Assembly: GCF_000527135.1 (NCBI RefSeq)
Contig: NZ_AZUP01000001.1
Coordinates: forward strand, 1,550,001 to 1,614,000
Direction: 5' to 3'
Length of the DNA stretch: 64,000 bases
Origin: Methyloversatilis discipulorum
GTDB taxonomy: Bacteria > Pseudomonadota > Gammaproteobacteria > Burkholderiales > Rhodocyclaceae
The notes under the pieces were generated by a model that was not told the origin of the DNA, searched no databases, and was given only the letters and a program-made list of their open reading frames with translations. Made by a program: the position numbers and the translations under genes. Shown here one piece after another: positions 1-64,000 of this stretch. How positions within the stretch are numbered: position 1 is the stretch's first letter; every line of letters begins with the position of its first letter.

Positions 1-1295
<1,295 letters not shown>

Positions 1296-1319
1296 GCCTA
1301 CCCCCTCGCAGCATCACGG

Positions 1320-1347
1320 ACGGCGCCTCAAAAGGGCGCCGTTTTTC
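1320..1347 (+). terminator. intrinsic terminator of aceB
   Basis: An 8-bp perfect stem (acggcgcc paired with ggcgccgt) and a 7-nt loop are followed directly by five T residues, 24 bases after the malate synthase stop codon. Confidence 0.85.
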
Positions 1348-1395
1348 GTTGTGGAAGATCGTCGCATCGCCCCGTCCGTCGCGGCACGACGGACG

Positions 1396-1421
1396 AAAAA
1401 AAGCCCGCTCTGCGGCGGGCC
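1396..1421 (-). terminator. intrinsic terminator of the cytochrome c gene
   Basis: Read on the minus strand, gcccgc pairs with gcgggc around a short loop and is followed by a run of seven T. It lies about 40 bases past the stop of the minus-strand cytochrome gene. Confidence 0.8.
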
Positions 1422-1460
1422 CTCATCGGGCGGGACGATCAGCGATCGTCCGGACCGGGA

Positions 1461-1841
1461 TTACTCCATCGGGGTGACCTTGCCCGGGGCAATCTTGCCG
1501 TCCGAGCGACCCTTCAGGTACGAATACAGGCTATCGATCTTCTCACCCTTCAGGAAAGGATGCGGAGGCATGCCGCGATCGGCGTGAGTGCCATCGACGA
1601 CGATGCCGACGAACTCTTCCTTCGTGTACTTCTTCAGGCCCTCGATCAGCGACGGACCAACCATGCCTTCCTGGTTCGCGCCATGGCAACGCTCACAGGC
1701 GGCCGAACGCCACGTCTTCCAGCCCATCAGGGTCTTGGCGTCCACCTTGTTGCCCTCGGCAACCTTGTACGGTGCTTCCTGCGCCATCGCGGTCGAAGCC
1801 AGCGCGGCCAGCACGACGGTTGCCAGATGTTTGCGAATCAC
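1461..1841 (-). CDS. small periplasmic c-type cytochrome
   Basis: A 126-residue class I cytochrome c, exported and carrying one covalently bound haem. A cleavable signal peptide spans residues 1-20 (ending AMA). The haem site is CERCH at 49-53. Candidate axial methionines are Met60 in GMVGPSL or the Met in the later RGMPPHP stretch. It is monocistronic: its own terminator lies downstream and a gap of about 180 bases upstream. It would carry electrons in the periplasm. The specific partner cannot be read from the sequence; c-type cytochromes of this size act as electron acceptors for quinoprotein alcohol dehydrogenases in methylotrophs, which is only a possibility here. Confidence 0.85.
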   Translation of the reverse strand: MIRKHLATVVLAALASTAMAQEAPYKVAEGNKVDAKTLMGWKTWRSAACERCHGANQEGMVGPSLIEGLKKYTKEEFVGIVVDGTHADRGMPPHPFLKGEKIDSLYSYLKGRSDGKIAPGKVTPME

Positions 1842-2022
1842 AATCAGCTCTCCTCAATTGATTGGTGGGTGTTGCAGTGGAAAAAAACGATCTTCCGGTC
1901 AAAAGGATTACATGACCTGCGTTGGACCGGGAATAAGTGTCGGCTTATGGCTGGCGCTTTCCTGAACTCGTAAGCTTACCGCGGCACTTCCATTAAAAAA
2001 AGGGTTGTCGCCCCCGAACTTG

Positions 2023-2472
2023 TCAGCGTCCGCCCGTCGATCCAAAACCGCCGTCGCCTCGTTGCGATGCAGCAAAATCAAGCACTTCGCGCAAAGCCAC
2101 TTGCACTACGGGCACCACGACGAGTTGCGCGATCCGCTCCAGTGGTTGGAGGACAAATTCGCTCGCGCCACGGTTCCACAGCGATACAAAAATTTGCCCC
2201 TGGTAGTCGGAGTCGATCAGCCCGACCAGATTGCCCAGCACGATGCCGTGCTTGTGGCCGAGACCCGAGCGCGGCAGCACCATCGCAGCCAGTCCGGGAT
2301 CTTCAAGGTGGATTGCAATGCCGCTGGGCACCAGCAACGTATCGCCGGGACGCAACACGGTGGTCGTGTCTATGCAGGCGCGCAGGTCCAGACCGGCCGA
2401 ACCGGGCGTCGCATAAGACGGCGGCAGGTCACGCAGGCGCTCGTCGAGAATCTTGTAGTCGAGAGTGGACAT
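2023..2472 (-). CDS. dut: dUTP diphosphatase
   Basis: Hydrolyses dUTP to dUMP and pyrophosphate, keeping uracil out of DNA and supplying dUMP for thymidylate synthesis. The 149 residues match the trimeric dUTPase family length, and all five motifs are present: GSAGLDLRA (24-32), PRSGL (67-71), GLIDSDYQG (84-92), RIAQLVV (113-119) and the C-terminal [10 protein letters not shown] (138-147). Its start is two bases after the stop of coaBC on the same strand, so the two are co-transcribed and probably translationally coupled. The coaBC-dut pairing is a common proteobacterial arrangement. Confidence 0.96.
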
Positions 2473-2474
2473 CT

Positions 2475-3677
2475 TCAGTCTTTCAGCAATCGGGAAATGT
2501 GTTCGAGGATGGCGCGCGCAATGACCGGCTTGGGCGCTCGCACAAGCGGGTGGCGACCTTCGGCGTCGTACAGCACGACGGCGTTGTCTTCCCCGCCCAG
2601 CCCGTCGGCCACCAGATTGCCGACGACCAGCGGCAGCTTCTTGGCCGCCCGCTTGCCTTGTGCATAGGTGTCGAGGTCATGGCTTTCAGCCGCGAAGCCA
2701 ACGCAGAACGGTGCATCGGCGCGCGCCGCCACGTCGGCAAGGATGTCCGGATTGCGCACCATGTCGATCGACAGCTTGTCGGCGCTCTTCTTTATCTTGC
2801 GCTCGCTGGGTGCCGCCGGTCGGTAGTCCGCGACCGCAGCGACCGCAATGAATACATCGCAGGCAGCGTAGCGTGACAGCACCGCTTCGTGCATGGACAG
2901 CGCGCTGCTCACATCGACGCGCTCGACACCGAACGGTTTGGCCAGCCCGGTCGGTCCGCTGATCAGCGTCACTTCCGCGCCTGCCCTCGCCGCCGCGCAC
3001 GCCAGCGCGTAGCCCATGCGCCCCGAGCTCAGATTGGTCACGACGCGCACCGGATCGATGGCCTCGGCCGTCGGTCCGGCCGTGATCAGCACACGCCGGC
3101 CAGCCATCGTCTTCGGCGTGAAATGGGCGAGCACCGCATCGAGCAATTCGGCCGGCTCGACCATGCGACCGAGGCCGACCTCACCGCAGGCCTGCTCGCC
3201 CGCCGCTGGTCCGACGACAATGGCGCCATCGCCACGCAGCGTATTCATATTGCGGGCGGTCGCCGGGTGTTCCCACATCTGCCGGTTCATCGCCGGCGCC
3301 ACCATCAGCGCGCAGGTCGCGTCACGCGCGAGGCACAGGGTGCTCAGCAGATCGTCGGCACGACCCTGCACCAGCTTCGCGATGCAATCGGCGGTGGCGG
3401 GTGCGATCAGCAGCAACTGCGCGTCCCGGGTGAGATCGATGTGCGCCATGCCATTGGGCATGCGCGCGTCCCACAAGTCCGACCACACGGGCTCGCCGGT
3501 GATGGCCTGGAAGGTGGCCGCGCCGATGAAATGAGCGGCCGCTTCGGTCATCACGACGCGCACGCGCGCGCCCTCCTTGATCAGCAAGCGCGCCAGTTCC
3601 GCCGACTTGTAGGCCGCCACGCCACCGGTGACGGCCAGCACGATGGTGCGCCCGGACAGCTCCGCCTTGGAATTCAT
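2475..3677 (-). CDS. coaBC: bifunctional phosphopantothenoylcysteine decarboxylase / phosphopantothenate-cysteine ligase
   Basis: Catalyses two consecutive steps of coenzyme A synthesis. The N-terminal CoaC half (about 1-190) is a flavoprotein with the opening [29 protein letters not shown] and the [10 protein letters not shown] active-site segment. The C-terminal CoaB half starts near [13 protein letters not shown] and carries NLSSGRMG. The start chosen gives 400 residues, normal for the family; the frame stays open upstream but has no homologous sequence. The start lies 45 bases from the divergent radC start, a conserved neighbourhood (coaBC/dut opposite radC). Secure. Confidence 0.95.
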
Positions 3678-3722
3678 GACAATGTAGTATCCTGCACCGA
3701 GTCGACGACGGATTGTAACGCG

Positions 3723-4400
3723 ATGGCGATCAAGGACTGGAGCGCGGACCAGCGGCCGCGCGAGCGACTGCTGATGCAAGGCGCCGAGGCGCTGTCGTCG
3801 GCCGAACTGCTGGCCATCTTCCTGCGCGTCGGCGTCAGCGGGAAATCGGCGGTCGATCTTGCGCGGGACCTGCTGGCGCATTTCGACGACAGCGTGACCT
3901 GCATGGCCAGCGCCAGCATTGCCGATCTGTGCCGGGTAAAGGGGATGGGAACGGCCAAGGCGGTACAGCTGAAGGCCACATTCGAACTGGCACGGCGCGC
4001 GCTGGGCGAGCAGTTGAAGGAGCGCGACGCACTGAGCTCACCACAGGCGGTGCGCGACTGGCTCAAGCTGCGCCTGAGTGGTCTGGCGCACGAGGTATTC
4101 ATGGTGCTGCTGCTCGATGCGCAGAACCGGCTGCTGCAGGCGGTCGAACTGTTCCGCGGTACGCTGACGCAGACCAGCGTCTATCCGCGCGAAGTCGTGA
4201 AACTGGCGCTGGCGCACAATGCGGCGGCCGTCATCCTCGCCCACAACCACCCGTCCGGCGTGGCGGAGCCGTCCCGCGCCGACGATCTCCTGACACAGTC
4301 ATTGAAGCAGTCGCTGGCATTGATCGATGTGCGCGTACTCGACCATGTCATCGTCGGCAGCGGCGCGACCTGCTCGTTTGCCGAGCGCGGAATTCTTTGA
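3723..4400 (+). CDS. radC: RadC family JAB-domain protein
   Basis: A 225-residue RadC/DUF2466 protein. The N-terminal helix-hairpin-helix part (about 1-95) is followed by a JAMM/JAB metalloprotease-like domain with the metal-binding HNHPSG segment and a downstream Asp (SRADDL). Despite the historical name, a DNA-repair function is not established for the family. Position next to coaBC and before rpmB-rpmG is the usual proteobacterial context. The start is an ATG at 3723, giving the normal length and the family opening MAIKDW(S). Confidence 0.93.
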
Positions 4401-4405
4401 AGAAC

Positions 4406-4435
4406 TTGAACAAAACCGGATCCGTACTCTATAAT
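4406..4435 (+). promoter_or_regulatory. sigma70-type promoter of rpmB-rpmG
   Basis: TTGAAC at 4406-4411 and a perfect TATAAT at 4430-4435, 18 bases apart, lie 32 bases before the rpmB start and just after the radC stop. This is the clearest housekeeping promoter in the window, as expected for ribosomal protein genes. Confidence 0.8.
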
Positions 4436-4466
4436 CGCGAGCTTTTCCGATTCTGGAGCTCGAAAC

Positions 4467-4703
4467 ATGTCCCGCGTTTGCCAAGTTACCGGGAAGTCGC
4501 CGATGGTGGGTAACAACGTTTCCCACGCTAACAACAAGACCAAGCGCCGCTTCCTGCCCAATCTCCAGCAACGCCGTTTCTGGCTGGAGTCCGAAGGCCG
4601 TTTTGTCAGCCTGCGCGTCAGCACCAAGGGTCTGCGCACGATCGACAAGAAGGGCATCGAAACCGTGCTCGCCGAAATTCGCGCACGCGGCGAAAAGATC
4701 TGA
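4467..4703 (+). CDS. rpmB: 50S ribosomal protein L28
   Basis: Large-subunit ribosomal protein of 78 residues, the typical bacterial L28 length. The N-terminal [10 protein letters not shown], the [18 protein letters not shown] core and the C-terminal RTIDKKGIE segment are diagnostic. It is the first gene of the rpmB-rpmG operon, served by the TTGAAC/TATAAT promoter just upstream. Confidence 0.97.
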
Positions 4704-4768
4704 GATTTCCGGCCACGCCGGAACAATGCAATCCGGCTCAGCCGGCATAGACAGGAAGGAAAGACGTC

Positions 4769-4936
4769 ATGGCCAAGGGCGGACGCGACAAGATCAAGCT
4801 GGAATCCACTGCCGGCACCGGTCATTTCTACACGACCACGAAGAACAAGCGCACCAAGCCTGAGAAGATGGAGATCATGAAGTTCGATCCCAAGGCTCGC
4901 AAGCACGTGATGTACAAGGAAACCAAGCTCAAGTGA
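4769..4936 (+). CDS. rpmG: 50S ribosomal protein L33
   Basis: Large-subunit ribosomal protein, 55 residues ([10 protein letters not shown] start, [19 protein letters not shown] end). It has the Cys-free form: the zinc-ribbon cysteines seen in some L33 proteins are absent, so this copy does not bind zinc. A good ribosome-binding site (aaggaaag) precedes the ATG. It is co-transcribed with rpmB and followed by a strong symmetrical terminator. Confidence 0.96.
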
Positions 4937-4970
4937 GGCTTCCTCGCCGCCCGGCGAACTGCCCGGGCCG

Positions 4971-5005
4971 CAATAAAAAACCCGCCGATGGCGGGTTTTT
5001 TATTG
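4971..5005. terminator. bidirectional intrinsic terminator
   Basis: A nearly complete palindrome: a run of A, then cccgcc-gatg-ggcggg, then a run of T. It can stop rpmB-rpmG transcription from the left and purM transcription from the right. Confidence 0.9.
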
Positions 5006-5081
5006 CCTGTCCGCCCGGAACGCTGAAAGCGTACTGAACGGGCAGCGCAGGGAGCGCCGTGCGGCGCTCCGTACTTCCGAA

Positions 5082-6137
<1,056 letters not shown>

Positions 6138-6280
6138 GACGTATGAGGCGCCGGGCGCCGGGAAAACAGGATGAATGAACGGGAGTGCAGCGGAATCTTG
6201 CTAAACTGCGGGGCGTTTTTGCACCGCATTCGCGCATTCCGCCCCAAGGGTGCGCATTCTACCCCGGCCCGCACCCCGCC

Positions 6281-7366
6281 ATGACCCCTCCCGGCATCAA
6301 CCGCAAACAAACCCTGCTGTGGGCAGGCGTCGGCGCGGCCATCGTCGGGCTGCTGTGGCTGCTCGGACCGACGCTGTCGCCCTTCATGCTGGGCCTGGTG
6401 CTGGCCTACATCTTCGAGCCACTGGTCGAGCGGCTGAGTCGTCGACGCGTGCCGCGCACGCTGGCCGTGGTGCTGGTCATCCTGTTCGTGATCAGTCTGG
6501 TGGTCGGACTCATCCTCATCCTGGTGCCGGTGATCCAGCAGGAGGTGCGCACGCTGATCGCGCGCCTGCCCGCCTATCTGACGGCGGCGCACGAACAGCT
6601 GGTGCCCTGGCTGCAGCAGCATTTCGGCATCACGCTGCAACTCGACGTGGATAGCCTGAAGCGCTTCATCACGAAGAACTGGAGCAGCGCACAGGACTAC
6701 CTGATGGTGGCGCTCGAATACGTGAGCAGCCAGGGCGCGGTCATCGTCGGCGTCGTCGCCAACGTGCTGCTGACGCCGGTCGTCATGTTCTACCTGATGC
6801 GTGACTGGCGCGACCTGCGCCACCGCGTTGCCAAGCTGGTGCCGCGCCCATGGCTGAACCGCACGCTGTCGCTGGTCGACGAGATCGACGCGGTGCTCGC
6901 CGAATTCCTGCGCGGCCAGCTGTCGGTGATGGCGGCACTGGCGCTGTTCTACTGCGTCGGGCTTTGGATCGCCGGCGTCGATTACGCATTGCCGCTGGGC
7001 CTGCTGTCCGGCCTGCTCGGCTTCATTCCCTATGTCGGCTTCTCGACCGGCCTGCTGCTGTCGCTGCTGGTGGCCACCCTGCAGTTTCAGGGCTGGCCGC
7101 CGGTCATCGGTGTGGCCATCGTCTACAGCCTGGGTCAGTTGCTGGAAAGCTTCCTGCTCACGCCCTGGCTGGTTGGCGAACGCATCGGCCTGCACCCGCT
7201 GGCGGTCATTTTCGCGCTGATGGCTTTCGGCCAGCTGTTCGGTTTCGTCGGCGTGCTGATCGCGCTGCCCGCTTCAGCTGCCCTGCTGGTGGGTCTGCGC
7301 GAAGTGCGACGCCACTATCTGGCCAGCCATTTCTACCAGGGCGACGCGCCCAAGATCATCGAATGA
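6281..7366 (+). CDS. AI-2E family (PerM-type) membrane permease
   Basis: A 361-residue inner-membrane protein with about eight hydrophobic segments: two close to the N-terminus (about 10-60), one near 65-90, a soluble stretch (about 95-165), then four or five more to residue 345. This is the AI-2E transporter/PerM fold; the substrate cannot be deduced, and many family members do not move autoinducer-2. The ATG at 6281 is chosen because the preceding in-frame sequence is not family-like. The stop overlaps the next gene's start (ATGA). The purM-permease-hda order is typical of betaproteobacteria. Confidence 0.88.
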   Translation: MTPPGINRKQTLLWAGVGAAIVGLLWLLGPTLSPFMLGLVLAYIFEPLVERLSRRRVPRTLAVVLVILFVISLVVGLILILVPVIQQEVRTLIARLPAYLTAAHEQLVPWLQQHFGITLQLDVDSLKRFITKNWSSAQDYLMVALEYVSSQGAVIVGVVANVLLTPVVMFYLMRDWRDLRHRVAKLVPRPWLNRTLSLVDEIDAVLAEFLRGQLSVMAALALFYCVGLWIAGVDYALPLGLLSGLLGFIPYVGFSTGLLLSLLVATLQFQGWPPVIGVAIVYSLGQLLESFLLTPWLVGERIGLHPLAVIFALMAFGQLFGFVGVLIALPASAALLVGLREVRRHYLASHFYQGDAPKIIE

Positions 7367-8055
7367 TGCGTCAGCTCCTGCTCGACATCCGCCCGATCGC
7401 CGCGCCCAGCCTCAGCAATTTCGTGGCCGGCGGCAATCGCGACCTGCTCGCCCACCTGCGCTCGATGACCGGCGACCAGCCGGGTGCGTCTGTGTATCTC
7501 TGGGGCGACAGCGGCAGTGGCCGCACCCACCTGTTGCGTGCGCTGGCGGCCGAATCGAAGGCGCGGGGGCTTTACCTCGAAGTCGACCAGATCAACTTCA
7601 CGCCGCCTGACACCCTGATCGGCGCGCTCGAAGCCACGCACGCGAAACTCTGGCTGTTCGACGACATCCATCTGCTGGAGCCGGAGGCGCAGGGCGCGCT
7701 GTTCCGCGCGATCAATCTTGCGCACGCACGCGGCATCACGGTCGTCGCCGCCGGCAATTGCGCGCCGCGCACGCTGCCGCTGCGCGAAGACCTGCGTACG
7801 CGCATCGGCCAGATGCTGCCCTTCTGCATCCAGCCGCTGCACGACGACGAACGCATCGAACTGCTGCAAGCGCACGCAGCCGCACGTGGAATGAAAGTCG
7901 AGCAGGAGGTGCTCGACTATCTGCTGCGCCACGGCCGCCGCGACATCCGTTCGCTGCTCGGCATACTCGACCTGCTCGACGAACATTCACTGACCCGTCA
8001 GCGCCCGGTGACGCTGCCGCTGCTGCGCGAGGTCATGCAGACCAGACTGATCTGA
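7363..8055 (+). CDS. hda: Hda-like DnaA regulatory inactivator
   Basis: DnaA-related AAA+ protein of 230 residues. In E. coli, Hda with the DNA-loaded beta clamp stimulates ATP hydrolysis by DnaA and so limits re-initiation. The N-terminal MRQLLLDIRP holds the clamp-binding type element (QLLLD). The Walker A-like segment GDSGSGRTHLL has Arg in place of the usual Lys, as in other Hda proteins, and LWLFDDIHLL is the Walker B region. Two start codons are in tandem (7363 and 7366); the first overlaps the permease stop. It lacks the DnaA DNA-binding domain. Confidence 0.88.
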   Translation: MMRQLLLDIRPIAAPSLSNFVAGGNRDLLAHLRSMTGDQPGASVYLWGDSGSGRTHLLRALAAESKARGLYLEVDQINFTPPDTLIGALEATHAKLWLFDDIHLLEPEAQGALFRAINLAHARGITVVAAGNCAPRTLPLREDLRTRIGQMLPFCIQPLHDDERIELLQAHAAARGMKVEQEVLDYLLRHGRRDIRSLLGILDLLDEHSLTRQRPVTLPLLREVMQTRLI

Positions 8056-8068
8056 TACGGACACCACC

Positions 8069-8758
8069 ATGGAACTGGTACTTTTCGACCTCGACAACAC
8101 CCTGCTCGCCGGCGACTCGGACTTCGAGTGGGCGCAATTCCTGATTTCGAAGGGCGTACTCGACCGCGAGCTTTACGAGGCGCGCAATGAGACCTTCTAC
8201 GCGCAGTACAAGGCAGGCACGCTGGACATCCACGAATTCCTCGACTTCCAGCTGGCACCGCTGTCCCGCCACAAGCGTGAGCAACTGGACGCCTGGCACG
8301 CCGAGTTCATGGTTCAGCAGATCCGCCCGCGCCTGACCGACGGCGCGCGCGGCCTGGTAAACGGCCACCTGGAAAGCGGCGCGCTGTGCGCCATCGTCAC
8401 CGCCACCAACAGCTTCATCACCGGCCCGATTGCACGCGAGCTGGACGTGCCGCATCTGGTTGCCACCATCCCCGCACAGCAGGACGGCGAGTTCACCGGC
8501 AAACCGCGCGGCACGCCGGCCTTCCGCGAGGGCAAGATCGAGCGTGTCGAGCGCTGGCTGGAAGAACTCGGGCTGTATTTCGGCAGCTTCCGCCGCACCA
8601 CCTTCTACAGTGATTCGCTGAACGACCTGCCTCTGCTCAGCCGGGTCAGCCATCCGGTGGCGGTCGATCCGGACCCGACGCTGGACGCGCACGCGCGTGC
8701 GCATGGCTGGCAGATCATGCATCTGCACAGCGGCAACATGATGCCGGACGACAACTGA
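8069..8758 (+). CDS. HAD-IB family phosphatase
   Basis: A 229-residue haloacid-dehalogenase-superfamily hydrolase of the SerB-like IB subfamily. Motif I is DLDNT (residues 7-11), with both catalytic aspartates. The cap follows, then motif II in IVTATNSF and motif III/IV around TFYSDSLNDLPLL. The family removes phosphate from small molecules such as phosphoserine or histidinol phosphate; which substrate applies is not readable. It lies 13 bases after hda and 13 bases before the Fur-type gene, so it belongs to the same transcript or at least the same block. Confidence 0.88.
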   Translation: MELVLFDLDNTLLAGDSDFEWAQFLISKGVLDRELYEARNETFYAQYKAGTLDIHEFLDFQLAPLSRHKREQLDAWHAEFMVQQIRPRLTDGARGLVNGHLESGALCAIVTATNSFITGPIARELDVPHLVATIPAQQDGEFTGKPRGTPAFREGKIERVERWLEELGLYFGSFRRTTFYSDSLNDLPLLSRVSHPVAVDPDPTLDAHARAHGWQIMHLHSGNMMPDDN

Positions 8759-8771
8759 GGAAAGTTTCATC

Positions 8772-9194
8772 ATGGAGCGCAACACGCGGCAACGCACGGC
8801 AATCCTGGGCGCGATCGAGCAGGCAGGGCGACCTTTGTCACCGGGCGAGCTACATGATCTTGCGCGAGTCGACGCCCCGTCGCTCGGGCTGGCAACGGTC
8901 TATCGCAACATCAAATCGCTGCTCGGCGAAGGCCTGATCCGCGAAGTAAGCCTGCCGAGCGAAGCGCCACGCTACGAACTTGCGGATCTGGGACATCACC
9001 ACCACTTCAAGTGCCGGCAATGCGAGCGGGTGTTCGACATCGCCGAATGCTGTACCGACTGGCATGCGATGGCGCCGGCGGGCTTTCAGGTCGAAGCGCA
9101 CGACGTCACGCTGTTCGGTCTGTGCAGCCAATGTGCGGATGGAAAGGACCCCGTGCAGGCGCCGCACGGAGGCCACACCCACCGGCACGCTTGA
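8772..9194 (+). CDS. zur: Fur-family metalloregulator, probably Zur
   Basis: A 140-residue repressor of the Fur superfamily. The winged-helix part (about 1-70) includes LGLATVYRNIKSL, the recognition-helix signature. The dimer/metal part has HHHH at 75-78, CRQC at 81-84 and CSQC at 118-121, the two CxxC pairs of the structural zinc site. The C-terminus ends in a His-rich tail (132-139). I call it Zur rather than Fur because of the neighbours: a ZnuD-like receptor, a COG0523 GTPase and PEP-CTERM proteins of the zinc-repressed type. The call rests on context; iron or another metal cannot be excluded from sequence alone. No palindrome is seen before its own start. Confidence 0.75.
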   Translation: MERNTRQRTAILGAIEQAGRPLSPGELHDLARVDAPSLGLATVYRNIKSLLGEGLIREVSLPSEAPRYELADLGHHHHFKCRQCERVFDIAECCTDWHAMAPAGFQVEAHDVTLFGLCSQCADGKDPVQAPHGGHTHRHA

Positions 9195-9236
9195 GGCCGT
9201 TTGACAACGGCCGTCGGACCGGCGGCTCGTTGATGA

Positions 9237-9252
9237 AAATGTTATATCATTT
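9237..9252. promoter_or_regulatory. candidate Zur operator A
   Basis: A 16-bp AT-rich imperfect palindrome of the form AAATG-N6-CATTT, matching its reverse complement at 14 of 16 positions. It ends 33 bases before the start of the first PEP-CTERM gene and stands out in GC-rich surroundings. It resembles the TTATA-containing Zur boxes of proteobacteria. Confidence 0.5.
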
Positions 9253-9285
9253 GCGAATGATCCACGATGATGGAGACTGTCTTCC

Positions 9286-10125
9286 ATGCACGCATTCGCA
9301 CGAACGGCCGCACTCGCCCTTTCCCTTCAGTTCCCGCTGCTGGCGCACGCCATCCACTTCGACGTCAAGGTCGGCCTCGACGGCCCGGTGTCGACGCCCG
9401 GCAGCCAGCTGACCACCGGCTTCTTCGGTGATCTGCCCATCACCACGCTACCGGTGGACACCCTTACCGGCTACAACGTGTTTCCGGGCGATTTCGGCGA
9501 TTTCGAAGGGGGTCCGCGCGCCACTGACGACCCGGGTTTCCAGTCCTTCGCCGGTGCGCTGGCGGCAGGTGACGTACTCGGCTATCGCGCGCTCGGCACC
9601 CTGCAGCAGTGGGACGCGGTCAGCGGCACCTGGAGCGATGCCCAGGCAGGCATCGGCATACGTCTGTATGGCGGCGCGCCACCGGCGGTGGCGGAAGCCT
9701 ATCTGACCTACCTGATGATGCCGCAGTACGCGCCGCCGAACGCACTGGCGAACTACCAGTACTACATGAATGGCACGCTGTTTTCCGGTACCGGCATTTC
9801 CGGCCCGGACGCGGCATTCATCGACGGTGCCAGCAGCTCCGGCACCTTCCATACCCACTTCGACTTCTTCATCGAAGGTGCGGCCCCGGCCACCGCCTAC
9901 ATGATCACGCTGCAACTGACCGACGATGCCGTGATCGGCGGACGGGGCCTCTATGAAGATTCCGAGCCGTTCCACATCGTGTTCAATTACGGGCTGCCGC
10001 AAGCGCAGTACGACGCCGCCTTCCTGTCGCGCGTGACACCGGCCGTACCCGAACCTTCGGCAGCGGCAATGCTGGCGCTCGGCCTCGGACTGCTCGCTCT
10101 GGCCCGCCGCCGCGTCAGAAGCTGA
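9286..10125 (+). CDS. PEP-CTERM exported protein, zinc-regulon type 1
   Basis: A 279-residue exported protein of unknown function. It has an N-terminal signal peptide (1-22) and a C-terminal PEP-CTERM sorting tail at 254-279: the VPEP motif, a hydrophobic helix, then an Arg cluster. Such tails are cut by an exosortase, which is not in this window. The mature part is a paralogue of the protein at 12427. They share the order GYxxFxGxFxDxxGG, TDDPGF, an FHTHFDF segment with two His and an Asp, and EPFHIVFNYGL near the end. The conserved His/Asp residues could bind metal. The gene follows zur and has a palindromic operator candidate upstream. It converges on the TonB receptor gene, and the two overlap by 11 bases. 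Confidence 0.8.
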   Translation: MHAFARTAALALSLQFPLLAHAIHFDVKVGLDGPVSTPGSQLTTGFFGDLPITTLPVDTLTGYNVFPGDFGDFEGGPRATDDPGFQSFAGALAAGDVLGYRALGTLQQWDAVSGTWSDAQAGIGIRLYGGAPPAVAEAYLTYLMMPQYAPPNALANYQYYMNGTLFSGTGISGPDAAFIDGASSSGTFHTHFDFFIEGAAPATAYMITLQLTDDAVIGGRGLYEDSEPFHIVFNYGLPQAQYDAAFLSRVTPAVPEPSAAAMLALGLGLLALARRRVRS

Positions 10126-12232
10126 TCGTCATGCCGACCTCCACACTGCGCCCTGGCTCCGGCGAGAAAGAGCGCAGAAAGGAGGTCGCATTGCGTATTT
10201 CCGCATCGAGCAGGTTGCGCACGCGCAGGAAGACCGTCATTTCGCTGTCGCCGGTCAGCCGCGTCAGATGGTTCAGATTGGCGTCGACGCGCGTGTAGCC
10301 ATCGCTCGGCGTTTCATTGATGCCCGGCCGGTCCTGGTCGGCGTAGCGGGTCACCCGCAACCGCCCGTCCCACGCGCTCTTGCGGAAGGCGATCTGGACG
10401 CCGTAGCGCAGCGGCGGCATGCGCGGCAGATCCTGATTCAGTGCAGCAAGCCGTCCGTCGACCCTGTCCACGAATACCGACCCGTCGAGGTCGCCCGCCG
10501 GTGTGGCGCGCCACTTGTAGCTCACCTCCGCCTCAAAGCCCTTCAGCCGCGCGTCGGACTGTGTGTGCTGCACCAGCGGCAGGCATTCTTCCAGTCGCAC
10601 GCAGTTGCCCTGGAACGGAAACAGGCCGGCTGCCGCCCGCGCCGTGTTGTAGAAACCGGGCAAGGTCTGCTGGTAGATGTAATTGTCCGCCTCGTTCGAA
10701 AACAGGTTGAGTCGTGCGCCGACGCGCGCGGTATCCAGTTCGATGCCAAGTTCCAGCCCACGCATCGTTTCGATGGCCAGATCCGGGCGACCGATTTCAT
10801 AGGTGCGCGTCGCCAGATGCGGGCCCAGCGAATACAGCTCGTGGATTTCCGGTGCCCGCTGCGAAATCGAGCGGGTGATACTCAGTTTCAATTCATCGCT
10901 GGCCTGCCAGTGCAGCGCCAGCGAACGACTCTGCGGCGCCATCCGGCGCGCCGGAAAGGGCACACCCAGTCGCGGTTCCGCCTGCATGCGCACCAGATCG
11001 GTCCGCCAGCCCGCTTCAAGCGTCCACGCTGACCAGCGGAACTGCTGCACGGCATACAACGCCGACGACCGCAGTTCGGTGCGCGGCACGAACGATTCGA
11101 CCCCCACTGCGGAAAAGCGCCGCTGCACGTGGTGTACACCTATCGTGCCCGGAAGGTTTTCGTGCGCGCGGTGTGCCAGTTCGAGACGCTGTTCGATGGC
11201 ATCGTTACGGAAGGTCGTAGCCACCGTGCCATTGTCGATCTCGTCGTGGCGGTATTCGATATGGCTGCCGGTGTAGCGTATGCCTTCGAGCCAGCTCTCG
11301 CCCACCCACTCGGCGCGGGTATCCACACGCCGGTTGTCCATGTCGATGCGGACGCGGTTTTCACCGCCATGCGAATGTCCGGGCGCCGGCGGGATGCCAT
11401 AGTTGTTCGAACCGTTGTTCACCGCGGCGCCGAGCAGTACGTTGCCGATGAACAGACTGCCGCCCAGCGTGCCGGCGGCCGAACGGGCATCGCTGTTGCG
11501 CAGGCGGCCACAGCTGTTTTCGGTGTTGATCTGCCCGAACTGCTGCAGCACCGCCGCGTCGTCGACGGCGCAACCGGCGATGTGGCTGTCCCCCCTGTTG
11601 CGGCTGGATGCACTGCCGCGCAATACGAATTCCTGCCGCCCGGCATCGAGGCGCACGGCGCCGACGCGTTCCGCGCCATTGAAGTTGTAGCTGGTGTCGA
11701 ACACACCTTCGACACCGCGCAGGGGAACGCGCAAAGGAATGCGCCCGTCCTCGACATCGACCACGCCGCCGATGGCGCCCCCGCCGTAGCGCACGGTCGC
11801 GGGCCCGCGCAATACACGCACCGACTCAGCCAGCGTCGCATCGGCGGTGGACGCGTGGTCCGGGCTGAAGGTCGACGCATCGTGCGTGGCGCCGCCATTG
11901 CTGAGCACCTTGACACGCGCGCCGCTCAGTCCGCGGATGACCGGCAGGCCGACCCCGGAACCGAAGCTTGCGTTGTGCACGCCCGCCTCTTCACCCACGG
12001 TTTCGCCCAGCGTGGCACCCCGGCGGTCCCGCAGTGCGCCGCCGCGCAACAGCGTGCCCGGTCGGCCGGGTTCCCGCACGTCTTCGTTTTCACGCGTGCC
12101 TTCGACTTCCACCGGCGCCAGTTCTATGGCGGCCGCCTCCTGACCCCAGGTGGACGGGCAATGCAGCAGATGCGCGAGCAAGCTCGCCAACGCGACGTGG
12201 CGGCCGCATGAAGCGCTGAACGGGGGTTTCAC
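10115..12232 (-). CDS. TonB-dependent outer-membrane receptor, ZnuD-like
   Basis: A 705-residue outer-membrane beta-barrel receptor, likely for zinc uptake. A signal peptide (about 1-30) is followed by a TonB-box region (IELAPVEVEG), then the plug with LPVIRGLSGARVKVL, and FSPDHASTADATLAE plus VLRGPATVRYGGGAIGGVVD, a signature close to meningococcal ZnuD and related zinc receptors. A His-containing extracellular loop (GHSHGGEN) follows, and the C-terminus ends in the barrel signal SVEVGMTISF. The start is GTG at 12232. It is divergent from the PEP-CTERM gene at 12427 and shares the AT-rich operator candidate between them. Receptor class is secure; zinc specificity is inferred from sequence resemblance and neighbours. 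Confidence 0.82.
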   Translation of the reverse strand: MKPPFSASCGRHVALASLLAHLLHCPSTWGQEAAAIELAPVEVEGTRENEDVREPGRPGTLLRGGALRDRRGATLGETVGEEAGVHNASFGSGVGLPVIRGLSGARVKVLSNGGATHDASTFSPDHASTADATLAESVRVLRGPATVRYGGGAIGGVVDVEDGRIPLRVPLRGVEGVFDTSYNFNGAERVGAVRLDAGRQEFVLRGSASSRNRGDSHIAGCAVDDAAVLQQFGQINTENSCGRLRNSDARSAAGTLGGSLFIGNVLLGAAVNNGSNNYGIPPAPGHSHGGENRVRIDMDNRRVDTRAEWVGESWLEGIRYTGSHIEYRHDEIDNGTVATTFRNDAIEQRLELAHRAHENLPGTIGVHHVQRRFSAVGVESFVPRTELRSSALYAVQQFRWSAWTLEAGWRTDLVRMQAEPRLGVPFPARRMAPQSRSLALHWQASDELKLSITRSISQRAPEIHELYSLGPHLATRTYEIGRPDLAIETMRGLELGIELDTARVGARLNLFSNEADNYIYQQTLPGFYNTARAAAGLFPFQGNCVRLEECLPLVQHTQSDARLKGFEAEVSYKWRATPAGDLDGSVFVDRVDGRLAALNQDLPRMPPLRYGVQIAFRKSAWDGRLRVTRYADQDRPGINETPSDGYTRVDANLNHLTRLTGDSEMTVFLRVRNLLDAEIRNATSFLRSFSPEPGRSVEVGMTISF

Positions 12233-12350
12233 GGCGTATTGGTTGAGAGGCGGGCCCGTGCAGTCGGTCCGCCGGATCGAGGGCGTTGTAAGGATCAGCG
12301 GCGACTCGACCTCATCTAATAAGAATCGAATGTCGCTAACATTGATGCGA

Positions 12351-12365
12351 ATAATAACGTATTAT
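12351..12365. promoter_or_regulatory. candidate Zur operator B between TonB receptor and PEP-CTERM gene
   Basis: ATAATAACGTATTAT matches its reverse complement at 12 of 15 positions and sits in an AT-rich island. It continues into ATTATCGTT, the same 9 bases found at operator candidate C. It could repress both divergent genes. Confidence 0.55.
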
Positions 12366-12426
12366 CGTTAACAGACGGTATGCCCCTCCGCCTGTTTTCC
12401 TCAACCTCTTTCCGGGAGACCTTCCG

Positions 12427-13170
12427 ATGACACATTCCGCTCGCCCCGGCCTGCGCGCCGCCGGTCTGATTTCCGCTCTTTGCCTGTCAGCACTCGCCGC
12501 GCCTGTCTTTGCAGCCGAACACGAGGGCGACATCGAAGTCGGCGCCATCGGCGGCCAGCTTGTGGTGGACCCCGAGGCCCATGCGCCCTCCACCCCCCTC
12601 GGCTACAAGATTTTCGAAGGCAATTTCCGCGACCTCGCGGGTGGCCTTTACAACACCGATGACCCCGGTTTCGTCGCCGAAGAGGGCGCCCTGGACCAGC
12701 ACGGCGCCCTGCTCACCTTCGCCGGCCTGGGTGTGCTCCAGTCGTGGAACGGCAGCGCCTGGGTGACATCGACCGCGGCTGTCGCGATCACCATTGAAGA
12801 TGTGCTTGGCGAAGTCACGACCTTCTCCGGCAGTGGCGTGAGCGCCGGCGCCAGCAGCTTCCTGGCGCAGATTTCCGGCATCGGCGACATCCACGAACAT
12901 CTGGATTTCGACCTCACCGGCGCTGATCGTGGCGTGGCATCCGCCTATCTGATCACGCTCACACTGGGTTCCCTGACCGACGTCGCGGCATCCAGTGGCC
13001 CGTATGCGGCATCGAACCCGTTCCACATCGCCTTCAACGCCGGCCTGAGCGCCGACGCCTTCGAAGGCGCCGTCGCCCAACTGGCCGCGCCGGTACCCGA
13101 ACCGGAAACCTACGCCATGCTGCTGGCCGGCCTGGGCCTGCTGGGTCTGGCCCGTCGCCGTCAGCACTGA
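12427..13170 (+). CDS. PEP-CTERM exported protein, zinc-regulon type 1 paralogue
   Basis: A 247-residue exported protein with a signal peptide (about 1-30, ending VFAA) and a PEP-CTERM tail at 223-247. Just after the signal it has an acidic/His stretch (EHEGDIEVG). It is a paralogue of the 9286 protein: GYKIFEGNFRDLAGG, TDDPGF, IHEHLDFDL and NPFHIAFNAGL occur in the same order and spacing. The HxHxDF-like segment and the later FHI segment are the best-conserved pieces and are possible metal ligands. A good ribosome-binding site (gggaga) precedes the ATG. It is followed by a stable hairpin. Function unknown; a cell-surface zinc-binding role is inferred from context only. Confidence 0.8.
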   Translation: MTHSARPGLRAAGLISALCLSALAAPVFAAEHEGDIEVGAIGGQLVVDPEAHAPSTPLGYKIFEGNFRDLAGGLYNTDDPGFVAEEGALDQHGALLTFAGLGVLQSWNGSAWVTSTAAVAITIEDVLGEVTTFSGSGVSAGASSFLAQISGIGDIHEHLDFDLTGADRGVASAYLITLTLGSLTDVAASSGPYAASNPFHIAFNAGLSADAFEGAVAQLAAPVPEPETYAMLLAGLGLLGLARRRQH

Positions 13171-13182
13171 TCCCGGCGACAA

Positions 13183-13211
13183 CCGGGGCCGACATCTGAT
13201 GCCGGCCCCGG
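13183..13211 (+). terminator. hairpin after the second PEP-CTERM gene
   Basis: A 9-bp GC stem (ccggggccg with cggccccgg), 12 bases after the stop codon, with no T-run behind it. It is possibly a transcript-end or stabilising hairpin. Confidence 0.5.
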
Positions 13212-13331
13212 AAAGAACAGCCGGCTACAGGCCGGCATGCCTGCCCGCCCTCCTCTTCTTTCCCCCAACGCTGCGTTCCGCCCCGCCTCGTCCGCCGCGT
13301 ACCGCGGCCTATACGGCAGCACCCCGCATTT

Positions 13332-13345
13332 GATAATCCATTATC
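13332..13345. promoter_or_regulatory. candidate Zur operator C
   Basis: GATAATCCATTATC has perfect 6-bp half-sites around a 2-bp centre, 60 bases before the all3515-type gene. The right half continues as ATTATCGTT, identical to the segment at operator B. A second AT-rich patch (gattatcat) lies closer to the start at about 13384. Confidence 0.6.
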
Positions 13346-13405
13346 GTTTACGGGCACCGCAGGAGCGGCTACTATTGCGACTCGATTATCATCTGGAGAA
13401 CTGAA

Positions 13406-14260
13406 ATGACCGCTGTACGTTCCATCGTGCTGCTCGCATTCGCGGCCTGCACCCAGGTCGCTCACGCTGACGAGCCGCTGCGCGCCGACGAGGGCATCGG
13501 TTTCTACATCGGCATCGACAACCTGGCCACCGTGGCGAGCGGCACCTTCGCCGGACAAGCCAATCCCAACTACGGCCGGCTCACCTTCCTGTTCGATCAC
13601 GGCAATCACTTCCACGGCATCGGCGCCTACAGCCACACCGGTACCGCCAATGCGCCGATCGTCAATGGCACCAACGCGAACAACCGCCTGCCGGAACTGT
13701 ATTCGCGCATCGACCCGCTTCCCGGCACCCTGGCACTGACCGCCGGCAGCGGCGACTACGCCGGCATGTGGGTCAGCGGCGTGCTCGGCGAAGACGTTCC
13801 GCACCACGAATACAGCTACCTCGGCATGTCGTCGATCCAGTCGCTGGCGGGGAATGCTGCCGACAGCGCAGAGGCCATCCTGTTCAACAGCAGCAGCAAC
13901 CGCTGGAATGCCGCGCTCGACGGCGTGCAGGTGGCGCTCAAGCTCGAATACGCCACCCCGGGCCTGAAAGTGGCGGCGAATGGCGACATGGACCTGTTCG
14001 ACAGCGGCAACCTCTACCTGCTGGGCGACGGCAATGCCTTCGATTTCCTGCCCACCTTCTGGGTGGATTCGGCAGCCGCCGCGGGCACCTACACGGCCCA
14101 GTTCTCGCTCGTGAATCTCGGCAGCAATACGGCCGTGCGTGATGGCGGCACCTTCTACATCGACTTCGCCGTCCCGGCGCCGGTGCCCGAACCGTCCACC
14201 TGGGCGATGCTGCTTGCCGGCCTGTTCATGCTGGGCCACGTCGCCAGCCGTCGTACCTGA
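13406..14260 (+). CDS. His-rich PEP-CTERM protein, all3515 'Zur-repressed' type
   Basis: A 284-residue exported protein with a signal peptide (1-21) and a PEP-CTERM tail at 260-284. It is rich in clustered histidines: FDHGNHFHG and the following YSHTG around residue 70, and VPHHEYSY around residue 132. It resembles the family named after Anabaena all3515, described as Zur-repressed PEP-CTERM proteins; I recognise the type from memory and could not run a search. The palindrome 60 bases upstream supports zinc control. The DUF1826 and COG0523 genes follow on the same strand, after a perfect 19-bp inverted repeat. A role in surface zinc capture is plausible but unproven. Confidence 0.72.
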   Translation: MTAVRSIVLLAFAACTQVAHADEPLRADEGIGFYIGIDNLATVASGTFAGQANPNYGRLTFLFDHGNHFHGIGAYSHTGTANAPIVNGTNANNRLPELYSRIDPLPGTLALTAGSGDYAGMWVSGVLGEDVPHHEYSYLGMSSIQSLAGNAADSAEAILFNSSSNRWNAALDGVQVALKLEYATPGLKVAANGDMDLFDSGNLYLLGDGNAFDFLPTFWVDSAAAAGTYTAQFSLVNLGSNTAVRDGGTFYIDFAVPAPVPEPSTWAMLLAGLFMLGHVASRRT

Positions 14261-14270
14261 AGCAGGCCCA

Positions 14271-14317
14271 GGCCCGCATGCGCCATGCAGCCCGCTCATG
14301 CATGGCGCATGCGGGCC
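14271..14317 (+). repeat. perfect 19-bp inverted repeat
   Basis: Left arm 14271-14289 and right arm 14299-14317 are exact reverse complements around a 9-nt loop. The hairpin starts 10 bases after the all3515-type stop and ends 9 bases before the DUF1826 start. There is no T-run, so classic intrinsic termination is unlikely. It may set the ratio of upstream to downstream product or hide the downstream start region. Confidence 0.85.
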
Positions 14318-14326
14318 GGTATCGAC

Positions 14327-14962
14327 ATGACTGCCAGACTTCAATCCTGCAACACGGCGACATCGCCCGGTACGGCCGACGCCACCGACCTGGCCGGCCT
14401 GGCGCGCATCTTCGACGCCGACTGCAATCTGGCGCGCATGCCGCGCGCCCTGCCGTCGGCCCTGTCCGACTTCCTTGACCAGGTCGCGGTGCACTCTGCG
14501 CTGCGCGGCCTGCCGCGCACCGTTCTCGACTGTGGACAGACGCTGACGCCCCATGCCCTGCCTGCCCAGGCCGGCCGGCAGATCCTGCTCGACGAAGTCC
14601 GCCTGTGCGGCGAACTGCTGTGCGACCTGACCGGCAGCCCGCGCTTCGGCCTGCGCATCGAAGTGCTCGATCGCGCCATGTGTCCGCGCTGGCACGTCGA
14701 TCAGGTCGGCCTGCGCCTGCTGGTCACCTGGCGCGGACCGGCCACCGAGTGGCTGGACGAAGCCTGCGCCGACCGCAGCCAGCTGGGCGGCGACGGCGTG
14801 ATGCGCGACAGCGCGGGCATCCGGCAAGCCCTGGCCGGTGACATCGTCTTGCTCAAGGGCGAACGCTGGCCCGGCAACGCCGGCCGCGGCGTCATCCACC
14901 GCTCGCCCTGCATTGACGACGACGCCCCGCGCATCGTCGCCGCCTTCGACTCCATCTGGTGA
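14327..14962 (+). CDS. DUF1826 domain protein of the zinc regulon
   Basis: A 211-residue cytosolic protein without signal or membrane segment, matching the DUF1826 family. That family is often found next to COG0523 zinc GTPases in zinc-limited regulons. Conserved-looking pieces are the central [22 protein letters not shown] and the C-terminal [11 protein letters not shown] with HRSP. The Trp-His-x-Asp and later His give a pattern reminiscent of a metal site in a cupin-like fold, which is inference. The ATG at 14327 is preferred; an in-frame ATG at 14285 lies inside the hairpin. Its stop overlaps the GTPase frame, so the pair is coupled. Confidence 0.75.
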
Positions 14963-14967
14963 ATACC

Positions 14968-16191
14968 ATGACTGCACGACTGCCCGTCACCGTCCTGTCC
15001 GGCTTTCTCGGCGCCGGCAAGACCACCCTGCTCAACCATGTGCTGTCGAATACCGAAGGCCGCCGCGTGGCGGTCATCGTGAATGACATGTCGGAAGTGA
15101 ACATCGACGCCCAGCTGGTGGCTCATGGCGCACAGCTGTCGCGTACCGACGCACGCATGGTCGAAATGTCCAACGGCTGCATCTGCTGCACGCTGCGCGA
15201 AGACCTGCTGATCGAAGTATCGAGACTGGCGCGCGAAGGCCGCTTCGACTATCTGCTGATCGAATCGACCGGCATTTCCGAGCCGCTGCCGGTCGCCGAA
15301 ACCTTCACTTTCGAAGACGAGGACGGCAGCAGCCTGTCATCGGTGTCGCGGCTCGACACCATGGTGACCGTGGTCGATGCGTACAACTTCCTGCGCGACT
15401 ATTCGAGCCAGGACATGATCGCCGAGCGCGGCGAATCGCTGGGCGACGAAGACCAGCGCACGGTGGTCGACCTGCTGGTCGACCAGGTCGAATTCGCCGA
15501 CGTGATCGTGCTGAACAAATGCGACCTGGTGAGCGATGCCGAACGCGAGCGACTGCACGCCATCCTGCGCGCATTGAATCCACGCGCCGACGTCGTCGAG
15601 GCCCGTGAAGGCCGCGTGCCGCTGGACCGCATCCTCGACACCGGCCGCTTCGATTTCGACGCTGCCGCCGAAGCGCCGGGCTGGCTGCAGGAAATGCGCG
15701 GCACCCACGTGCCGGAATCCGACACCTACGGCATCCGCAGCTTTTCGTGGAGCGAGCGCCGGCCCTTCCATCCGCAGCGCTTCTGGAACCTGATCCACGA
15801 CGAATGGCCCGGCGTCATCCGCAGCAAGGGTTTCTTCTGGCTGGCCAGCCGCATGGACTTCGCCGGCGAATGGGCGCAGGCCGGCGGCATCTGCCGCAAC
15901 CGCCCGGCCGGCCTGTGGTGGGCGGCGGTGGATCGCGCCGACTGGCCGACCGACCGCGACTACCTGAAGCAGATCGAAGCGCGCTGGCTGGCGCCCTTCG
16001 GCGACCGCCGGCAGGAACTGGTGTTCATCGGCATGGACATGGACGAGGCGTGGATACGCCAGCAGCTCGACGCCTGTCTGCTGACCGACGCCGAAATGGC
16101 CGCCGGCTCGTCCGCCTGGCGCGACCTGCCCGATCCTTTCGACCCGTGGTCGCTCGCTGCGGCCGACGACGAGCCGGAGCAAGGCACCTAG
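14968..16191 (+). CDS. COG0523 (ZigA/YeiR-type) zinc-associated GTPase
   Basis: A 407-residue G3E-family GTPase thought to deliver zinc to client proteins during starvation. Walker A is GFLGAGKTT (12-20), the metal motif CICC lies at 71-74 (Cys71, 73, 74), and the guanine-specificity NKCD is visible around 186. The C-terminal CobW domain contains the FWLASR and FIGMDMD segments. The ATG at 14968 gives the standard N-terminus; a GTG at 14959 overlapping the DUF1826 stop is the alternative. Being last in the zinc block supports the Zur-regulon reading. Its end overlaps the convergent response-regulator gene by 4 bases. Confidence 0.85.
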
Positions 16192-16880
16192 CGCGGCGTG
16201 GGCGGGGTCTCCGCCAGGCCCAGGCGCCGTTCGGTCACCCAGGGCACCAGGCCGACTTCGGAGGCGAGTTTCACCAGTTCGATGTCCGAACTGACGTCGA
16301 GCTTGCGTCGCGCGGTGCTCAGCTTGTTGGCCACCGTCTTCGGGCTCAGATTGAGCTGTTCGGCGATGGCATCGATCGAGTGGCCGGACACCAGCAGGCG
16401 GCACATTTCGAATTCGCGCGGCGTCAGGTAACCGAACAGCTTGGATTCCGGCAGGTAGTGCGAGAAGGCCACGCTTTCCGCCACCTGCCGGCTCAGCACG
16501 CGCTTGCCGCGCGCCACCGACTGCACCGCGTCGACCAGTTGCTCGGCCGGGCTGTCCTTGGTCAGCACACCGAGCGCGCCGGCGTCCAGCGCCTGCTGCA
16601 CCACGGTCGGATGCGAGCACATCGTGAACATGAGCACCTTGGCCTGTTCGTCGAAGGCGACGATGCGCCGCGTGGCTTCGATGCCGCTGGAGCCGGGCAG
16701 CATGATGTCCATCACCACGACGTCGGGCGCGTGCTTGCGATAGGCGGCATAGGCCTCGTCGGCGGTGCCCGCCTCGGCCGCCACCAGCAGCGACTCGTTC
16801 ATCTCCAGCAGCGCACGGTAACCGGTGCGCACGACGGCGTGGTCATCGACCAGAAGGATGCGGGTCTGTCGGTTGTTCAT
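16188..16880 (-). CDS. NarL/LuxR-type response regulator, probable mxa regulator
   Basis: A 230-residue two-component response regulator. In the receiver domain (about 6-125) the acidic pocket is Asp12/Asp13, the phospho-acceptor is Asp58 and Lys is in the TKDSP segment. A LuxR-type helix-turn-helix lies at about 151-195 ([12 protein letters not shown], then [11 protein letters not shown]). It overlaps the sensor-kinase start by 4 bases, so the two form one operon. That operon is divergent from mxaF, as with the mxaX/mxaY pair upstream of mxaF in Paracoccus, so regulation of methanol oxidation is likely. Direct evidence is absent. Confidence 0.85.
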
Positions 16881-18238
16881 GCGGTGATCTCCTGTTCGTT
16901 GCGTGCGAAGGGCAGCCGCACGGTGACGCGCCAGCCTCCGCCGTTAGCCGGGCCGGCGCTGCAGACACCACCCAGCGCCAGCGCGCGTTCGCGCATGCCC
17001 AGCATGCCCAGCCCGGCGACACCGGTCGGTATGCCATGCGCACTGCCGTTGTCCCAGATGTCGAGCTTGAGCACGCGGCCGTCGCTGCCCTGCTCGGTGC
17101 TCACGCCGATCAGCAGGCGCGAGCAGTCGGAGTGCTTGAAGGCATTGGTGACCGCCTCCTGCACGATGCGGTAGGCACTGGCCTCGACCGTCGGTCCGGC
17201 GTCGGCCGATTCACCTTCGAGGTTGAGCACCAGTTCGAGCGGCCGCGGCGCCTGTGCGCTGCGCTGTTCGACCAGCTGGCGCAGCGCGTTGTAGAGGCCC
17301 AGCGCGTCGATCTCGACCGGGTGCAGCGATTCCAGCTGCACGCGCACGCGGCCCAGCAGCTGCGCCAGATGTCCGCCCAGCGCCTCGGCGCTGCCGCTGT
17401 AGCGGGTCAGTGCCGGCTCGTTCCGGCAGGCCGCCGACAGCACTGCGACGTGCGGCTGCATCGCCACCATATAGGTGCTCATTTCGTCGTGCAGGTCGCG
17501 CGCGATGGCGCGCCGCGTCTGCTCTTCCATCACCATGATCTTGCGCAGCAGCGCCGAGCGTTCGCGGCTCACTTCGGCCAGCGAGTTGGCCATCCGGTTG
17601 AACGAGGCCGACAGCTCCGCCAGATCGGGCAGGCGGAAGGCCGGCAGGCGCGCGTCGAGACGCCCGGACTCGATGTCGCGCAAGGCGGTGCGCAGCGCAT
17701 GCACCGGCTCCAGCGCGCGACAGATGGCCCAGTACAGCAGCAGACCGAGCAGCACGCTGTAGGCCACCGTCAGATAGCTCAGTCGCTTGAAGCCTTCCCA
17801 CTTTTCGCGCATTTCGTCGGACGGCATCGGCGACACGCGATAGAAGCCGGCGATCTCGCCATTGAGGCGCCACGGCTTCATGCGCACCGTGCCGTCGGCC
17901 TGCACCGGCGCTTCGTCCGGCGCCGGCCATCCACCGGCACCTCGGGTGTCGGACGAGGCGAGCACGCGACCCGCGAGGTCGAGCACGTCGATGCGCACGT
18001 GGCGGATGTCCTTCATGCGCTGCACGCGTTCGAGCAGCGAATCGAGCATGGGCGAGCGGCCGTCGCCGGCGTTCAGCGGCATGTCCTCCGGCAGCAGCAA
18101 CAGCACCAGCCGCGTACCCGACTCGATCTCCTCGACCGAGTCGCTGCGCCAGGCCTTGTAGTGCAGGAAGCCGTGCGTCAGCAGCAGCAGGCACATGAGC
18201 ACAAGCACGATCAGCAGCAGGCGGTTCTTCAGTGTCAT
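16877..18238 (-). CDS. NarX/DesK-type sensor histidine kinase, probable mxa regulator
   Basis: A 453-residue membrane sensor kinase. Membrane helices lie at about 6-22 and 154-172 and flank a periplasmic sensing part (about 30-150). Then come a HAMP linker (to about 225), the HisKA_3 dimerisation helix with phospho-acceptor His250 in RDLHDE, and an HATPase domain ([10 protein letters not shown], then [11 protein letters not shown]). The start at 18238 gives the first hydrophobic helix immediately; the longer open frame has no family-like sequence. It pairs with the overlapping response regulator. The signal is unknown; methanol or a metabolite is a guess from the position next to mxaF. Confidence 0.85.
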
Positions 18239-18528
18239 TCGGCAGGGATGGAAGTGCGGCGGGACGTCCGGCTTCAGGGGTGCCGGAGCCGTCGATGGTA
18301 GCGCCGGAGCCGAGGGACAAAATCCCCTCGTTGCAATGCGCAGCACACCGCAATCGCTGCACTGCACATTCCTATAGTTCGCTCGACCGCAGCGCTGACC
18401 GGCTCTCGACGACAGCGCCCGCGGTTGCGATCGCCAGGTCCTCAGGTCTGTTCGGGCCCGGCATCTCGATCGCATGGAAGCGAATGCGCGTATCCCCACG
18501 CGCCCCACCCAAGGAGGAGAAAACCGCT
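18239..18528. promoter_or_regulatory. divergent control region of the two-component system and mxa operon
   Basis: 290 bases without a gene between the kinase start and mxaF. A TATAGT at 18373-18378 is a possible -10 element for mxaF, without a convincing -35 at the normal distance, as expected for an activator-dependent promoter. TTGCAATGCGCA and a related GCAATCGCTGCA are seen at 18331-18362. The mxaF ribosome-binding site is AGGAGG at 18512. Confidence 0.45.
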
Positions 18529-20355
18529 ATGTCACTGAAAAGAGCAACCGGCCAGACCGGTCTGCAGAAGAAACGTCTGAGCCGTGCCGTCGCCACCGCG
18601 ATCGCCGGCTTTGCGCTGGCGTCCGCATCGGGTGCCGCGCTCGCCAACGCCGAGCTGATCAAGCTTTCGCAGGACGATCGTCAGTGGGTCATGCAGGGCA
18701 AGGACTACGACCACAGCCACTACAGCGGCCTGAAGCAGATCAACCGCAGCAACGTGAAGAACCTGAAGGCCGCGTGGACCTTCTCGACCGGCGTGCTGCA
18801 CGGCCACGAGGGTGGTCCGCTGGTGGTGAACGGCATCATGTACATCCACACGCCCTTCCCCAACATCACCTACGCGATCGATCTCGACAACCCGAACAAG
18901 ATCCTGTGGGAACACAAGCCCAAGCAGGACGCATCGGTCCGCGCGGTCGCCTGCTGCGACGTCGTGAACCGTGGCCTCGCTTACGGCGACGGCAAGATCT
19001 TCAAGACCCAGCTCGACGGCCACATCGTTGCGCTGGACGCCAAGACCGGCAAGGAACTGTGGAAGATGGAGAACTCCGACCCGAAGGTCGGCTCCACGCT
19101 GACGCAGGCACCGATGGTGGTCGAGGACATGGTCATCGTCGGTTCGTCGGGTGCGGAGCTGGGCGTGCGTGGCTACGTCACCGCCTACCGCATCAAGGAC
19201 GGCAAGCAGGTCTGGCGCGCCTACGCCACCGGCCCGGACGAGGACATCCTGCTGGCTGACGACTTCAACATGGCGAACCCGCACTACGGTCAGAAGGGCC
19301 TCGGCACCTCGACCTGGGAAGGCGACGCATGGAAGATCGGCGGCGGCACCAACTGGGGCTGGTACGCCTACGACCCGGAACTGAAGCTGATGTACTACGG
19401 CTCGGGCAACCCGGCACCGTGGAACGAAACCATGCGCCCGGGCGACAACAAGTGGACCATGGCCATCTGGGGTCGCGACGTGAAGACCGGCAAGGCCAAG
19501 TTCGCCTTCCAGAAGACGCCGCATGACGAGTGGGACTACGCCGGCGTGAACTGGATCGGCCTGTCCGACCAGGTCGTCGACGGCAAGAAGCAGAAGCTGC
19601 TGACCCACCCGGACCGCAACGGCATCGTCTACACCCTGAACCGCGAGAACGGCAACCTCGTTCGCGCCGACAAGATCGACCCGTCGGTGAACGTGTTCAA
19701 GGGCTACGACATGAAGAAGGGCGTGCCCATCCGCGATCCCGAGTACTCGACCCGCATGGACCATCTGGCCAAGGGCATCTGCCCGTCCGCCATGGGCTAC
19801 CACAACCAGGGCCACGACTCGATCGACAAGAAGCGCGAACTGGTCATGCTCGGCACCAACATGATCTGCATGGACTGGGAGCCGTTCATGCTGCCCTACC
19901 GCGCAGGTCAGTTCTTCGTCGGCGCCACGCTGAACATGTATGCCACCCCGGGCAACAACGGCAACATGGGTCAGGTCAAGGCCTACGACGTCAAGACGTC
20001 GAAGTTCAAGTGGGTCAAGGACGAGAAGTTCTCGGTCTGGGGTGGTACCACCTCCACCGCCGGCGACCTCGTGTTCTACGGCACGCTGGACGGTCTGATC
20101 AAGGCGGTCGATGCCGACAACGGCAAGACGCTGTGGGAATTCAAGCTCCCGTCCGGCGTCATCGGCCACCCGGTCACCTATGAGCACAAGGGCAAGCAGT
20201 ACGTCGCCATCTACTACGGTGTGGGCGGCTGGCCCGGCGTCGGCCTCGTGTTCGACCTGACCGACCCGACCGCAGGTCTCGGTGCAGTGGGCGCCTTCAA
20301 GGAGCTCCAGCAGTACACCAAGATGGGCGGCGGCGTGATGGTGTTCTCGCTGTAA
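18529..20355 (+). CDS. mxaF: methanol dehydrogenase large subunit (calcium type, PQQ)
   Basis: Periplasmic PQQ-dependent methanol dehydrogenase alpha subunit, oxidising methanol to formaldehyde and passing electrons to cytochrome cL. The 608-residue precursor has a signal peptide (1-39, ending ALA), the adjacent-cysteine pair at 142-143, metal ligands Glu210 and Asn294, and catalytic Asp336 in EWDYAG. Residue 338, two after the catalytic Asp, is Ala; lanthanide-type XoxF enzymes have Asp there. GAELGVRGY and the mxaI gene downstream also fit MxaF. The C-terminus stops at MVFSL, without the roughly 20-residue tail of Methylobacterium MxaF. Start chosen from the strong AGGAGG and the signal peptide. 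Confidence 0.96.
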
Positions 20356-20362
20356 GACGTAC

Positions 20363-20389
20363 CGGGCATGGCGCCACGCGCCATGCCCG
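20363..20389 (+). terminator. mxaF-mxaJ intergenic hairpin
   Basis: A perfect 12-bp stem (20363-20374 with 20378-20389) and a 3-nt loop, followed by TTT, sit in the 54-base gap between mxaF and mxaJ. It may be a partial terminator or RNA stabiliser that keeps mxaF transcript above the rest. Confidence 0.65.
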
Positions 20390-20409
20390 TTTCAGGCAGG
20401 AGATCCACG

Positions 20410-21249
20410 ATGAAACAGACCCTCATTGCAGCGCTGCTGTGCGCGCTCGGCGGCGTCGCACACGCCGCCGGCACGCTCAAGGTGTGCGCGGCCGACAACG
20501 AAATGCCCTACGCCAACGAGCGGGGCGAAGGATTCGAAGACCGCATCGCCGAAAAGCTGGCAGCGGCCATGGACATGAAGCTGGAGCGCGTCGGCTTCAG
20601 CGACCCGCGCTACGTGGTGCGCGACCTGCTCGACAAGGGCAAGTGCGACGTCATGCTCGGCGTCGATGCGGGCGATCCCCGCGTCGCCACGACCCGCGCC
20701 TACTACCGTTCGAGCTATGTGTTCGTCACCCGCGCCGACTTCGGCCAGGAGGTGACCGGCTGGGACAGCCCGGCGCTGCAGACCGCGCACATCGGCGTCA
20801 TACCCGGCACGCCGGCGGAAGTGATGCTGGTGCAGCTCGGCCGCTATGCCGACAGCTTCCGCTACATGATGTCGCTCGGCGGCAACAAGGCACCGCGCAA
20901 CCGCTACGTGCGCTACGACAGCGAAAAGCTGATCCGCGACCTCGCCGCCGGCGAGATCGACGTCGCCGTGGCCTGGGCACCGTCGGTCGCCCGCTACATC
21001 AAGAGCGCAGCGACGCCGCTGAAGGTCACTCAGGTACCGGCCCAGGCCACGAAGTCGAATGGCGAACCGGTGCATTTCCACTTCGACACCGCCATCGCCG
21101 TGCGCAAGGACGACCGCGCACTGCTGGCCCGCATCGAAGCCGCGCTCGCGCGCAGCCGTGACGACATCGAGGGCGTATTGCGCGCCGAAGGCATACAGAT
21201 TCTGCCGCCGAACCCGGTGGCCGAAGGAAACAAGGACAGCAAGGGATGA
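20410..21249 (+). CDS. mxaJ: MxaJ, methanol dehydrogenase-associated solute-binding-like protein
   Basis: Periplasmic protein with the fold of amino-acid-binding proteins (SBP_bac_3). It is needed for active methanol dehydrogenase and probably helps assemble it rather than importing a solute. It has 279 residues, with a signal peptide (1-19), KVCAADNEMPYANERGEGFED, which is typical of MxaJ/XoxJ, CDVMLGVDAGDPRV, and a C-terminal domain from about 115. The ATG at 20410 follows a ribosome-binding site (caggaga). Its stop overlaps the mxaG start by 4 bases. The F-J-G-I order is conserved in methylotrophs. Confidence 0.93.
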   Translation: MKQTLIAALLCALGGVAHAAGTLKVCAADNEMPYANERGEGFEDRIAEKLAAAMDMKLERVGFSDPRYVVRDLLDKGKCDVMLGVDAGDPRVATTRAYYRSSYVFVTRADFGQEVTGWDSPALQTAHIGVIPGTPAEVMLVQLGRYADSFRYMMSLGGNKAPRNRYVRYDSEKLIRDLAAGEIDVAVAWAPSVARYIKSAATPLKVTQVPAQATKSNGEPVHFHFDTAIAVRKDDRALLARIEAALARSRDDIEGVLRAEGIQILPPNPVAEGNKDSKG

Positions 21250-21725
21250 AGTTTCAAGTCAGCAAACTGGTCGCGGCAACCCTGATGGGTGGCGCCATCG
21301 CCACGGCGATCGCCGCCGGCAGCCCGCCGCGCTTCTACAACATCATCGAAGGTTCGCCACTCGACTTCTCCGGCAAGGAGGAAAGCGAAGCGGTGAAGAA
21401 CTTCAAGCAGACGGGCATCAACCCCTACAACACCGACGCCGCCAAGATCGCCGAGGGCGAGTCGCTGTACTCGACCGCCTGCTCGGGCTGTCACGGCCAT
21501 CACGCCGAAGGCAAGCTCGGCCCCGGTCTGGCCGACGACTACTGGACCTACCCGGCGAATGCCACCGACGCCGGCCTGTTCTCCAGCATCTACGGCGGTC
21601 TGCAGGGAATGATGGGGCCGCAGAGCGGGCACCTGTCGCAGGACGAAATCCTGGTGATCATGAGCTGGATCCGCTCGGTCTATAAGGGCGATCCGGCCAA
21701 GGCACTGTGGAAGCAGGCGAACTGA
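21246..21725 (+). CDS. mxaG: cytochrome cL, electron acceptor of methanol dehydrogenase
   Basis: Periplasmic class I c-type cytochrome that takes electrons from MxaFI. The precursor is 159 residues with a signal peptide (1-24, ending AIAA). Haem binds at CSGCH (79-83), with a methionine ligand in the GMMGPQ segment (122-123). FYNIIEGSPLDFSGKE near the mature N-terminus and WTYPANATDAGLFSSIYGG are typical of cytochrome cL. It is translationally coupled to mxaJ by an ATGA overlap. It is on the short side for the family but complete. Confidence 0.93.
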   Translation: MKFQVSKLVAATLMGGAIATAIAAGSPPRFYNIIEGSPLDFSGKEESEAVKNFKQTGINPYNTDAAKIAEGESLYSTACSGCHGHHAEGKLGPGLADDYWTYPANATDAGLFSSIYGGLQGMMGPQSGHLSQDEILVIMSWIRSVYKGDPAKALWKQAN

Positions 21726-21802
21726 GGAAGGCGAAGTTTTCGACCCGGCCCCGTCCGGGCCGTCACGTGCAGCACCCACATCACAACCACGGAGGAATGA
21801 CA

Positions 21803-22084
21803 ATGAAGATCCGCACCGCAGCCCGTCTTGCAGCCACTTCCGCACTCCTGCTGCTGGCCGGCGGCGCCCACGCCTACGACGGCACCAAGTGCAAGGCGGC
21901 CGGCAACTGCTGGGAGCCGAAGCCGGGCTATCCGGACAAGGTGGCCGGCTCCAAGTACGACCCGAAGCACGACGCCAAGGAGCTGTCCAAGCAGGGCGAC
22001 TCCATCAAGCAGATGGAAGCGCGCAATGCCAAGCGCGTCGAGCAGCTCAACGCCACCGGCACCTTCAAGTACGACGTCAACTGA
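21803..22084 (+). CDS. mxaI: methanol dehydrogenase small subunit
   Basis: Beta subunit of the alpha2-beta2 methanol dehydrogenase, a small, Lys-rich periplasmic peptide that wraps the large subunit. The precursor is 93 residues with a signal peptide (1-22, ending AHA), then YDGTKCKAAGNCWEPKPGYP with the conserved cysteine pair, and a long charged helix. The start at 21803 is preferred over the ATG at 21797 because it stands seven bases from GGAGG. Its presence distinguishes a true Mxa system from Xox, which lacks this subunit. Confidence 0.95.
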   Translation: MKIRTAARLAATSALLLLAGGAHAYDGTKCKAAGNCWEPKPGYPDKVAGSKYDPKHDAKELSKQGDSIKQMEARNAKRVEQLNATGTFKYDVN

Positions 22085-22096
22085 TCGTCGCGTCCT

Positions 22097-22131
22097 CCCG
22101 GCCGGGCGAGCTCCCCTCTCGTCCGGCCGGG
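22097..22131 (+). terminator. hairpin between mxaI and mxaR
   Basis: A 9-bp GC stem (22097-22105 with 22123-22131) with a 17-nt loop lies 13 bases after mxaI. It could limit read-through from the abundant structural genes into the maturation genes. Confidence 0.55.
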
Positions 22132-22205
22132 TTCCCGAAGGCCACGCGGAACGCGCCGCGCCTTCCCAGCCGCGACCTCGCGGCCAACCCGATCTGGAAT
22201 CCCGG

Positions 22206-23228
22206 ATGCACTCCGAACCTGTTGACCTGTCGGCATGGCGGGTCCGTGCGCTCGACTTCGAGCGCCAGCTGAACGCGGTGCTGGTCGGCATGCCGCGCAC
22301 CGTGCGACTGATGACCATCGCGGTGTTCGCCCGCGGCCACGTACTGCTCGAAGGCGATGTCGGCGTCGGCAAGACCACGCTGCTGAAGGCGGTGGCGCGC
22401 GGCATCGGCGGCGCCTACCAGCGCATCGAAGGCACCGTGGACCTGATGCCCGGCGACCTCGTCTATCACACCTATGTCGGCGACGACGGCCGCCCGCGTG
22501 TCGAGCCGGGCCCGCTGATCGCGCAGGGCAGCGAGCTGGCGGTGTTCTTCTTCAACGAGATCAACCGCGCCCGCCCGCAGGTCCATGCACTGCTGCTGCG
22601 CCTGATGGCCGAACGCACGGTGAGCGCCTTCAACCGCGAATACACCTTGCCGTGGATGCAGGTGTTCGCCGACCGCAACCGGGTCGAGCGCGAAGAAACC
22701 TTCGAACTGCCCTCGGCCGCCCGCGACCGTTTCCTGCTCGAAGTGTCAGTCGAGGCGCCGGACGCGCGCGACCAGCTGCGCGGCCTCATGTTCGACACCC
22801 GCTTCCACGACGCCGACGCGCTGATCTCCAGCGTCGAACCTGGCATGCTGGACCACACGCGCCTGAACGATGTCGCACAGTCCATCCAGGACACCGTGCA
22901 GTCCAGCCCGGCGCTCGACGACTACGGCGTCGACCTCTGGCTGGCAACGCGCCAGCCAGCGCAGTACGGCGTGCAGCTGTCCGACGTCGACATCGATCAG
23001 TTCATCCTCTCTGGCGCCAGCCCGCGTGGCGTCGCCATGCTGGCACGCGCCGCCCGCGTGCAGGCCTGGCTCGAAGGCCGCGACCGCCTGGTGCCGGAAG
23101 ACCTGCACGCGGTGTTCTTCGAGGCGATCGCGCACCGCCTCTGCCTGAACCCGGTGTACGAGACGCAGCGCCCGCTGTACGCCCGCCCCTTCGTCACCGA
23201 GGTGCTGCGCCAGGTCGCCTCGCCATGA
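22206..23228 (+). CDS. mxaR: MxaR, MoxR-type AAA+ ATPase
   Basis: Cytosolic AAA+ ATPase of the MoxR family, 340 residues, acting with the MxaS/C/L group in maturing methanol dehydrogenase. Walker A is GDVGVGKT (50-57), Walker B is around FFFNEINR (114-121), and sensor/arginine-finger region PSAARDRFLLEV follows. The MoxR ATPase next to DUF58 and VWA-domain proteins is the classic chaperone arrangement. The ATG at 22206 gives the family length; the longer open frame upstream crosses mxaI. Its stop overlaps the mxaS start (ATGA). Confidence 0.9.
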   Translation: MHSEPVDLSAWRVRALDFERQLNAVLVGMPRTVRLMTIAVFARGHVLLEGDVGVGKTTLLKAVARGIGGAYQRIEGTVDLMPGDLVYHTYVGDDGRPRVEPGPLIAQGSELAVFFFNEINRARPQVHALLLRLMAERTVSAFNREYTLPWMQVFADRNRVEREETFELPSAARDRFLLEVSVEAPDARDQLRGLMFDTRFHDADALISSVEPGMLDHTRLNDVAQSIQDTVQSSPALDDYGVDLWLATRQPAQYGVQLSDVDIDQFILSGASPRGVAMLARAARVQAWLEGRDRLVPEDLHAVFFEAIAHRLCLNPVYETQRPLYARPFVTEVLRQVASP

Positions 23229-24070
23229 CAGCGTCCGCGCTCGCCTACGCGCTGCGCTGGCGCAGTCGCGCGGTCACGCCGGGTGCGCACCGCGGCACGC
23301 TGTCCGGGCCGGGGCACGACTTCGAACGCAGCGTGCCGCTGTCCGGCAACCGCGACGCGCGCCGGCTCGACCTGCGGGCGACGCTGCGCGACCCGTCGGA
23401 ACGCGTGTGGGTGCGGCTGTTCCGGCAACAGGCCGTGGTGCCGGTGGTGGTGCTGGTCGACGTGTCGCGCTCGATGGACTACCGCGGCGCGACGCACCGG
23501 CATGCGCTCGCCGCCGAACTCGCCGAGGCGATTGCGCACGCCGCCTGGCGCATCGGCGATCCGTTCGCACTGATCGCCTGCGACCACCGCATCCGTGCGG
23601 AACTGACGCTGCCGCCCTGCCGCAGCGCGGCCGGTGCGCGCGCCGCCCTCGCCCGGCTGCGCGCACACGTACCGGATGGCGACGACAACAGCGCACTGCT
23701 CAAAGCCGCCCCGCTGCTGCCGCGCCGGCGCTCGCTGGTATTCCTGCTCACCGACGGCCACATGCCGGACGAGCGCCTGAACCGCGTGCTCGGCAGCCTC
23801 GCCCGCCACGACGTGGTCACCGTGGTACTCGGCGACAGCCGCGAACAGCACGCCTCTGCGCGCTGGGGCATCGCCCGCCTGCGCGACCTTGAAAGCGGCG
23901 CCGAGCGTCTGCTGCTGCAGCGCCCGGCCCTCGCCCGCGCCTTCGTCGAGGCGCAGGCGGCGCGGCGCGAACGGCTGCGCCACATCGCGCTGCGCCACGG
24001 ACGCCCGCCGCTGTTCATCGACGATCGCATCGATCCGGTGCAGTTCAACCGCTACTTCCTGCAGTCATGA
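23225..24070 (+). CDS. mxaS: MxaS, DUF58/VWA-type maturation protein
   Basis: A 281-residue protein without a clear signal peptide. The DUF58-type N-terminal part (LSGNRDARRLDLRATLRDP) leads into a von Willebrand A-like domain with the metal-ion site DVSRS (79-83) and the later FLLTDGHMP. It belongs to the MxaR-MxaS pair of MoxR ATPase and its partner. The exact step is unknown; the group is associated with metal insertion and assembly of the dehydrogenase. Start and stop overlap neighbours by 4 bases on both sides. Confidence 0.85.
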   Translation: MTASALAYALRWRSRAVTPGAHRGTLSGPGHDFERSVPLSGNRDARRLDLRATLRDPSERVWVRLFRQQAVVPVVVLVDVSRSMDYRGATHRHALAAELAEAIAHAAWRIGDPFALIACDHRIRAELTLPPCRSAAGARAALARLRAHVPDGDDNSALLKAAPLLPRRRSLVFLLTDGHMPDERLNRVLGSLARHDVVTVVLGDSREQHASARWGIARLRDLESGAERLLLQRPALARAFVEAQAARRERLRHIALRHGRPPLFIDDRIDPVQFNRYFLQS

Positions 24071-25011
24071 AACGGTCCTCCGTCCCTGCACTTCTTTCCT
24101 TGCTGCTCTGCCTGTTCACCGTACCGGCGATGGCGACGGTCACGCTGAAGCAGATCGAGTGGCCGCGCAACTTCGGCTACCGCATCGGCGACACCGTGCC
24201 GGTCGCACTGACGCTGAGCGTGCCGCCCGGCTGGGCACCCGACCGCGACGGCCTGCCGGAGCCGGGCCAGGGCGACCGCCAGTTCGAACTGCGCAGCCTC
24301 ACCGCCGTCGACGCGCCGGGGCGCTGCCCAGACTGCCGCCTCTACACGCTGGAATGGCAGCTGATGAAGAGCGTGCGCGCGCCGCAGACGCTGCGCCTGT
24401 CTCCCACCGTGCTGCGTTTCCGCAAGGACAACGCGGTGGCCGAGATCAAGGTGCCCGCCTTCGATCTGAGCACGGCGCCGCTGCTGCACTGGGCGTCGAA
24501 GAAGGACATTGTCAGCAGCGTGCATCCGGGCTACCGCGCCACCGCCTTCGACAGCAGCGCACCGCTCGCGCGTGCGCTGGGCTGGGCCGGCGCCGCAGCG
24601 GCGCTGCTGCTGGCCGCGCTGTGGGTGGCCGGACGGCTGGGCACGCAGCGCGCGCGTCCGTTCGCCCGCGCCTGGCGCAGCGTGCGCGCGCTGCGCGGCC
24701 GCGATGACGCGGAAGCGCTCGAACAGGCCTTCCGCGCGCTGCACCATGCGTGCAACGAAAGTGCCGGGCAGACCGTGTTCGCCTCCACGCTGCCGGACTT
24801 CATCGCCGCCCACCCGGCCTTCGCCGACCAGGCTCCGGCGCTGGAAGCGGCCTTCGCCGCCTCGCGTGCCTGCTTCTACGGGCTGCCGCCCGACCCGCGC
24901 TACACGCAGCCCGACGCGCTGCTGCCGCTGCTGGCGGCACTGCGCGACCGCGAGCGGCTCGGCGCACGGCGGCGTCCGGTCAGCCCATCCGTCGTCGTCG
25001 AAGCCGCTTGA
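24067..25011 (+). CDS. mxaA: MxaA, methanol dehydrogenase maturation protein
   Basis: A 314-residue membrane-anchored periplasmic protein with a signal peptide (1-21) and a beta-rich periplasmic part with a CPDCR motif around residue 80. One membrane helix at about 177-196 is followed by a cytosolic helical tail. In Methylobacterium, mxaA mutants make inactive dehydrogenase lacking calcium, so the family is linked to calcium insertion. It overlaps mxaS by 4 bases and is followed by a 7-base gap to mxaC. Confidence 0.87.
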   Translation: MKRSSVPALLSLLLCLFTVPAMATVTLKQIEWPRNFGYRIGDTVPVALTLSVPPGWAPDRDGLPEPGQGDRQFELRSLTAVDAPGRCPDCRLYTLEWQLMKSVRAPQTLRLSPTVLRFRKDNAVAEIKVPAFDLSTAPLLHWASKKDIVSSVHPGYRATAFDSSAPLARALGWAGAAAALLLAALWVAGRLGTQRARPFARAWRSVRALRGRDDAEALEQAFRALHHACNESAGQTVFASTLPDFIAAHPAFADQAPALEAAFAASRACFYGLPPDPRYTQPDALLPLLAALRDRERLGARRRPVSPSVVVEAA

Positions 25012-25018
25012 GCCCGAC

Positions 25019-25999
25019 ATGATGTCCTTCGATCATCCGCACTGGCTGTGGGCTGCACTGCTCGCGCTGCTGCCGCTGCTGTGGCACGGCCAGCGCACGC
25101 TGCCGCACGGCTGGCTGCCTGGCGTGCCGGCCGATCCGGCGTCGCGCGCACTGGCCGTCGCGCTGCGTCTGCTGGGCGCGCTGGCAGTGCTCGGCAGCGT
25201 GATCGCGCTGGCCGGTCCGCACCGTCAGGGCGAAGACGTCGAACGGGTCGGCAACGGCGCCCACGTCGTCATCACGCTGGACCGCAGCGCCAGCATGAGC
25301 GACGGCTTCGCCGGTCGTGGCGCGCAGCAGGGCGACGAAGCCAAGGGCCGCGCCGCCGCCCGCCTGCTCGAAGACTTCGTGCGCGAGCGCCCGCGCGACC
25401 TGTTCGGCGTGGTGTCCTTCAGCACGGCGCCGGTGCATGGCCTCGAACTGACCGCCGACCACGACGCGGTGCGCGCCGCGATACGCGCGTCGGCCGCACC
25501 CGGCGTCGGACTGACCAATATCGCCGCCGGCCTGACGATGTCGCTCGAGCAGTTCCGCGACAAGCCGGTGACCGGCTCACGCGTGGTGCTGCTGGTGTCG
25601 GACGGCGCCGCGCAGATCGACGTGCGCAAGCAGAACCAGATCCGCCGCCTGTTCGCCGAGAACCGCAGCGCGCTGTACTGGATCTTCCTGCGCACCGCCG
25701 GCGGCCGCGGCCCGTCCGACCCGCCGGACCCGGAAGCCGGCTTCGATCCGGCGCCGGAGTACTTCCTGAACGAGTACTTCCGCGACCTCGGCGTGCCCTA
25801 CCGGCTGTACGAAGCCGACACACCGGACGCACTCGCCCGCGCCATCGCCGACGTCGCCCGCCTGCAGAACCAGCCGCTGCGCTATCGCGAAACACCGCCG
25901 CGGCAGGACCTCGGCGGGCTGTTCATCGGCATCGCCTTCGCCTGCAGCCTGCTGCTACTGGCCGCCCGCACTTTCGAGGTTCCCGCATGGTCCCGCTGA
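25019..25999 (+). CDS. mxaC: MxaC, membrane VWA-domain maturation protein
   Basis: A 326-residue inner-membrane protein. Hydrophobic helices lie at about 9-22 and 45-65, then a von Willebrand A domain with the intact metal-ion adhesion motif DRSAS (88-92), TNIAAGL and LLVSDGAA, and a C-terminal helix (about 303-320). Its layout resembles BatA/BatB proteins that work with MoxR ATPases. Two ATGs stand in tandem at 25019 and 25022. It overlaps mxaK by 13 bases. Confidence 0.87.
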   Translation: MMSFDHPHWLWAALLALLPLLWHGQRTLPHGWLPGVPADPASRALAVALRLLGALAVLGSVIALAGPHRQGEDVERVGNGAHVVITLDRSASMSDGFAGRGAQQGDEAKGRAAARLLEDFVRERPRDLFGVVSFSTAPVHGLELTADHDAVRAAIRASAAPGVGLTNIAAGLTMSLEQFRDKPVTGSRVVLLVSDGAAQIDVRKQNQIRRLFAENRSALYWIFLRTAGGRGPSDPPDPEAGFDPAPEYFLNEYFRDLGVPYRLYEADTPDALARAIADVARLQNQPLRYRETPPRQDLGGLFIGIAFACSLLLLAARTFEVPAWSR

Positions 26000-26595
26000 T
26001 GTCGCCGTCTGCACTCCTTCACCTGCTGCGCCGCCGCTCGGCCGCACTGCTCTACCTGCTGGCCGCACTCGCCGCAGCCGCCAGCCTGCATGCGCTGTGG
26101 CAGGGCTGGCGGGCGCACGATGCCAACCGGCAGATGCGCGACGGCGTGGCCGACGCCGGCGCACCACCGATGGTGCTGTTCGCCCGCGCCGTGACGCTGG
26201 ACCGGAAGCGCGACAACGACGCGGCACTGGCCGCCTACAGCGAAGCCGAGACGCAGGCCGAACTGCGCGGCGACCCGGCACTGGCGCGTGCCGCCCGGGT
26301 CAATGCCGCCAACATCTATCTACGGCGAGCGATCGAGGTGGCCACCGGCGAAGGTGCGGCGGCGCGCGCCATCACCCTGGTCGAACTGGCCAAGACCGGC
26401 TACCGCCGTGCGCTGCGCGAACAGCCGGAGGACTGGGGCACGCGCTACAACTTTGAACTGGCGCAGGTGCTGGTGCCCGACTACGAGGTGCGCAACTGGC
26501 GCAAGGACGGCAAGGAGACCAAGGTCGATGACGACGCGCTGCCCGACAAGGCGGCGTGGACCGAGATGGTCGGCGCACCGCGAGGCATGCATTGA
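25987..26595 (+). CDS. mxaK: MxaK, maturation protein
   Basis: A 202-residue membrane-anchored protein. One N-terminal helix (about 18-37) is followed by a helical, TPR-like periplasmic domain (NDAALAAYSEAETQAEL, then AARVNAANIYLRRA), and a C-terminal part includes RYNFELAQVL. In Methylobacterium, mxaA/K/L mutants are affected in calcium insertion into methanol dehydrogenase. It is nested between mxaC (13-base overlap) and mxaL (TTGA overlap). Confidence 0.85.
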   Translation: MVPLMSPSALLHLLRRRSAALLYLLAALAAAASLHALWQGWRAHDANRQMRDGVADAGAPPMVLFARAVTLDRKRDNDAALAAYSEAETQAELRGDPALARAARVNAANIYLRRAIEVATGEGAAARAITLVELAKTGYRRALREQPEDWGTRYNFELAQVLVPDYEVRNWRKDGKETKVDDDALPDKAAWTEMVGAPRGMH

Positions 26596-27593
26596 AGGTC
26601 GCCGACACCCTGCGCGGGCGCGGTGCGCGCTTCTGGCTGCTCGCCGCGGCCAGTGCCTGTCTTGGCGTGGCGCTGTTCGATCCGGCGGTGCAGGTCGAGC
26701 GGCGCGTCGGCACCTACATGATGGTGTTCGACATCACGCAGAGCATGAACACCCGCGACGTCGGCCCGGCCGACGCCCGCATCGGCCGGCTGGACCACGC
26801 GAAGCAGCTGGCCATCGCCACACTCGACCGTCTGCCCTGCGGCACGCAGGTGGGCGTATCCATTTTCGTCGAGCGGCGCACGCAGCCACTGCTGATGCCG
26901 GTCGACGTCTGCATCGACCGCGCCGCGCTGAACGACGCCATCGGCCACATCGACTGGCGCATGGCCTGGGCCGCCGACAGTCATCTGTACTACGGCACCT
27001 ACTCCGCGCTCGACGACATCCGCCGGATGACGCCGGGCGCCGCCCTCGCCTTTTTCACCGACGGCCACCAGGCGCCGGCGCTGCACCCGGGCCGCATTCC
27101 GGCCTGGGATGGCGAACCGGGCGAAGTGCCTGGCGTGCTGTTCGGGGTCGGCGGCGAGCAGCCGGAACCGGTGCCCAAGCTGGGCGAGAAGGGGCGCATC
27201 GAAGGCTACTGGACCGCCGAAGACACGGCCGGCTTCGCCAGCGCCGGCGCCCCCACGCTGTCGGTGCTCGACATGGAAAAGCTGGGCGGCGACATCCGCA
27301 ACGCACCGCAGCGCGCGCCCGGCTCCGACAACGACCACCTGTCGCTGCGCCGCGACGACGTGCTCGAAGACCTTGCCCAGCGCACCGGTCTCGGCGTCGC
27401 GGTCGCCCGCTCGCCGGAGCAGATCGCCGCGCAGCTGCGTGCCCTGCCCGGCGGCCGGGTCGCCGACACCCGCTTCGCGCTGCGCCCGCTGCTCGCGCTG
27501 GCCGGCCTCGCCGCACTGCTTGCCAGCCTCGCGCCGGCGCCGTCCGCCGTCCGCCGCCGCGCACAACGATTGTTCACCTTCAGGAGTGCCTGA
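26592..27593 (+). CDS. mxaL: MxaL, VWA-domain maturation protein
   Basis: A 333-residue membrane protein. A helix near the N-terminus (about 14-30) leads into a periplasmic von Willebrand A domain with the metal-site variant DITQS (47-51) and AFFTDGHQAP, and a helix near the C-terminus (about 297-318). No in-frame ATG is available; the TTG at 26592 overlaps the mxaK stop exactly as the other couplings here do, and a GTG at 26556 is the alternative. It completes the A-C-K-L set linked to calcium insertion. Confidence 0.85.
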   Translation: MKVADTLRGRGARFWLLAAASACLGVALFDPAVQVERRVGTYMMVFDITQSMNTRDVGPADARIGRLDHAKQLAIATLDRLPCGTQVGVSIFVERRTQPLLMPVDVCIDRAALNDAIGHIDWRMAWAADSHLYYGTYSALDDIRRMTPGAALAFFTDGHQAPALHPGRIPAWDGEPGEVPGVLFGVGGEQPEPVPKLGEKGRIEGYWTAEDTAGFASAGAPTLSVLDMEKLGGDIRNAPQRAPGSDNDHLSLRRDDVLEDLAQRTGLGVAVARSPEQIAAQLRALPGGRVADTRFALRPLLALAGLAALLASLAPAPSAVRRRAQRLFTFRSA

Positions 27594-27596
27594 TCC

Positions 27597-28127
27597 ATGA
27601 AAGCCCCGCTGTCCGTCCTCACCTTCGCACTGTTCGCACCGCTCGCCATGGCGCACGGACCGACGCCGCAGAAGATAGACGAGTCGGTCGTCATCGCAGC
27701 CCCCCCGGCCACCGTGTGGGCCGTGGTCGGCGACTTCGCCGGCATCGCGAAGTGGAATCCGGCGATCAAGGCTTCGTCGGCCGACCGCGGCAACGAAGCC
27801 GGTTCGACCCGCACGCTGACGCTGCCGACCGGCACCGTGACCGAACAGCTCGACGACTACGACGCCGCGGCGATGAGCATGAACTACCGCTCGGGCAACG
27901 CCGACCCGGCGGTACTGCCGGTCAGCTCCTACTCCGGCCGGCTCACCGTCAAGGCCGAAGGCAGCGGCAGCAAGCTCATGTGGCAGGCGCGCGGCTACCG
28001 CGCCGACACCGGCAACGACCCGGCCGCCGGCATGGACGACGAGAGCGCGGTGAAGGCGCTGCGCGCGCTGATGCGTCCGGGCCTGGACGCCGTGCGCACG
28101 CAGATCGAAGCGTCCGCCAAACCCTGA
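27597..28127 (+). CDS. mxaD: MxaD, SRPBCC-type periplasmic protein
   Basis: A 176-residue exported protein with a signal peptide (1-19, ending AMA) and an SRPBCC/polyketide-cyclase-like domain (ESVVIAAPPATVWAVVGDFAGIAKWNP). In Methylobacterium MxaD improves the interaction of methanol dehydrogenase with cytochrome cL and affects the methanol oxidation rate. It starts three bases after the mxaL stop. Its stop shares a base with the next start (TGATG). Confidence 0.88.
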   Translation: MKAPLSVLTFALFAPLAMAHGPTPQKIDESVVIAAPPATVWAVVGDFAGIAKWNPAIKASSADRGNEAGSTRTLTLPTGTVTEQLDDYDAAAMSMNYRSGNADPAVLPVSSYSGRLTVKAEGSGSKLMWQARGYRADTGNDPAAGMDDESAVKALRALMRPGLDAVRTQIEASAKP

Positions 28128-28927
28128 TGGACGCGCTGCCGACACTGCGGACGGCGGCCTCACCGCTGCGCTGGCTGCTCGCCGTATCACTGTTCGTCGG
28201 TGCGCTGCCGCCGGCGTCAGCCGACGCGGCCTGGCCGAAGATGCGCAGCGCGCTGTTCGGCGAGCGCAGCTTCGGCAGTGACCCAGCGGTGCTGGCGCTG
28301 GAGGCGCCCGATCGCGCGGAGGACGCATCGATCGTGCCGGTCTCACTGCGCGTGGGCCCGGCGGGCGGCGCGCTGCGCACGCTGTGGCTGCTGGTCGACG
28401 AAAACCCGTCACCGCTCGCGGCGCGCTTCACGCTGCACGACGCGGTGGTCGGCAGCATCGAGACGCGGCTGCGCGTCGAGCGCTACACCACGGTGCGCGC
28501 CATCGGCGAAACCGACGACGGCCGGCTCTACATGGCCGAGCACTTCGTGCGCGCGGCCGGTGGCTGTTCGGCACCCATCGGTCCAGCCGACGACAGTGAG
28601 TCGGCGATCGGCCGCATGTCGATGCGCCGCTTCGACGTCGCCGGCGCGCGCAGCGAACTCGAACTGCGCATCCGCCACCCGAACCACTCCGGACTCGAAG
28701 TCGATCTGGACACGCGCGGCTACGTCGCCGCCGACTACGTACGCGAACTGCGTGTGCTGCAGGACGGTCGCCCGCTGCTCGACGCCGAACTCGACATCTC
28801 GATCAGCCGCAATCCCTATCTGCGTTTCGGCATCGCCGCCGACGCGCGCCGTCTCGACGTACAGGTCGGCGACAGTCGCGAACGCCGCTTCGACGCACGC
28901 TTTCCACCGGACGCCACAACGCCGTGA
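28127..28927 (+). CDS. mxaE: quinoprotein-associated SoxYZ-like carrier (mxaE position)
   Basis: A 266-residue exported fusion of a SoxY-like and a SoxZ-like domain, of the type found beside PQQ alcohol dehydrogenases. A signal segment covers about 15-33. The SoxY-like part runs to about 150 and ends in AAGGC with Cys147, the place where SoxY carries sulfur on its swinging arm, but extra residues follow in place of the SoxY C-terminus. The SoxZ-like part begins near 165 (RMSMRRFDVAG). The role in methanol oxidation is unknown. Symbol mxaE is given from gene order (after mxaD), so it is less certain than the domain call. Confidence 0.72.
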   Translation: MDALPTLRTAASPLRWLLAVSLFVGALPPASADAAWPKMRSALFGERSFGSDPAVLALEAPDRAEDASIVPVSLRVGPAGGALRTLWLLVDENPSPLAARFTLHDAVVGSIETRLRVERYTTVRAIGETDDGRLYMAEHFVRAAGGCSAPIGPADDSESAIGRMSMRRFDVAGARSELELRIRHPNHSGLEVDLDTRGYVAADYVRELRVLQDGRPLLDAELDISISRNPYLRFGIAADARRLDVQVGDSRERRFDARFPPDATTP

Positions 28928-29907
28928 CGCGCCGGCTGCTGATCGCCGCCGCCTGTATCGGCGCCTCGACCGCGACCAGCGCCGCACCGTCGGCCGAAGC
29001 CATGATGAAGATGTCGCGCGCCGTGCTGAAGGTGTCGGCGCTGGGCGACGACGACAATCTGTCGGTCGGCTCGGCCGTCGTGATCGGGCCGGACAGTGCA
29101 CTGACCAACTGCCACGTCACCCGCCACGCCCGCATCATCGTGCTGTCGCGCGGGCTGGCGCGGCACGCGGTGGTCGGCCAGCGCGCCGACGTGTCGCGCG
29201 ACCTCTGCCTGCTGCGCACCGCCGAGCCGCTGCCCTACCCGGCGGTGGAGCTGCGCCCCACGCGCAGCCTGACGCTGGGCGAACGCGTGCTCGCCCATGG
29301 CTACTCGGGCGGCATGGAAGCGCATTTCGCGCGCGGCCTCATCGTCGATCTGCACGCGGCGGGCGGCAGTCACGTCATCCAGACCTCGGCCGGCTTCCTG
29401 CAGGGTGCCAGCGGCGGTGGTCTGTTCGACGAGGAAGGCCGGCTGATCGGCATCACCACTTTCCTGACCAGCGCCGGCCGCACCGAGTACTTCGCGATGC
29501 CCGCCGACTGGACCGACCGCCTGCGCGAGCGCACGGAGGAGGCACCGAAGCCGCTGACCGGGTCTGCGCTGTGGGCGCAGTTGCCAGCACACCAGCCCTG
29601 GTTCATGCGCCTGCTCGAACCGCTGTCGCGCAAGGACTGGCCGACGGTGGCACAGATGGCCGACGAATGGATGGCCGCCGAGCCGCACGCACCGGCAGCG
29701 GCGCTGATGTGCGCCCGCGCCGCGCGCGCGCAGGCGCGGCCGGCGCGCATGACGCAGTGCCTGCAGCGGGCGCTGGAAGGTGCGCGCGACAGCGAGGTCG
29801 AACTGACCCGCATCGCTGCCTGGGCACGCAGTGAAGGGCTGGACGAGGCCGTCGCCGCCAGCACGACGGCGCTGGCACGGCTGCGTCCGCTGCCGCGCGG
29901 CGACTGA
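28924..29907 (+). CDS. exported trypsin-like serine protease closing the mxa operon
   Basis: A 327-residue exported protein with a signal peptide (1-20). In the trypsin-like domain (about 30-205) the triad can be read as His in LTNCHVTR, Asp in VSRDLCLL and Ser in QGASGGGLF, all intact. A helical C-terminal region (about 220-327) looks like TPR repeats and may bind a partner. The start is GTG at 28924, overlapping the previous stop, so it belongs to the operon. In the order D-E-x it takes the place called mxaH in Methylobacterium, but I do not claim homology. A role in processing or quality control of the periplasmic dehydrogenase is plausible inference. Confidence 0.78.
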   Translation: MTRRLLIAAACIGASTATSAAPSAEAMMKMSRAVLKVSALGDDDNLSVGSAVVIGPDSALTNCHVTRHARIIVLSRGLARHAVVGQRADVSRDLCLLRTAEPLPYPAVELRPTRSLTLGERVLAHGYSGGMEAHFARGLIVDLHAAGGSHVIQTSAGFLQGASGGGLFDEEGRLIGITTFLTSAGRTEYFAMPADWTDRLRERTEEAPKPLTGSALWAQLPAHQPWFMRLLEPLSRKDWPTVAQMADEWMAAEPHAPAAALMCARAARAQARPARMTQCLQRALEGARDSEVELTRIAAWARSEGLDEAVAASTTALARLRPLPRGD

Positions 29908-29944
29908 GCCCACCGGGCGGCGGGCTGAACGCCCGGGCGGGCTC
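29906..29944. terminator. hairpin between the mxa operon and convergent gene
   Basis: An imperfect GC inverted repeat (left arm 29906-29919, right arm 29930-29944, one bulge) covers the whole gap between the protease stop and the stop of the minus-strand gene. It is a probable shared transcript end, without a T-run. Confidence 0.6.
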
Positions 29945-30176
29945 AGCCCGCCGGTACGCCGGTCCGGTTGACCTGGCTGTAGAAGATCTTCTGGTTGTGC
30001 AAGCTGCCGAGCAGCTCGTTCAGTTCGTGGATCAGTGCATCGTTGCCGGCGCTGGCCGCGACATCGCCGCTGGCGATCGCGACCTGGGCCAGACAGCCGA
30101 TCTTGTCGCGCAGTGCGTCCTCGATCAGGTCGATGTGGCGGATCGTGAGCTGGAAGGTTTTCTGGTGCTTGGACAT
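29943..30176 (-). CDS. small helical protein of unknown function
   Basis: A 77-residue cytosolic protein, not recognised. It appears mostly helical: KTFQLTIRHIDLIEDALRDK and a second helix (ALIHELNELLGSLHNQKIF). It has one Cys and no signal or membrane segment. The ATG at 30176 follows a GGGAG site on the minus strand; the longer open frame upstream is rejected as non-coding in character. It converges on the mxa operon end and has its own upstream region of 215 bases. Codon use looks like that of its neighbours. Confidence 0.7.
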   Translation of the reverse strand: MSKHQKTFQLTIRHIDLIEDALRDKIGCLAQVAIASGDVAASAGNDALIHELNELLGSLHNQKIFYSQVNRTGVPAG

Positions 30177-30391
30177 GTGGGCTCTCCCTGTGCCGCCGCC
30201 TCGTGAGCAACGGGTGTTTACGAGAACCGACAGCGTAATCCTTTCGTGCGCCGCAACAAGCCCCCGCGGTAAAAACACGGGCACGGACAATCGGGACATC
30301 CTCACCGGAATCCGGGGCAAGCACCGCCTGCAACGACGTCGGGAGTCGCGGATAGTGCTTCCCTTTTCCGCCACGTCTGCCCGTCGAAGCC

Positions 30392-31171
30392 ATGCATCGC
30401 AGCCGCCTGCTTGTCACCACCCTCGTCGCACTGCTCGCCCTGCCAGCCGTCGCCGCCACCGACACCGTCGTCACCGTCAATGGCCGGGCGGTGCCGCGCG
30501 CCCAGCTCGACTTCATCATCAAGGAACAGATCCGTCAGGGCCGCCCGGCCTCGCCCGATCTGTCGCGCCAGGCGCGCGAGGAACTGATCGGTCGCGAGGT
30601 GCTGGCGCAGGAGGCCGAACGCAAGCTCGGCCGCAGCGAGGCGCTGAAGACGCGCATCGAGTTCATGCGCCAGCAGGCACTGCTCAATGCCTTGCGCGAG
30701 GACTTCTTCCTGAACACGCAGCCGTCCGACGCCGAAGTGCGCAAGGTCTACGACACGCTGTCGAGTCGCGCCGGCGAGCGCGAATACCGCGTGCGGCACA
30801 TTCTGGTCGGCGATGAGGCGCAGGCGAAGTCGCTGCATGAACAGCTCGGCAAGGGTGCGCGCTTCGAGGATCTGGCGAAGGCCCACTCGAAGGACAGCGA
30901 CAGCGCGCCGGCCGGCGGCCTGCTCGAATGGACGCCGGAGGGCCAGTTTTCGCCCGAATTCGCCGCCGCGCTGCCGCAGATGACGCGCGGCAAGGTAGGC
31001 GACGCCCCGGTGCGCAGCGGCGCCGGCTGGCACCTGATCCGGCTGGAGGACGTGCGTCCGGCGCAGCCGCCGCGTTTCGAGGACGTGAAGCCGCGCATCG
31101 TCGAGTCGCTGATCGAGCAGAAATGGCGCAGCTACGTGAAGGAGCTGCAGGCGCGCGCGGTGGTGAAGTGA
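30392..31171 (+). CDS. exported parvulin-type peptidyl-prolyl isomerase
   Basis: A 259-residue periplasmic folding catalyst. A signal peptide (1-22) leads into a SurA-like N-terminal helical part (DTVVTVNGRAVPRAQLDFII, then LIGREVLAQEAERKLG), then a parvulin domain at about 131-225 (VRHILVG, AHSKDS, GGLLEW, SEFAAALP-type segments, GWHLIRLED). It helps periplasmic or outer-membrane proteins fold by cis-trans isomerisation of proline bonds. Its stop overlaps the next gene's GTG, so it leads a short operon with two small secreted proteins. Confidence 0.9.
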   Translation: MHRSRLLVTTLVALLALPAVAATDTVVTVNGRAVPRAQLDFIIKEQIRQGRPASPDLSRQAREELIGREVLAQEAERKLGRSEALKTRIEFMRQQALLNALREDFFLNTQPSDAEVRKVYDTLSSRAGEREYRVRHILVGDEAQAKSLHEQLGKGARFEDLAKAHSKDSDSAPAGGLLEWTPEGQFSPEFAAALPQMTRGKVGDAPVRSGAGWHLIRLEDVRPAQPPRFEDVKPRIVESLIEQKWRSYVKELQARAVVK

Positions 31172-31509
31172 GGGTGGTCTGGCCACTGCTGGCGCTGTGC
31201 TCGGCCACGGCCGCAGCCGGCGACGTCGATCACGCGGCGCACGCCGCGCTCGAATGGGTGGCCGAGCCGGAAGCGCAGTGCGTTCAGCTGGGCGGCACGA
31301 TGACCGGTCTGCGCAATCGCGACCGCAGCCGCACATTGCGCGTCTGGGTCGAACGCTGGTACCTCGACGTGCTGACCGCCGACCGTAGCCGCCACGACCT
31401 ACCGCCGGACGGCAGCGTCAGACAGCTCGGCTGTTCCGAAACCCGCTCCGGCACCCAGCGCTGGACGCTGTTCGACGCCCGTTTCCTGCCGACCAGCGAA
31501 GCACAATGA
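31168..31509 (+). CDS. small exported protein of unknown function
   Basis: A 113-residue protein, not recognised. The start is GTG at 31168, overlapping the parvulin stop (GTGA), which gives a short signal peptide (about 1-16). The mature part has two cysteines (QCVQLGG and QLGCSET) that could pair, and RTLRVWVERWYLDVL in between. It is probably a periplasmic protein whose folding or partner is linked to the preceding isomerase. A 4-base gap leads to the next gene. Confidence 0.65.
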   Translation: MRVVWPLLALCSATAAAGDVDHAAHAALEWVAEPEAQCVQLGGTMTGLRNRDRSRTLRVWVERWYLDVLTADRSRHDLPPDGSVRQLGCSETRSGTQRWTLFDARFLPTSEAQ

Positions 31510-31513
31510 ATCG

Positions 31514-31945
31514 ATGAAACAGTCACTTGCACTCATTCTGCTGGTCGCGGCGACGACCGGCGCACAGGCGGACGAGCCGCCCGAGCGCGCTTACGTGCGC
31601 GCCGGCACCGACCGGCTGATCAGCGCCTGTACCCGGGACGGCCACACGCTCAGCCTGCTCGCCCACCCGGGCGTCGAGGTGGTGAACGGTGACGCCGCCC
31701 CGGCGGGTCTCCCGGTCGACGCCTTCATGCAGGGCATTGCCGAACAGGTGATGCAGCTGACCCGCGACGTGCCGCACGCCGACTTCCTGCGCCCGGACAG
31801 CCCGGGCGCCCGTTCGCTGAGCGACGCCGTCGAGACCTGGATGGACGCTTTCAACCGCACCCACGGCACGCGGCTCGCTTGGGCGATCAGCGACTTCGGC
31901 GTCAGCGACGCACCGCAACCCGCCTGCGCATCGCCGAAGGACTGA
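31514..31945 (+). CDS. exported protein of unknown function
   Basis: A 143-residue protein with a clear signal peptide (1-19, ending AQA). The mature part is acidic, with two cysteines (SACTRDG and the C-terminal PACASP). No known family is recognised. It is third in the parvulin operon, directly after the 113-residue exported protein, so all three act in the periplasm. Confidence 0.7.
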   Translation: MKQSLALILLVAATTGAQADEPPERAYVRAGTDRLISACTRDGHTLSLLAHPGVEVVNGDAAPAGLPVDAFMQGIAEQVMQLTRDVPHADFLRPDSPGARSLSDAVETWMDAFNRTHGTRLAWAISDFGVSDAPQPACASPKD

Positions 31946-32069
31946 ATTCCCCGCCGACTCAAGTTGTCGTCCCCCGCCGTCGATATGACTGGTCTGTACG
32001 CCGTGCGCCGCAGCATCCCGCGCGGTGCGGCGACAGCCACACGCCATGGTGGACCGAGGAGACAACAAG

Positions 32070-32978
32070 ATGACGCAACGGATACTCTATTTCCTGGTGC
32101 CGGGCAGCAATATCAGCCCCTTCGACGTGACCATTGCCGCCGATGCGGGCTTCGACCAGGTGATACCGCTCACCGGCATCCGCCCGGAGAACGTGACGGC
32201 GCTGGTTCAGGACGCCATCTTCTGTCGCCCGCCCAATCGTTTCAACGACACCGGCATCTTCATCGGCGGCCGTGACGTCCATATGGCAACCGACATGTTC
32301 CAGTCGGCCAAAGGCGCCATGGTCGGCGACTTCCAAGTCGGCGTGTTCGCCGACCCGAACGGTGCCTACACCACCTCGGCCGCCGTCGTCGCGCTGGTCG
32401 AGAAGGCGGTCAATGCGAGCACCGGCTCGGGTCTCGCCGGGCGCACCGTATCCGTTTTCGGCACCGGTCCTGTCGGTCTGTGCACCGCCATCCTGGCCGC
32501 ACGCCAGGGCGCGAAGGCGCGGCTGTGCCAGCTCACCGCGGACGACGATTCCAAGGCGGCGCTGCGCTTCTGCGAGCGCTATAACGCCAAGGTCGAATGG
32601 GTGTCCGCCGAAACCCACCGCGACAAGGTCAATGTGGTCGCCGACAGCGAAATCGCCGTCAGCGCCGCGAAGGCCGGCATCCGCATCCTCGACGCCGAAG
32701 TGCTGGAAGCCGGCGGCAAGCTGATCGCCTGTGCCGACACCAACGCGGTGCCGCCCTCCGGCATCGAAGGTATCGGTGTGAACGACCGTGCGATTCCGGT
32801 CGAAGTGGGTCCGGCCCGCTTCCTCAGCATCGGCCCGCTGGCGATCGGCAGCCTGAAGTACAAGACGCAGTTCGGTCTCTACCGCTCGATACAGACCGGC
32901 TCGTCGCCGGCCCTGATCGACTTCCCCGAGGCATATGCGTATGCGCTGCAGGAGCTGGCGCAGAGCAAGCCCGCCTGA
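32070..32978 (+). CDS. mtdB: NAD(P)-dependent methylene-tetrahydromethanopterin dehydrogenase
   Basis: Oxidises methylene-H4MPT to methenyl-H4MPT with NAD(P)+, the second step of H4MPT-linked formaldehyde oxidation, in the cytosol. The 302 residues follow Methylobacterium MtdB: SPFDVTIAADAGFDQVIPLT at the N-terminus, QDAIFCRPP, TGIFIGGRD (61-69), VFADPNGAYTTSAA, and a Rossmann loop GTGPVG (131-136). ADTNAVPPSGIEGI and IGSLKYKTQFGLYR lie near the end. The ATG follows a gaggaga ribosome-binding site. The other H4MPT genes (mch, fhc) are not in this window. Confidence 0.92.
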   Translation: MTQRILYFLVPGSNISPFDVTIAADAGFDQVIPLTGIRPENVTALVQDAIFCRPPNRFNDTGIFIGGRDVHMATDMFQSAKGAMVGDFQVGVFADPNGAYTTSAAVVALVEKAVNASTGSGLAGRTVSVFGTGPVGLCTAILAARQGAKARLCQLTADDDSKAALRFCERYNAKVEWVSAETHRDKVNVVADSEIAVSAAKAGIRILDAEVLEAGGKLIACADTNAVPPSGIEGIGVNDRAIPVEVGPARFLSIGPLAIGSLKYKTQFGLYRSIQTGSSPALIDFPEAYAYALQELAQSKPA

Positions 32979-33082
32979 GCGAAACCGACCGCTTGTCATG
33001 GCGCGCGTGGCAAGCGCACCATAGGCGGCCGGCAGGTCGGCGCCCGGAGGCGCCGCATGCTGCGGATGGAGGTGCGGACGGC

Positions 33083-35221
33083 GTGGACAGCAATCCGGGG
33101 CTGAACATTACGGGCACGGAAACCGTCATCGGTCAGGGTACCGGTGCCGACGGTGCGGTATTCCGCACCCTGCTCGACCGCATGTCCGACGGCGTGTTCA
33201 TCGCCCGCGACTACCGCTTCATCTTCGCCAACGCCGCGCTGCCACGCATGCTGGGTTACGAGCACGACGACTTTGTCGGGCTGGGATTCGACGCAGTGGT
33301 GGCGCCGGATTTCCTCGAATTGTGGGTGCAGCGCTTCCGGCAACGGATCGGCGAAGGCGAGGAACCGCCCGGGCGCTACGAACTGCGCTTCCGCCTCAAG
33401 GGCGGCCGGCGCGAACTGCCGATCGAACTGAACGCAAGCCGCGTCGTATTCGACGGCCAGCGCTGCGTGCTCGGCATCGTGCGCGACATGTCGGGCCGCA
33501 AGCTCGCCGAACACGCATTGCGCGAGAGCGAGCAGCGTTTCCGCGGCACTTTCGACCAGGCCGCCGTCGGCATCGCGCTGATGGACCTCGAAGGCCGCTT
33601 CCTGCGGGTCAATCCCAAGCTGTGCGACACCCTCGGCTTTCGCGCCAGCGAACTGCGCGCGCTGACGATGGAGGCCATCACCCACCCGGAAGACATTTCG
33701 CTGGACGTCCACCCGCTGCGCTGCGTGCGCAACGGCGAACAGACCACCTACTCGATCGAGAAGCGCCTGCTGCACAAGAATGGCGCGGCCACCTGGGCGC
33801 GCCTGACCGTTTCGCTGCAGGTCGACGACATGGGCGCGCCGTCGCACTTCATCGCGGTGATCGAGGACGTCCACGACCGCCGTCTGGCGCAGACCGCGCT
33901 GGCCGACAGCGAACTGCGCCATCGCCTGCTGATGCACAACCTGCACGCCGCCGTGCTGGTCTGTGCGCCGGACGCCCGCATCCTTTATGGCAATCCGGAA
34001 GCCTGCCGCATCCTGCGCATGGACTCGGCACTGCTCGCCGGCCGCACGATCGCCCAGCTGGGCTGCCGCTTCGTCGACCAGAGCGGCGAGGCACTGGCAC
34101 CGGAACGCGATCTGGTCCGCCGTGTGCTCGCCTCGGGCAAGGAGATGAACGACGTCGTGGTCGGCGTCCGTCACGACGACGCGGAGACGCTGTGGGCGCT
34201 GGTCCACGCCTACCCCGAATTCGACACCCGGCATCGGCTGCGCCAGATCGTCGTCATGTTCGTCGACATCACCGACCGCAGCCGGCTCGAAGCCGAGCGC
34301 GATGCCGACCGTCAGCTCAAGACGGCAGCGCTGAACGCCATCACCGCGCACGTCGCCGTGCTCGACAAGCGCGGCGTCATCGTCGAGACGAATGCCAGCT
34401 GGCGCGCCTTTGCCGAGCGCGGCGGCTACACCGGCAACATGACCTTCACCGGCGTGAACTACCTCGACGCCCTCGCCCGCTGCGACCGCGACGAGGCACC
34501 GCATGCAGAAGCCGCCTGCGAGGGCATCCTGTCGGTCATGCTCGGCCGGTCGGCGCTGTTCCAGATGGAGTACGCCTGCCACGCGCCGCACGAGCGGCAG
34601 TGGTTCAGTCTCAAGGTGACGCCGATGGACCCGGCGCGCGAACGCGTGCTGCTCAGCCACGAGAACATCACACGCATCAAACTGGCCGAAGAGGCGGTAC
34701 GCATCCTGGCCAACACCGACGCACTGACCGGCCTCGCCAACCGCCGCCATTTCTTCGAAGTCGCCGAGGAGGAATTCGTGCGCGCCCGCCGCTACGAAAC
34801 CCCGCTCACCGTGCTCATGACCGACCTCGACCACTTCAAGCGCATCAACGACCATTTCGGGCACGCCGGCGGCGACGCCGTGCTGTGCAGTTTCGCCATC
34901 GTCCTGTCCAGCCTGCTGCGCGACTCGGACAGCGCAGGTCGCCTCGGCGGCGAGGAATTCGCCGTACTGCTGCCGCATACCTCACTGGACGGCGCGCGCG
35001 CCTTCGCCGAGCGCCTGATGGAGCGCGTCGCCGACAACCCGCCCGAACTCGACGGTCAGCCGGCGCACTACACCTTGAGCATAGGCATCGGCGAACTGAT
35101 GCCCGACTGCCTCGATTTCTCGGCCCTGCTGCGCAGGGCCGACGAAGCGCTCTACCGCGCCAAGAGCGGCGGCCGCAACCGGGTCGAATACGCGCCCGGG
35201 CCGTGCAACGACGCGAACTAG
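33083..35221 (+). CDS. PAS-GGDEF diguanylate cyclase
   Basis: A 712-residue signalling protein making cyclic di-GMP. About four PAS-type sensor domains span residues 20-540: recognisable starts are LLDRMSDGVFIARDYRF, RFRGTFDQAAVGIALMD, RLLMHNLHAAVLVCAPD and LNAITAHVAVLDKRG. A GGDEF domain follows at about 550-705 with an intact GGEEF active site. An RDSD inhibitory-site motif lies five residues before it, so product feedback is likely. No membrane segment is seen, hence cytosolic. The start is a GTG at 33083 with AGG upstream; in-frame ATGs are lacking nearby. Confidence 0.88.
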   Translation: MDSNPGLNITGTETVIGQGTGADGAVFRTLLDRMSDGVFIARDYRFIFANAALPRMLGYEHDDFVGLGFDAVVAPDFLELWVQRFRQRIGEGEEPPGRYELRFRLKGGRRELPIELNASRVVFDGQRCVLGIVRDMSGRKLAEHALRESEQRFRGTFDQAAVGIALMDLEGRFLRVNPKLCDTLGFRASELRALTMEAITHPEDISLDVHPLRCVRNGEQTTYSIEKRLLHKNGAATWARLTVSLQVDDMGAPSHFIAVIEDVHDRRLAQTALADSELRHRLLMHNLHAAVLVCAPDARILYGNPEACRILRMDSALLAGRTIAQLGCRFVDQSGEALAPERDLVRRVLASGKEMNDVVVGVRHDDAETLWALVHAYPEFDTRHRLRQIVVMFVDITDRSRLEAERDADRQLKTAALNAITAHVAVLDKRGVIVETNASWRAFAERGGYTGNMTFTGVNYLDALARCDRDEAPHAEAACEGILSVMLGRSALFQMEYACHAPHERQWFSLKVTPMDPARERVLLSHENITRIKLAEEAVRILANTDALTGLANRRHFFEVAEEEFVRARRYETPLTVLMTDLDHFKRINDHFGHAGGDAVLCSFAIVLSSLLRDSDSAGRLGGEEFAVLLPHTSLDGARAFAERLMERVADNPPELDGQPAHYTLSIGIGELMPDCLDFSALLRRADEALYRAKSGGRNRVEYAPGPCNDAN

Positions 35222-35353
35222 GCAGACCCGCACTCCGGTCAAGCGGATGTGAACCGCCGGCTGCCTTCAAGGCACCCGCTTTGCTAGCAAATGCCGGCAG
35301 GCGCCGCCCGGGCGCCTCGCGCACATCCCATTCACTGACCGGAGATTCCCGAC

Positions 35354-35833
35354 ATGAAGGCTGATTCGTCAAACTCATCCCCGCGCAAATCGCAGGAGGC
35401 GCTGACCCTTCTTCGCGCCGACCACAAGCACGTCAGCGAACTGTTCGAGCAGTACGAAGCCGCGCGCACGAGCACGCAGAAGAAGAAACTCGTGCAGGAA
35501 ATCTGTACGGAGCTCGAAGTGCACGCGCAGATCGAAGAGGAAATCTTCTATCCGGCTGTAAAAGCTGCACTGAAGGACAAGGAGCTGGTACCCGAGGCGA
35601 CGGTGGAGCACGCGTCATTGAAAGACCTGATCGCGCAGATCAAGGATGTCGAGCCGGACGGCGAAATGTTCGACGCAAAGGTGAAAGTGCTCTCCGAGTA
35701 CGTGAAGCATCACGTGAAGGAAGAGCAGAACGAAATGTTCCCGAAGGTGAAGGACACCGACCTCGACCTCTCGGAGCTGGCCGAACAGATGAAGCAGCGC
35801 AAGGAAGAACTGCTTTCGGCCGTCGTGCACTGA
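35354..35833 (+). CDS. hemerythrin-like HHE-domain protein
   Basis: A 159-residue helical cytosolic protein of the HHE (hemerythrin) family, which holds a di-iron centre and senses or binds oxygen or NO. Ligand candidates are His in LRADHKHVSELF, HAQIEEEIFYP (His and Glu), VEHASLKDL, and HHVKEEQNEMFP. The C-terminal helix is rich in charged residues. It is monocistronic and followed by a strong terminator. The natural role is not readable from sequence. Confidence 0.88.
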   Translation: MKADSSNSSPRKSQEALTLLRADHKHVSELFEQYEAARTSTQKKKLVQEICTELEVHAQIEEEIFYPAVKAALKDKELVPEATVEHASLKDLIAQIKDVEPDGEMFDAKVKVLSEYVKHHVKEEQNEMFPKVKDTDLDLSELAEQMKQRKEELLSAVVH

Positions 35834-35893
35834 GTGACACGCCCCGGGGACTGCGCCGGCAACACAGACGGCCGGTGACGTTTGTCGAGGGCA

Positions 35894-35925
35894 ACAAAAA
35901 AGCGCCCTGAGAGGCGCTTTTTTGT
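35894..35925. terminator. bidirectional intrinsic terminator
   Basis: A perfect 13-bp palindrome: A-run, agcgcc, 6-nt loop, ggcgct, T-run. It serves the HHE gene on the plus strand and the serS/tRNA-Ser transcript on the minus strand. Confidence 0.9.
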
Positions 35926-35931
35926 GTGGTG

Positions 35932-36023
<92 letters not shown>

Positions 36024-36112
36024 GGGTTACTGCGAACTTCGTGGTCGCGAAGCGGCGCGCAGTGTAGCACAGCGCTCGCGCCGGCGGAAAGCGTCGGCGC
36101 GATTTTTGCGTG

Positions 36113-37522
<1,410 letters not shown>

Positions 37523-37535
37523 TCACGCGAATGTC

Positions 37536-37802
37536 ATGTTGTCACTGCGCGACTGTCTCGATCACAGCAATCTGAGCGAACTGGAAGTCGACGTGCTCGC
37601 CGACTACACCGGCCTGCCGACCATGCTGGCCGCCACGCTGGCCGGCGCCATGCTGCAGAGCCACGGCGGCGCCGACCTGATGCTGCGCATCCTGCAGGAC
37701 GCCGAGAAGCAGGCCTCGCAGCGCCTCGACATGGAGCAGCGGGCGCGCACCAAGGCAGCGGTCGAGCGCTTCTGCGCGGTGCACCGGCCCGAACTGCACT
37801 GA
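37536..37802 (+). CDS. small cytosolic protein of unknown function
   Basis: An 88-residue, mostly helical protein (LSLRDCLDHSNLSELEVDVL, then LPTMLAATLAGAML and an AEKQASQRLDMEQRARTK helix). No signal peptide or membrane helix is evident. No family is recognised; similar short open frames with this opening occur in betaproteobacteria to my memory, but I cannot check. The ATG at 37536 is chosen because the earlier in-frame sequence lies in the serS promoter region. It is divergent from serS. A TATAGT at 37499-37504 is a possible -10 element. Confidence 0.6.
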   Translation: MLSLRDCLDHSNLSELEVDVLADYTGLPTMLAATLAGAMLQSHGGADLMLRILQDAEKQASQRLDMEQRARTKAAVERFCAVHRPELH

Positions 37803-37869
37803 GCGCACCGCGCTGCCCTTCCGGAAGCGGTCGTCTCTCGGCCGGACGGGAGGTGGCGCCCCCGCCGTC

Positions 37870-38247
37870 TCAGCGCCTGACGGCGATTGCCAGCGCCACC
37901 CAGCCGGCGATGAAGGCGAGGCCGCCCAGAGGCGTCACCATGCCGAGGGCGCGCACCCCGCTTAACGCCATCGCGTAAAGACTGCCGCTGAACACGACGA
38001 TGCCCAGCAGCATCAACCAGCCGGCAACGCGCAGCGCCCCTGAATCACGCAGATGTATGGCCAGCAGGCCGACCAGCCCGAGCGCCAGCGCGTGCCAGAA
38101 GTGGTACTGCACCGCGGTCTGCCACACCGCCAGCATGTTTTCGTCCAGCCGCGCCTTCAGCGCGTGCGCACCGAAGGCGCCGAGCATCACGGCAAGTGCG
38201 CCGGTCAGGGCGGCGAAGAAAAGAAAGCGGCGGGCATCGGCAGACAT
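37870..38247 (-). CDS. DUF423 family membrane protein
   Basis: A 125-residue inner-membrane protein of the DUF423 (YgdD) family, with four hydrophobic helices. The opening FFAALTGALAVMLGAFGAHAL, VWQTAVQYHFWHALAL and the end GMVTPLGGLAFIAGW are typical. The function of the family is not established. It reads on the minus strand, with the large membrane-protein gene 43 bases upstream on the same strand; the two may share a transcript. Confidence 0.88.
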   Translation of the reverse strand: MSADARRFLFFAALTGALAVMLGAFGAHALKARLDENMLAVWQTAVQYHFWHALALGLVGLLAIHLRDSGALRVAGWLMLLGIVVFSGSLYAMALSGVRALGMVTPLGGLAFIAGWVALAIAVRR

Positions 38248-38290
38248 CGGAAAGATCCAGTAAGCAAAATGGGCGGGCGACTGCGGCAGC

Positions 38291-39685
38291 TCAGACGCCG
38301 GCAGCGCGATCGAGTTCGGGGATCAGTCGTTCGTCCACCTCGCGGCGGAAGCGCGCAAGCCGGCGGCTGCGCACCGCGTAGATCCACATGAAGAGCGAGG
38401 CGACCACCAGCAGCGCCGGCAAACCGAACCATACGAGCAGATGGCCGGTCACGTCCCAGCCGTCCTTGACCACGCGCAGTGCGTCGGCCCGCATGCCGAT
38501 CCAGATGCAAGTGCCGACGAACAGCGCGGCCAGCGCCCACACCGGCCAGCTGCGCAGTCCGTAAGGCTTTTTCGCGTTTTCGCGAAACCACATCGTCGTG
38601 CGCATCGTATGGTTGCGCATGAAGAGCCACGGTCCGCCGGTCTTACCCGGCTTCTGTATCCACGCGGCGGTCATCCGGTGGCCGTCGCGCGCGCCCGAAT
38701 CGGCGTCGGTCAGTTTCACCTCCACTTCGCCGCCGACCGGGCCGACCAGAAAGAAACGCTCATGCAGCACGCTGCGCGACGAACTGGTGACCGGCGTGTT
38801 GTTCTGGCCACCACTGACCGTGGTGATGGTTTCGATGCCGCGGCTGTAACCCTGGATGTCGCCGGCGAACAGATCCAGCTCGTAGGGCACCGACGACACG
38901 AGCTTGCGTGCGTTGCCGCGGTCGAGCGACACGTCGCGCAGGGTCTGCCGAAGCGCCAGCACGATCAGCACCACCGCAGCGCCGGCGGCCAGCAGCAGCC
39001 CGGGCATCACGTCGTCGAACAGCTCGCGTGGCTTGCGGTAGGTGCGCACGTCGCCCACCAGCAGACTGGCAGCGAGGTCGAGGCCGATGTCGGCGCCGGC
39101 GGTGGCGTAATCCAGTACGCCCGGCTCGCTGTAGTCGGCGCCGGCCACACGCCCCGAACACGGCGGGCCGTCAGCGAAGCCTGCCGGCAACGAGGTACCC
39201 GCAGGCAGTTTCAGCGCCCGCTGCCACAGCGTGCCATGCACCTTCGGCACCCAGCCGCGCTGCCACTCGGGTGCGAAGTGGCGATCCATGACCACGCGGT
39301 AGAACTCGGGCGAGAACACGTATTTCTGCTGGCAGCGCGGATAGAGGTATTTCTCGCAGTGATCGCCCTCGCAGCTGCTGCCGGAAGACTTCGCCATCTC
39401 GCGCGCATCGATGCGTTCCCGCGCGGCGCGGTACTCATCGAGGCGAGCTTTCACGTCCTGTGGCAGGCGGTTCGCGTCGAAAGGCTTGGGCGACAGGCTC
39501 TGCACCACGCCGTCCATGATCTGCAGCACGGCGCTGGTCTGCGCCGCAGTGTCGCGCTCGCTGCGCCCCTGCACCGCCGACTCCACCTGCTTGACCGTCG
39601 GCATGCCGGACAGCCAGTCGGTCTGAGCCTGCACCGCGCCACTCAGCGCACTGCAGATCGCCATCAATACGAGCATGCCGCGCAT
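38291..39685 (-). CDS. large unrecognised membrane protein
   Basis: A 464-residue protein I do not recognise. It has a signal peptide or N-terminal helix (1-20), then a periplasmic part of about 200 residues with a cysteine cluster (SSCEGDHCEKYLYPRC, then a later PPCSG). One helix lies at about 224-245, a beta-rich soluble domain at about 255-370, and two helices at about 374-392 and 412-432. The C-terminal tail is charged. The middle domain (RSVLHERFFLVGPVGGEVEVKL, then WLFMRNHTMRTTMW) reads like a domain exposed at the membrane. No close family comes to mind. Confidence 0.65.
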   Translation of the reverse strand: MRGMLVLMAICSALSGAVQAQTDWLSGMPTVKQVESAVQGRSERDTAAQTSAVLQIMDGVVQSLSPKPFDANRLPQDVKARLDEYRAARERIDAREMAKSSGSSCEGDHCEKYLYPRCQQKYVFSPEFYRVVMDRHFAPEWQRGWVPKVHGTLWQRALKLPAGTSLPAGFADGPPCSGRVAGADYSEPGVLDYATAGADIGLDLAASLLVGDVRTYRKPRELFDDVMPGLLLAAGAAVVLIVLALRQTLRDVSLDRGNARKLVSSVPYELDLFAGDIQGYSRGIETITTVSGGQNNTPVTSSSRSVLHERFFLVGPVGGEVEVKLTDADSGARDGHRMTAAWIQKPGKTGGPWLFMRNHTMRTTMWFRENAKKPYGLRSWPVWALAALFVGTCIWIGMRADALRVVKDGWDVTGHLLVWFGLPALLVVASLFMWIYAVRSRRLARFRREVDERLIPELDRAAGV

Positions 39686-40151
39686 TCCGCCCTCCTCCCG
39701 ATCAGCGCCATCGGCGCGTTGGCCACGCGCGGAGCATACTCAAGGGTATTCGCGCCGTACAGCCGCGATAGCGAGAGTGGCCTTGGCCGCAGCCTTCGAT
39801 CGACGCTGCATCGGATCGGGCGCGCTTCCCTTGTGCGAGGGGCCCTTGCCGCCACGTGGCTCAGGCTGACGTCATGAACATGCACGCAACGAGGAATGTC
39901 ATCCAGGCGCGCACCGCTCGATGATCGACGGAGCGCCCGGTGCCTAGTCCCGACATACAGAAGCCGATATGCATATATGTGCTGCGGACTTGACCTTTCC
40001 ATGGAGCCACGGCATGAACCGAGGCGACCCGAAGCGCGCGAAGCTGGGCGAACGACGGCACTGACGCAACGCGCGGCCGACAGCGCTGCCACTCGACACC
40101 TGGCCGCCACACCGGGCTGCTCGCAGGTGCTTGCGGTAAGCTTGCCGCCCC
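39686..40151. other. 466-base stretch without a recognisable gene
   Basis: Open frames here are short and of antisense or low-complexity character. A small AT-rich island (atatgcatatatg, about 39968-39980) and a TTGACC at about 39994 stand out from the GC-rich surroundings, but I cannot build a convincing promoter or RNA from them. Confidence 0.5.
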
Positions 40152-40736
40152 ATGCCGAACACCCTCGCCAGCGCTGTCCACAGCGACCTCACGATCAAGA
40201 AAAGCCGCTTCATCGGCTGTGTCGAACCGATGCGCGACCGCGCGTCGGCGCAGGCGCGCGTGCTCGAACTGTGGCGTCAGCACCCGGGGGCGACCCACGT
40301 GTGCTGGGCGCTGCTGGCCGGCGGTCAGTCGGCGGCGGTTGATGACGGCGAGCCCAGCGGAACGGCCGGCCGGCCGATGCTGGAAGTGCTGCGCCATCAG
40401 GATCTGGAGGGTGTGCTGGCGACCGTCGTGCGCTACTACGGCGGCATCAACCTCGGCGCCGGCGGTCTGGTGCGTGCCTACACCGACGCGGTCGCGTCGG
40501 CGCTGACCGGTGCGGTCAAGGTGCCATTGACCAAGCTGCGCGTGCTCCGCTGCACCCTGCCCTATGCGCTCGAAGGCACGGTGCGGCGCGAAATCGACGC
40601 CGCTCGCGCCACGCTGGTCGACGTCACCCACGACTCGGTGGTCGCGATGACCATCAGCCTGCCGGAGCCCGACGCAGCCACGTTCATCGCCCGGCTCAAC
40701 GACGCCGGACAGGGGCGCATAGGCTGGGTGGACTGA
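40152..40736 (+). CDS. IMPACT/YigZ family protein
   Basis: A 194-residue cytosolic protein of the IMPACT (UPF0029, YigZ) family. The N-terminal domain has the signature KKSRFIGCVEPM, HVCWALL and DDGEPSGTAGRPMLEVL followed by VVRYYGGINLGAGGLVRAY. The C-terminal domain is ferredoxin-like (about 130-194). In eukaryotes the family modulates translation-control kinase GCN2; the bacterial role is undefined. It converges on the esterase gene. Confidence 0.9.
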   Translation: MPNTLASAVHSDLTIKKSRFIGCVEPMRDRASAQARVLELWRQHPGATHVCWALLAGGQSAAVDDGEPSGTAGRPMLEVLRHQDLEGVLATVVRYYGGINLGAGGLVRAYTDAVASALTGAVKVPLTKLRVLRCTLPYALEGTVRREIDAARATLVDVTHDSVVAMTISLPEPDAATFIARLNDAGQGRIGWVD

Positions 40737-40781
40737 GCCCGCGGCCTCGCGGCGGCGGCCCGTCGCGCATTGACGAGGCTG

Positions 40782-41441
40782 TCAGGCCAGCACGCGCAGC
40801 AGCCAGCGGTTGATGTCGCGGATTTCCTCGATGCTCACTTCGTGGTCGATGTCGTAGGCGTGCCACTCGTACGGCACTGCCAGCGCGTCGAGCACCTCGC
40901 GCGTGGACAGCGCGCGGTCTATCGTGACCACGCCGTCCTGCGTGCCGTGCGCCAGGAAGACCGGCACGTCGGCGTTCGCTTCGCTGCGCTCATCGGCGGT
41001 CGCGGCCGCCAGCGGCAGATAGCCGGAAAGCCCGACGATGCCGGCCAGCCGCTCGGCGTGCCGCAGTCCGGCGAACAGCGCCATCGCGCAGCCCTGCGAA
41101 AACCCCATCAGCACAATGCGCGACGCCGGCACGCCGCGCTCGACCTCGCGTGCGATCAGCGCATCGACCAGGGCCTGCGACGCGCGTACGTCGGCTTCGG
41201 CTTCCTGCCCGGCGCCCGGCGCATAGAGATCGAACCAGGCGCGCATGATGTAGCCGCCGTTGCGCGTGACCGGCCGTTCCGGTGCGTCGGGCAACACGAA
41301 GCGCACCGGCCCGACCGCGTCGAGATCCAGCCGGCGGCACACCGGCACGAAGTCGTTGCCGTCGGCGCCCAGGCCGTGCAGCACGATGACGGTGGCGACC
41401 GGTGAGTCGCCGCTTTCGAGTTCGATCAGATTGACGGACAT
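40782..41441 (-). CDS. alpha/beta-hydrolase carboxylesterase (YpfH-type)
   Basis: A 219-residue cytosolic esterase of the phospholipase/carboxylesterase family. The oxyanion segment is VIVLHGLGADGNDF near residue 20. The nucleophile Ser lies in GFSQGCAM (around residue 117), Asp in HGTQDGVV and His in DIDHEVS. The N-terminal part is of normal length with the ATG at 41441; the frame continues upstream but without family-like sequence. Natural substrate unknown. Confidence 0.88.
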   Translation of the reverse strand: MSVNLIELESGDSPVATVIVLHGLGADGNDFVPVCRRLDLDAVGPVRFVLPDAPERPVTRNGGYIMRAWFDLYAPGAGQEAEADVRASQALVDALIAREVERGVPASRIVLMGFSQGCAMALFAGLRHAERLAGIVGLSGYLPLAAATADERSEANADVPVFLAHGTQDGVVTIDRALSTREVLDALAVPYEWHAYDIDHEVSIEEIRDINRWLLRVLA

Positions 41442-41566
41442 GACGGAGTGCGGTTTCGGACAATCGCGCATGCTAGCCGACACCGAGCCGAGGCGTGCCA
41501 GCGCAAGGAATCGCCCCACTGTCGCCCATGCGCGCTAAAGTGCCGCCTCATCAACCGGAGATTCAC

Positions 41567-41818
41567 ATGAAGACACTGACCGTACGCGTGACCGCCGAGC
41601 TGCAGGTGCCGGACGACTGGACCCTGGCCGACCACGCTTCCGGCATGACGGTGCTGAAGATCGGCGACCAGTTCGTCGACTTCGACATCGCACCGCTGTC
41701 CACCCGCGACGACGAACCCGATTCGATGTGGACCGACGACGACGAAGCGCTCACCAGCCGCGTGCTCGACTGCGTGATCGAACTCGACACCGACCTCGAA
41801 CTGGCCTATCAACAATGA
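41567..41818 (+). CDS. small acidic protein of unknown function
   Basis: An 83-residue, strongly acidic protein (DDEPDSMWTDDDEALTS, then CVIELDTDLELAYQQ) with a beta-rich start (MKTLTVRVTAELQVPDDW). It has no signal peptide. The ATG at 41567 follows a ccggag ribosome-binding site. I do not recognise the family. It stands alone between the divergent esterase gene and the TPR gene. Confidence 0.65.
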   Translation: MKTLTVRVTAELQVPDDWTLADHASGMTVLKIGDQFVDFDIAPLSTRDDEPDSMWTDDDEALTSRVLDCVIELDTDLELAYQQ

Positions 41819-41912
41819 AGGCCCGGCGTGACGCCGGTCACGCCCCGCCTGTCTCCAGTCCGCAGCGGGGTACGTAGATACGCCTGTGTTCAACCACCAC
41901 AGGAGTGAAACG

Positions 41913-43214
41913 ATGTCCCTGAACAACCCCGCCGGCCTCGCGCTCACCGGTGCCACAGCCCGCAGCATCGAACTGCTGGAACAAGCCGAGCACGAACTGC
42001 GCTGTTTCATCGGCGACCCGGTCGCCACCATCGACCGCGCGCTGACCGAGGCGCCGGACATGGTGATGGGCCACGTGCTGCGTGCCTACCTGCACCTGCT
42101 CGGCACCGAGCCGGCCGGCATTCCGGTTGCAGCCGCCGCCCACGCCACGGCGGCGAAGCTGCCGGCAAACGAACGCGAAAGCCGGCACCTGCGTGCGGTC
42201 GCGCTGATGACTGCTGGCCGCTGGCGCGCCGCAGCGCGCGTGCTCGAAGACATCGCGATCGATCATCCGCTCGACGTGCTGGCGCTGCAGGCCGGCCAGC
42301 AGTGCGACTTCCTGCTCGGCGATTCGCGCATGCTGCGCGACCGCATTGCCCGTGCGCTGCCGGCCTGGAGCATGGACATGCCCGCCTGGCACGCGGTGGC
42401 CGGCATGCTGGCTTTCGGACTGGAAGAGACCGGCGACTACTTGCGCGCAGAGCGCTACGGCCGGCAGGCGGTCGAAATCGAGCCGCGTGACGGCTGGGCG
42501 CAGCACGCGGTCGCCCACGTGATGGAAATGCAGGGTCGTCGCCGTGACGGCATCGCCTGGATGCGCGCCACACCGCAGGCCTGGGCGCAGGACAGCTTCC
42601 TCGCCGTGCACAACCACTGGCATCTGGCGCTGTTCCATCTCGGCGTAGACGAAATCGACGAAGTGCTCGCGCTGTTCGACGACGCCGTGTTCGGCCGCGC
42701 ACCGGGCCTCGTATTCGACTTCATCGACATGTCGGCATTGCTGTGGCGGCTGCACCTGCGCGGCATCGATGTCGGCGAGCGCTGGCAGGCGGTGGCCGAT
42801 CGCTGGGCACCGATGGCCGCGCGCAGCCTCTACGCCTTCAGCGACATGCACGCGATGATGGCGTTTGCCGCCACCGGCCGCACCGCGCAGATGCGCAGTC
42901 TGATCGACGCGCAGGAAATGGCGCTGGCCGGCGAAGGCGACAACGCCGGCTTCATCGCCGAGGTCGGCCGCGCCGCCACGCGCGCCATCGCGGCCTTCGG
43001 CGAGGGCGACTACGCCAGCACCGTGCGCCTGCTGCGGCCGATCCGCCACGTGTCGCACCGCTTTGGCGGCAGTCACGCGCAGCGCGACATCATCGATCTG
43101 ACGCTGATCGAGGCGGCGCAACGCGACGGTCAGCGGGCGCTGGCCGAAGCCCTGCGCGCCGAGCGCGCATTCGCGAAACCAGAGCCGGACGCACCGCGCG
43201 GGCGCAGCGCCTGA
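41913..43214 (+). CDS. TPR-repeat protein (TTC38-like)
   Basis: A 433-residue helical protein of the tetratricopeptide/TTC38-like family. Repeated helix pairs run through most of its length (for example ERESRHLRAVALMTAGRW, HAVAGMLAFGLEETGDY, DGWAQHAVAHVMEMQGR, HLALFHLGVDEIDEVLALF). There is no signal peptide. It probably serves as a protein-binding scaffold; no catalytic residues are evident. The ATG at 41913 follows an aggag site. Its stop is 7 bases from the stop of the convergent permease gene. Confidence 0.82.
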   Translation: MSLNNPAGLALTGATARSIELLEQAEHELRCFIGDPVATIDRALTEAPDMVMGHVLRAYLHLLGTEPAGIPVAAAAHATAAKLPANERESRHLRAVALMTAGRWRAAARVLEDIAIDHPLDVLALQAGQQCDFLLGDSRMLRDRIARALPAWSMDMPAWHAVAGMLAFGLEETGDYLRAERYGRQAVEIEPRDGWAQHAVAHVMEMQGRRRDGIAWMRATPQAWAQDSFLAVHNHWHLALFHLGVDEIDEVLALFDDAVFGRAPGLVFDFIDMSALLWRLHLRGIDVGERWQAVADRWAPMAARSLYAFSDMHAMMAFAATGRTAQMRSLIDAQEMALAGEGDNAGFIAEVGRAATRAIAAFGEGDYASTVRLLRPIRHVSHRFGGSHAQRDIIDLTLIEAAQRDGQRALAEALRAERAFAKPEPDAPRGRSA

Positions 43215-43221
43215 GTCCGGT

Positions 43222-43851
43222 TCAGGGCGAAGGCGGCGGCATACCGAGGTAGCGGCGGTCGGACCAGGTGGCCAGCCATTCCGGCACGAAGGCGACGAAC
43301 ACGGCTGCCAGCATGCCGGTCAGGAAGGCGTCGCCCCAGGCCATGAGCCAGCGCGCCACCAGCGCGTGTTCGACCGCCACCCCGCCAAGCAGCCGGTGCA
43401 GCAGTTCGTAGAACACGCCGGCCGTGAAGATGCTCAGGGCGCTGCCGATGAAGGCGCGCCCCAGCACGTAGATGAAGGGGTTGGCCGGCAACGCGCGCCG
43501 CAGCAGTTCGCCGAGGGCCAGCGCAAAGGTCGCGGGCATCAGGCCTATCCAGACCAGTTGCGACAGCACCGCCTCGTACCCCCGGTGGCCGAACATCCAC
43601 ACCGCCAGCGCGACCAGCACCAGCTCGATCACCGCCAGCGGCCAGCCGAACATCAGTACCAGCAGACAGGCGCCGGAAAGCTGGATGGAAATGCCGTTAG
43701 GCAGCATCTGCGGCAGTACCCACAGCAAGGTGAGCACGACCAGGGATGCCGCCCATGGCGCGCCCAGAGGCCCGGCCAGCATGCGCCAGGGACGAACCAG
43801 CGCCGCCAGCGCAAGCGCGGTCAGGGCCATCAGAAGTTCTATGATCGTCAC
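43222..43851 (-). CDS. CbiM-like ECF-type membrane permease
   Basis: A 209-residue inner-membrane protein with six or seven hydrophobic helices, resembling the energy-coupling factor permease/substrate component CbiM (cobalt or nickel). Segments such as GRAFIGSALSIFTAGVFYELL and WLMAWGDAFLTGMLAAVFVAF fit the C-terminal family pattern. No ATPase or CbiQ partner lies nearby. The start is a GTG at 43851. It is divergent from the copper-storage protein gene with 109 bases between them. Metal specificity cannot be read; the neighbour suggests copper as a possibility. Confidence 0.62.
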   Translation of the reverse strand: MTIIELLMALTALALAALVRPWRMLAGPLGAPWAASLVVLTLLWVLPQMLPNGISIQLSGACLLVLMFGWPLAVIELVLVALAVWMFGHRGYEAVLSQLVWIGLMPATFALALGELLRRALPANPFIYVLGRAFIGSALSIFTAGVFYELLHRLLGGVAVEHALVARWLMAWGDAFLTGMLAAVFVAFVPEWLATWSDRRYLGMPPPSP

Positions 43852-43960
43852 GGAAAATGAAATCCGGCAGGAGATGATCTTCAGCGCGACAGTGTGGCAC
43901 GGGCCGCACGCGCGAGGATGATGTGGAACAATCCCGGCGCACCGTTCAGAGGAGACCGAA

Positions 43961-44419
43961 ATGGATCGCAGAGACATGCTGGGCGCTGGCATCGCACTGG
44001 GCGCCGCACTACTTGCCCAGAGCGCAGCGGCCGACGACCACGCGCACCATCATCACGACCACGGCGCCGGCAAGCCCGCTGGCCCGCACAAGCGCGCAGC
44101 CCTGATCGCCAGCACGAGCGAATGCCTGCAGGCCGGGCAGATCTGTCTGGCCGAATGTCACCGCGTGCTGGCCACCGGCGACAAGGACATGGCCGCCTGC
44201 GCGATCACCGTGACCGAAATGCTCGCCACCTGCGATGCCCTGCTCAAGCTGGCCGCCGCCGATTCGCGCCACCTGCCAAAGCTTGCATCGCTTGCGCTGG
44301 CGGTATGCGAAGACTGCGAGAAGGAATGCCGCAAGCACGAAAAGATGCATGCCGAATGCCGCCAGTGCGCCGAAGCGTGCGTCGCCTGCGCCAAGGAGTG
44401 CCGCAAGGTCGCGGCCTGA
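43961..44419 (+). CDS. exported copper-storage protein, Csp1-like four-helix bundle
   Basis: A 152-residue protein with an N-terminal export signal (1-24; RR after MD and a hydrophobic run, possibly Tat-type as in Csp1). A His-rich linker follows, then a four-helix bundle holding 13 cysteines (ECLQ, QICLAEC, AAC, ATC, AVCEDCEKEC, AECRQC, EACVACAKEC). The 13 Cys match methanotroph Csp1, which binds up to 13 Cu(I) per monomer inside the bundle. It likely buffers copper outside the cytosol. The ATG follows a gagga site. It is divergent from the CbiM-like gene. Confidence 0.87.
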   Translation: MDRRDMLGAGIALGAALLAQSAAADDHAHHHHDHGAGKPAGPHKRAALIASTSECLQAGQICLAECHRVLATGDKDMAACAITVTEMLATCDALLKLAAADSRHLPKLASLALAVCEDCEKECRKHEKMHAECRQCAEACVACAKECRKVAA

Positions 44420-44619
44420 TCACCGCAGGTGTCGCCCGCCCGCCGGCCCCCGGGGTCTGGTCGGCGCCTCCGACGGTCGGCCCTGTATCACCGACCGGCT
44501 TTGCGGGCAGCGAGCGATGCTCGCCGCCCGCCCCCCCAGCTGCGCCCCCGCAGACGATCAAGGCCTGTGCATCCCGCCACCGCCGCATCGCGGCCAGAGC
44601 ATGCGTCTGTACGCCGCGC
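44420..44619. other. 200-base GC-rich gap
   Basis: Between the copper-storage gene and the convergent helicase gene. It is C-rich and holds no credible reading frame, RNA or T-tailed hairpin. Confidence 0.4.
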
Positions 44620-46587
44620 TCAGCCGGCCAGACTTTCGAGAAACTGCACAGCCACGTCGGCGCTGCGGGTGCGACGCATCGGCGGCAGGCTGCGCCAGAT
44701 CACCTTGCCGTAGTGCTTTTCGACCAGCCGCGGGTCGCACACCATCAGTACGCCGTGGTCGCGCTCGTCACGGATGAGACGGCCGGCGCCCTGTTTCATG
44801 CTGATCACCGCGTGCGGCAGCTGGTACTCGGAAAAGGCGTTGCGCCCCTGCTTCTTCAGGTGCTCGATGCGCGCCGACAGCACCGGGTCGTCCGGCGGTG
44901 CGAAGGGCAGCTTGTCGATGATGACCAGTTGCAGCGCGTCACCGCGCACGTCCACGCCTTCCCAGAAGCTCTGGCTGGCCACCAGTACGGCGTTGCCGGC
45001 GGCGCGATGGCGGTCCAGCAGTTCGCTGCGCGTGGCCTGGCCCTGCATCAGCAGCGGGCGATCCGGATCGTAGGCTGACAGCTTGTCCTCGATCAGTTCG
45101 TGGATGCGCTTCATCGCCCGCAGTGAGGTGCACAGCACGAACACGCCGCCGCGGCAGGCCTTGATCAGCGGCCAGGCGGCGCGCGCCACCGCCTCGGCAT
45201 AGGTCGGCGCCGACGGCTCGGGCATGTTCTCCGGCGCGTACAGCAGCGCCTGCTGTTCGTAGGCGAAGGGGCTGCCCCACTGCGCGGTTTCGGCGTTGTG
45301 CAGCCCCAGTTCGCCGCAGTAGTGGCCGAAATCGTTGCCGACCGACAGCGTGGCCGACGTGAATATCCAGGCGCGCGGGTTGTCTTCCATCTGCCGGCGG
45401 AAGATGTCGGCCACCGACAACGGCGTGGCATTCAGCGCCAGCGCCTGCGTATAGACCTCGGCCCAGCGCACGCGGTCCGCCGCTTCTCCGGGTCGCTCGC
45501 CGGCCTGCCAGCGCTCGACGCGGGCGATCAGGTCGAGCGCACGCTGCCAGCACTTTTCCAGGCCCTCGCTGCGCGCCGCCTGCGTTTCCAGCAGTCCGGC
45601 CAGTTCGTTCAGCGCCTCCAGCACCGTGGCCAGCGCCGGCGCGAAAGCCGGGCGCTCGTCGATCTGCGCCGCCGACAGGCGCACGTTCTCCTCGCGGAAC
45701 ACCAGCCGCAGGTCGCGCACCGCCTTCACCAGACGCTCGGCCGATTCAGGCAGCTGCTTGAAATCCTTGGCGCCGACCAGCGCCTCGGCGCGGGTGTCGC
45801 GCGCCAGTTCGAGCATTTGCGAGGTCGATACCGATTCGCCGAAGAACAGGCTGGCGGTCTCGGCGAGCTGGTGCGCCTCGTCGAACACGACGGCATTGCA
45901 GGCCGGCAGCAGTTCGGCCACGCCCTCGTCGCGCAGCATCAGGTCGGCGAAGAAGAGGTGGTGGTTCACCACCACGACGTCAGCTTCCATCGCCTCGCGG
46001 CGCGCGGCGGTGACGAAGCACTCCTTCGCATTCGGGCAGTCCTGGCCGAGGCAGTTGTCGCGGGTCGAGGTCGCATGCGACCAGGCGCCGGATTCTTCGG
46101 GCACCTCGCTGCACTGCGCCTTGTCGCCGGTGCTGGTCACCTTGGCCCAACGAGCGATCGCCTGCAGGTGAGAGGCGTCTTCTCGCGAGCCGAAACGGCC
46201 CTCCTGCAGCGAACGCTCCAGGTGGTAGTGGCACAGGTAGTTGGCGCGGCCCTTCAGCAGCGCAATGCTGACCGGCACGCCAAGCGCGCCGCGCACGGTC
46301 GGCAGGTCGCGGCCGAAGAGCTGGTCCTGCAGCGTCTTGGTGCCGGTCGACACGATCACCTTGGCGCCCGACAGCAGCGCAGGCACCAGGTAGGCGTAGG
46401 TCTTGCCGGTACCGGTGCCCGCCTCGACCACCAGCACGCTGCGGTCGGCGATGGCCTGCGCCACGCGCTCGGCCATTTCGGTCTGCTGCGTGCGCGGCGT
46501 AAAACCGGGGATGGCGCGGGCCAGCGGGCCGTCGGGTGCGAAGGTGGCGGGAATGTCGGACACGGAGAGGGATGAAGTACGGAACAC
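44620..46587 (-). CDS. DinG/YoaA-type iron-sulfur DNA helicase
   Basis: A 655-residue XPD-like superfamily 2 helicase unwinding DNA 5' to 3', linked to repair and replication restart. Walker A is GTGTGKT (57-63) and the DEAH box is in VVFDEAHQ. The [4Fe-4S] cluster ligands are Cys119, Cys179, Cys184 and Cys190 by spacing. The C-terminal helicase motif includes QGAGRLIRDERDHGV near the end. The length is close to E. coli YoaA. It is divergent from fumC, with 110 bases between them. Confidence 0.9.
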   Translation of the reverse strand: MFRTSSLSVSDIPATFAPDGPLARAIPGFTPRTQQTEMAERVAQAIADRSVLVVEAGTGTGKTYAYLVPALLSGAKVIVSTGTKTLQDQLFGRDLPTVRGALGVPVSIALLKGRANYLCHYHLERSLQEGRFGSREDASHLQAIARWAKVTSTGDKAQCSEVPEESGAWSHATSTRDNCLGQDCPNAKECFVTAARREAMEADVVVVNHHLFFADLMLRDEGVAELLPACNAVVFDEAHQLAETASLFFGESVSTSQMLELARDTRAEALVGAKDFKQLPESAERLVKAVRDLRLVFREENVRLSAAQIDERPAFAPALATVLEALNELAGLLETQAARSEGLEKCWQRALDLIARVERWQAGERPGEAADRVRWAEVYTQALALNATPLSVADIFRRQMEDNPRAWIFTSATLSVGNDFGHYCGELGLHNAETAQWGSPFAYEQQALLYAPENMPEPSAPTYAEAVARAAWPLIKACRGGVFVLCTSLRAMKRIHELIEDKLSAYDPDRPLLMQGQATRSELLDRHRAAGNAVLVASQSFWEGVDVRGDALQLVIIDKLPFAPPDDPVLSARIEHLKKQGRNAFSEYQLPHAVISMKQGAGRLIRDERDHGVLMVCDPRLVEKHYGKVIWRSLPPMRRTRSADVAVQFLESLAG

Positions 46588-46697
46588 GGCGGAAGCCGGC
46601 CCGGAGTGTACCGCAGCGCCGTCCTCACCACACCCGCCGGCCGGGCCGTGGCGTCGTCATGTCCTATCCTTAAAACTGGCTTCGAAGAGAGACCGCC

Positions 46698-48125
46698 ATG
46701 GACACCGCCACGCAGCCGCCCGCAGCCACCCGCACCGAACACGATTCCTTCGGCCCGATCGAGGTGCCGGCGGACCGCCTGTGGGGCGCGCAGACGCAGC
46801 GCTCTCTGCAGCACTTCGCGATATCGACCGAGCGCATGCCGCGCGAACTGATACACGCGCTGGCCGCGGTCAAGCGCGCCGCGGCTCTGGCCAATGGCCG
46901 GCTGGGCAAGCTGCCGGCCGAGCGCATGACCGCCATCGTCGCCGCCGCCGACGAGGTGCTCGCCGGCCAGCATGACGACGAGTTTCCGCTGTCGCTGTGG
47001 CAGACCGGCTCCGGCACGCAGACCAATATGAATATGAACGAAGTGCTGGCCAACCGCGGCTCGCAGCTGATGGGCGGCGACTGCGGCGAGGCACGCACGC
47101 TGCACCCGAACGACGATGTGAACATGGGCCAGTCGTCGAACGACGTGTTCCCGACGGCAATGCACGTGGCCGCGGCCTACGCGGTCCGGCGCGCGCTGAT
47201 GCCGGCACTCGACGCGCTGCACGCGCAACTGGCCGACAAGGCGGTCGCCTTCGCCGACATCGTCAAGATCGGCCGCACGCATCTGCAAGACGCCACGCCG
47301 CTGACGCTGGGGCAGGAGTTTTCCGGCTACGCCGCCCAGCTCGCGCTGGCCCGCTCGGCCATCGTCGCGGCGCTGCCCGCCGTGCACGCACTGGCGATCG
47401 GCGGCACCGCGGTCGGCACCGGCCTGAACACCCATCCGGAATTCGGTGCGCGGGTGGCGAACAAGCTGGCCGACGGCACCGGCCTGCCCTTCGTGCGCGC
47501 CGACAACCCGTTTGCCGCGCTGGCCGGGCACGAGCCGCTGGTGGCACTGCACGGCGCGCTGAAGACGCTGGCCGTAGCGCTGAGCAAGATCGCCAACGAC
47601 ATCCGCGGGCTCGCCTCAGGCCCGCGCTGCGGCCTCGGCGAACTGGCGCTGCCGGAGAACGAGCCCGGCAGTTCCATCATGCCGGGCAAGGTGAACCCGA
47701 CCCAGTGCGAAGCGCTCACCATGCTGTGCGCTCAGGTCATCGGCAACGACGTCGCGGTCACGCTGGGCGGCGCCTCGGGCAACTTCGAACTGAACGTCTA
47801 CAAACCGCTGATCGCTGGCGCCGTGCTGCAGAGCATCCGCCTGCTGGCCGACGGCATGCGCAGCTTCGACACCCACTGCGTCGCCGGCATCGAAGCGCGG
47901 CGCGAGCGCATCGCCGCGCTGATGCAGCAGTCGCTGATGCTGGTGACCGCGCTGGTACCGCACATCGGCTACGACCGCGCGGCGAAGATCGCCGCCCGCG
48001 CCCACCGCGAAGGCCTCACGCTGCGTGAAGCAGCGCTCGCCTCCGGCGACGTGAGCGGCGAACAGTTCGACCAGTGGGTGCGGCCTGAGGCCATGCTGGG
48101 CGACCGCGCGCCGGACAAGCAATGA
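46698..48125 (+). CDS. fumC: class II fumarate hydratase
   Basis: Reversibly hydrates fumarate to malate in the TCA cycle; oxygen-stable, without an iron-sulfur cluster. The 475 residues are full length: [19 protein letters not shown] near the N-terminus, [43 protein letters not shown], and the signature [13 protein letters not shown] around residue 322. There is no signal peptide. Its stop codon overlaps an alternative start of the following frame, but the next real gene starts 57 bases later. Confidence 0.96.
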
Positions 48126-48181
48126 ACTTCGCGCGCGTCAGGCATTCGGACCGGATATACCCACCCAGCAAGGAGATCGTC

Positions 48182-48430
48182 ATGGACATCACCCCGCACT
48201 CGATGGAAACCCTTTTCGCCCAGCTCGGCCTGCCGAACGACGCGCAGTCGATCGAGCGTTTCATCGCCACCTGCGGCCATCTCGACAACGGCGTGCCGCT
48301 GCACGAAGCCCGTTTCTGGAACCCGGCCCAGGCCGCCTTCCTGCGCGACGCCGTGGTGCAGGATGCCGACTGGGCGGAAACAGTGGATGCGCTGAACACC
48401 CGTTTGCACACGCGACCGTGCATAGACTGA
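48182..48430 (+). CDS. DUF2789 family small protein
   Basis: An 82-residue cytosolic protein of the DUF2789 type. The opening MDITPHSMETLFAQLGLPND, FIATCGHLDNGVPLHEA and FWNPAQAAFLRD are characteristic. Function unknown. The ATG at 48182 has a good ribosome-binding site (aaggag). It probably shares the fumC transcript. Confidence 0.82.
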   Translation: MDITPHSMETLFAQLGLPNDAQSIERFIATCGHLDNGVPLHEARFWNPAQAAFLRDAVVQDADWAETVDALNTRLHTRPCID

Positions 48431-48508
48431 AAGCCTCGCCACCCACTTGCCACCCACTCGTCACGCGGCTGGCGTAACCTGCCCCTTCATTCACCTCAGG
48501 AGACCGAC

Positions 48509-48928
48509 ATGGGACTTTTCGACTCGATCGCCGGGCAGGTTGCCGGCGCACTCGGCGGGCAATCCGGCGCTGGCGGCAACGCCGCACTGATCCAGGCCGC
48601 GATGAGCCTGATCAACAGCCCGCAGATCGGCGGCCTGCAGGGCCTGATCGCCAAGTTCCAGCAGGGCGGCCTGGGCGAGGTGATCGCCTCCTGGCTGGGC
48701 TCCGGCCCCAACCTGCCGATCTCCGGCGAGCAGATCAAGGCCGTGTTCGGCGCCGACCAGATCGGCGGTGTGGCGCAGCAGGTGGGCATGTCCTCGCAAG
48801 AAGTGTCGTCCGGCCTCGCCGGATTGCTGCCACAGCTGATCGACAAACTGTCACCCGACGGCAAGGCGCCCGAAGGGGATGCGCTGCAGGCGGCGATGGG
48901 CATGCTGGGTGGGCTGCTGAAGTCCTAG
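48509..48928 (+). CDS. YidB/DUF937 family protein
   Basis: A 139-residue, Gly/Gln-rich cytosolic protein of the YidB (DUF937) family: MGLFDSIAGQVAGALGG start, then LINSPQIGGLQGLIAKFQQGGLGEVIASWLG and VFGADQIGGVAQQVGM, ending MGMLGGLLKS. Function unknown. It has its own ribosome-binding site (aggaga) and may be cotranscribed with the DUF2789 gene 78 bases upstream. Confidence 0.88.
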   Translation: MGLFDSIAGQVAGALGGQSGAGGNAALIQAAMSLINSPQIGGLQGLIAKFQQGGLGEVIASWLGSGPNLPISGEQIKAVFGADQIGGVAQQVGMSSQEVSSGLAGLLPQLIDKLSPDGKAPEGDALQAAMGMLGGLLKS

Positions 48929-49013
48929 CACCCTTGCCGCGGGTGTTAGCCACTAACAAGCCGCGACGCGAGAGCCCGGACCAGGCCGAATACCCGCGGG
49001 CGATCGGCAACCG

Positions 49014-49298
49014 ATGACGCCCATCGATCTCACCATGACATCCAAGAGCCGACCACGATCACGACGGATTCTGTCCCCCGGGGTCATTCTGCCGCTCGCG
49101 GCGTCGCTGCCGTTCTTCTGGCTCTGGTACGCGCGCTATCTCATGATCGAGTTCAACGAACTTGGCCGCCACTACGACGCGGCAACGCAGACCGTGCATA
49201 CCGATGCGGCCTTCGTGTGGTGCCTGCCGGCGCTGGGATTCCTGCTGATTGCCGTGGTCAATCTGGTGCATGCAGCGAGACGCAAGGCCTCGCCCTGA
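49014..49298 (+). CDS. small two-helix membrane protein, unknown
   Basis: A 94-residue (or 87-residue, if the ATG at 49035 is used) protein with two hydrophobic helices (about 24-46 and 66-86) and basic ends. It is not recognised. No strong ribosome-binding site is seen at either ATG, which lowers confidence. It converges on the iron-block genes. Confidence 0.5.
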   Translation: MTPIDLTMTSKSRPRSRRILSPGVILPLAASLPFFWLWYARYLMIEFNELGRHYDAATQTVHTDAAFVWCLPALGFLLIAVVNLVHAARRKASP

Positions 49299-49333
49299 CA
49301 GAGCGCTGTGTTGACGAGCGGGACGCCGTCAGC

Positions 49334-49510
49334 TCATCGTCTGGCGAGACTGAAATACCCGCACAGCCCCACCGGCACCGCCAGCAGCGCCCACGACAGG
49401 GCGTCCCAGCCGTCGTCGCCAACCAGCGCCGACAGCAGTCCGATGGCGGTCAGTACGGCGATCAGCAGCGGCCAGCGGAAAATGACGGTATTCGATCTGG
49501 CGCCTTTCAT
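49334..49510 (-). CDS. small membrane protein coupled to the PepSY gene
   Basis: A 58-residue protein with two hydrophobic helices (about 12-30 and 36-53) and a basic N-terminus (MKGARSN). Its ATG overlaps the stop of the PepSY gene by 4 bases (ATGA), which argues that it is real and coupled. Small two-helix proteins of this type follow PepSY-domain iron proteins in many proteobacteria. Function unknown. Confidence 0.65.
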   Translation of the reverse strand: MKGARSNTVIFRWPLLIAVLTAIGLLSALVGDDGWDALSWALLAVPVGLCGYFSLARR

Positions 49511-50715
49511 GTGCCACCCTGGGCGGTGCTCACTGCAGGAGTGACGCTGACGGGCGCCGCGGCCGCGTGTCTGTGCTTGCGCCACCACAGCACGAGCCCG
49601 CTCCACAACACGACGACGGTGACGAGGTCGAGCAGCGCCCACAGGATTTTCAGCGGCAGGCCGCCGTAGTCGCCGAAGTGCAGTGGCTGCGACACCAGCA
49701 GCGCGGTGGCGTACCAGGGGCGCGGCTTCGTTTCGATCACCGCTGCGCTGACCGGATCGACCAGCACCGCCTTCAGCAGCTTCGCGGTCAGCGGCGTGTC
49801 GCCGTGCAGGAAGACGGCGTAATGCGAGGGCGCGGACAGCAGCGTGCCGGGAAAGGCGACCGTGGCGACGGCCATGCCCGGCTCGGCGGCGAGTGCGGCA
49901 TCGACCAGCGACTGCAGCGGCGCCACACTGCCACCGCTGCCGGCTGCGGCACCGCCCGCAGTCTTCAGCGCGGCAACCTGTTCCGCCTGCCACGCCTTCA
50001 GGATGAGGTCGGCCCAGGTGTTGATGACGCCGGTGCCGCCCACGACCAGCGCCCAGGTGACGGTGACGATGCCCAGCATATTGTGCATGTCCAGCCACCA
50101 CAGTTTCGTCGAGCGGCCGCGACGTACCTCGCCGAAGTCGAGCTTGCGCATGAAGGGGGCGTACAGCACGACGCCACTGACCAGCGCGACCACCAGCAGC
50201 AGGCCCATGAAGCCGAGGAACAGCCGGCCCGCCAGACCGGCGAACAGGTCGACGTGCAGGCGGTACATCAGGTGCATGAAACCCTCGTCGAAGCGCGGCT
50301 CGCCGAGGATTTCGCCGGTGCGCGCATCGACCACCGAGAACTTCGCCTGCGTCTCGTCGGTGTCCGGCCGGGTGTCCATCTTGACCACCCACATGTCCGG
50401 CTCGTCCTCTTCCTTGAACAGGTAGAGCGGTACCAGGTCCGGGTGGTGGCGGCGCGCCGATTCGACGATGCGGTCGACCGGCAGATGCGCGGTGCCGGCA
50501 GCCATTTCCGGCGCCTCGATGTGCTTGCCGAGTGCGTGGTCGATCTCGTGATAGAAAACCAGCGGCAGACCGGTCAGACACAGCAGCAGCATGAACAGCG
50601 TGCACACCAGACTGGACCATTTGTGCACCCACACCCAGCGCTGCAGCGAGGTGGCGCGGGGGCGTGCGGCGGACGTACAGGAAGCCGTGGCGGTGTCGGG
50701 CGTAACGGATTTCAT
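49507..50715 (-). CDS. PepSY-associated membrane protein (iron-uptake related)
   Basis: A 402-residue inner-membrane protein of the PepSY_TM family, often found with TonB siderophore receptors and thought to reduce or handle imported ferric siderophore. Helices lie near 30-52 (WVHKWSSLVCTLFMLLLCLTG), 165-190, 215-240 and 355-380. Histidines next to the helices (VHKW, YHEIDHAL, HVDL, DMHNMLG) could hold haem. The ATG at 50715 is chosen. It is divergent from the receptor at 50866, and the shared gap holds a direct/inverted repeat. Confidence 0.85.
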   Translation of the reverse strand: MKSVTPDTATASCTSAARPRATSLQRWVWVHKWSSLVCTLFMLLLCLTGLPLVFYHEIDHALGKHIEAPEMAAGTAHLPVDRIVESARRHHPDLVPLYLFKEEDEPDMWVVKMDTRPDTDETQAKFSVVDARTGEILGEPRFDEGFMHLMYRLHVDLFAGLAGRLFLGFMGLLLVVALVSGVVLYAPFMRKLDFGEVRRGRSTKLWWLDMHNMLGIVTVTWALVVGGTGVINTWADLILKAWQAEQVAALKTAGGAAAGSGGSVAPLQSLVDAALAAEPGMAVATVAFPGTLLSAPSHYAVFLHGDTPLTAKLLKAVLVDPVSAAVIETKPRPWYATALLVSQPLHFGDYGGLPLKILWALLDLVTVVVLWSGLVLWWRKHRHAAAAPVSVTPAVSTAQGGT

Positions 50716-50802
50716 CGATGGACGGGGCCGGACTCGGGGTAGCAGGGATACGACAGTACGCCGCGACGGTGTGCAAAAAGTCGCAAAAAACACAAAAACA
50801 AG

Positions 50803-50825
50803 AACGATTCGTAATACGATTCGTT
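50803..50825. promoter_or_regulatory. candidate operator between the iron-uptake genes
   Basis: ACGATTCGT occurs twice, 12 bases apart (50804-50812 and 50816-50824), and the whole 23-base element is close to palindromic. It lies 41 bases before the TonB receptor and 88 bases from the divergent PepSY start, where a Fur-type or other repressor would be expected to bind. Confidence 0.5.
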
Positions 50826-50865
50826 GCTCCCGATTCTACCTCAGCACCCCGTGCCCTCCGCCGCA

Positions 50866-53049
50866 ATGAAAAACGCCCCTGCTTTCCCGCGCCCTCCCCT
50901 CGCGCTCGCCATCATGGCGGCGCTCGCCAGCACCGTCGCTCACGCCCAGCAGACCGAAGATCCGTCGGCGCCGATCACGCTGGCGCCGGTGGTGGTCGAA
51001 GCCAGCGCCGACGCGTCGGCCGCCGGCCTGCCGCCCGCCTTCGCCGGCGGACAGGTGGCGAAGGGTGCGCGTATCGGCATTCTCGGCAACCAGAGCACGC
51101 TGGACACCCCCTTCAGCACCACTGCCTACACGAACCAGCTGATCGAGGACCAGCAAGCCTCGGGCGTCGCCGAGGTACTGCGCAATGACCCGACCGTGCG
51201 CATTTCGCGCGGCTTCGGCAACTTCCAGGAGCTTTACGTCATCCGCGGTTTCCCGCTGTTTTCAGACGACATGGCCTACAACGGCCTGTACGGCGTGCTG
51301 CCGCGGCAGTACGTGGCAACCGAGTTCCTCGAACGCGTCGAGGTGCTGCGCGGCGCCAATACTTTCGTGAACGGCGCCGCCCCGGGCGGTACCGCGGGCA
51401 GCGGTATCGGCGGCTCGATCAATCTGGTGCCCAAGCGCGCGCCGAACGAAGACCTGACACGCCTGACCTACGGTCTGCAGACCGGCGGTCAGGACTACCT
51501 TGCGGCCGACGTGGCGCGCCGCTTCGGCGAAAACAAGGAACTGGGCCTGCGTGTGAATGCAGCCCGCCGCGTCGGCGGCACTGGCATCGACAACGAACGC
51601 AAGGACTTCGAAATGTTCTCGCTGGGCGCGGATTACCGCGGCCGCGACTTCCGGCTGTCGGCCGACGTCGGCATGCAGGACCAGAACCTGATCGAGGGCC
51701 GTCCGAGCCTCTTGCGCGGCGGCGGCCTCACGTTCGTCCCGCGGCCGCCGAGTGCATCGTCGAACTACTCGCAGCCGTGGATCTACTCCGGCGACCAGAC
51801 CGTTTTCGGTACGGTGCGGGCCGAGTTCGACCTGAGCGACGTCACCACCACCTGGGTGGCCGTCGGCGCGCGCCGTGGCAAGGAACGCAACTCGCTGCCC
51901 TTCCACTTCCTCGACTCGAACGGCACGATCAATTCGAGTCGCTTCGACAACTATCGCGACGAGGTTGTGGTGACCGGCGAGGCCGGTATCCGTACCCAGG
52001 TGACGACCGGAGCGGTCCAGCACCGCCTGACGGCGTCGATGGCCGGCCACTGGCGCACCGAGAAGAACGAAAACGAGTTCGGCGCCGCCTTCGTCGACAA
52101 CCTGTACGACCCGCAACCGGTTGCGCGACCGGGCGGTGCCCCCAATCCCGAGCTGAACTCGCCGCAGACGCAGCAGAAGACCCGCAGCTTCAGTCTGGCG
52201 CTCGCCGACACCATGGCCTTTGCCAACGACCGTCTGCTGCTCACGCTCGGCGCACGGCTGCAGAAGATCATCGACGTGCCCTACAACGACTATGCGGTGT
52301 TCGGCACCTCCTACGACAAGACCAAGCTCACGCCGGCGGTCGGTGCGGTATACAAGCTGACGCAGGAAATGTCGCTGTATGCAAACTACGCCGAGGCACT
52401 GACCCGTGGCGGCACCGCGCCGAACACCGCGGTCAATGCCAACGAGCGCCTGTCGCCCTTCGTGTCGAAGCAGACTGAAGCCGGCGTGAAGTACGAGGAC
52501 AAGCGCTTCGGCGCCGGTCTGGCGGTGTTCTCGATCGAATTGCCGAGTGCTTTCGTCGGCGCCGACAACGTGTTCCGCGCCAGCGGCGAGCAGCAGAACA
52601 CCGGCATCGAGCTGACGCTGTATGGCGAACCGCTGCCGGGCCTGCGCCTGCTCGGCGGCGCCACCTGGATCGACGCCGAACTGGAGCGTACCGCCGGTGG
52701 CACCAACGACGGCAACCGCGCAATCGGCGTGCCGTCCGCCCAGTACACTTTCGGAGTCGAGTGGGATGTGCCGCTGCTGCGCGGCCTGAGTCTGGACGCA
52801 CGCACCATCTACACCGCGTCACAGTATTTCGATGCCACCAACACGGCGTCCATCCCGAGCTGGACCCGTTTCGACCTCGGCGCGCGCTACATCACGCGGG
52901 TCGCCGGCAAGGACGTCACCTTCCGCGCCCGCGTCGACAATGTGAGCGACCGCGCCTACTGGGCGGCTGCCGGCGGCTACCCCGGCTCCAGCTATCTGGT
53001 CCAGGGCGCGCCGCGCACCGCCATGCTCAGCGCCACGGTCGATTTCTGA
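50866..53049 (+). CDS. TonB-dependent siderophore receptor
   Basis: A 727-residue outer-membrane receptor for a ferric siderophore. A signal peptide (about 1-27, ending AHA) is followed by a TonB-box-like ITLAPVVVEA, then the plug (about 55-200) with ELYVIRGFPLFSDDM and VEVLRGANTFVNGAAPGG plus GGSINLVPKRA, typical of siderophore receptors. The beta-barrel runs to the C-terminal Phe (MLSATVDF). The ligand is not readable. It pairs with the divergent PepSY protein. A GC hairpin follows the stop. Confidence 0.9.
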   Translation: MKNAPAFPRPPLALAIMAALASTVAHAQQTEDPSAPITLAPVVVEASADASAAGLPPAFAGGQVAKGARIGILGNQSTLDTPFSTTAYTNQLIEDQQASGVAEVLRNDPTVRISRGFGNFQELYVIRGFPLFSDDMAYNGLYGVLPRQYVATEFLERVEVLRGANTFVNGAAPGGTAGSGIGGSINLVPKRAPNEDLTRLTYGLQTGGQDYLAADVARRFGENKELGLRVNAARRVGGTGIDNERKDFEMFSLGADYRGRDFRLSADVGMQDQNLIEGRPSLLRGGGLTFVPRPPSASSNYSQPWIYSGDQTVFGTVRAEFDLSDVTTTWVAVGARRGKERNSLPFHFLDSNGTINSSRFDNYRDEVVVTGEAGIRTQVTTGAVQHRLTASMAGHWRTEKNENEFGAAFVDNLYDPQPVARPGGAPNPELNSPQTQQKTRSFSLALADTMAFANDRLLLTLGARLQKIIDVPYNDYAVFGTSYDKTKLTPAVGAVYKLTQEMSLYANYAEALTRGGTAPNTAVNANERLSPFVSKQTEAGVKYEDKRFGAGLAVFSIELPSAFVGADNVFRASGEQQNTGIELTLYGEPLPGLRLLGGATWIDAELERTAGGTNDGNRAIGVPSAQYTFGVEWDVPLLRGLSLDARTIYTASQYFDATNTASIPSWTRFDLGARYITRVAGKDVTFRARVDNVSDRAYWAAAGGYPGSSYLVQGAPRTAMLSATVDF

Positions 53050-53070
53050 CCTTCCCTCCTGGTTCGACCG

Positions 53071-53100
53071 CCACCCCGACAGCATGATCTGCCGGGGTGG
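53071..53100 (+). terminator. hairpin after the siderophore receptor
   Basis: An 8-bp stem (ccaccccg with cggggtgg), 21 bases after the stop codon, extendable by three pairs beyond one mismatch. There is no T-run. Confidence 0.5.
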
Positions 53101-53212
53101 CCGGGCAGCTTGACCGGCTGCAACATAAGCAATAGCGTGCGTTCCGTGCTCAAGGCCCTGCTTCCGGGGGCCGTTTACCCTGGACCCACGCGAAGCCGGC
53201 CCGGTCATCGAC

Positions 53213-56128
53213 ATGCCCACACAAAACGCCGAATCCGTCGACGCTGCCGCCGGCCTGCGCTCGCCGGCGACCGTCTGTCTGGTCGCCCTGCTGCTGATGG
53301 TGTTCGCGGCCCTGCTGCCACCGATCCCGCTGTTCGAGGGCCGACATGGCGAGATGCTGGCCTTCCACCTGCTGCTGGAGACTTTCTCCGTCGTGGTGTC
53401 GGCACTGGTGGTCATCATGTCCTGGCACCGCTTCGACCAGGCGGGCGACTACGCGTCCAACACGCTCATCTTCGGTTTCTCGGTGGTCGCCGGCTGCGAC
53501 CTGATCCATGCGCTGACCTACGCCGGCATGCCGGCGCTGCTGACCGAGAGCAGCACGGCGAAAGCCATCTTCTTCTGGCTGGCCGGCCGCTCGTTCGAGT
53601 TGCTGACCGTCGCGCTGGTGGCGGCGCGCATCGCCCTGCCGGGCTCACGCAGCGGCTGGCTGGGACTCGGCCTGCTCGCCACTTGTGCGCTGTTCGCGGC
53701 CGGCACCTGGTTCCTCGACCTCTTTCCGGTGACTTTCGTGCCCGGCGTCGGCGTCACCGCGTTCAAGGCCGGCTTCGAGTACGCGCTGTGCGCCGGCAAT
53801 CTGGCGGTGGCCGGCTGGCTGTTCTGGCAGAACCGCATGGCGCCCGACCCGCGCACCCGCTACCTCGCCTGCGCCTGTTTCGTCATGGGCATCGGCGAAC
53901 TGGCGTTCACCAACTACACGACGGCGTCGGACTTCATGAACATGTTCGGCCATCTGTACAAGATCGCCGCCTACGCCTTCGTCTATCGCGCCACCTTCGT
54001 CGTCGGCCTGCGCGAGCCCTACCAGTTGCTGCAGCGTTCCGAACATGCGCTGCGCGATCGCGAACGCGAACTCGACACGATACTGTCCAATGTGCCGGCC
54101 GACATCGCGCGCATCGACCGCGACCTGCGTTTCCGCTATGTGAACCCGATGCACGAATTGCACCTGGGCCGCGCCGCTCGCGACATTGTCGGTCGCACGG
54201 TGGACGACGTGATGCCGCCGCAACTGGCCGGACAGATGCGGCCGCGGCTGGCCGAGGCGCTGCAGGGGCAGCGCGTGGAGTTCGACTGCCATTTCACCGG
54301 AAACGACGGCAACGCCGTCCACCTGTCATCGACCTTGGTGCCGGAGCACAGCGCCGACGGCGGCATCGACAGCGTGGTGCTGATCCTCAACGACACTACC
54401 GAGCGCGAGCGTGCACAGCGCCGCGTGCTCGACTCGCTGCGCGAGGTCGGTGAGCTGAAGGCGGCGCTGGACGCACACGCCATCGTCGCGGAAACCGATG
54501 CGCGCGGCGTCATCACGCGGGTGAACGACAAGTTCTGCGAAATCTCGCAGTACGCGCGCGAAGAGCTGGTGGGGCGCAGCCACCGCGTCATCAATTCAGG
54601 CACGCATGCGCCGGGCTTCTTCGCCGACATGTGGAAGACCATTTCAAGCGGGCTGGTCTGGCATGGCGACATCTGCAACCGTGCGAAGGACAGCTCGCTG
54701 TATTGGGTGCACACCACCATCGTGCCGCTGGTCGACGCCGACGGCGTGCCGCAGCGCTACATCGCGATACGCGCCGACATCACGACGCGCAAGAAGGCCG
54801 AGCAGGAGGCGCAGCGGCTGGCCTTCCACGACGAACTGACCGGTCTGCCCAACCGTCGCCTGATGAATGACCGGCTCGACCAGGCCATCGCCAGCGCCGC
54901 ACGCGAGGGGCAGCACGGCGCACTGCTGCTGATGGACCTCGACAACTTCAAGGAAATCAACGACACGCTGGGCCATGCCCAGGGCGACGCGCTGCTGCGG
55001 CAGATGTCTGCGCGACTGCAGGCCTGCGTACGCGACAGCGATACGGTGGCGAGACTCGGCGGCGACGAGTTCGTCGTCATCCTCGGCAATATCGGCAGCG
55101 ATCTGGAGACCGCCTCGCTGCGCGTCGGCGAGATCGGCGAGAAGCTGCGTGAAGCGCTGGCGGCCGAATGCGACCTCGGCGGACAGATGGTCAGTTCCAC
55201 CGCCAGCATCGGCGCCGTGCTGTTCGACTGCGCCGAAGACCGCGCCGACGAACTGCTGAAGCAGGCCGACATGGCGCTGTACAAGGCGAAGGAAAGCGGT
55301 CGCAACCGGCTCAGCTTCTTCGACCCGGCGCTGCAGGAGAACACCACCGCCCGCGCGCTCATGCTGCGCGACCTGCGTGGCGCGCTCGAGCGCGGCGAAC
55401 TGCGCCTGCACTATCAGCCGGTGACCGACGCCGAGCGGCGCATCACCGGCGTCGAGGCGCTGGTGCGCTGGCAGCACCCGGTGCGCGGCATGGTGTCGCC
55501 GGCCGCCTTCATTCCGCTGGCCGAACAGAGCAACCACATCCTGCCGATCGGCCAGTGGGTGCTCGATACCGCCTGCACCCAGCTGCGCGCCTGGGCCGAC
55601 GACCCGCTGCGCGCACAGTGGACGATCGCGGTGAACGTGAGCGAGCGGCAGTTCCACGAATCCGGCTTCGTCGGACGGGTCGAGCAGGCACTGGCCGACA
55701 GCGGCGCCGATCCGCGCCGGCTGCGGCTCGAACTGACCGAGAGCATGCTGCACCGCGACCTCGACATGACGCTGGCCACCATGCGCGCGCTGCAGCAGCG
55801 CGGCGTGCGCTTCGCACTGGACGATTTCGGCACCGGCTATTCCTCGCTCGCCTACCTGAAAAAGCTGCCGCTGGACCAGCTCAAGATCGACAAGAGCTTC
55901 GTCGACGAAGTACTGAGCGACCCGCACTCGGCCGCCATCGTTCGCACCATCCTGTCGCTGGCCGACAACCTCGGCCTGACCGTAGTGGCCGAAGGCGTCG
56001 AAACCGAGGCGCAGATGGCCTTTCTGTCCGCGCACGGCTGCGACGCCTTCCAGGGCTACCTGCTGAGCAGACCGCTGCCGGTGGAGCAATTGCCGGACCG
56101 CATCGGCGTCGCACCGGCGCTGGCCTGA
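53213..56128 (+). CDS. membrane-bound GGDEF-EAL cyclic-di-GMP protein
   Basis: A 971-residue signalling protein. Seven or so hydrophobic helices fill residues 15-270 (MASE3-like sensor). PAS domains follow at about 285-405 and 420-540 ([19 protein letters not shown], then [19 protein letters not shown]). A GGDEF domain lies at about 545-705 with intact GGDEF, and an EAL domain at about 720-965 with [32 protein letters not shown] and EGVETEAQ. Both halves keep their catalytic motifs, so it could make or break cyclic di-GMP. The start at 53213 gives the membrane sensor at once. Confidence 0.9.
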
Positions 56129-56292
56129 AAAGCGCCGGACGCCCGCTCCAGCCGGCGGTTCTGTCCACATAACCGCCGGCCGACGCCTGCGGCAGCTTGA
56201 GTGCTGCGCTGCAGTGCCGGATAATCCGCCGGCTACGCGGTGCATCCTGCGCCGCGGCCTGCGGAAAACCTCCGGCGACCTTTCGCCCCGTC

Positions 56293-56871
56293 ATGACGAG
56301 TTACCTGTTCATCCTGCTTGGCACCGCGCTGGTCAACAACGTGGTGTTCGTGCGCATCCTCGGCCTGTGCCCTTTCATGGGCGTGTCGAAAAAGCTCGAA
56401 ACCGCGATCGGCATGGGCCTGGCGACCATGTTCGTGCTGACGCTGGCCTGTGGTTCCAGCTATCTGATCGACACCTTCCTGCTCAAGCCCTTCGGCCTGG
56501 GCTATCTGTCGACGCTGAGTTTCATCGTCGTCATCGCCGCCATCGTGCAGCTGACCGAACTGGTGATCCAGAAGACCAGCCCGCTGCTGCACCAGGTGCT
56601 GGGCATCTACCTGCCGCTGATCACCACCAATTGCGCCGTGCTCGGCGTGCCGCTGCTGAACCAGGCGGCGCGCCACAACCTGCTGCAGTCGCTGCTGTTC
56701 GGCTTCGGCTCGGCGGCCGGTTTCGTGCTGGCGCTGGTGCTGTTCGCCAGCATCCGCGAGCGGCTGGACGGCGCCGACATCCCGGTGCCCTTCCGCGGCA
56801 ACGCCATCGCCATGATCACTGCCGGCCTGATGAGCCTGGCCTTCATGGGCTTCGCCGGGCTCGACTCATGA
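56293..56871 (+). CDS. rnfA: Rnf complex subunit A
   Basis: A 192-residue inner-membrane subunit of the ion-pumping ferredoxin:NAD+ oxidoreductase (RnfABCDGE, RsxA in E. coli). It has six hydrophobic helices, [19 protein letters not shown] near the N-terminus and [12 protein letters not shown] around residue 113; the Cys in each helps hold a membrane iron-sulfur centre shared with RnfE. The ATG at 56293 matches the usual start. It overlaps rnfB by 4 bases. Confidence 0.95.
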
Positions 56872-57446
56872 TTTCCGCACTGCTCGTGATGACCGGTCTG
56901 GCGCTCGCGCTGGGCGCCGCACTCGGCGCCGCGTCGGTGCTGTTCAAGACCCAGGGCGACCCGCTGGTCGACAAGATCGACGCGATACTGCCGCAGACGC
57001 AGTGCGGCCAGTGCGGCTACCCCGGCTGCAAGCCCTACGCCACCGCAATCGCCGGCGGCGAGGCGGACATCAACCAGTGCCCGCCCGGCGGCGACGAGGG
57101 CGTGCGCAAGCTGGCCGACCTGCTGGGCCGCGAATACAAGCCGCTGAATGCCGAGCACGGCGTCGAGAAGCCGAAGGCGGTGGCGGTGATCGACGAAGCC
57201 ACCTGCATCGGCTGCACGCTGTGCATACAGGCCTGTCCGGTCGATGCCATCGTCGGCGCCGCCAAGCAGATGCACACCATCGTTACCGACCTCTGTACCG
57301 GCTGCGAGCTGTGCGTACCGCCCTGCCCGGCCGACTGCATCGACATGGTGCCGGTGGCCGAAACGGTGGAAACCTGGAAGTGGCGTTACCCGGTGTTCGA
57401 CCTGAAACCGGTGGCGACCGAGACTGCAGCGAAGGAAGCGGCCTGA
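56868..57446 (+). CDS. rnfB: Rnf complex subunit B (iron-sulfur)
   Basis: A 192-residue iron-sulfur subunit that takes electrons from ferredoxin. An N-terminal membrane helix (1-25) leads into a CGQCGYPGC cluster-binding domain with a further CPPGG. Two [4Fe-4S] ferredoxin motifs follow ([12 protein letters not shown] and [12 protein letters not shown]). It is the normal length for the E. coli-type subunit. It is coupled to rnfA (ATGA) and to rnfC (TGATG). Confidence 0.95.
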
Positions 57447-59161
57447 TGCTGCGCAAACTGTTTTCGTTCAATGGCGGCGTCAAGCCGGACCCGAACAAGG
57501 GCGCGTCGACGCGCGAACCGATCGCCCGCCTGCCGCTGCCGCCGCAGCTGATCATTCCGCTGCACCAGCACATCGGCGGTACGCCGCGCCCGCTGGTCAA
57601 GGTGGGTGACCGGGTGCTGCACGGCCAGCGCATCGGCGCGGCCGACGGCAATGTGTCGAGCGCGGTGCACGCGCCGACCTCGGGCCACGTGGTGGCGATC
57701 GAACCGCGGCTGATGCCGCACGCCTCGGGCCTGTCGTCGATGGCGGTGGTGATCGAACCGGACGGTCAGGACCAGCGCATCGAGCGCGAGCCCTTCGACT
57801 GGCACGCGGCATCACCGGGCGAAGTGCGCGACTACCTGCGCGACGCCGGCGTGGTCGGTCTTGGCGGTGCGGTCTTCCCCAGCCACCTGAAACTGGCGCC
57901 AGGCAAGGCTGGCGGCACCGACACGCTGGTGCTGAACGGCGCCGAGTGCGAGCCCTTCATCACCTGCGACGACATGCTGATGCGCAGCGAGGCGGAGGAC
58001 ATCCTGCGCGGCGCGCTGGTGATGCAGAAGATGCTGGCGGCAAAGCAGGTGCTGGTCGGCGTCGAGGACAACAAGCCTGAAGCCGCCGCCGCGCTGAAGG
58101 CCGCCGCTGCGGCGCTCGCTCACGCCTCGCTCGACGTCGTCGTGGTGCCGACGCGTTACCCGGCCGGCGGCGCCAAGCAGCTGATCCGCGTGCTGACCGG
58201 CATCGAGGTACCGCACGGCAGCCGCTCGACCGACTACGGCGTGCAGTGCTTCAACGTGGCGACCGCGCTCGCCGTCTGGAACGCACTCGAACACGGCGAA
58301 CCGCTGACCCGCCGCATCGTCACCGTCGCCGGCAATGTCGATCGCCCACGCAATTTCGACGTCGCCATCGGCACACCGATCGGCTTCGTGTTCGAACACG
58401 CCGGCCTGAAGCCGGACACCGACAAGCTCATCATGGGCGGCCCGATGATGGGCATTCCGCTGCCCGGCGTCGATGCACCGGTCGTGAAGGCGACGAACTG
58501 CCTGCTCGCCTCTTCGCCGGCGCTGTTCCCGCCGCCCGAGCCGGAACTGCCCTGCATCCGCTGCGGCGAGTGCGCGCGCGCCTGCCCGGCCGACCTGCAG
58601 CCGTTCGAGCTGTACTGGCACTCGCGCGCACGCAACTTCGGCCGCGCGCAGGAATATCACCTGTTCGACTGCATCGAGTGCGGCTGCTGCGCCTATGTGT
58701 GCCCGTCACACATTCCGCTGGTCGACTACTACCGCTACGCGAAGAGCGAAATCTGGGCGCGCGAGCGCGACAAGGACGCCGCCGATTCGGCGCGCGAACG
58801 CTTCGAGTTCCGCAACTGGCGCGCCGAGCGCGAGAAGGAAGAGAAGGCGGCCAAGCTGGCGGCGCGCAGCGCAGCCAAGCCGGCCGCGAAGCCTGCCGCC
58901 ACCGACAAGCCGCCGGCTGAGGGCGACACCGCCGCCACGCCCGCGGAAGACCCGAAGAAAGCCCTGATCGAAGCGGCGATGGCGCGCGCCAAGGCACAGA
59001 AGGAAGCGGTCGCGGCAAAGAACACCGACACGCTGACGCCGGCCCAGCAGGCCCAGGTCGAGGCCGCCGAGGCGCGGCGCAAGCTGGCCGCCGACATGGT
59101 GGCCACGGGAGACGGCGAAACGACGCGCGCAACCGCAACCGCGGACAAACCGACGGAATGA
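57446..59161 (+). CDS. rnfC: Rnf complex subunit C (NADH/FMN/iron-sulfur)
   Basis: A 571-residue peripheral subunit homologous to the NADH-binding part of complex I (NuoF-like). The nucleotide/flavin region has GVVGLGGAVFPSHLKL and NGAECEPFITCDD, followed by GGGAKQLIR-type segments. Two [4Fe-4S] motifs occur near residues 370-415 (CIRCGECARACP and CIECGCCAYVCP). The C-terminal extension from about 440 is Ala/Lys/Glu-rich and predicted coiled or disordered, as in many gammaproteobacterial RnfC proteins. The start overlaps rnfB by one base. Confidence 0.94.
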   Translation: MLRKLFSFNGGVKPDPNKGASTREPIARLPLPPQLIIPLHQHIGGTPRPLVKVGDRVLHGQRIGAADGNVSSAVHAPTSGHVVAIEPRLMPHASGLSSMAVVIEPDGQDQRIEREPFDWHAASPGEVRDYLRDAGVVGLGGAVFPSHLKLAPGKAGGTDTLVLNGAECEPFITCDDMLMRSEAEDILRGALVMQKMLAAKQVLVGVEDNKPEAAAALKAAAAALAHASLDVVVVPTRYPAGGAKQLIRVLTGIEVPHGSRSTDYGVQCFNVATALAVWNALEHGEPLTRRIVTVAGNVDRPRNFDVAIGTPIGFVFEHAGLKPDTDKLIMGGPMMGIPLPGVDAPVVKATNCLLASSPALFPPPEPELPCIRCGECARACPADLQPFELYWHSRARNFGRAQEYHLFDCIECGCCAYVCPSHIPLVDYYRYAKSEIWARERDKDAADSARERFEFRNWRAEREKEEKAAKLAARSAAKPAAKPAATDKPPAEGDTAATPAEDPKKALIEAAMARAKAQKEAVAAKNTDTLTPAQQAQVEAAEARRKLAADMVATGDGETTRATATADKPTE

Positions 59162-59202
59162 CACCGGGGCGCGCCAGCCGCGCCCCCTCACGACGGAACA
59201 CG

Positions 59203-60207
59203 ATGTACAACTCACCCTACCTTCGCCAGAACACCAGCGTGCGTCGCGTCATGACCACAGTGCTGGTCGCCATGCTGCCGGCCATCGCGGTGCAGAGCTG
59301 GCTGTTCGGCGCCGCGCTGCTGGTGCAGATCGCGCTGGCCAGCGTCACCGCACTCGCCTGCGAAGCCCTGATGCTGGCGCTGCGTGGTCGCCCGGTGGCA
59401 CCGGCGCTGACCGACATGAGCGCTCTGGTCACCGCCTGGCTGATCGCCGTCTGCCTGCCGCCGCTGCTGCCCTGGTGGACCACGGTGCTCGGCACCGCCT
59501 TCGCGCTCATCATCGGCAAGCACCTGTACGGCGGCCTCGGCCAGAACCCGTTCAACCCGGCCATGCTGGCCTACGCGCTGCTGATCGTCAGCTTCCCGGC
59601 GCTGATGTCGCAATGGCCCGGCCTCAATGTCGGCGACTTCGCGACGCAGATGGACTGGGTGTTCGGCGGCGCGCGCGCGCTCGACGGCGTCACCGGTGCC
59701 ACGCCGCTGGATGCACTGCGCACCGGCCTGATGACCGGCGGTGACGCCGCCGCCGTGATGCGCTCGACCGCCTTCGGCCACATTGCCGGCGCCGGCTGGG
59801 AGTGGGTCGCGCTGGCCTGGGGCGCCGGTGGCCTGCTGCTGCTGGCGCTGCGCATCATCACCTGGCACGTACCGGTCGCCTTTGTCGCGGTGATGTCGCT
59901 GGTGTCGGGCATCGCCTCGTTGATAGACCCCGCGCAGTTCGCCGGCCCGGCCTTCCACCTGCTGGCCGGCGGCGCGATGATGGGCGCCTTCTTCATCGCC
60001 ACCGATCCGGTGTCGGGCGCGACCACGCCGCGCGGCAAGCTCGTCTTCGCCGCCGGCATCGCGCTGATCGCCTGGCTCATCCGCGCCTTCGGCGCCTACC
60101 CGGACGGCATCGCCTTCGCCGTGCTGCTGATGAACATCTGCGTGCCGCTGATCGACATGAAGACGCAGCCGCCGGTGTTCGGCCACAAGAACGGAGGCGC
60201 GCCATGA
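59203..60207 (+). CDS. rnfD: Rnf complex subunit D
   Basis: A 334-residue inner-membrane subunit with about nine helices, related to NqrB. It carries FMN covalently on a threonine: the DGVTGATPL motif around residue 168 is the attachment site. NPFNPAMLAYALL and the C-terminal DPVSGATTPRG are typical. The ATG at 59203 (MYNSPYLRQ) is preferred; an ATG at 59158 overlapping the rnfC stop is possible but gives a non-conserved leader. Confidence 0.94.
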   Translation: MYNSPYLRQNTSVRRVMTTVLVAMLPAIAVQSWLFGAALLVQIALASVTALACEALMLALRGRPVAPALTDMSALVTAWLIAVCLPPLLPWWTTVLGTAFALIIGKHLYGGLGQNPFNPAMLAYALLIVSFPALMSQWPGLNVGDFATQMDWVFGGARALDGVTGATPLDALRTGLMTGGDAAAVMRSTAFGHIAGAGWEWVALAWGAGGLLLLALRIITWHVPVAFVAVMSLVSGIASLIDPAQFAGPAFHLLAGGAMMGAFFIATDPVSGATTPRGKLVFAAGIALIAWLIRAFGAYPDGIAFAVLLMNICVPLIDMKTQPPVFGHKNGGAP

Positions 60208-60935
60208 GCGACGAGGCGCAGACGCCGGTGGTCGACGAAGCGCTGGCCGCCGCCGAACTGGCGCCGGAACCGCCGGCACCGACCGCGGCCGGCAGCGCGA
60301 TGCGCTCGGCCGCACTGCTGGCCGTGTTCACGCTCGCCTTCACCGCGTTGATGGCGCTCACCCACGACGCCACCGAAGCGCCGATACAGGCCTCGGTCGA
60401 AGCGCGCCGGCTGGAGCTGATCGGCCAGGTGCTGCCGCGCGCCGACTACGACAACGCGCTGCTCGAAGACACCGTGCAGCTGTCCGCCCTGCCCGCGCTC
60501 GGCATCGACGGCCCGGTGACGCTGCATCGCGCACGTCGCGGCAGCGAGCCGGTCGCGCTGGTGTTCGAAGCGCAGGCGCCGGACGGCTACAGCGGCGCCA
60601 TCCGGCTGCTGATGGCAGTGCGCGCCGACGGCACGCTGGGCGGCGTGCGCGTGGTCGCGCACAAGGAAACGCCGGGGCTGGGCGACTACATCGACCCGGC
60701 CAAGGACCGCGCGTCGCCGAAGTGGATCAGCCAGTTCGCCGGCCGCGACACCGCGCAGGCGGCCAGCTGGACGGTGCGCAAGGACGGTGGCGATTTCGAC
60801 TACATGACCGGCGCCACCATTTCGCCGCGCGCGGTCGTCCGCGCCGCCGGCCGCGCCGCCGCCGCCATCGCGCCGGTACGCGACGCGCTGTTCGCACTGC
60901 CGGCCGGCGCCGCGGCGGACAAGGTGTTCGAATGA
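60204..60935 (+). CDS. rnfG: Rnf complex subunit G
   Basis: A 243-residue subunit anchored by one helix (about 33-52) with a periplasmic FMN domain. The covalent FMN site is in YMTGATISP near residue 202. VVAHKETPGLGDYI lies before it. An Ala/Pro-rich N-terminal leader (about 1-30) is longer than in E. coli RnfG. It overlaps rnfD by 4 bases, while rnfE follows only after a 160-base gap holding a REP-like pair. Confidence 0.93.
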   Translation: MSDEAQTPVVDEALAAAELAPEPPAPTAAGSAMRSAALLAVFTLAFTALMALTHDATEAPIQASVEARRLELIGQVLPRADYDNALLEDTVQLSALPALGIDGPVTLHRARRGSEPVALVFEAQAPDGYSGAIRLLMAVRADGTLGGVRVVAHKETPGLGDYIDPAKDRASPKWISQFAGRDTAQAASWTVRKDGGDFDYMTGATISPRAVVRAAGRAAAAIAPVRDALFALPAGAAADKVFE

Positions 60936-60944
60936 ACGCGCGCC

Positions 60945-61019
60945 GCATCGCGGCCACAGGTCGCTCCCACACCTTCGGCGCCTGCCCGCCCTTGTGGGAG
61001 CGAGCTTGCTCGCGATGCC
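60945..61019. repeat. REP-like inverted pair (REPIN) inside the rnf operon
   Basis: Two about-29-base elements face each other: 60945-60973 (reversed) and 60991-61019. On a common strand both carry TGTGGGAGCGA and CGCGATGC. The second contains the perfect hairpin gcgagc-tt-gctcgc. This closely resembles the REP sequences known from Pseudomonas. No REP-associated transposase is seen in the window. Confidence 0.75.
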
Positions 61020-61095
61020 AGCCTGCATCGAAGCCGCAAGCGGCCGGACATCGCCGCCACCTTCACCGCGCGGCAAACACATCGGGGATACCGGC

Positions 61096-61785
61096 ATGAA
61101 CGCTGAAGAACGCGCCGTCTACGGCGACATCGGCCGCAAGGGCCTGTGGGAGAACAACACCGCGCTGGTGCAGCTGCTCGGCCTGTGCCCGCTGCTGGCG
61201 GTCAGCAACACGCTGGTCAATGCGGTGAGCCTGTCGCTGGCGACGGTGCTGGTGATGGCGCTGGCCAGTGGCGCGGTGGCCGCGCTGCGTACGCTCATCC
61301 CGCACGAAATCCGCATTCCGGTGTTCATCCTGATCATCGCCGCACTGGTCACTTGTCTTGACCTGGCTTTCAACGCCTGGCTGCACGACCTCTACCTGGT
61401 GCTGGGCATCTTCATTCCGCTCATCGTCACCAACTGCATCGTGCTGGCGCGGGTCGAAGCTTTCGCCGCCAAAAATTCGCCGCTGGCCGCCGCCTGGGAC
61501 GGCGCGGCGATGGGCGTGGGCCTGCTGTGGGTGCTGGCGCTGCTCGGCGGCGCACGCGAACTGATCGGTGCCGGCACGCTGTTCTCCGGCATCGACATGA
61601 TCGTTCCGGGTGCCCACGCGATCCGCGTGTTCGGCGACGAGTACCGCGGCCTGCTGATGGCCATCCTGCCGCCCGGCGCCTTCATCTTCCTCGGTCTGCT
61701 GATTGCGGCGCGCAACGCCTGGGTGGCGCGTGTGCAGGCGCGCGCCGCCGTGCCGCACACGCCGGCCGAAGCCGCTTCGGCCTGA
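61096..61785 (+). CDS. rnfE: Rnf complex subunit E
   Basis: A 229-residue inner-membrane subunit, related to RnfA, with six helices. ENNTALVQLLGLCPLLAVSNT near residue 20 and FIPLIVTNCIVLARVEAFA near 112 carry the cysteines of the membrane iron-sulfur centre. The C-terminus is slightly extended (Ala-rich). The ATG at 61096 is chosen because the in-frame sequence before it is the REP-like repeat. It overlaps nth by one base. Confidence 0.94.
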   Translation: MNAEERAVYGDIGRKGLWENNTALVQLLGLCPLLAVSNTLVNAVSLSLATVLVMALASGAVAALRTLIPHEIRIPVFILIIAALVTCLDLAFNAWLHDLYLVLGIFIPLIVTNCIVLARVEAFAAKNSPLAAAWDGAAMGVGLLWVLALLGGARELIGAGTLFSGIDMIVPGAHAIRVFGDEYRGLLMAILPPGAFIFLGLLIAARNAWVARVQARAAVPHTPAEAASA

Positions 61786-62444
61786 TGGCGGGGCGTGCCA
61801 GCCGGCTCACGCGGGCCGAAATACAGACCATGTTCGAGCGCTGGCGCGCGGCCAACCCGCAGCCGAAAAGCGATCTCGAATACGGCTCGCCTTTCCAGCT
61901 GCTGGTCGCCGTCGTGCTGTCGGCACAGGCGACCGACAAGGGCGTGAACGTAGCGACGCGCAAGCTGTTTCCGGTGGCACCGACGCCGGAAGCCATGGTC
62001 AGCCTCGGTGTCGAGGGCGTCGAGGACTACATCAAGACCATCGGCCTGTTCCGCGCCAAGGCAAAGAACGTGGTGGCGCTGTCGCACCAGTTGCTGGAGA
62101 AGCACGGCGGCGAAGTGCCGAACGACCGCGCCGCGCTCGAAGCGCTGCCCGGCGTCGGCCGCAAGACCGCCAACGTGGTGCTGAACATCGTGTTCGGCGC
62201 GCCGACCATGGCGGTCGACACCCACATCTTCCGCATTTCGAACCGCATCGGCCTGGCGCCGGGCAAGGACGTGCTGGCGGTCGAACACGCGCTGCTCAAG
62301 GTGGTGCCGGCCGAATTCATGCAGCACGCCCACCACTGGCTCATCCTGCACGGCCGCTACACCTGTACGGCGCGCAAGCCGCTGTGCGGCCAGTGCGGCA
62401 TCGTCGACATCTGCCGCTTCAAGGACAAGACGGTCGCCACCTGA
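61785..62444 (+). CDS. nth: endonuclease III
   Basis: A DNA glycosylase/AP-lyase of base-excision repair that removes oxidised pyrimidines. Of 219 residues, the helix-hairpin-helix ALPGVGRKTANVVL holds the catalytic Lys, and AVDTHIFR holds the catalytic Asp. The [4Fe-4S] loop has the C-x6-C-x2-C-x5-C spacing at the C-terminus. Co-transcription after rnfE is conserved in E. coli and many proteobacteria. The stop codon lies in the loop of a perfect inverted repeat. Confidence 0.95.
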   Translation: MAGRASRLTRAEIQTMFERWRAANPQPKSDLEYGSPFQLLVAVVLSAQATDKGVNVATRKLFPVAPTPEAMVSLGVEGVEDYIKTIGLFRAKAKNVVALSHQLLEKHGGEVPNDRAALEALPGVGRKTANVVLNIVFGAPTMAVDTHIFRISNRIGLAPGKDVLAVEHALLKVVPAEFMQHAHHWLILHGRYTCTARKPLCGQCGIVDICRFKDKTVAT

Positions 62445-62455
62445 GGTGGCGACCG
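62431..62455. terminator. 11-bp palindrome holding the nth stop codon
   Basis: CGGTCGCCACC (62431-62441) and its exact reverse complement (62445-62455) flank TGA. It is a probable shared transcript end for nth and the convergent Fae gene, without a T-run. Confidence 0.65.
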
Positions 62456-62462
62456 GGGCGGA

Positions 62463-63011
62463 TCAGATCTTTCCGTCCAGCCCCATCTGGTAATACTTGT
62501 GGGTGATCTTGTCCTGGTTCTCGAGCAGCCAGTCGATGTCCGGCTGGTTGTTCATCGCCTTCTTGATCGCCTTGGCCATGGCCTGGCGATGGATGTCGAA
62601 CAGGATCTTGTGGTCGAGGTCCTTGGCGGTCGACACCATCGGATTCAGCCACACCGACACGATGATGCCGAGGTCGTTCGCCTTTTCCTTCGGAATGTCG
62701 CCGGCGCGCACGGCGTCGAGCACGCCATTGGCGATGGCGGCCTGCACAGTGCCCATCAAGATGTTGGTGTAGCGCTCGTCCTTGACCGTCACCTTACTCA
62801 CCATCAGCGTCAACGGACGCACCTGGATGTCGGTGTTCAGGATGGCGAACACGCGAGTGTGGCCCTTGACCTGGTCACCGGTCAGCGTGGCCAGCGCGGT
62901 GCCGACCGGGCCGTCCAGTTCGCCGATGATGACTTCGGGCTCGGCCGCGGTGCCCGGCGGGCCGCCGGCGACCAGTGCTTCACCGCTGCGGAAGACGATG
63001 CGTTCGGACAT
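62463..63011 (-). CDS. formaldehyde-activating-enzyme (Fae) homologue
   Basis: A 182-residue cytosolic protein of the Fae family, which joins formaldehyde to tetrahydromethanopterin. It shares with Fae the opening GEALV, the IIG segment, TLMVSKVTVKDERY (Fae: TLM..KVT..DAR) and the Q-containing helix after it. At the position of the catalytic His17 of Methylobacterium Fae, counted back from IIG, this protein has Glu24, so it may not be a standard Fae. Fae paralogues of unclear activity are known in methylotrophs. The ATG follows an AGGAG site; the AT-rich gap upstream holds its promoter. Confidence 0.8.
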   Translation of the reverse strand: MSERIVFRSGEALVAGGPPGTAAEPEVIIGELDGPVGTALATLTGDQVKGHTRVFAILNTDIQVRPLTLMVSKVTVKDERYTNILMGTVQAAIANGVLDAVRAGDIPKEKANDLGIIVSVWLNPMVSTAKDLDHKILFDIHRQAMAKAIKKAMNNQPDIDWLLENQDKITHKYYQMGLDGKI

Positions 63012-63144
63012 GGGTGGTCTCCTGTTGTCGTATGTGAGGGCGTCACGCCTCGGGCGTGCGCCTGAGTTTCACATAATACAACTTTGATTCACAAAAAGAG
63101 ACTACCCGATCGCTCATGTACTGCCGCGGGCGTCGGCAGACGGC

Positions 63145-64000
63145 TCAATACAGCGGCGCCGGCACCGGCAGGGCCGGCAACACCTGCGGCAGTTCCGCAT
63201 GCCCGCAGACGAAGTCGGTGACTGCGGCGACCGTCGCCGGATCGTGCAGCGGGCGCCGATGACCCAGGCCCCAGGTGCGCAACAGCCGCGCCTGCGGCAT
63301 CGCAGCGGACAGGCGCAGCGCGTGCTCGAACGGCACCAGCGCGTCATCGACGTCGTGCACGAACAGCGCCGGCACGGTCACCGTGCCCAGCGCGTCGATG
63401 CGGTCGATGTCCTCGAAGCGCATGGCGTAGAAATGTTCGATGCGGCGACGCATCGCCTCACGCACGCGCGGCGAAATGCCGATGCGCGCGGAAAAGCGTT
63501 GCGCATGTTCGCGTATCGACGCCGGCGTCCCGATGAACACCGCACGGCCGAAGCCGGCGCGCTCACGTAGCGCGAGGCCGACGGCCGCGGCGCCAAGCGA
63601 ATGCCCGACCGCGGCATCGAACGGCCCGTGCGTCGCGTTCAGCGCGTGCAGCGCCTGCACGAAATCCGGCAGGCCGACGCGGACCCGGCGGCTGTCGCCA
63701 TGGCCCGGCTGGTCGAACCACACGACGCGGCGCCCGGCCGCCAGCAGCGCCGCGGCCAGCGTACCCATCTGCGCACCGCACCCGCCCCAGCCGTGCGCCA
63801 GCAGTACCGCCGGCGCACCGGCCGGGCCGGCCGACCACACGGCGATGTCGTGGCGACCGACGCTCACCGTTTCGCGTCGCGCCGGCAACGCGGTCGATAC
63901 CGCACTGTGCGGCCGCGGCGGCGTCGTGAACAGGCGCTCGGCCTGCCGACGCGCCAGTTCGGGTGCCACGCGACTGGCGAGGCGGAAATAGTGGCGCAGC
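63145..64000 (-). CDS. alpha/beta hydrolase, N-terminus cut by window end
   Basis: A serine hydrolase of the alpha/beta family, with about 285 residues visible; the frame remains open to the window edge on the upstream side. The oxyanion segment is LLAHGWGG, the nucleophile lies in GHSLGAAAVG, the acid is Asp in VHDVDDALVP and the base is His in LGHRRPLHD. A GTG at 63969 would shorten it, but the upstream residues (a basic, Leu-rich stretch) read as coding. Substrate unknown. Confidence 0.82.
   Translation of the reverse strand, partial: LRHYFRLASRVAPELARRQAERLFTTPPRPHSAVSTALPARRETVSVGRHDIAVWSAGPAGAPAVLLAHGWGGCGAQMGTLAAALLAAGRRVVWFDQPGHGDSRRVRVGLPDFVQALHALNATHGPFDAAVGHSLGAAAVGLALRERAGFGRAVFIGTPASIREHAQRFSARIGISPRVREAMRRRIEHFYAMRFEDIDRIDALGTVTVPALFVHDVDDALVPFEHALRLSAAMPQARLLRTWGLGHRRPLHDPATVAAVTDFVCGHAELPQVLPALPVPAPLY

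Follow-up and report, generated by a model that had tools for sequence, protein, structure and literature searches.

A ZnuD-like receptor flanked by paired PEP-CTERM proteins in a probable zinc-starvation locus of Methyloversatilis discipulorum

Introduction

ZepA of Anabaena (All3515) is controlled by Zur, mediates zinc uptake, and has been found in the exoproteome (PMC10957091). According to the parts of that paper on which we draw, proteobacterial zepA genes have Fur-type genes, TonB-dependent receptor (TBDT) genes, COG0523 genes, and other PEP-CTERM genes as neighbors, a 16-bp palindrome lies upstream of them, and the transfer of zinc from ZepA to an outer-membrane receptor is proposed. 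Both the idea of a regulon and that of extracellular capture are already partly in print there. The interaction of azurin with the copper receptor OprC is cited in the same paper.

The window analyzed in this study is a 64-kb stretch (G000:C1:1550001-1614000) of the M. discipulorum genome, a single contig of 4.31 Mb. A first-pass annotation, made from the letters of the window, had read an apparent zinc-starvation regulon that links a Zur-like repressor to three PEP-CTERM surface proteins. All of the open reading frames that it named were found where it placed them, and the locus is real, coherent, and mostly as it was read, with ZepA as a component that is already described. The annotation also regarded the system as little studied. 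This does not hold for ZepA and its surroundings of Zur, TBDT, COG0523, and PEP-CTERM genes, which are in print in the parts of PMC10957091 cited above; for two further PEP-CTERM proteins, A and B, no description of the pair was found in the open-licence literature on PEP-CTERM proteins, zinc and Zur, TonB receptors, or ZepA. What is apparently new is the A/B family, together with the triad that it forms with the receptor.

Genes of the locus

The features of the locus are as follows:

8772..9194, + strand, gene of a Zur-like Fur-family repressor (PF01475; PDB sequence matches)
9231..9254, no strand, operator-like palindrome 5' of A (motif searches)
9286..10125, + strand, A-type PEP-CTERM protein of the A/B family, 279 aa (PF07589 tail; paralogy with B)
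10115..12232, - strand, ZnuD-like TonB-dependent receptor (profile and PDB sequence match)
12350..12371, no strand, operator-like palindrome between receptor and B (congener-only model)
12427..13170, + strand, B-type PEP-CTERM protein of the A/B family, 247 aa (PF07589 tail; paralogy with A)
13329..13349, no strand, operator-like palindrome 5' of zepA (motif and pattern searches)
13406..14260, + strand, ZepA, PEP-CTERM protein of the all3515 family (NF040463)
14285..14962, + strand, DUF1826 protein (PF08856, 166.3 bits)
14959..16191, + strand, ZigA-type COG0523 GTPase (NF038288)

The product of the first gene belongs to the Fur family (PF01475, 74.5 bits) and carries the two CxxC pairs and the histidine tail that had been noticed in it; Cys81/Cys84 and Cys118/Cys121 are invariant among eight homologues, and the tail reads HGGHTHRHA. 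Its three best PDB sequence matches are 3mwm, 2o03, and 7vo0 (2e-16 to 4e-16), of which 2o03 is titled probable zinc uptake regulation protein. A Fur chain (1.5e-12) ranks between these and the E. coli Zur chain, which matches far less well (3.8e-5). Two profile scores count against a zinc-starvation reading: the top NCBIfam score is that of the PerR model (64.1 bits, cut-off 200), and NF008646 gives 31.9 bits (cut-off 167), the latter being an equivalog model of enterobacterial Zur, with no model for other Zur branches among the matches listed. The host genome encodes three Fur-family proteins, and the strongest by far lies elsewhere (156 bits vs 74.4 bits). The third (L003, G000:C1:1932193-1935468; 62.3 bits) is perhaps of the PerR/Irr kind.

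The histidine-cluster protein at 13406 is ZepA of the all3515 family (NF040463, 285.9 bits, cut-off 75), and its HGNHFH fits the ZepA motif H-X2-9-H-F/Y-H. The PEP-CTERM tails of A, B, and ZepA all exceed the PF07589 cut-off of 20.7 bits (28.9, 37.8, and 24.1 bits, respectively), and two exosortase genes are present in the host genome. The COG0523 GTPase scores 688.6 bits against NF038288 (cut-off 600), and the CICC read in its frame fits the CxCC motif; the DUF1826 assignment was likewise borne out. Pfam also recognizes a TonB receptor and CobW domains in the locus. The receptor is ZnuD-like, as proposed, rather than ZnuD: it reaches 308.8 bits on the NCBIfam ZnuD model NF038289 (cut-off 950), and its only match among PDB sequences at E<=1e-10 is Neisseria ZnuD (4rdr, 4.1e-60). 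The ZnuA family has no match in the host genome, whereas 11 of 14 control genomes match; therefore, another inner-membrane importer should follow. Outside the locus, a long frame at 18232-20355 of the window resembles a PQQ-dependent alcohol dehydrogenase, which we take to be expected in a methylotroph.

The A/B family

A and B are paralogues, as had been claimed (BLASTP, 1e-26; 90 of 269 positions identical), and neither has an NCBIfam or Pfam family over cut-off besides the PEP-CTERM tail. A search of the host genome with A and B returned 42 matches, most of them to this shared tail. No kinship with ZepA was found: hhalign gave a probability of 2.8 over 39 columns, and NF040463 was not among the matches of A or B at E<=1. 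The three PEP-CTERM proteins of the locus, which had been read as one layer, are thus not of one kind.

AlphaFold2 predicts A to be a confident beta-sandwich (pLDDT 93.3). An HxH motif is present in 73 of 77 domain frames, and both of its histidines are invariant in a 25-row alignment. Of the four copies that lack it, those in L098, L099, and L113 are partial, and the one in L097 is full-length but diverged. Nine A rows all keep the histidine beside the N-terminus predicted for the mature protein, and the N-termini of B are rich in histidine and aspartate in some loci. PEP or PEA tails end 52 of the 77 domain frames, and the remainder have variant hydrophobic tails, fusions, or no tail.

Among the fusions are the frames of L146 and L147 (934 and 933 aa; two genomes of one genus), each of which continues from the A domain into passenger repeats and then an autotransporter barrel. 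The L054 fusion (2222-8626) is one frame of 2134 residues that combines an A domain, passenger repeats, an autotransporter barrel, and the plug and barrel of a complete-looking TonB receptor; it comes from one MAG only, which counts against the zinc-starvation reading. L148 encodes a B-type protein with a (DH)n tail (8948-10399) and an A-type protein joined to a Kelch propeller (15877-17829); its B is 3.4 kb away from the receptor, and the frame in between has a spermine-synthase domain. The A-type frames of L109 (7108-9321) and L110 (9908-12118) carry several hundred extra residues, for which no Pfam family was matched.

Distribution and linkage to the receptor

Among 61 genomes (the host and relatives), full-length A and B occur together in 11 (the host, congeners G001, G002, G003, G005, G006, G008, G010, and G012, and also G041 and G060) and ZepA in 10. 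Across 399 genomes of the order, A/B were found in 14 and ZepA in 12: both in 11, A/B only in 3 (G060, G107, and G309), ZepA only in 1 (G052), and neither in 384. This co-occurrence gives a Fisher probability of 5e-18, or 1e-16 without the window genome, with kinship ignored in both values. A/B were present in 5 of 369 genomes of a class draw and 3 of 398 of a phylum draw (host included), and searching species genomes for A-type patterns yielded 17 loci, including ones in Methylobacillus, Aquincola, Rubrivivax, and a Pseudomonadales MAG.

A ZnuD-like receptor frame is present in 35 of 38 A/B loci, with or without ZepA; this count takes in frames that are broken or truncated at a contig end as well as whole ones. 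The 38 loci span at least 12 genera, five named loci possibly falling in the same genera, and ten loci were left out as repeats (L100-L105, L107, L111, L112, and L115). The three misses are L053, whose B stands alone in a genome that has two further sets; L094, whose A adjoins zepA while B and the receptor lie on another contig (L093); and L099, which lies at a contig end. Since no ZepA was found in G060 and G107 (both Methylobacillus) or in G309, the A-receptor-B set can stand without it.

In all eight congeners the order is zur in forward, B in reverse, receptor in forward, and A in reverse orientation, followed by zepA in seven (L048 has none). The A-receptor-B block of the window (9286-13170) is inverted as a unit relative to all eight, and no clear inverted repeat was found flanking it.

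Operators

AT-rich palindromes had been noted in the locus, and they exceed chance: TGATAATNNATTATCA with at most three mismatches has six matches in the 64-kb window (0.13 expected), a number reached by 0 of 100 shuffles. Three of the six are the sites named in the annotation, one (13376) lies just 5' of zepA, and two (226 and 3677) lie elsewhere. A palindromic motif search over 108 upstream stretches, which include related loci and shared divergent promoters, returned two motifs, AATGATAATGCATTATCATT (20 bp) and TAATGCAACTNAGTTGCATTA (21 bp). Within the window, the 20-bp matrix, which was partly trained on the window's own sites, exceeds 15 bits only at 9232, 12350, and 13329. One operator class is located 5' of A, of receptor/B, and of zepA.

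With matrices trained on the same sequences and start codons picked by a script, sites that exceed the 99% level of shuffles were found upstream of B or the receptor in 28 of 31 loci, upstream of zepA in 10 of 16, and upstream of A in 14 of 28. The latter two counts weigh against the zinc-starvation reading and are perhaps partly due to the script-picked start codons. A cleaner test is the model R2, which was built from congeners only, with the window's sites excluded. On both strands of the whole 4.31-Mb genome at E<=10, R2 reports a single place, namely the receptor/B promoter (E 0.17); the sites of A and zepA are not reported, which again counts against that reading. When the window's sites are part of the model (R1), the three window sites are the only places reported in the whole genome (E 0.09 to 2.8). 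The plain pattern with at most three mismatches has 13 places in the genome vs 5 for a reversed control; its best place is receptor/B (one mismatch), and the zepA site (two mismatches) is tied with one place elsewhere. In Aquincola, the palindrome of zepA was found again 5' of receptor/B, with 5 strand matches where 0.03 would be expected.

For distant loci, the query was the E. coli Zur motif as quoted in PMC6103462. In L149, boxes with 0 and 1 mismatch lie between the receptor and B; at two or fewer mismatches there are 5 matches vs 0.79 expected, and that 4 of 200 shuffles reach 5 is counted against the zinc-starvation reading. L148 has a box with 1 mismatch, which is 5' of the likely ATG of B, yet inside the longest listed frame; at three or fewer mismatches it has 8 matches vs 1.75 expected, with 0 of 200 shuffles having as many. 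All matches in L116 have 2-3 mismatches (9 of 200 shuffles have as many), and neither L097 nor L146 has an E. coli-type box, which also counts against. The claim of Zur control gains from the operators 5' of A, receptor/B, and zepA, from the R2 site at receptor/B, and, in distant loci, from the boxes 5' of B in L148 and L149.

The linked Fur-family proteins fall into two subtypes that roughly match the two operator types, with L089 mixed. Across genera, L052, L109, and L110 show one pairing of operator type and Fur subtype, and the window, L044, and L088 show the other, as if one module had been handed between regulators.

Discussion

We consider it probable, at roughly 0.6, that this is a zinc-starvation locus in which a Zur-controlled surface module captures zinc for a TonB receptor, a reading drawn from sequence comparison. 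It is favored by the sharing of one locus by ZepA, ZigA, and the ZnuD-like receptor; by the 35/38 linkage, the co-occurrence of A/B with ZepA in 399 genomes, and the HxH motif in 73/77 frames; by the His/Asp-rich N-termini of B, the (DH)n tail of L148, and the autotransporter display in L146, L147, and L054; and by the operators, the E. coli-type Zur boxes of L148 and L149, the two exosortases, and the lack of a ZnuA-family match in the host genome.

Gene content, paralogy, operators, A/B-receptor linkage, the A domains on autotransporters with the one frame that also holds a receptor, and the two exosortase genes are computed results. The metal, its binding site, the surface location, the transfer step, and the regulation itself are what we infer in the following model. 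The zinc-loaded Zur-like repressor would bind the palindromes 5' of A, between the receptor and B, and 5' of zepA; a shortage of zinc would release it, and A, B, and ZepA would be exported. Exosortases would process the three proteins at their PEP-CTERM tails, which would leave them on the outer membrane or just beyond it. A and B may bind zinc via the conserved HxH, probably together with N-terminal histidines, and would hand it to the ZnuD-like receptor for passage into the periplasm, while ZigA would allot scarce zinc in the cytoplasm. The proposal of a surface layer that feeds the receptor is strengthened by the linkage, by A domains on autotransporters, and by the one frame that A shares with a receptor. 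Anchoring by exosortase may not be lasting, as Anabaena ZepA was found in the exoproteome (PMC10957091).

One alternative keeps the locus and its Zur control and makes A and B not zinc carriers but surface or matrix proteins produced under starvation (e.g., adhesins or receptor covers), with ZepA alone supplying zinc. We hold this to be unlikely.

It is improbable that another metal or signal, such as iron, manganese, or peroxide, is what regulator and locus respond to, with zinc secondary. The TGATAAT half-site resembles Fur boxes, the best NCBIfam score of the regulator, below cut-off, is that of PerR, and the identity of such Fur-family genes is not readable from sequence alone, as stated in PMC10957091. 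Against this stand ZepA and ZigA over cut-off with a ZnuD-like receptor adjoining, the much stronger Fur-family protein elsewhere in the genome, the titled zinc uptake regulator among the best PDB matches, and the Zur boxes 5' of B in L148 and L149. The least probable proposal is that A and B serve the uptake of copper or another metal with the receptor, like the surface copper proteins of some methylotrophs; Methyloversatilis and Methylobacillus are methylotrophs and HxH motifs bind copper too, but zepA shares the operators within this genome, and among receptors of solved structure ZnuD is the nearest.

A and B may be a second, independent protein-based module for zinc scavenging beside or instead of ZepA, for which we see about an even chance: a paired, surface-displayed HxH family with its own ZnuD-like receptor, carried by PEP-CTERM tails or autotransporters, joinable covalently to the receptor, and operating here without ZnuA. 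To our knowledge, most PEP-CTERM proteins have no known job. The host genome carries many of them, and if the reading is true, one widespread but sporadic pair gains a function. The question left by ZepA, i.e., how zinc on a secreted protein reaches an outer-membrane receptor, would then become directly testable on the triad of A, receptor, and B and on the frame that naturally joins A, autotransporter, and receptor.

Comparison with known systems

Like the proposed module, azurin is a metalloprotein located outside the cell, and its interaction with a TonB-dependent receptor is cited in PMC10957091. The Neisseria ZnuD structure (4rdr) is the only PDB match of the window receptor at the threshold given above; in contrast to Neisseria ZnuD, this receptor stays at 308.8 of 950 bits on the ZnuD model and is accompanied by the exported A and B. 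The azurin/OprC pair differs in that the metal is copper and the carrier is a single protein, not a PEP-CTERM pair. The closest system is that of ZepA, of which the protein at 13406 is a member; Zur control, a PEP-CTERM tail, TonB receptors and COG0523 genes nearby, and the idea of transfer to an outer-membrane receptor are described for it in PMC10957091. A and B differ in that they show no sequence kinship to ZepA, are paralogues linked as a pair to a single ZnuD-like receptor, and are also present where the genome lacks ZepA. The parts of PMC10957091 on which we draw mention further PEP-CTERM genes in the neighborhood of zepA and describe no family of them.
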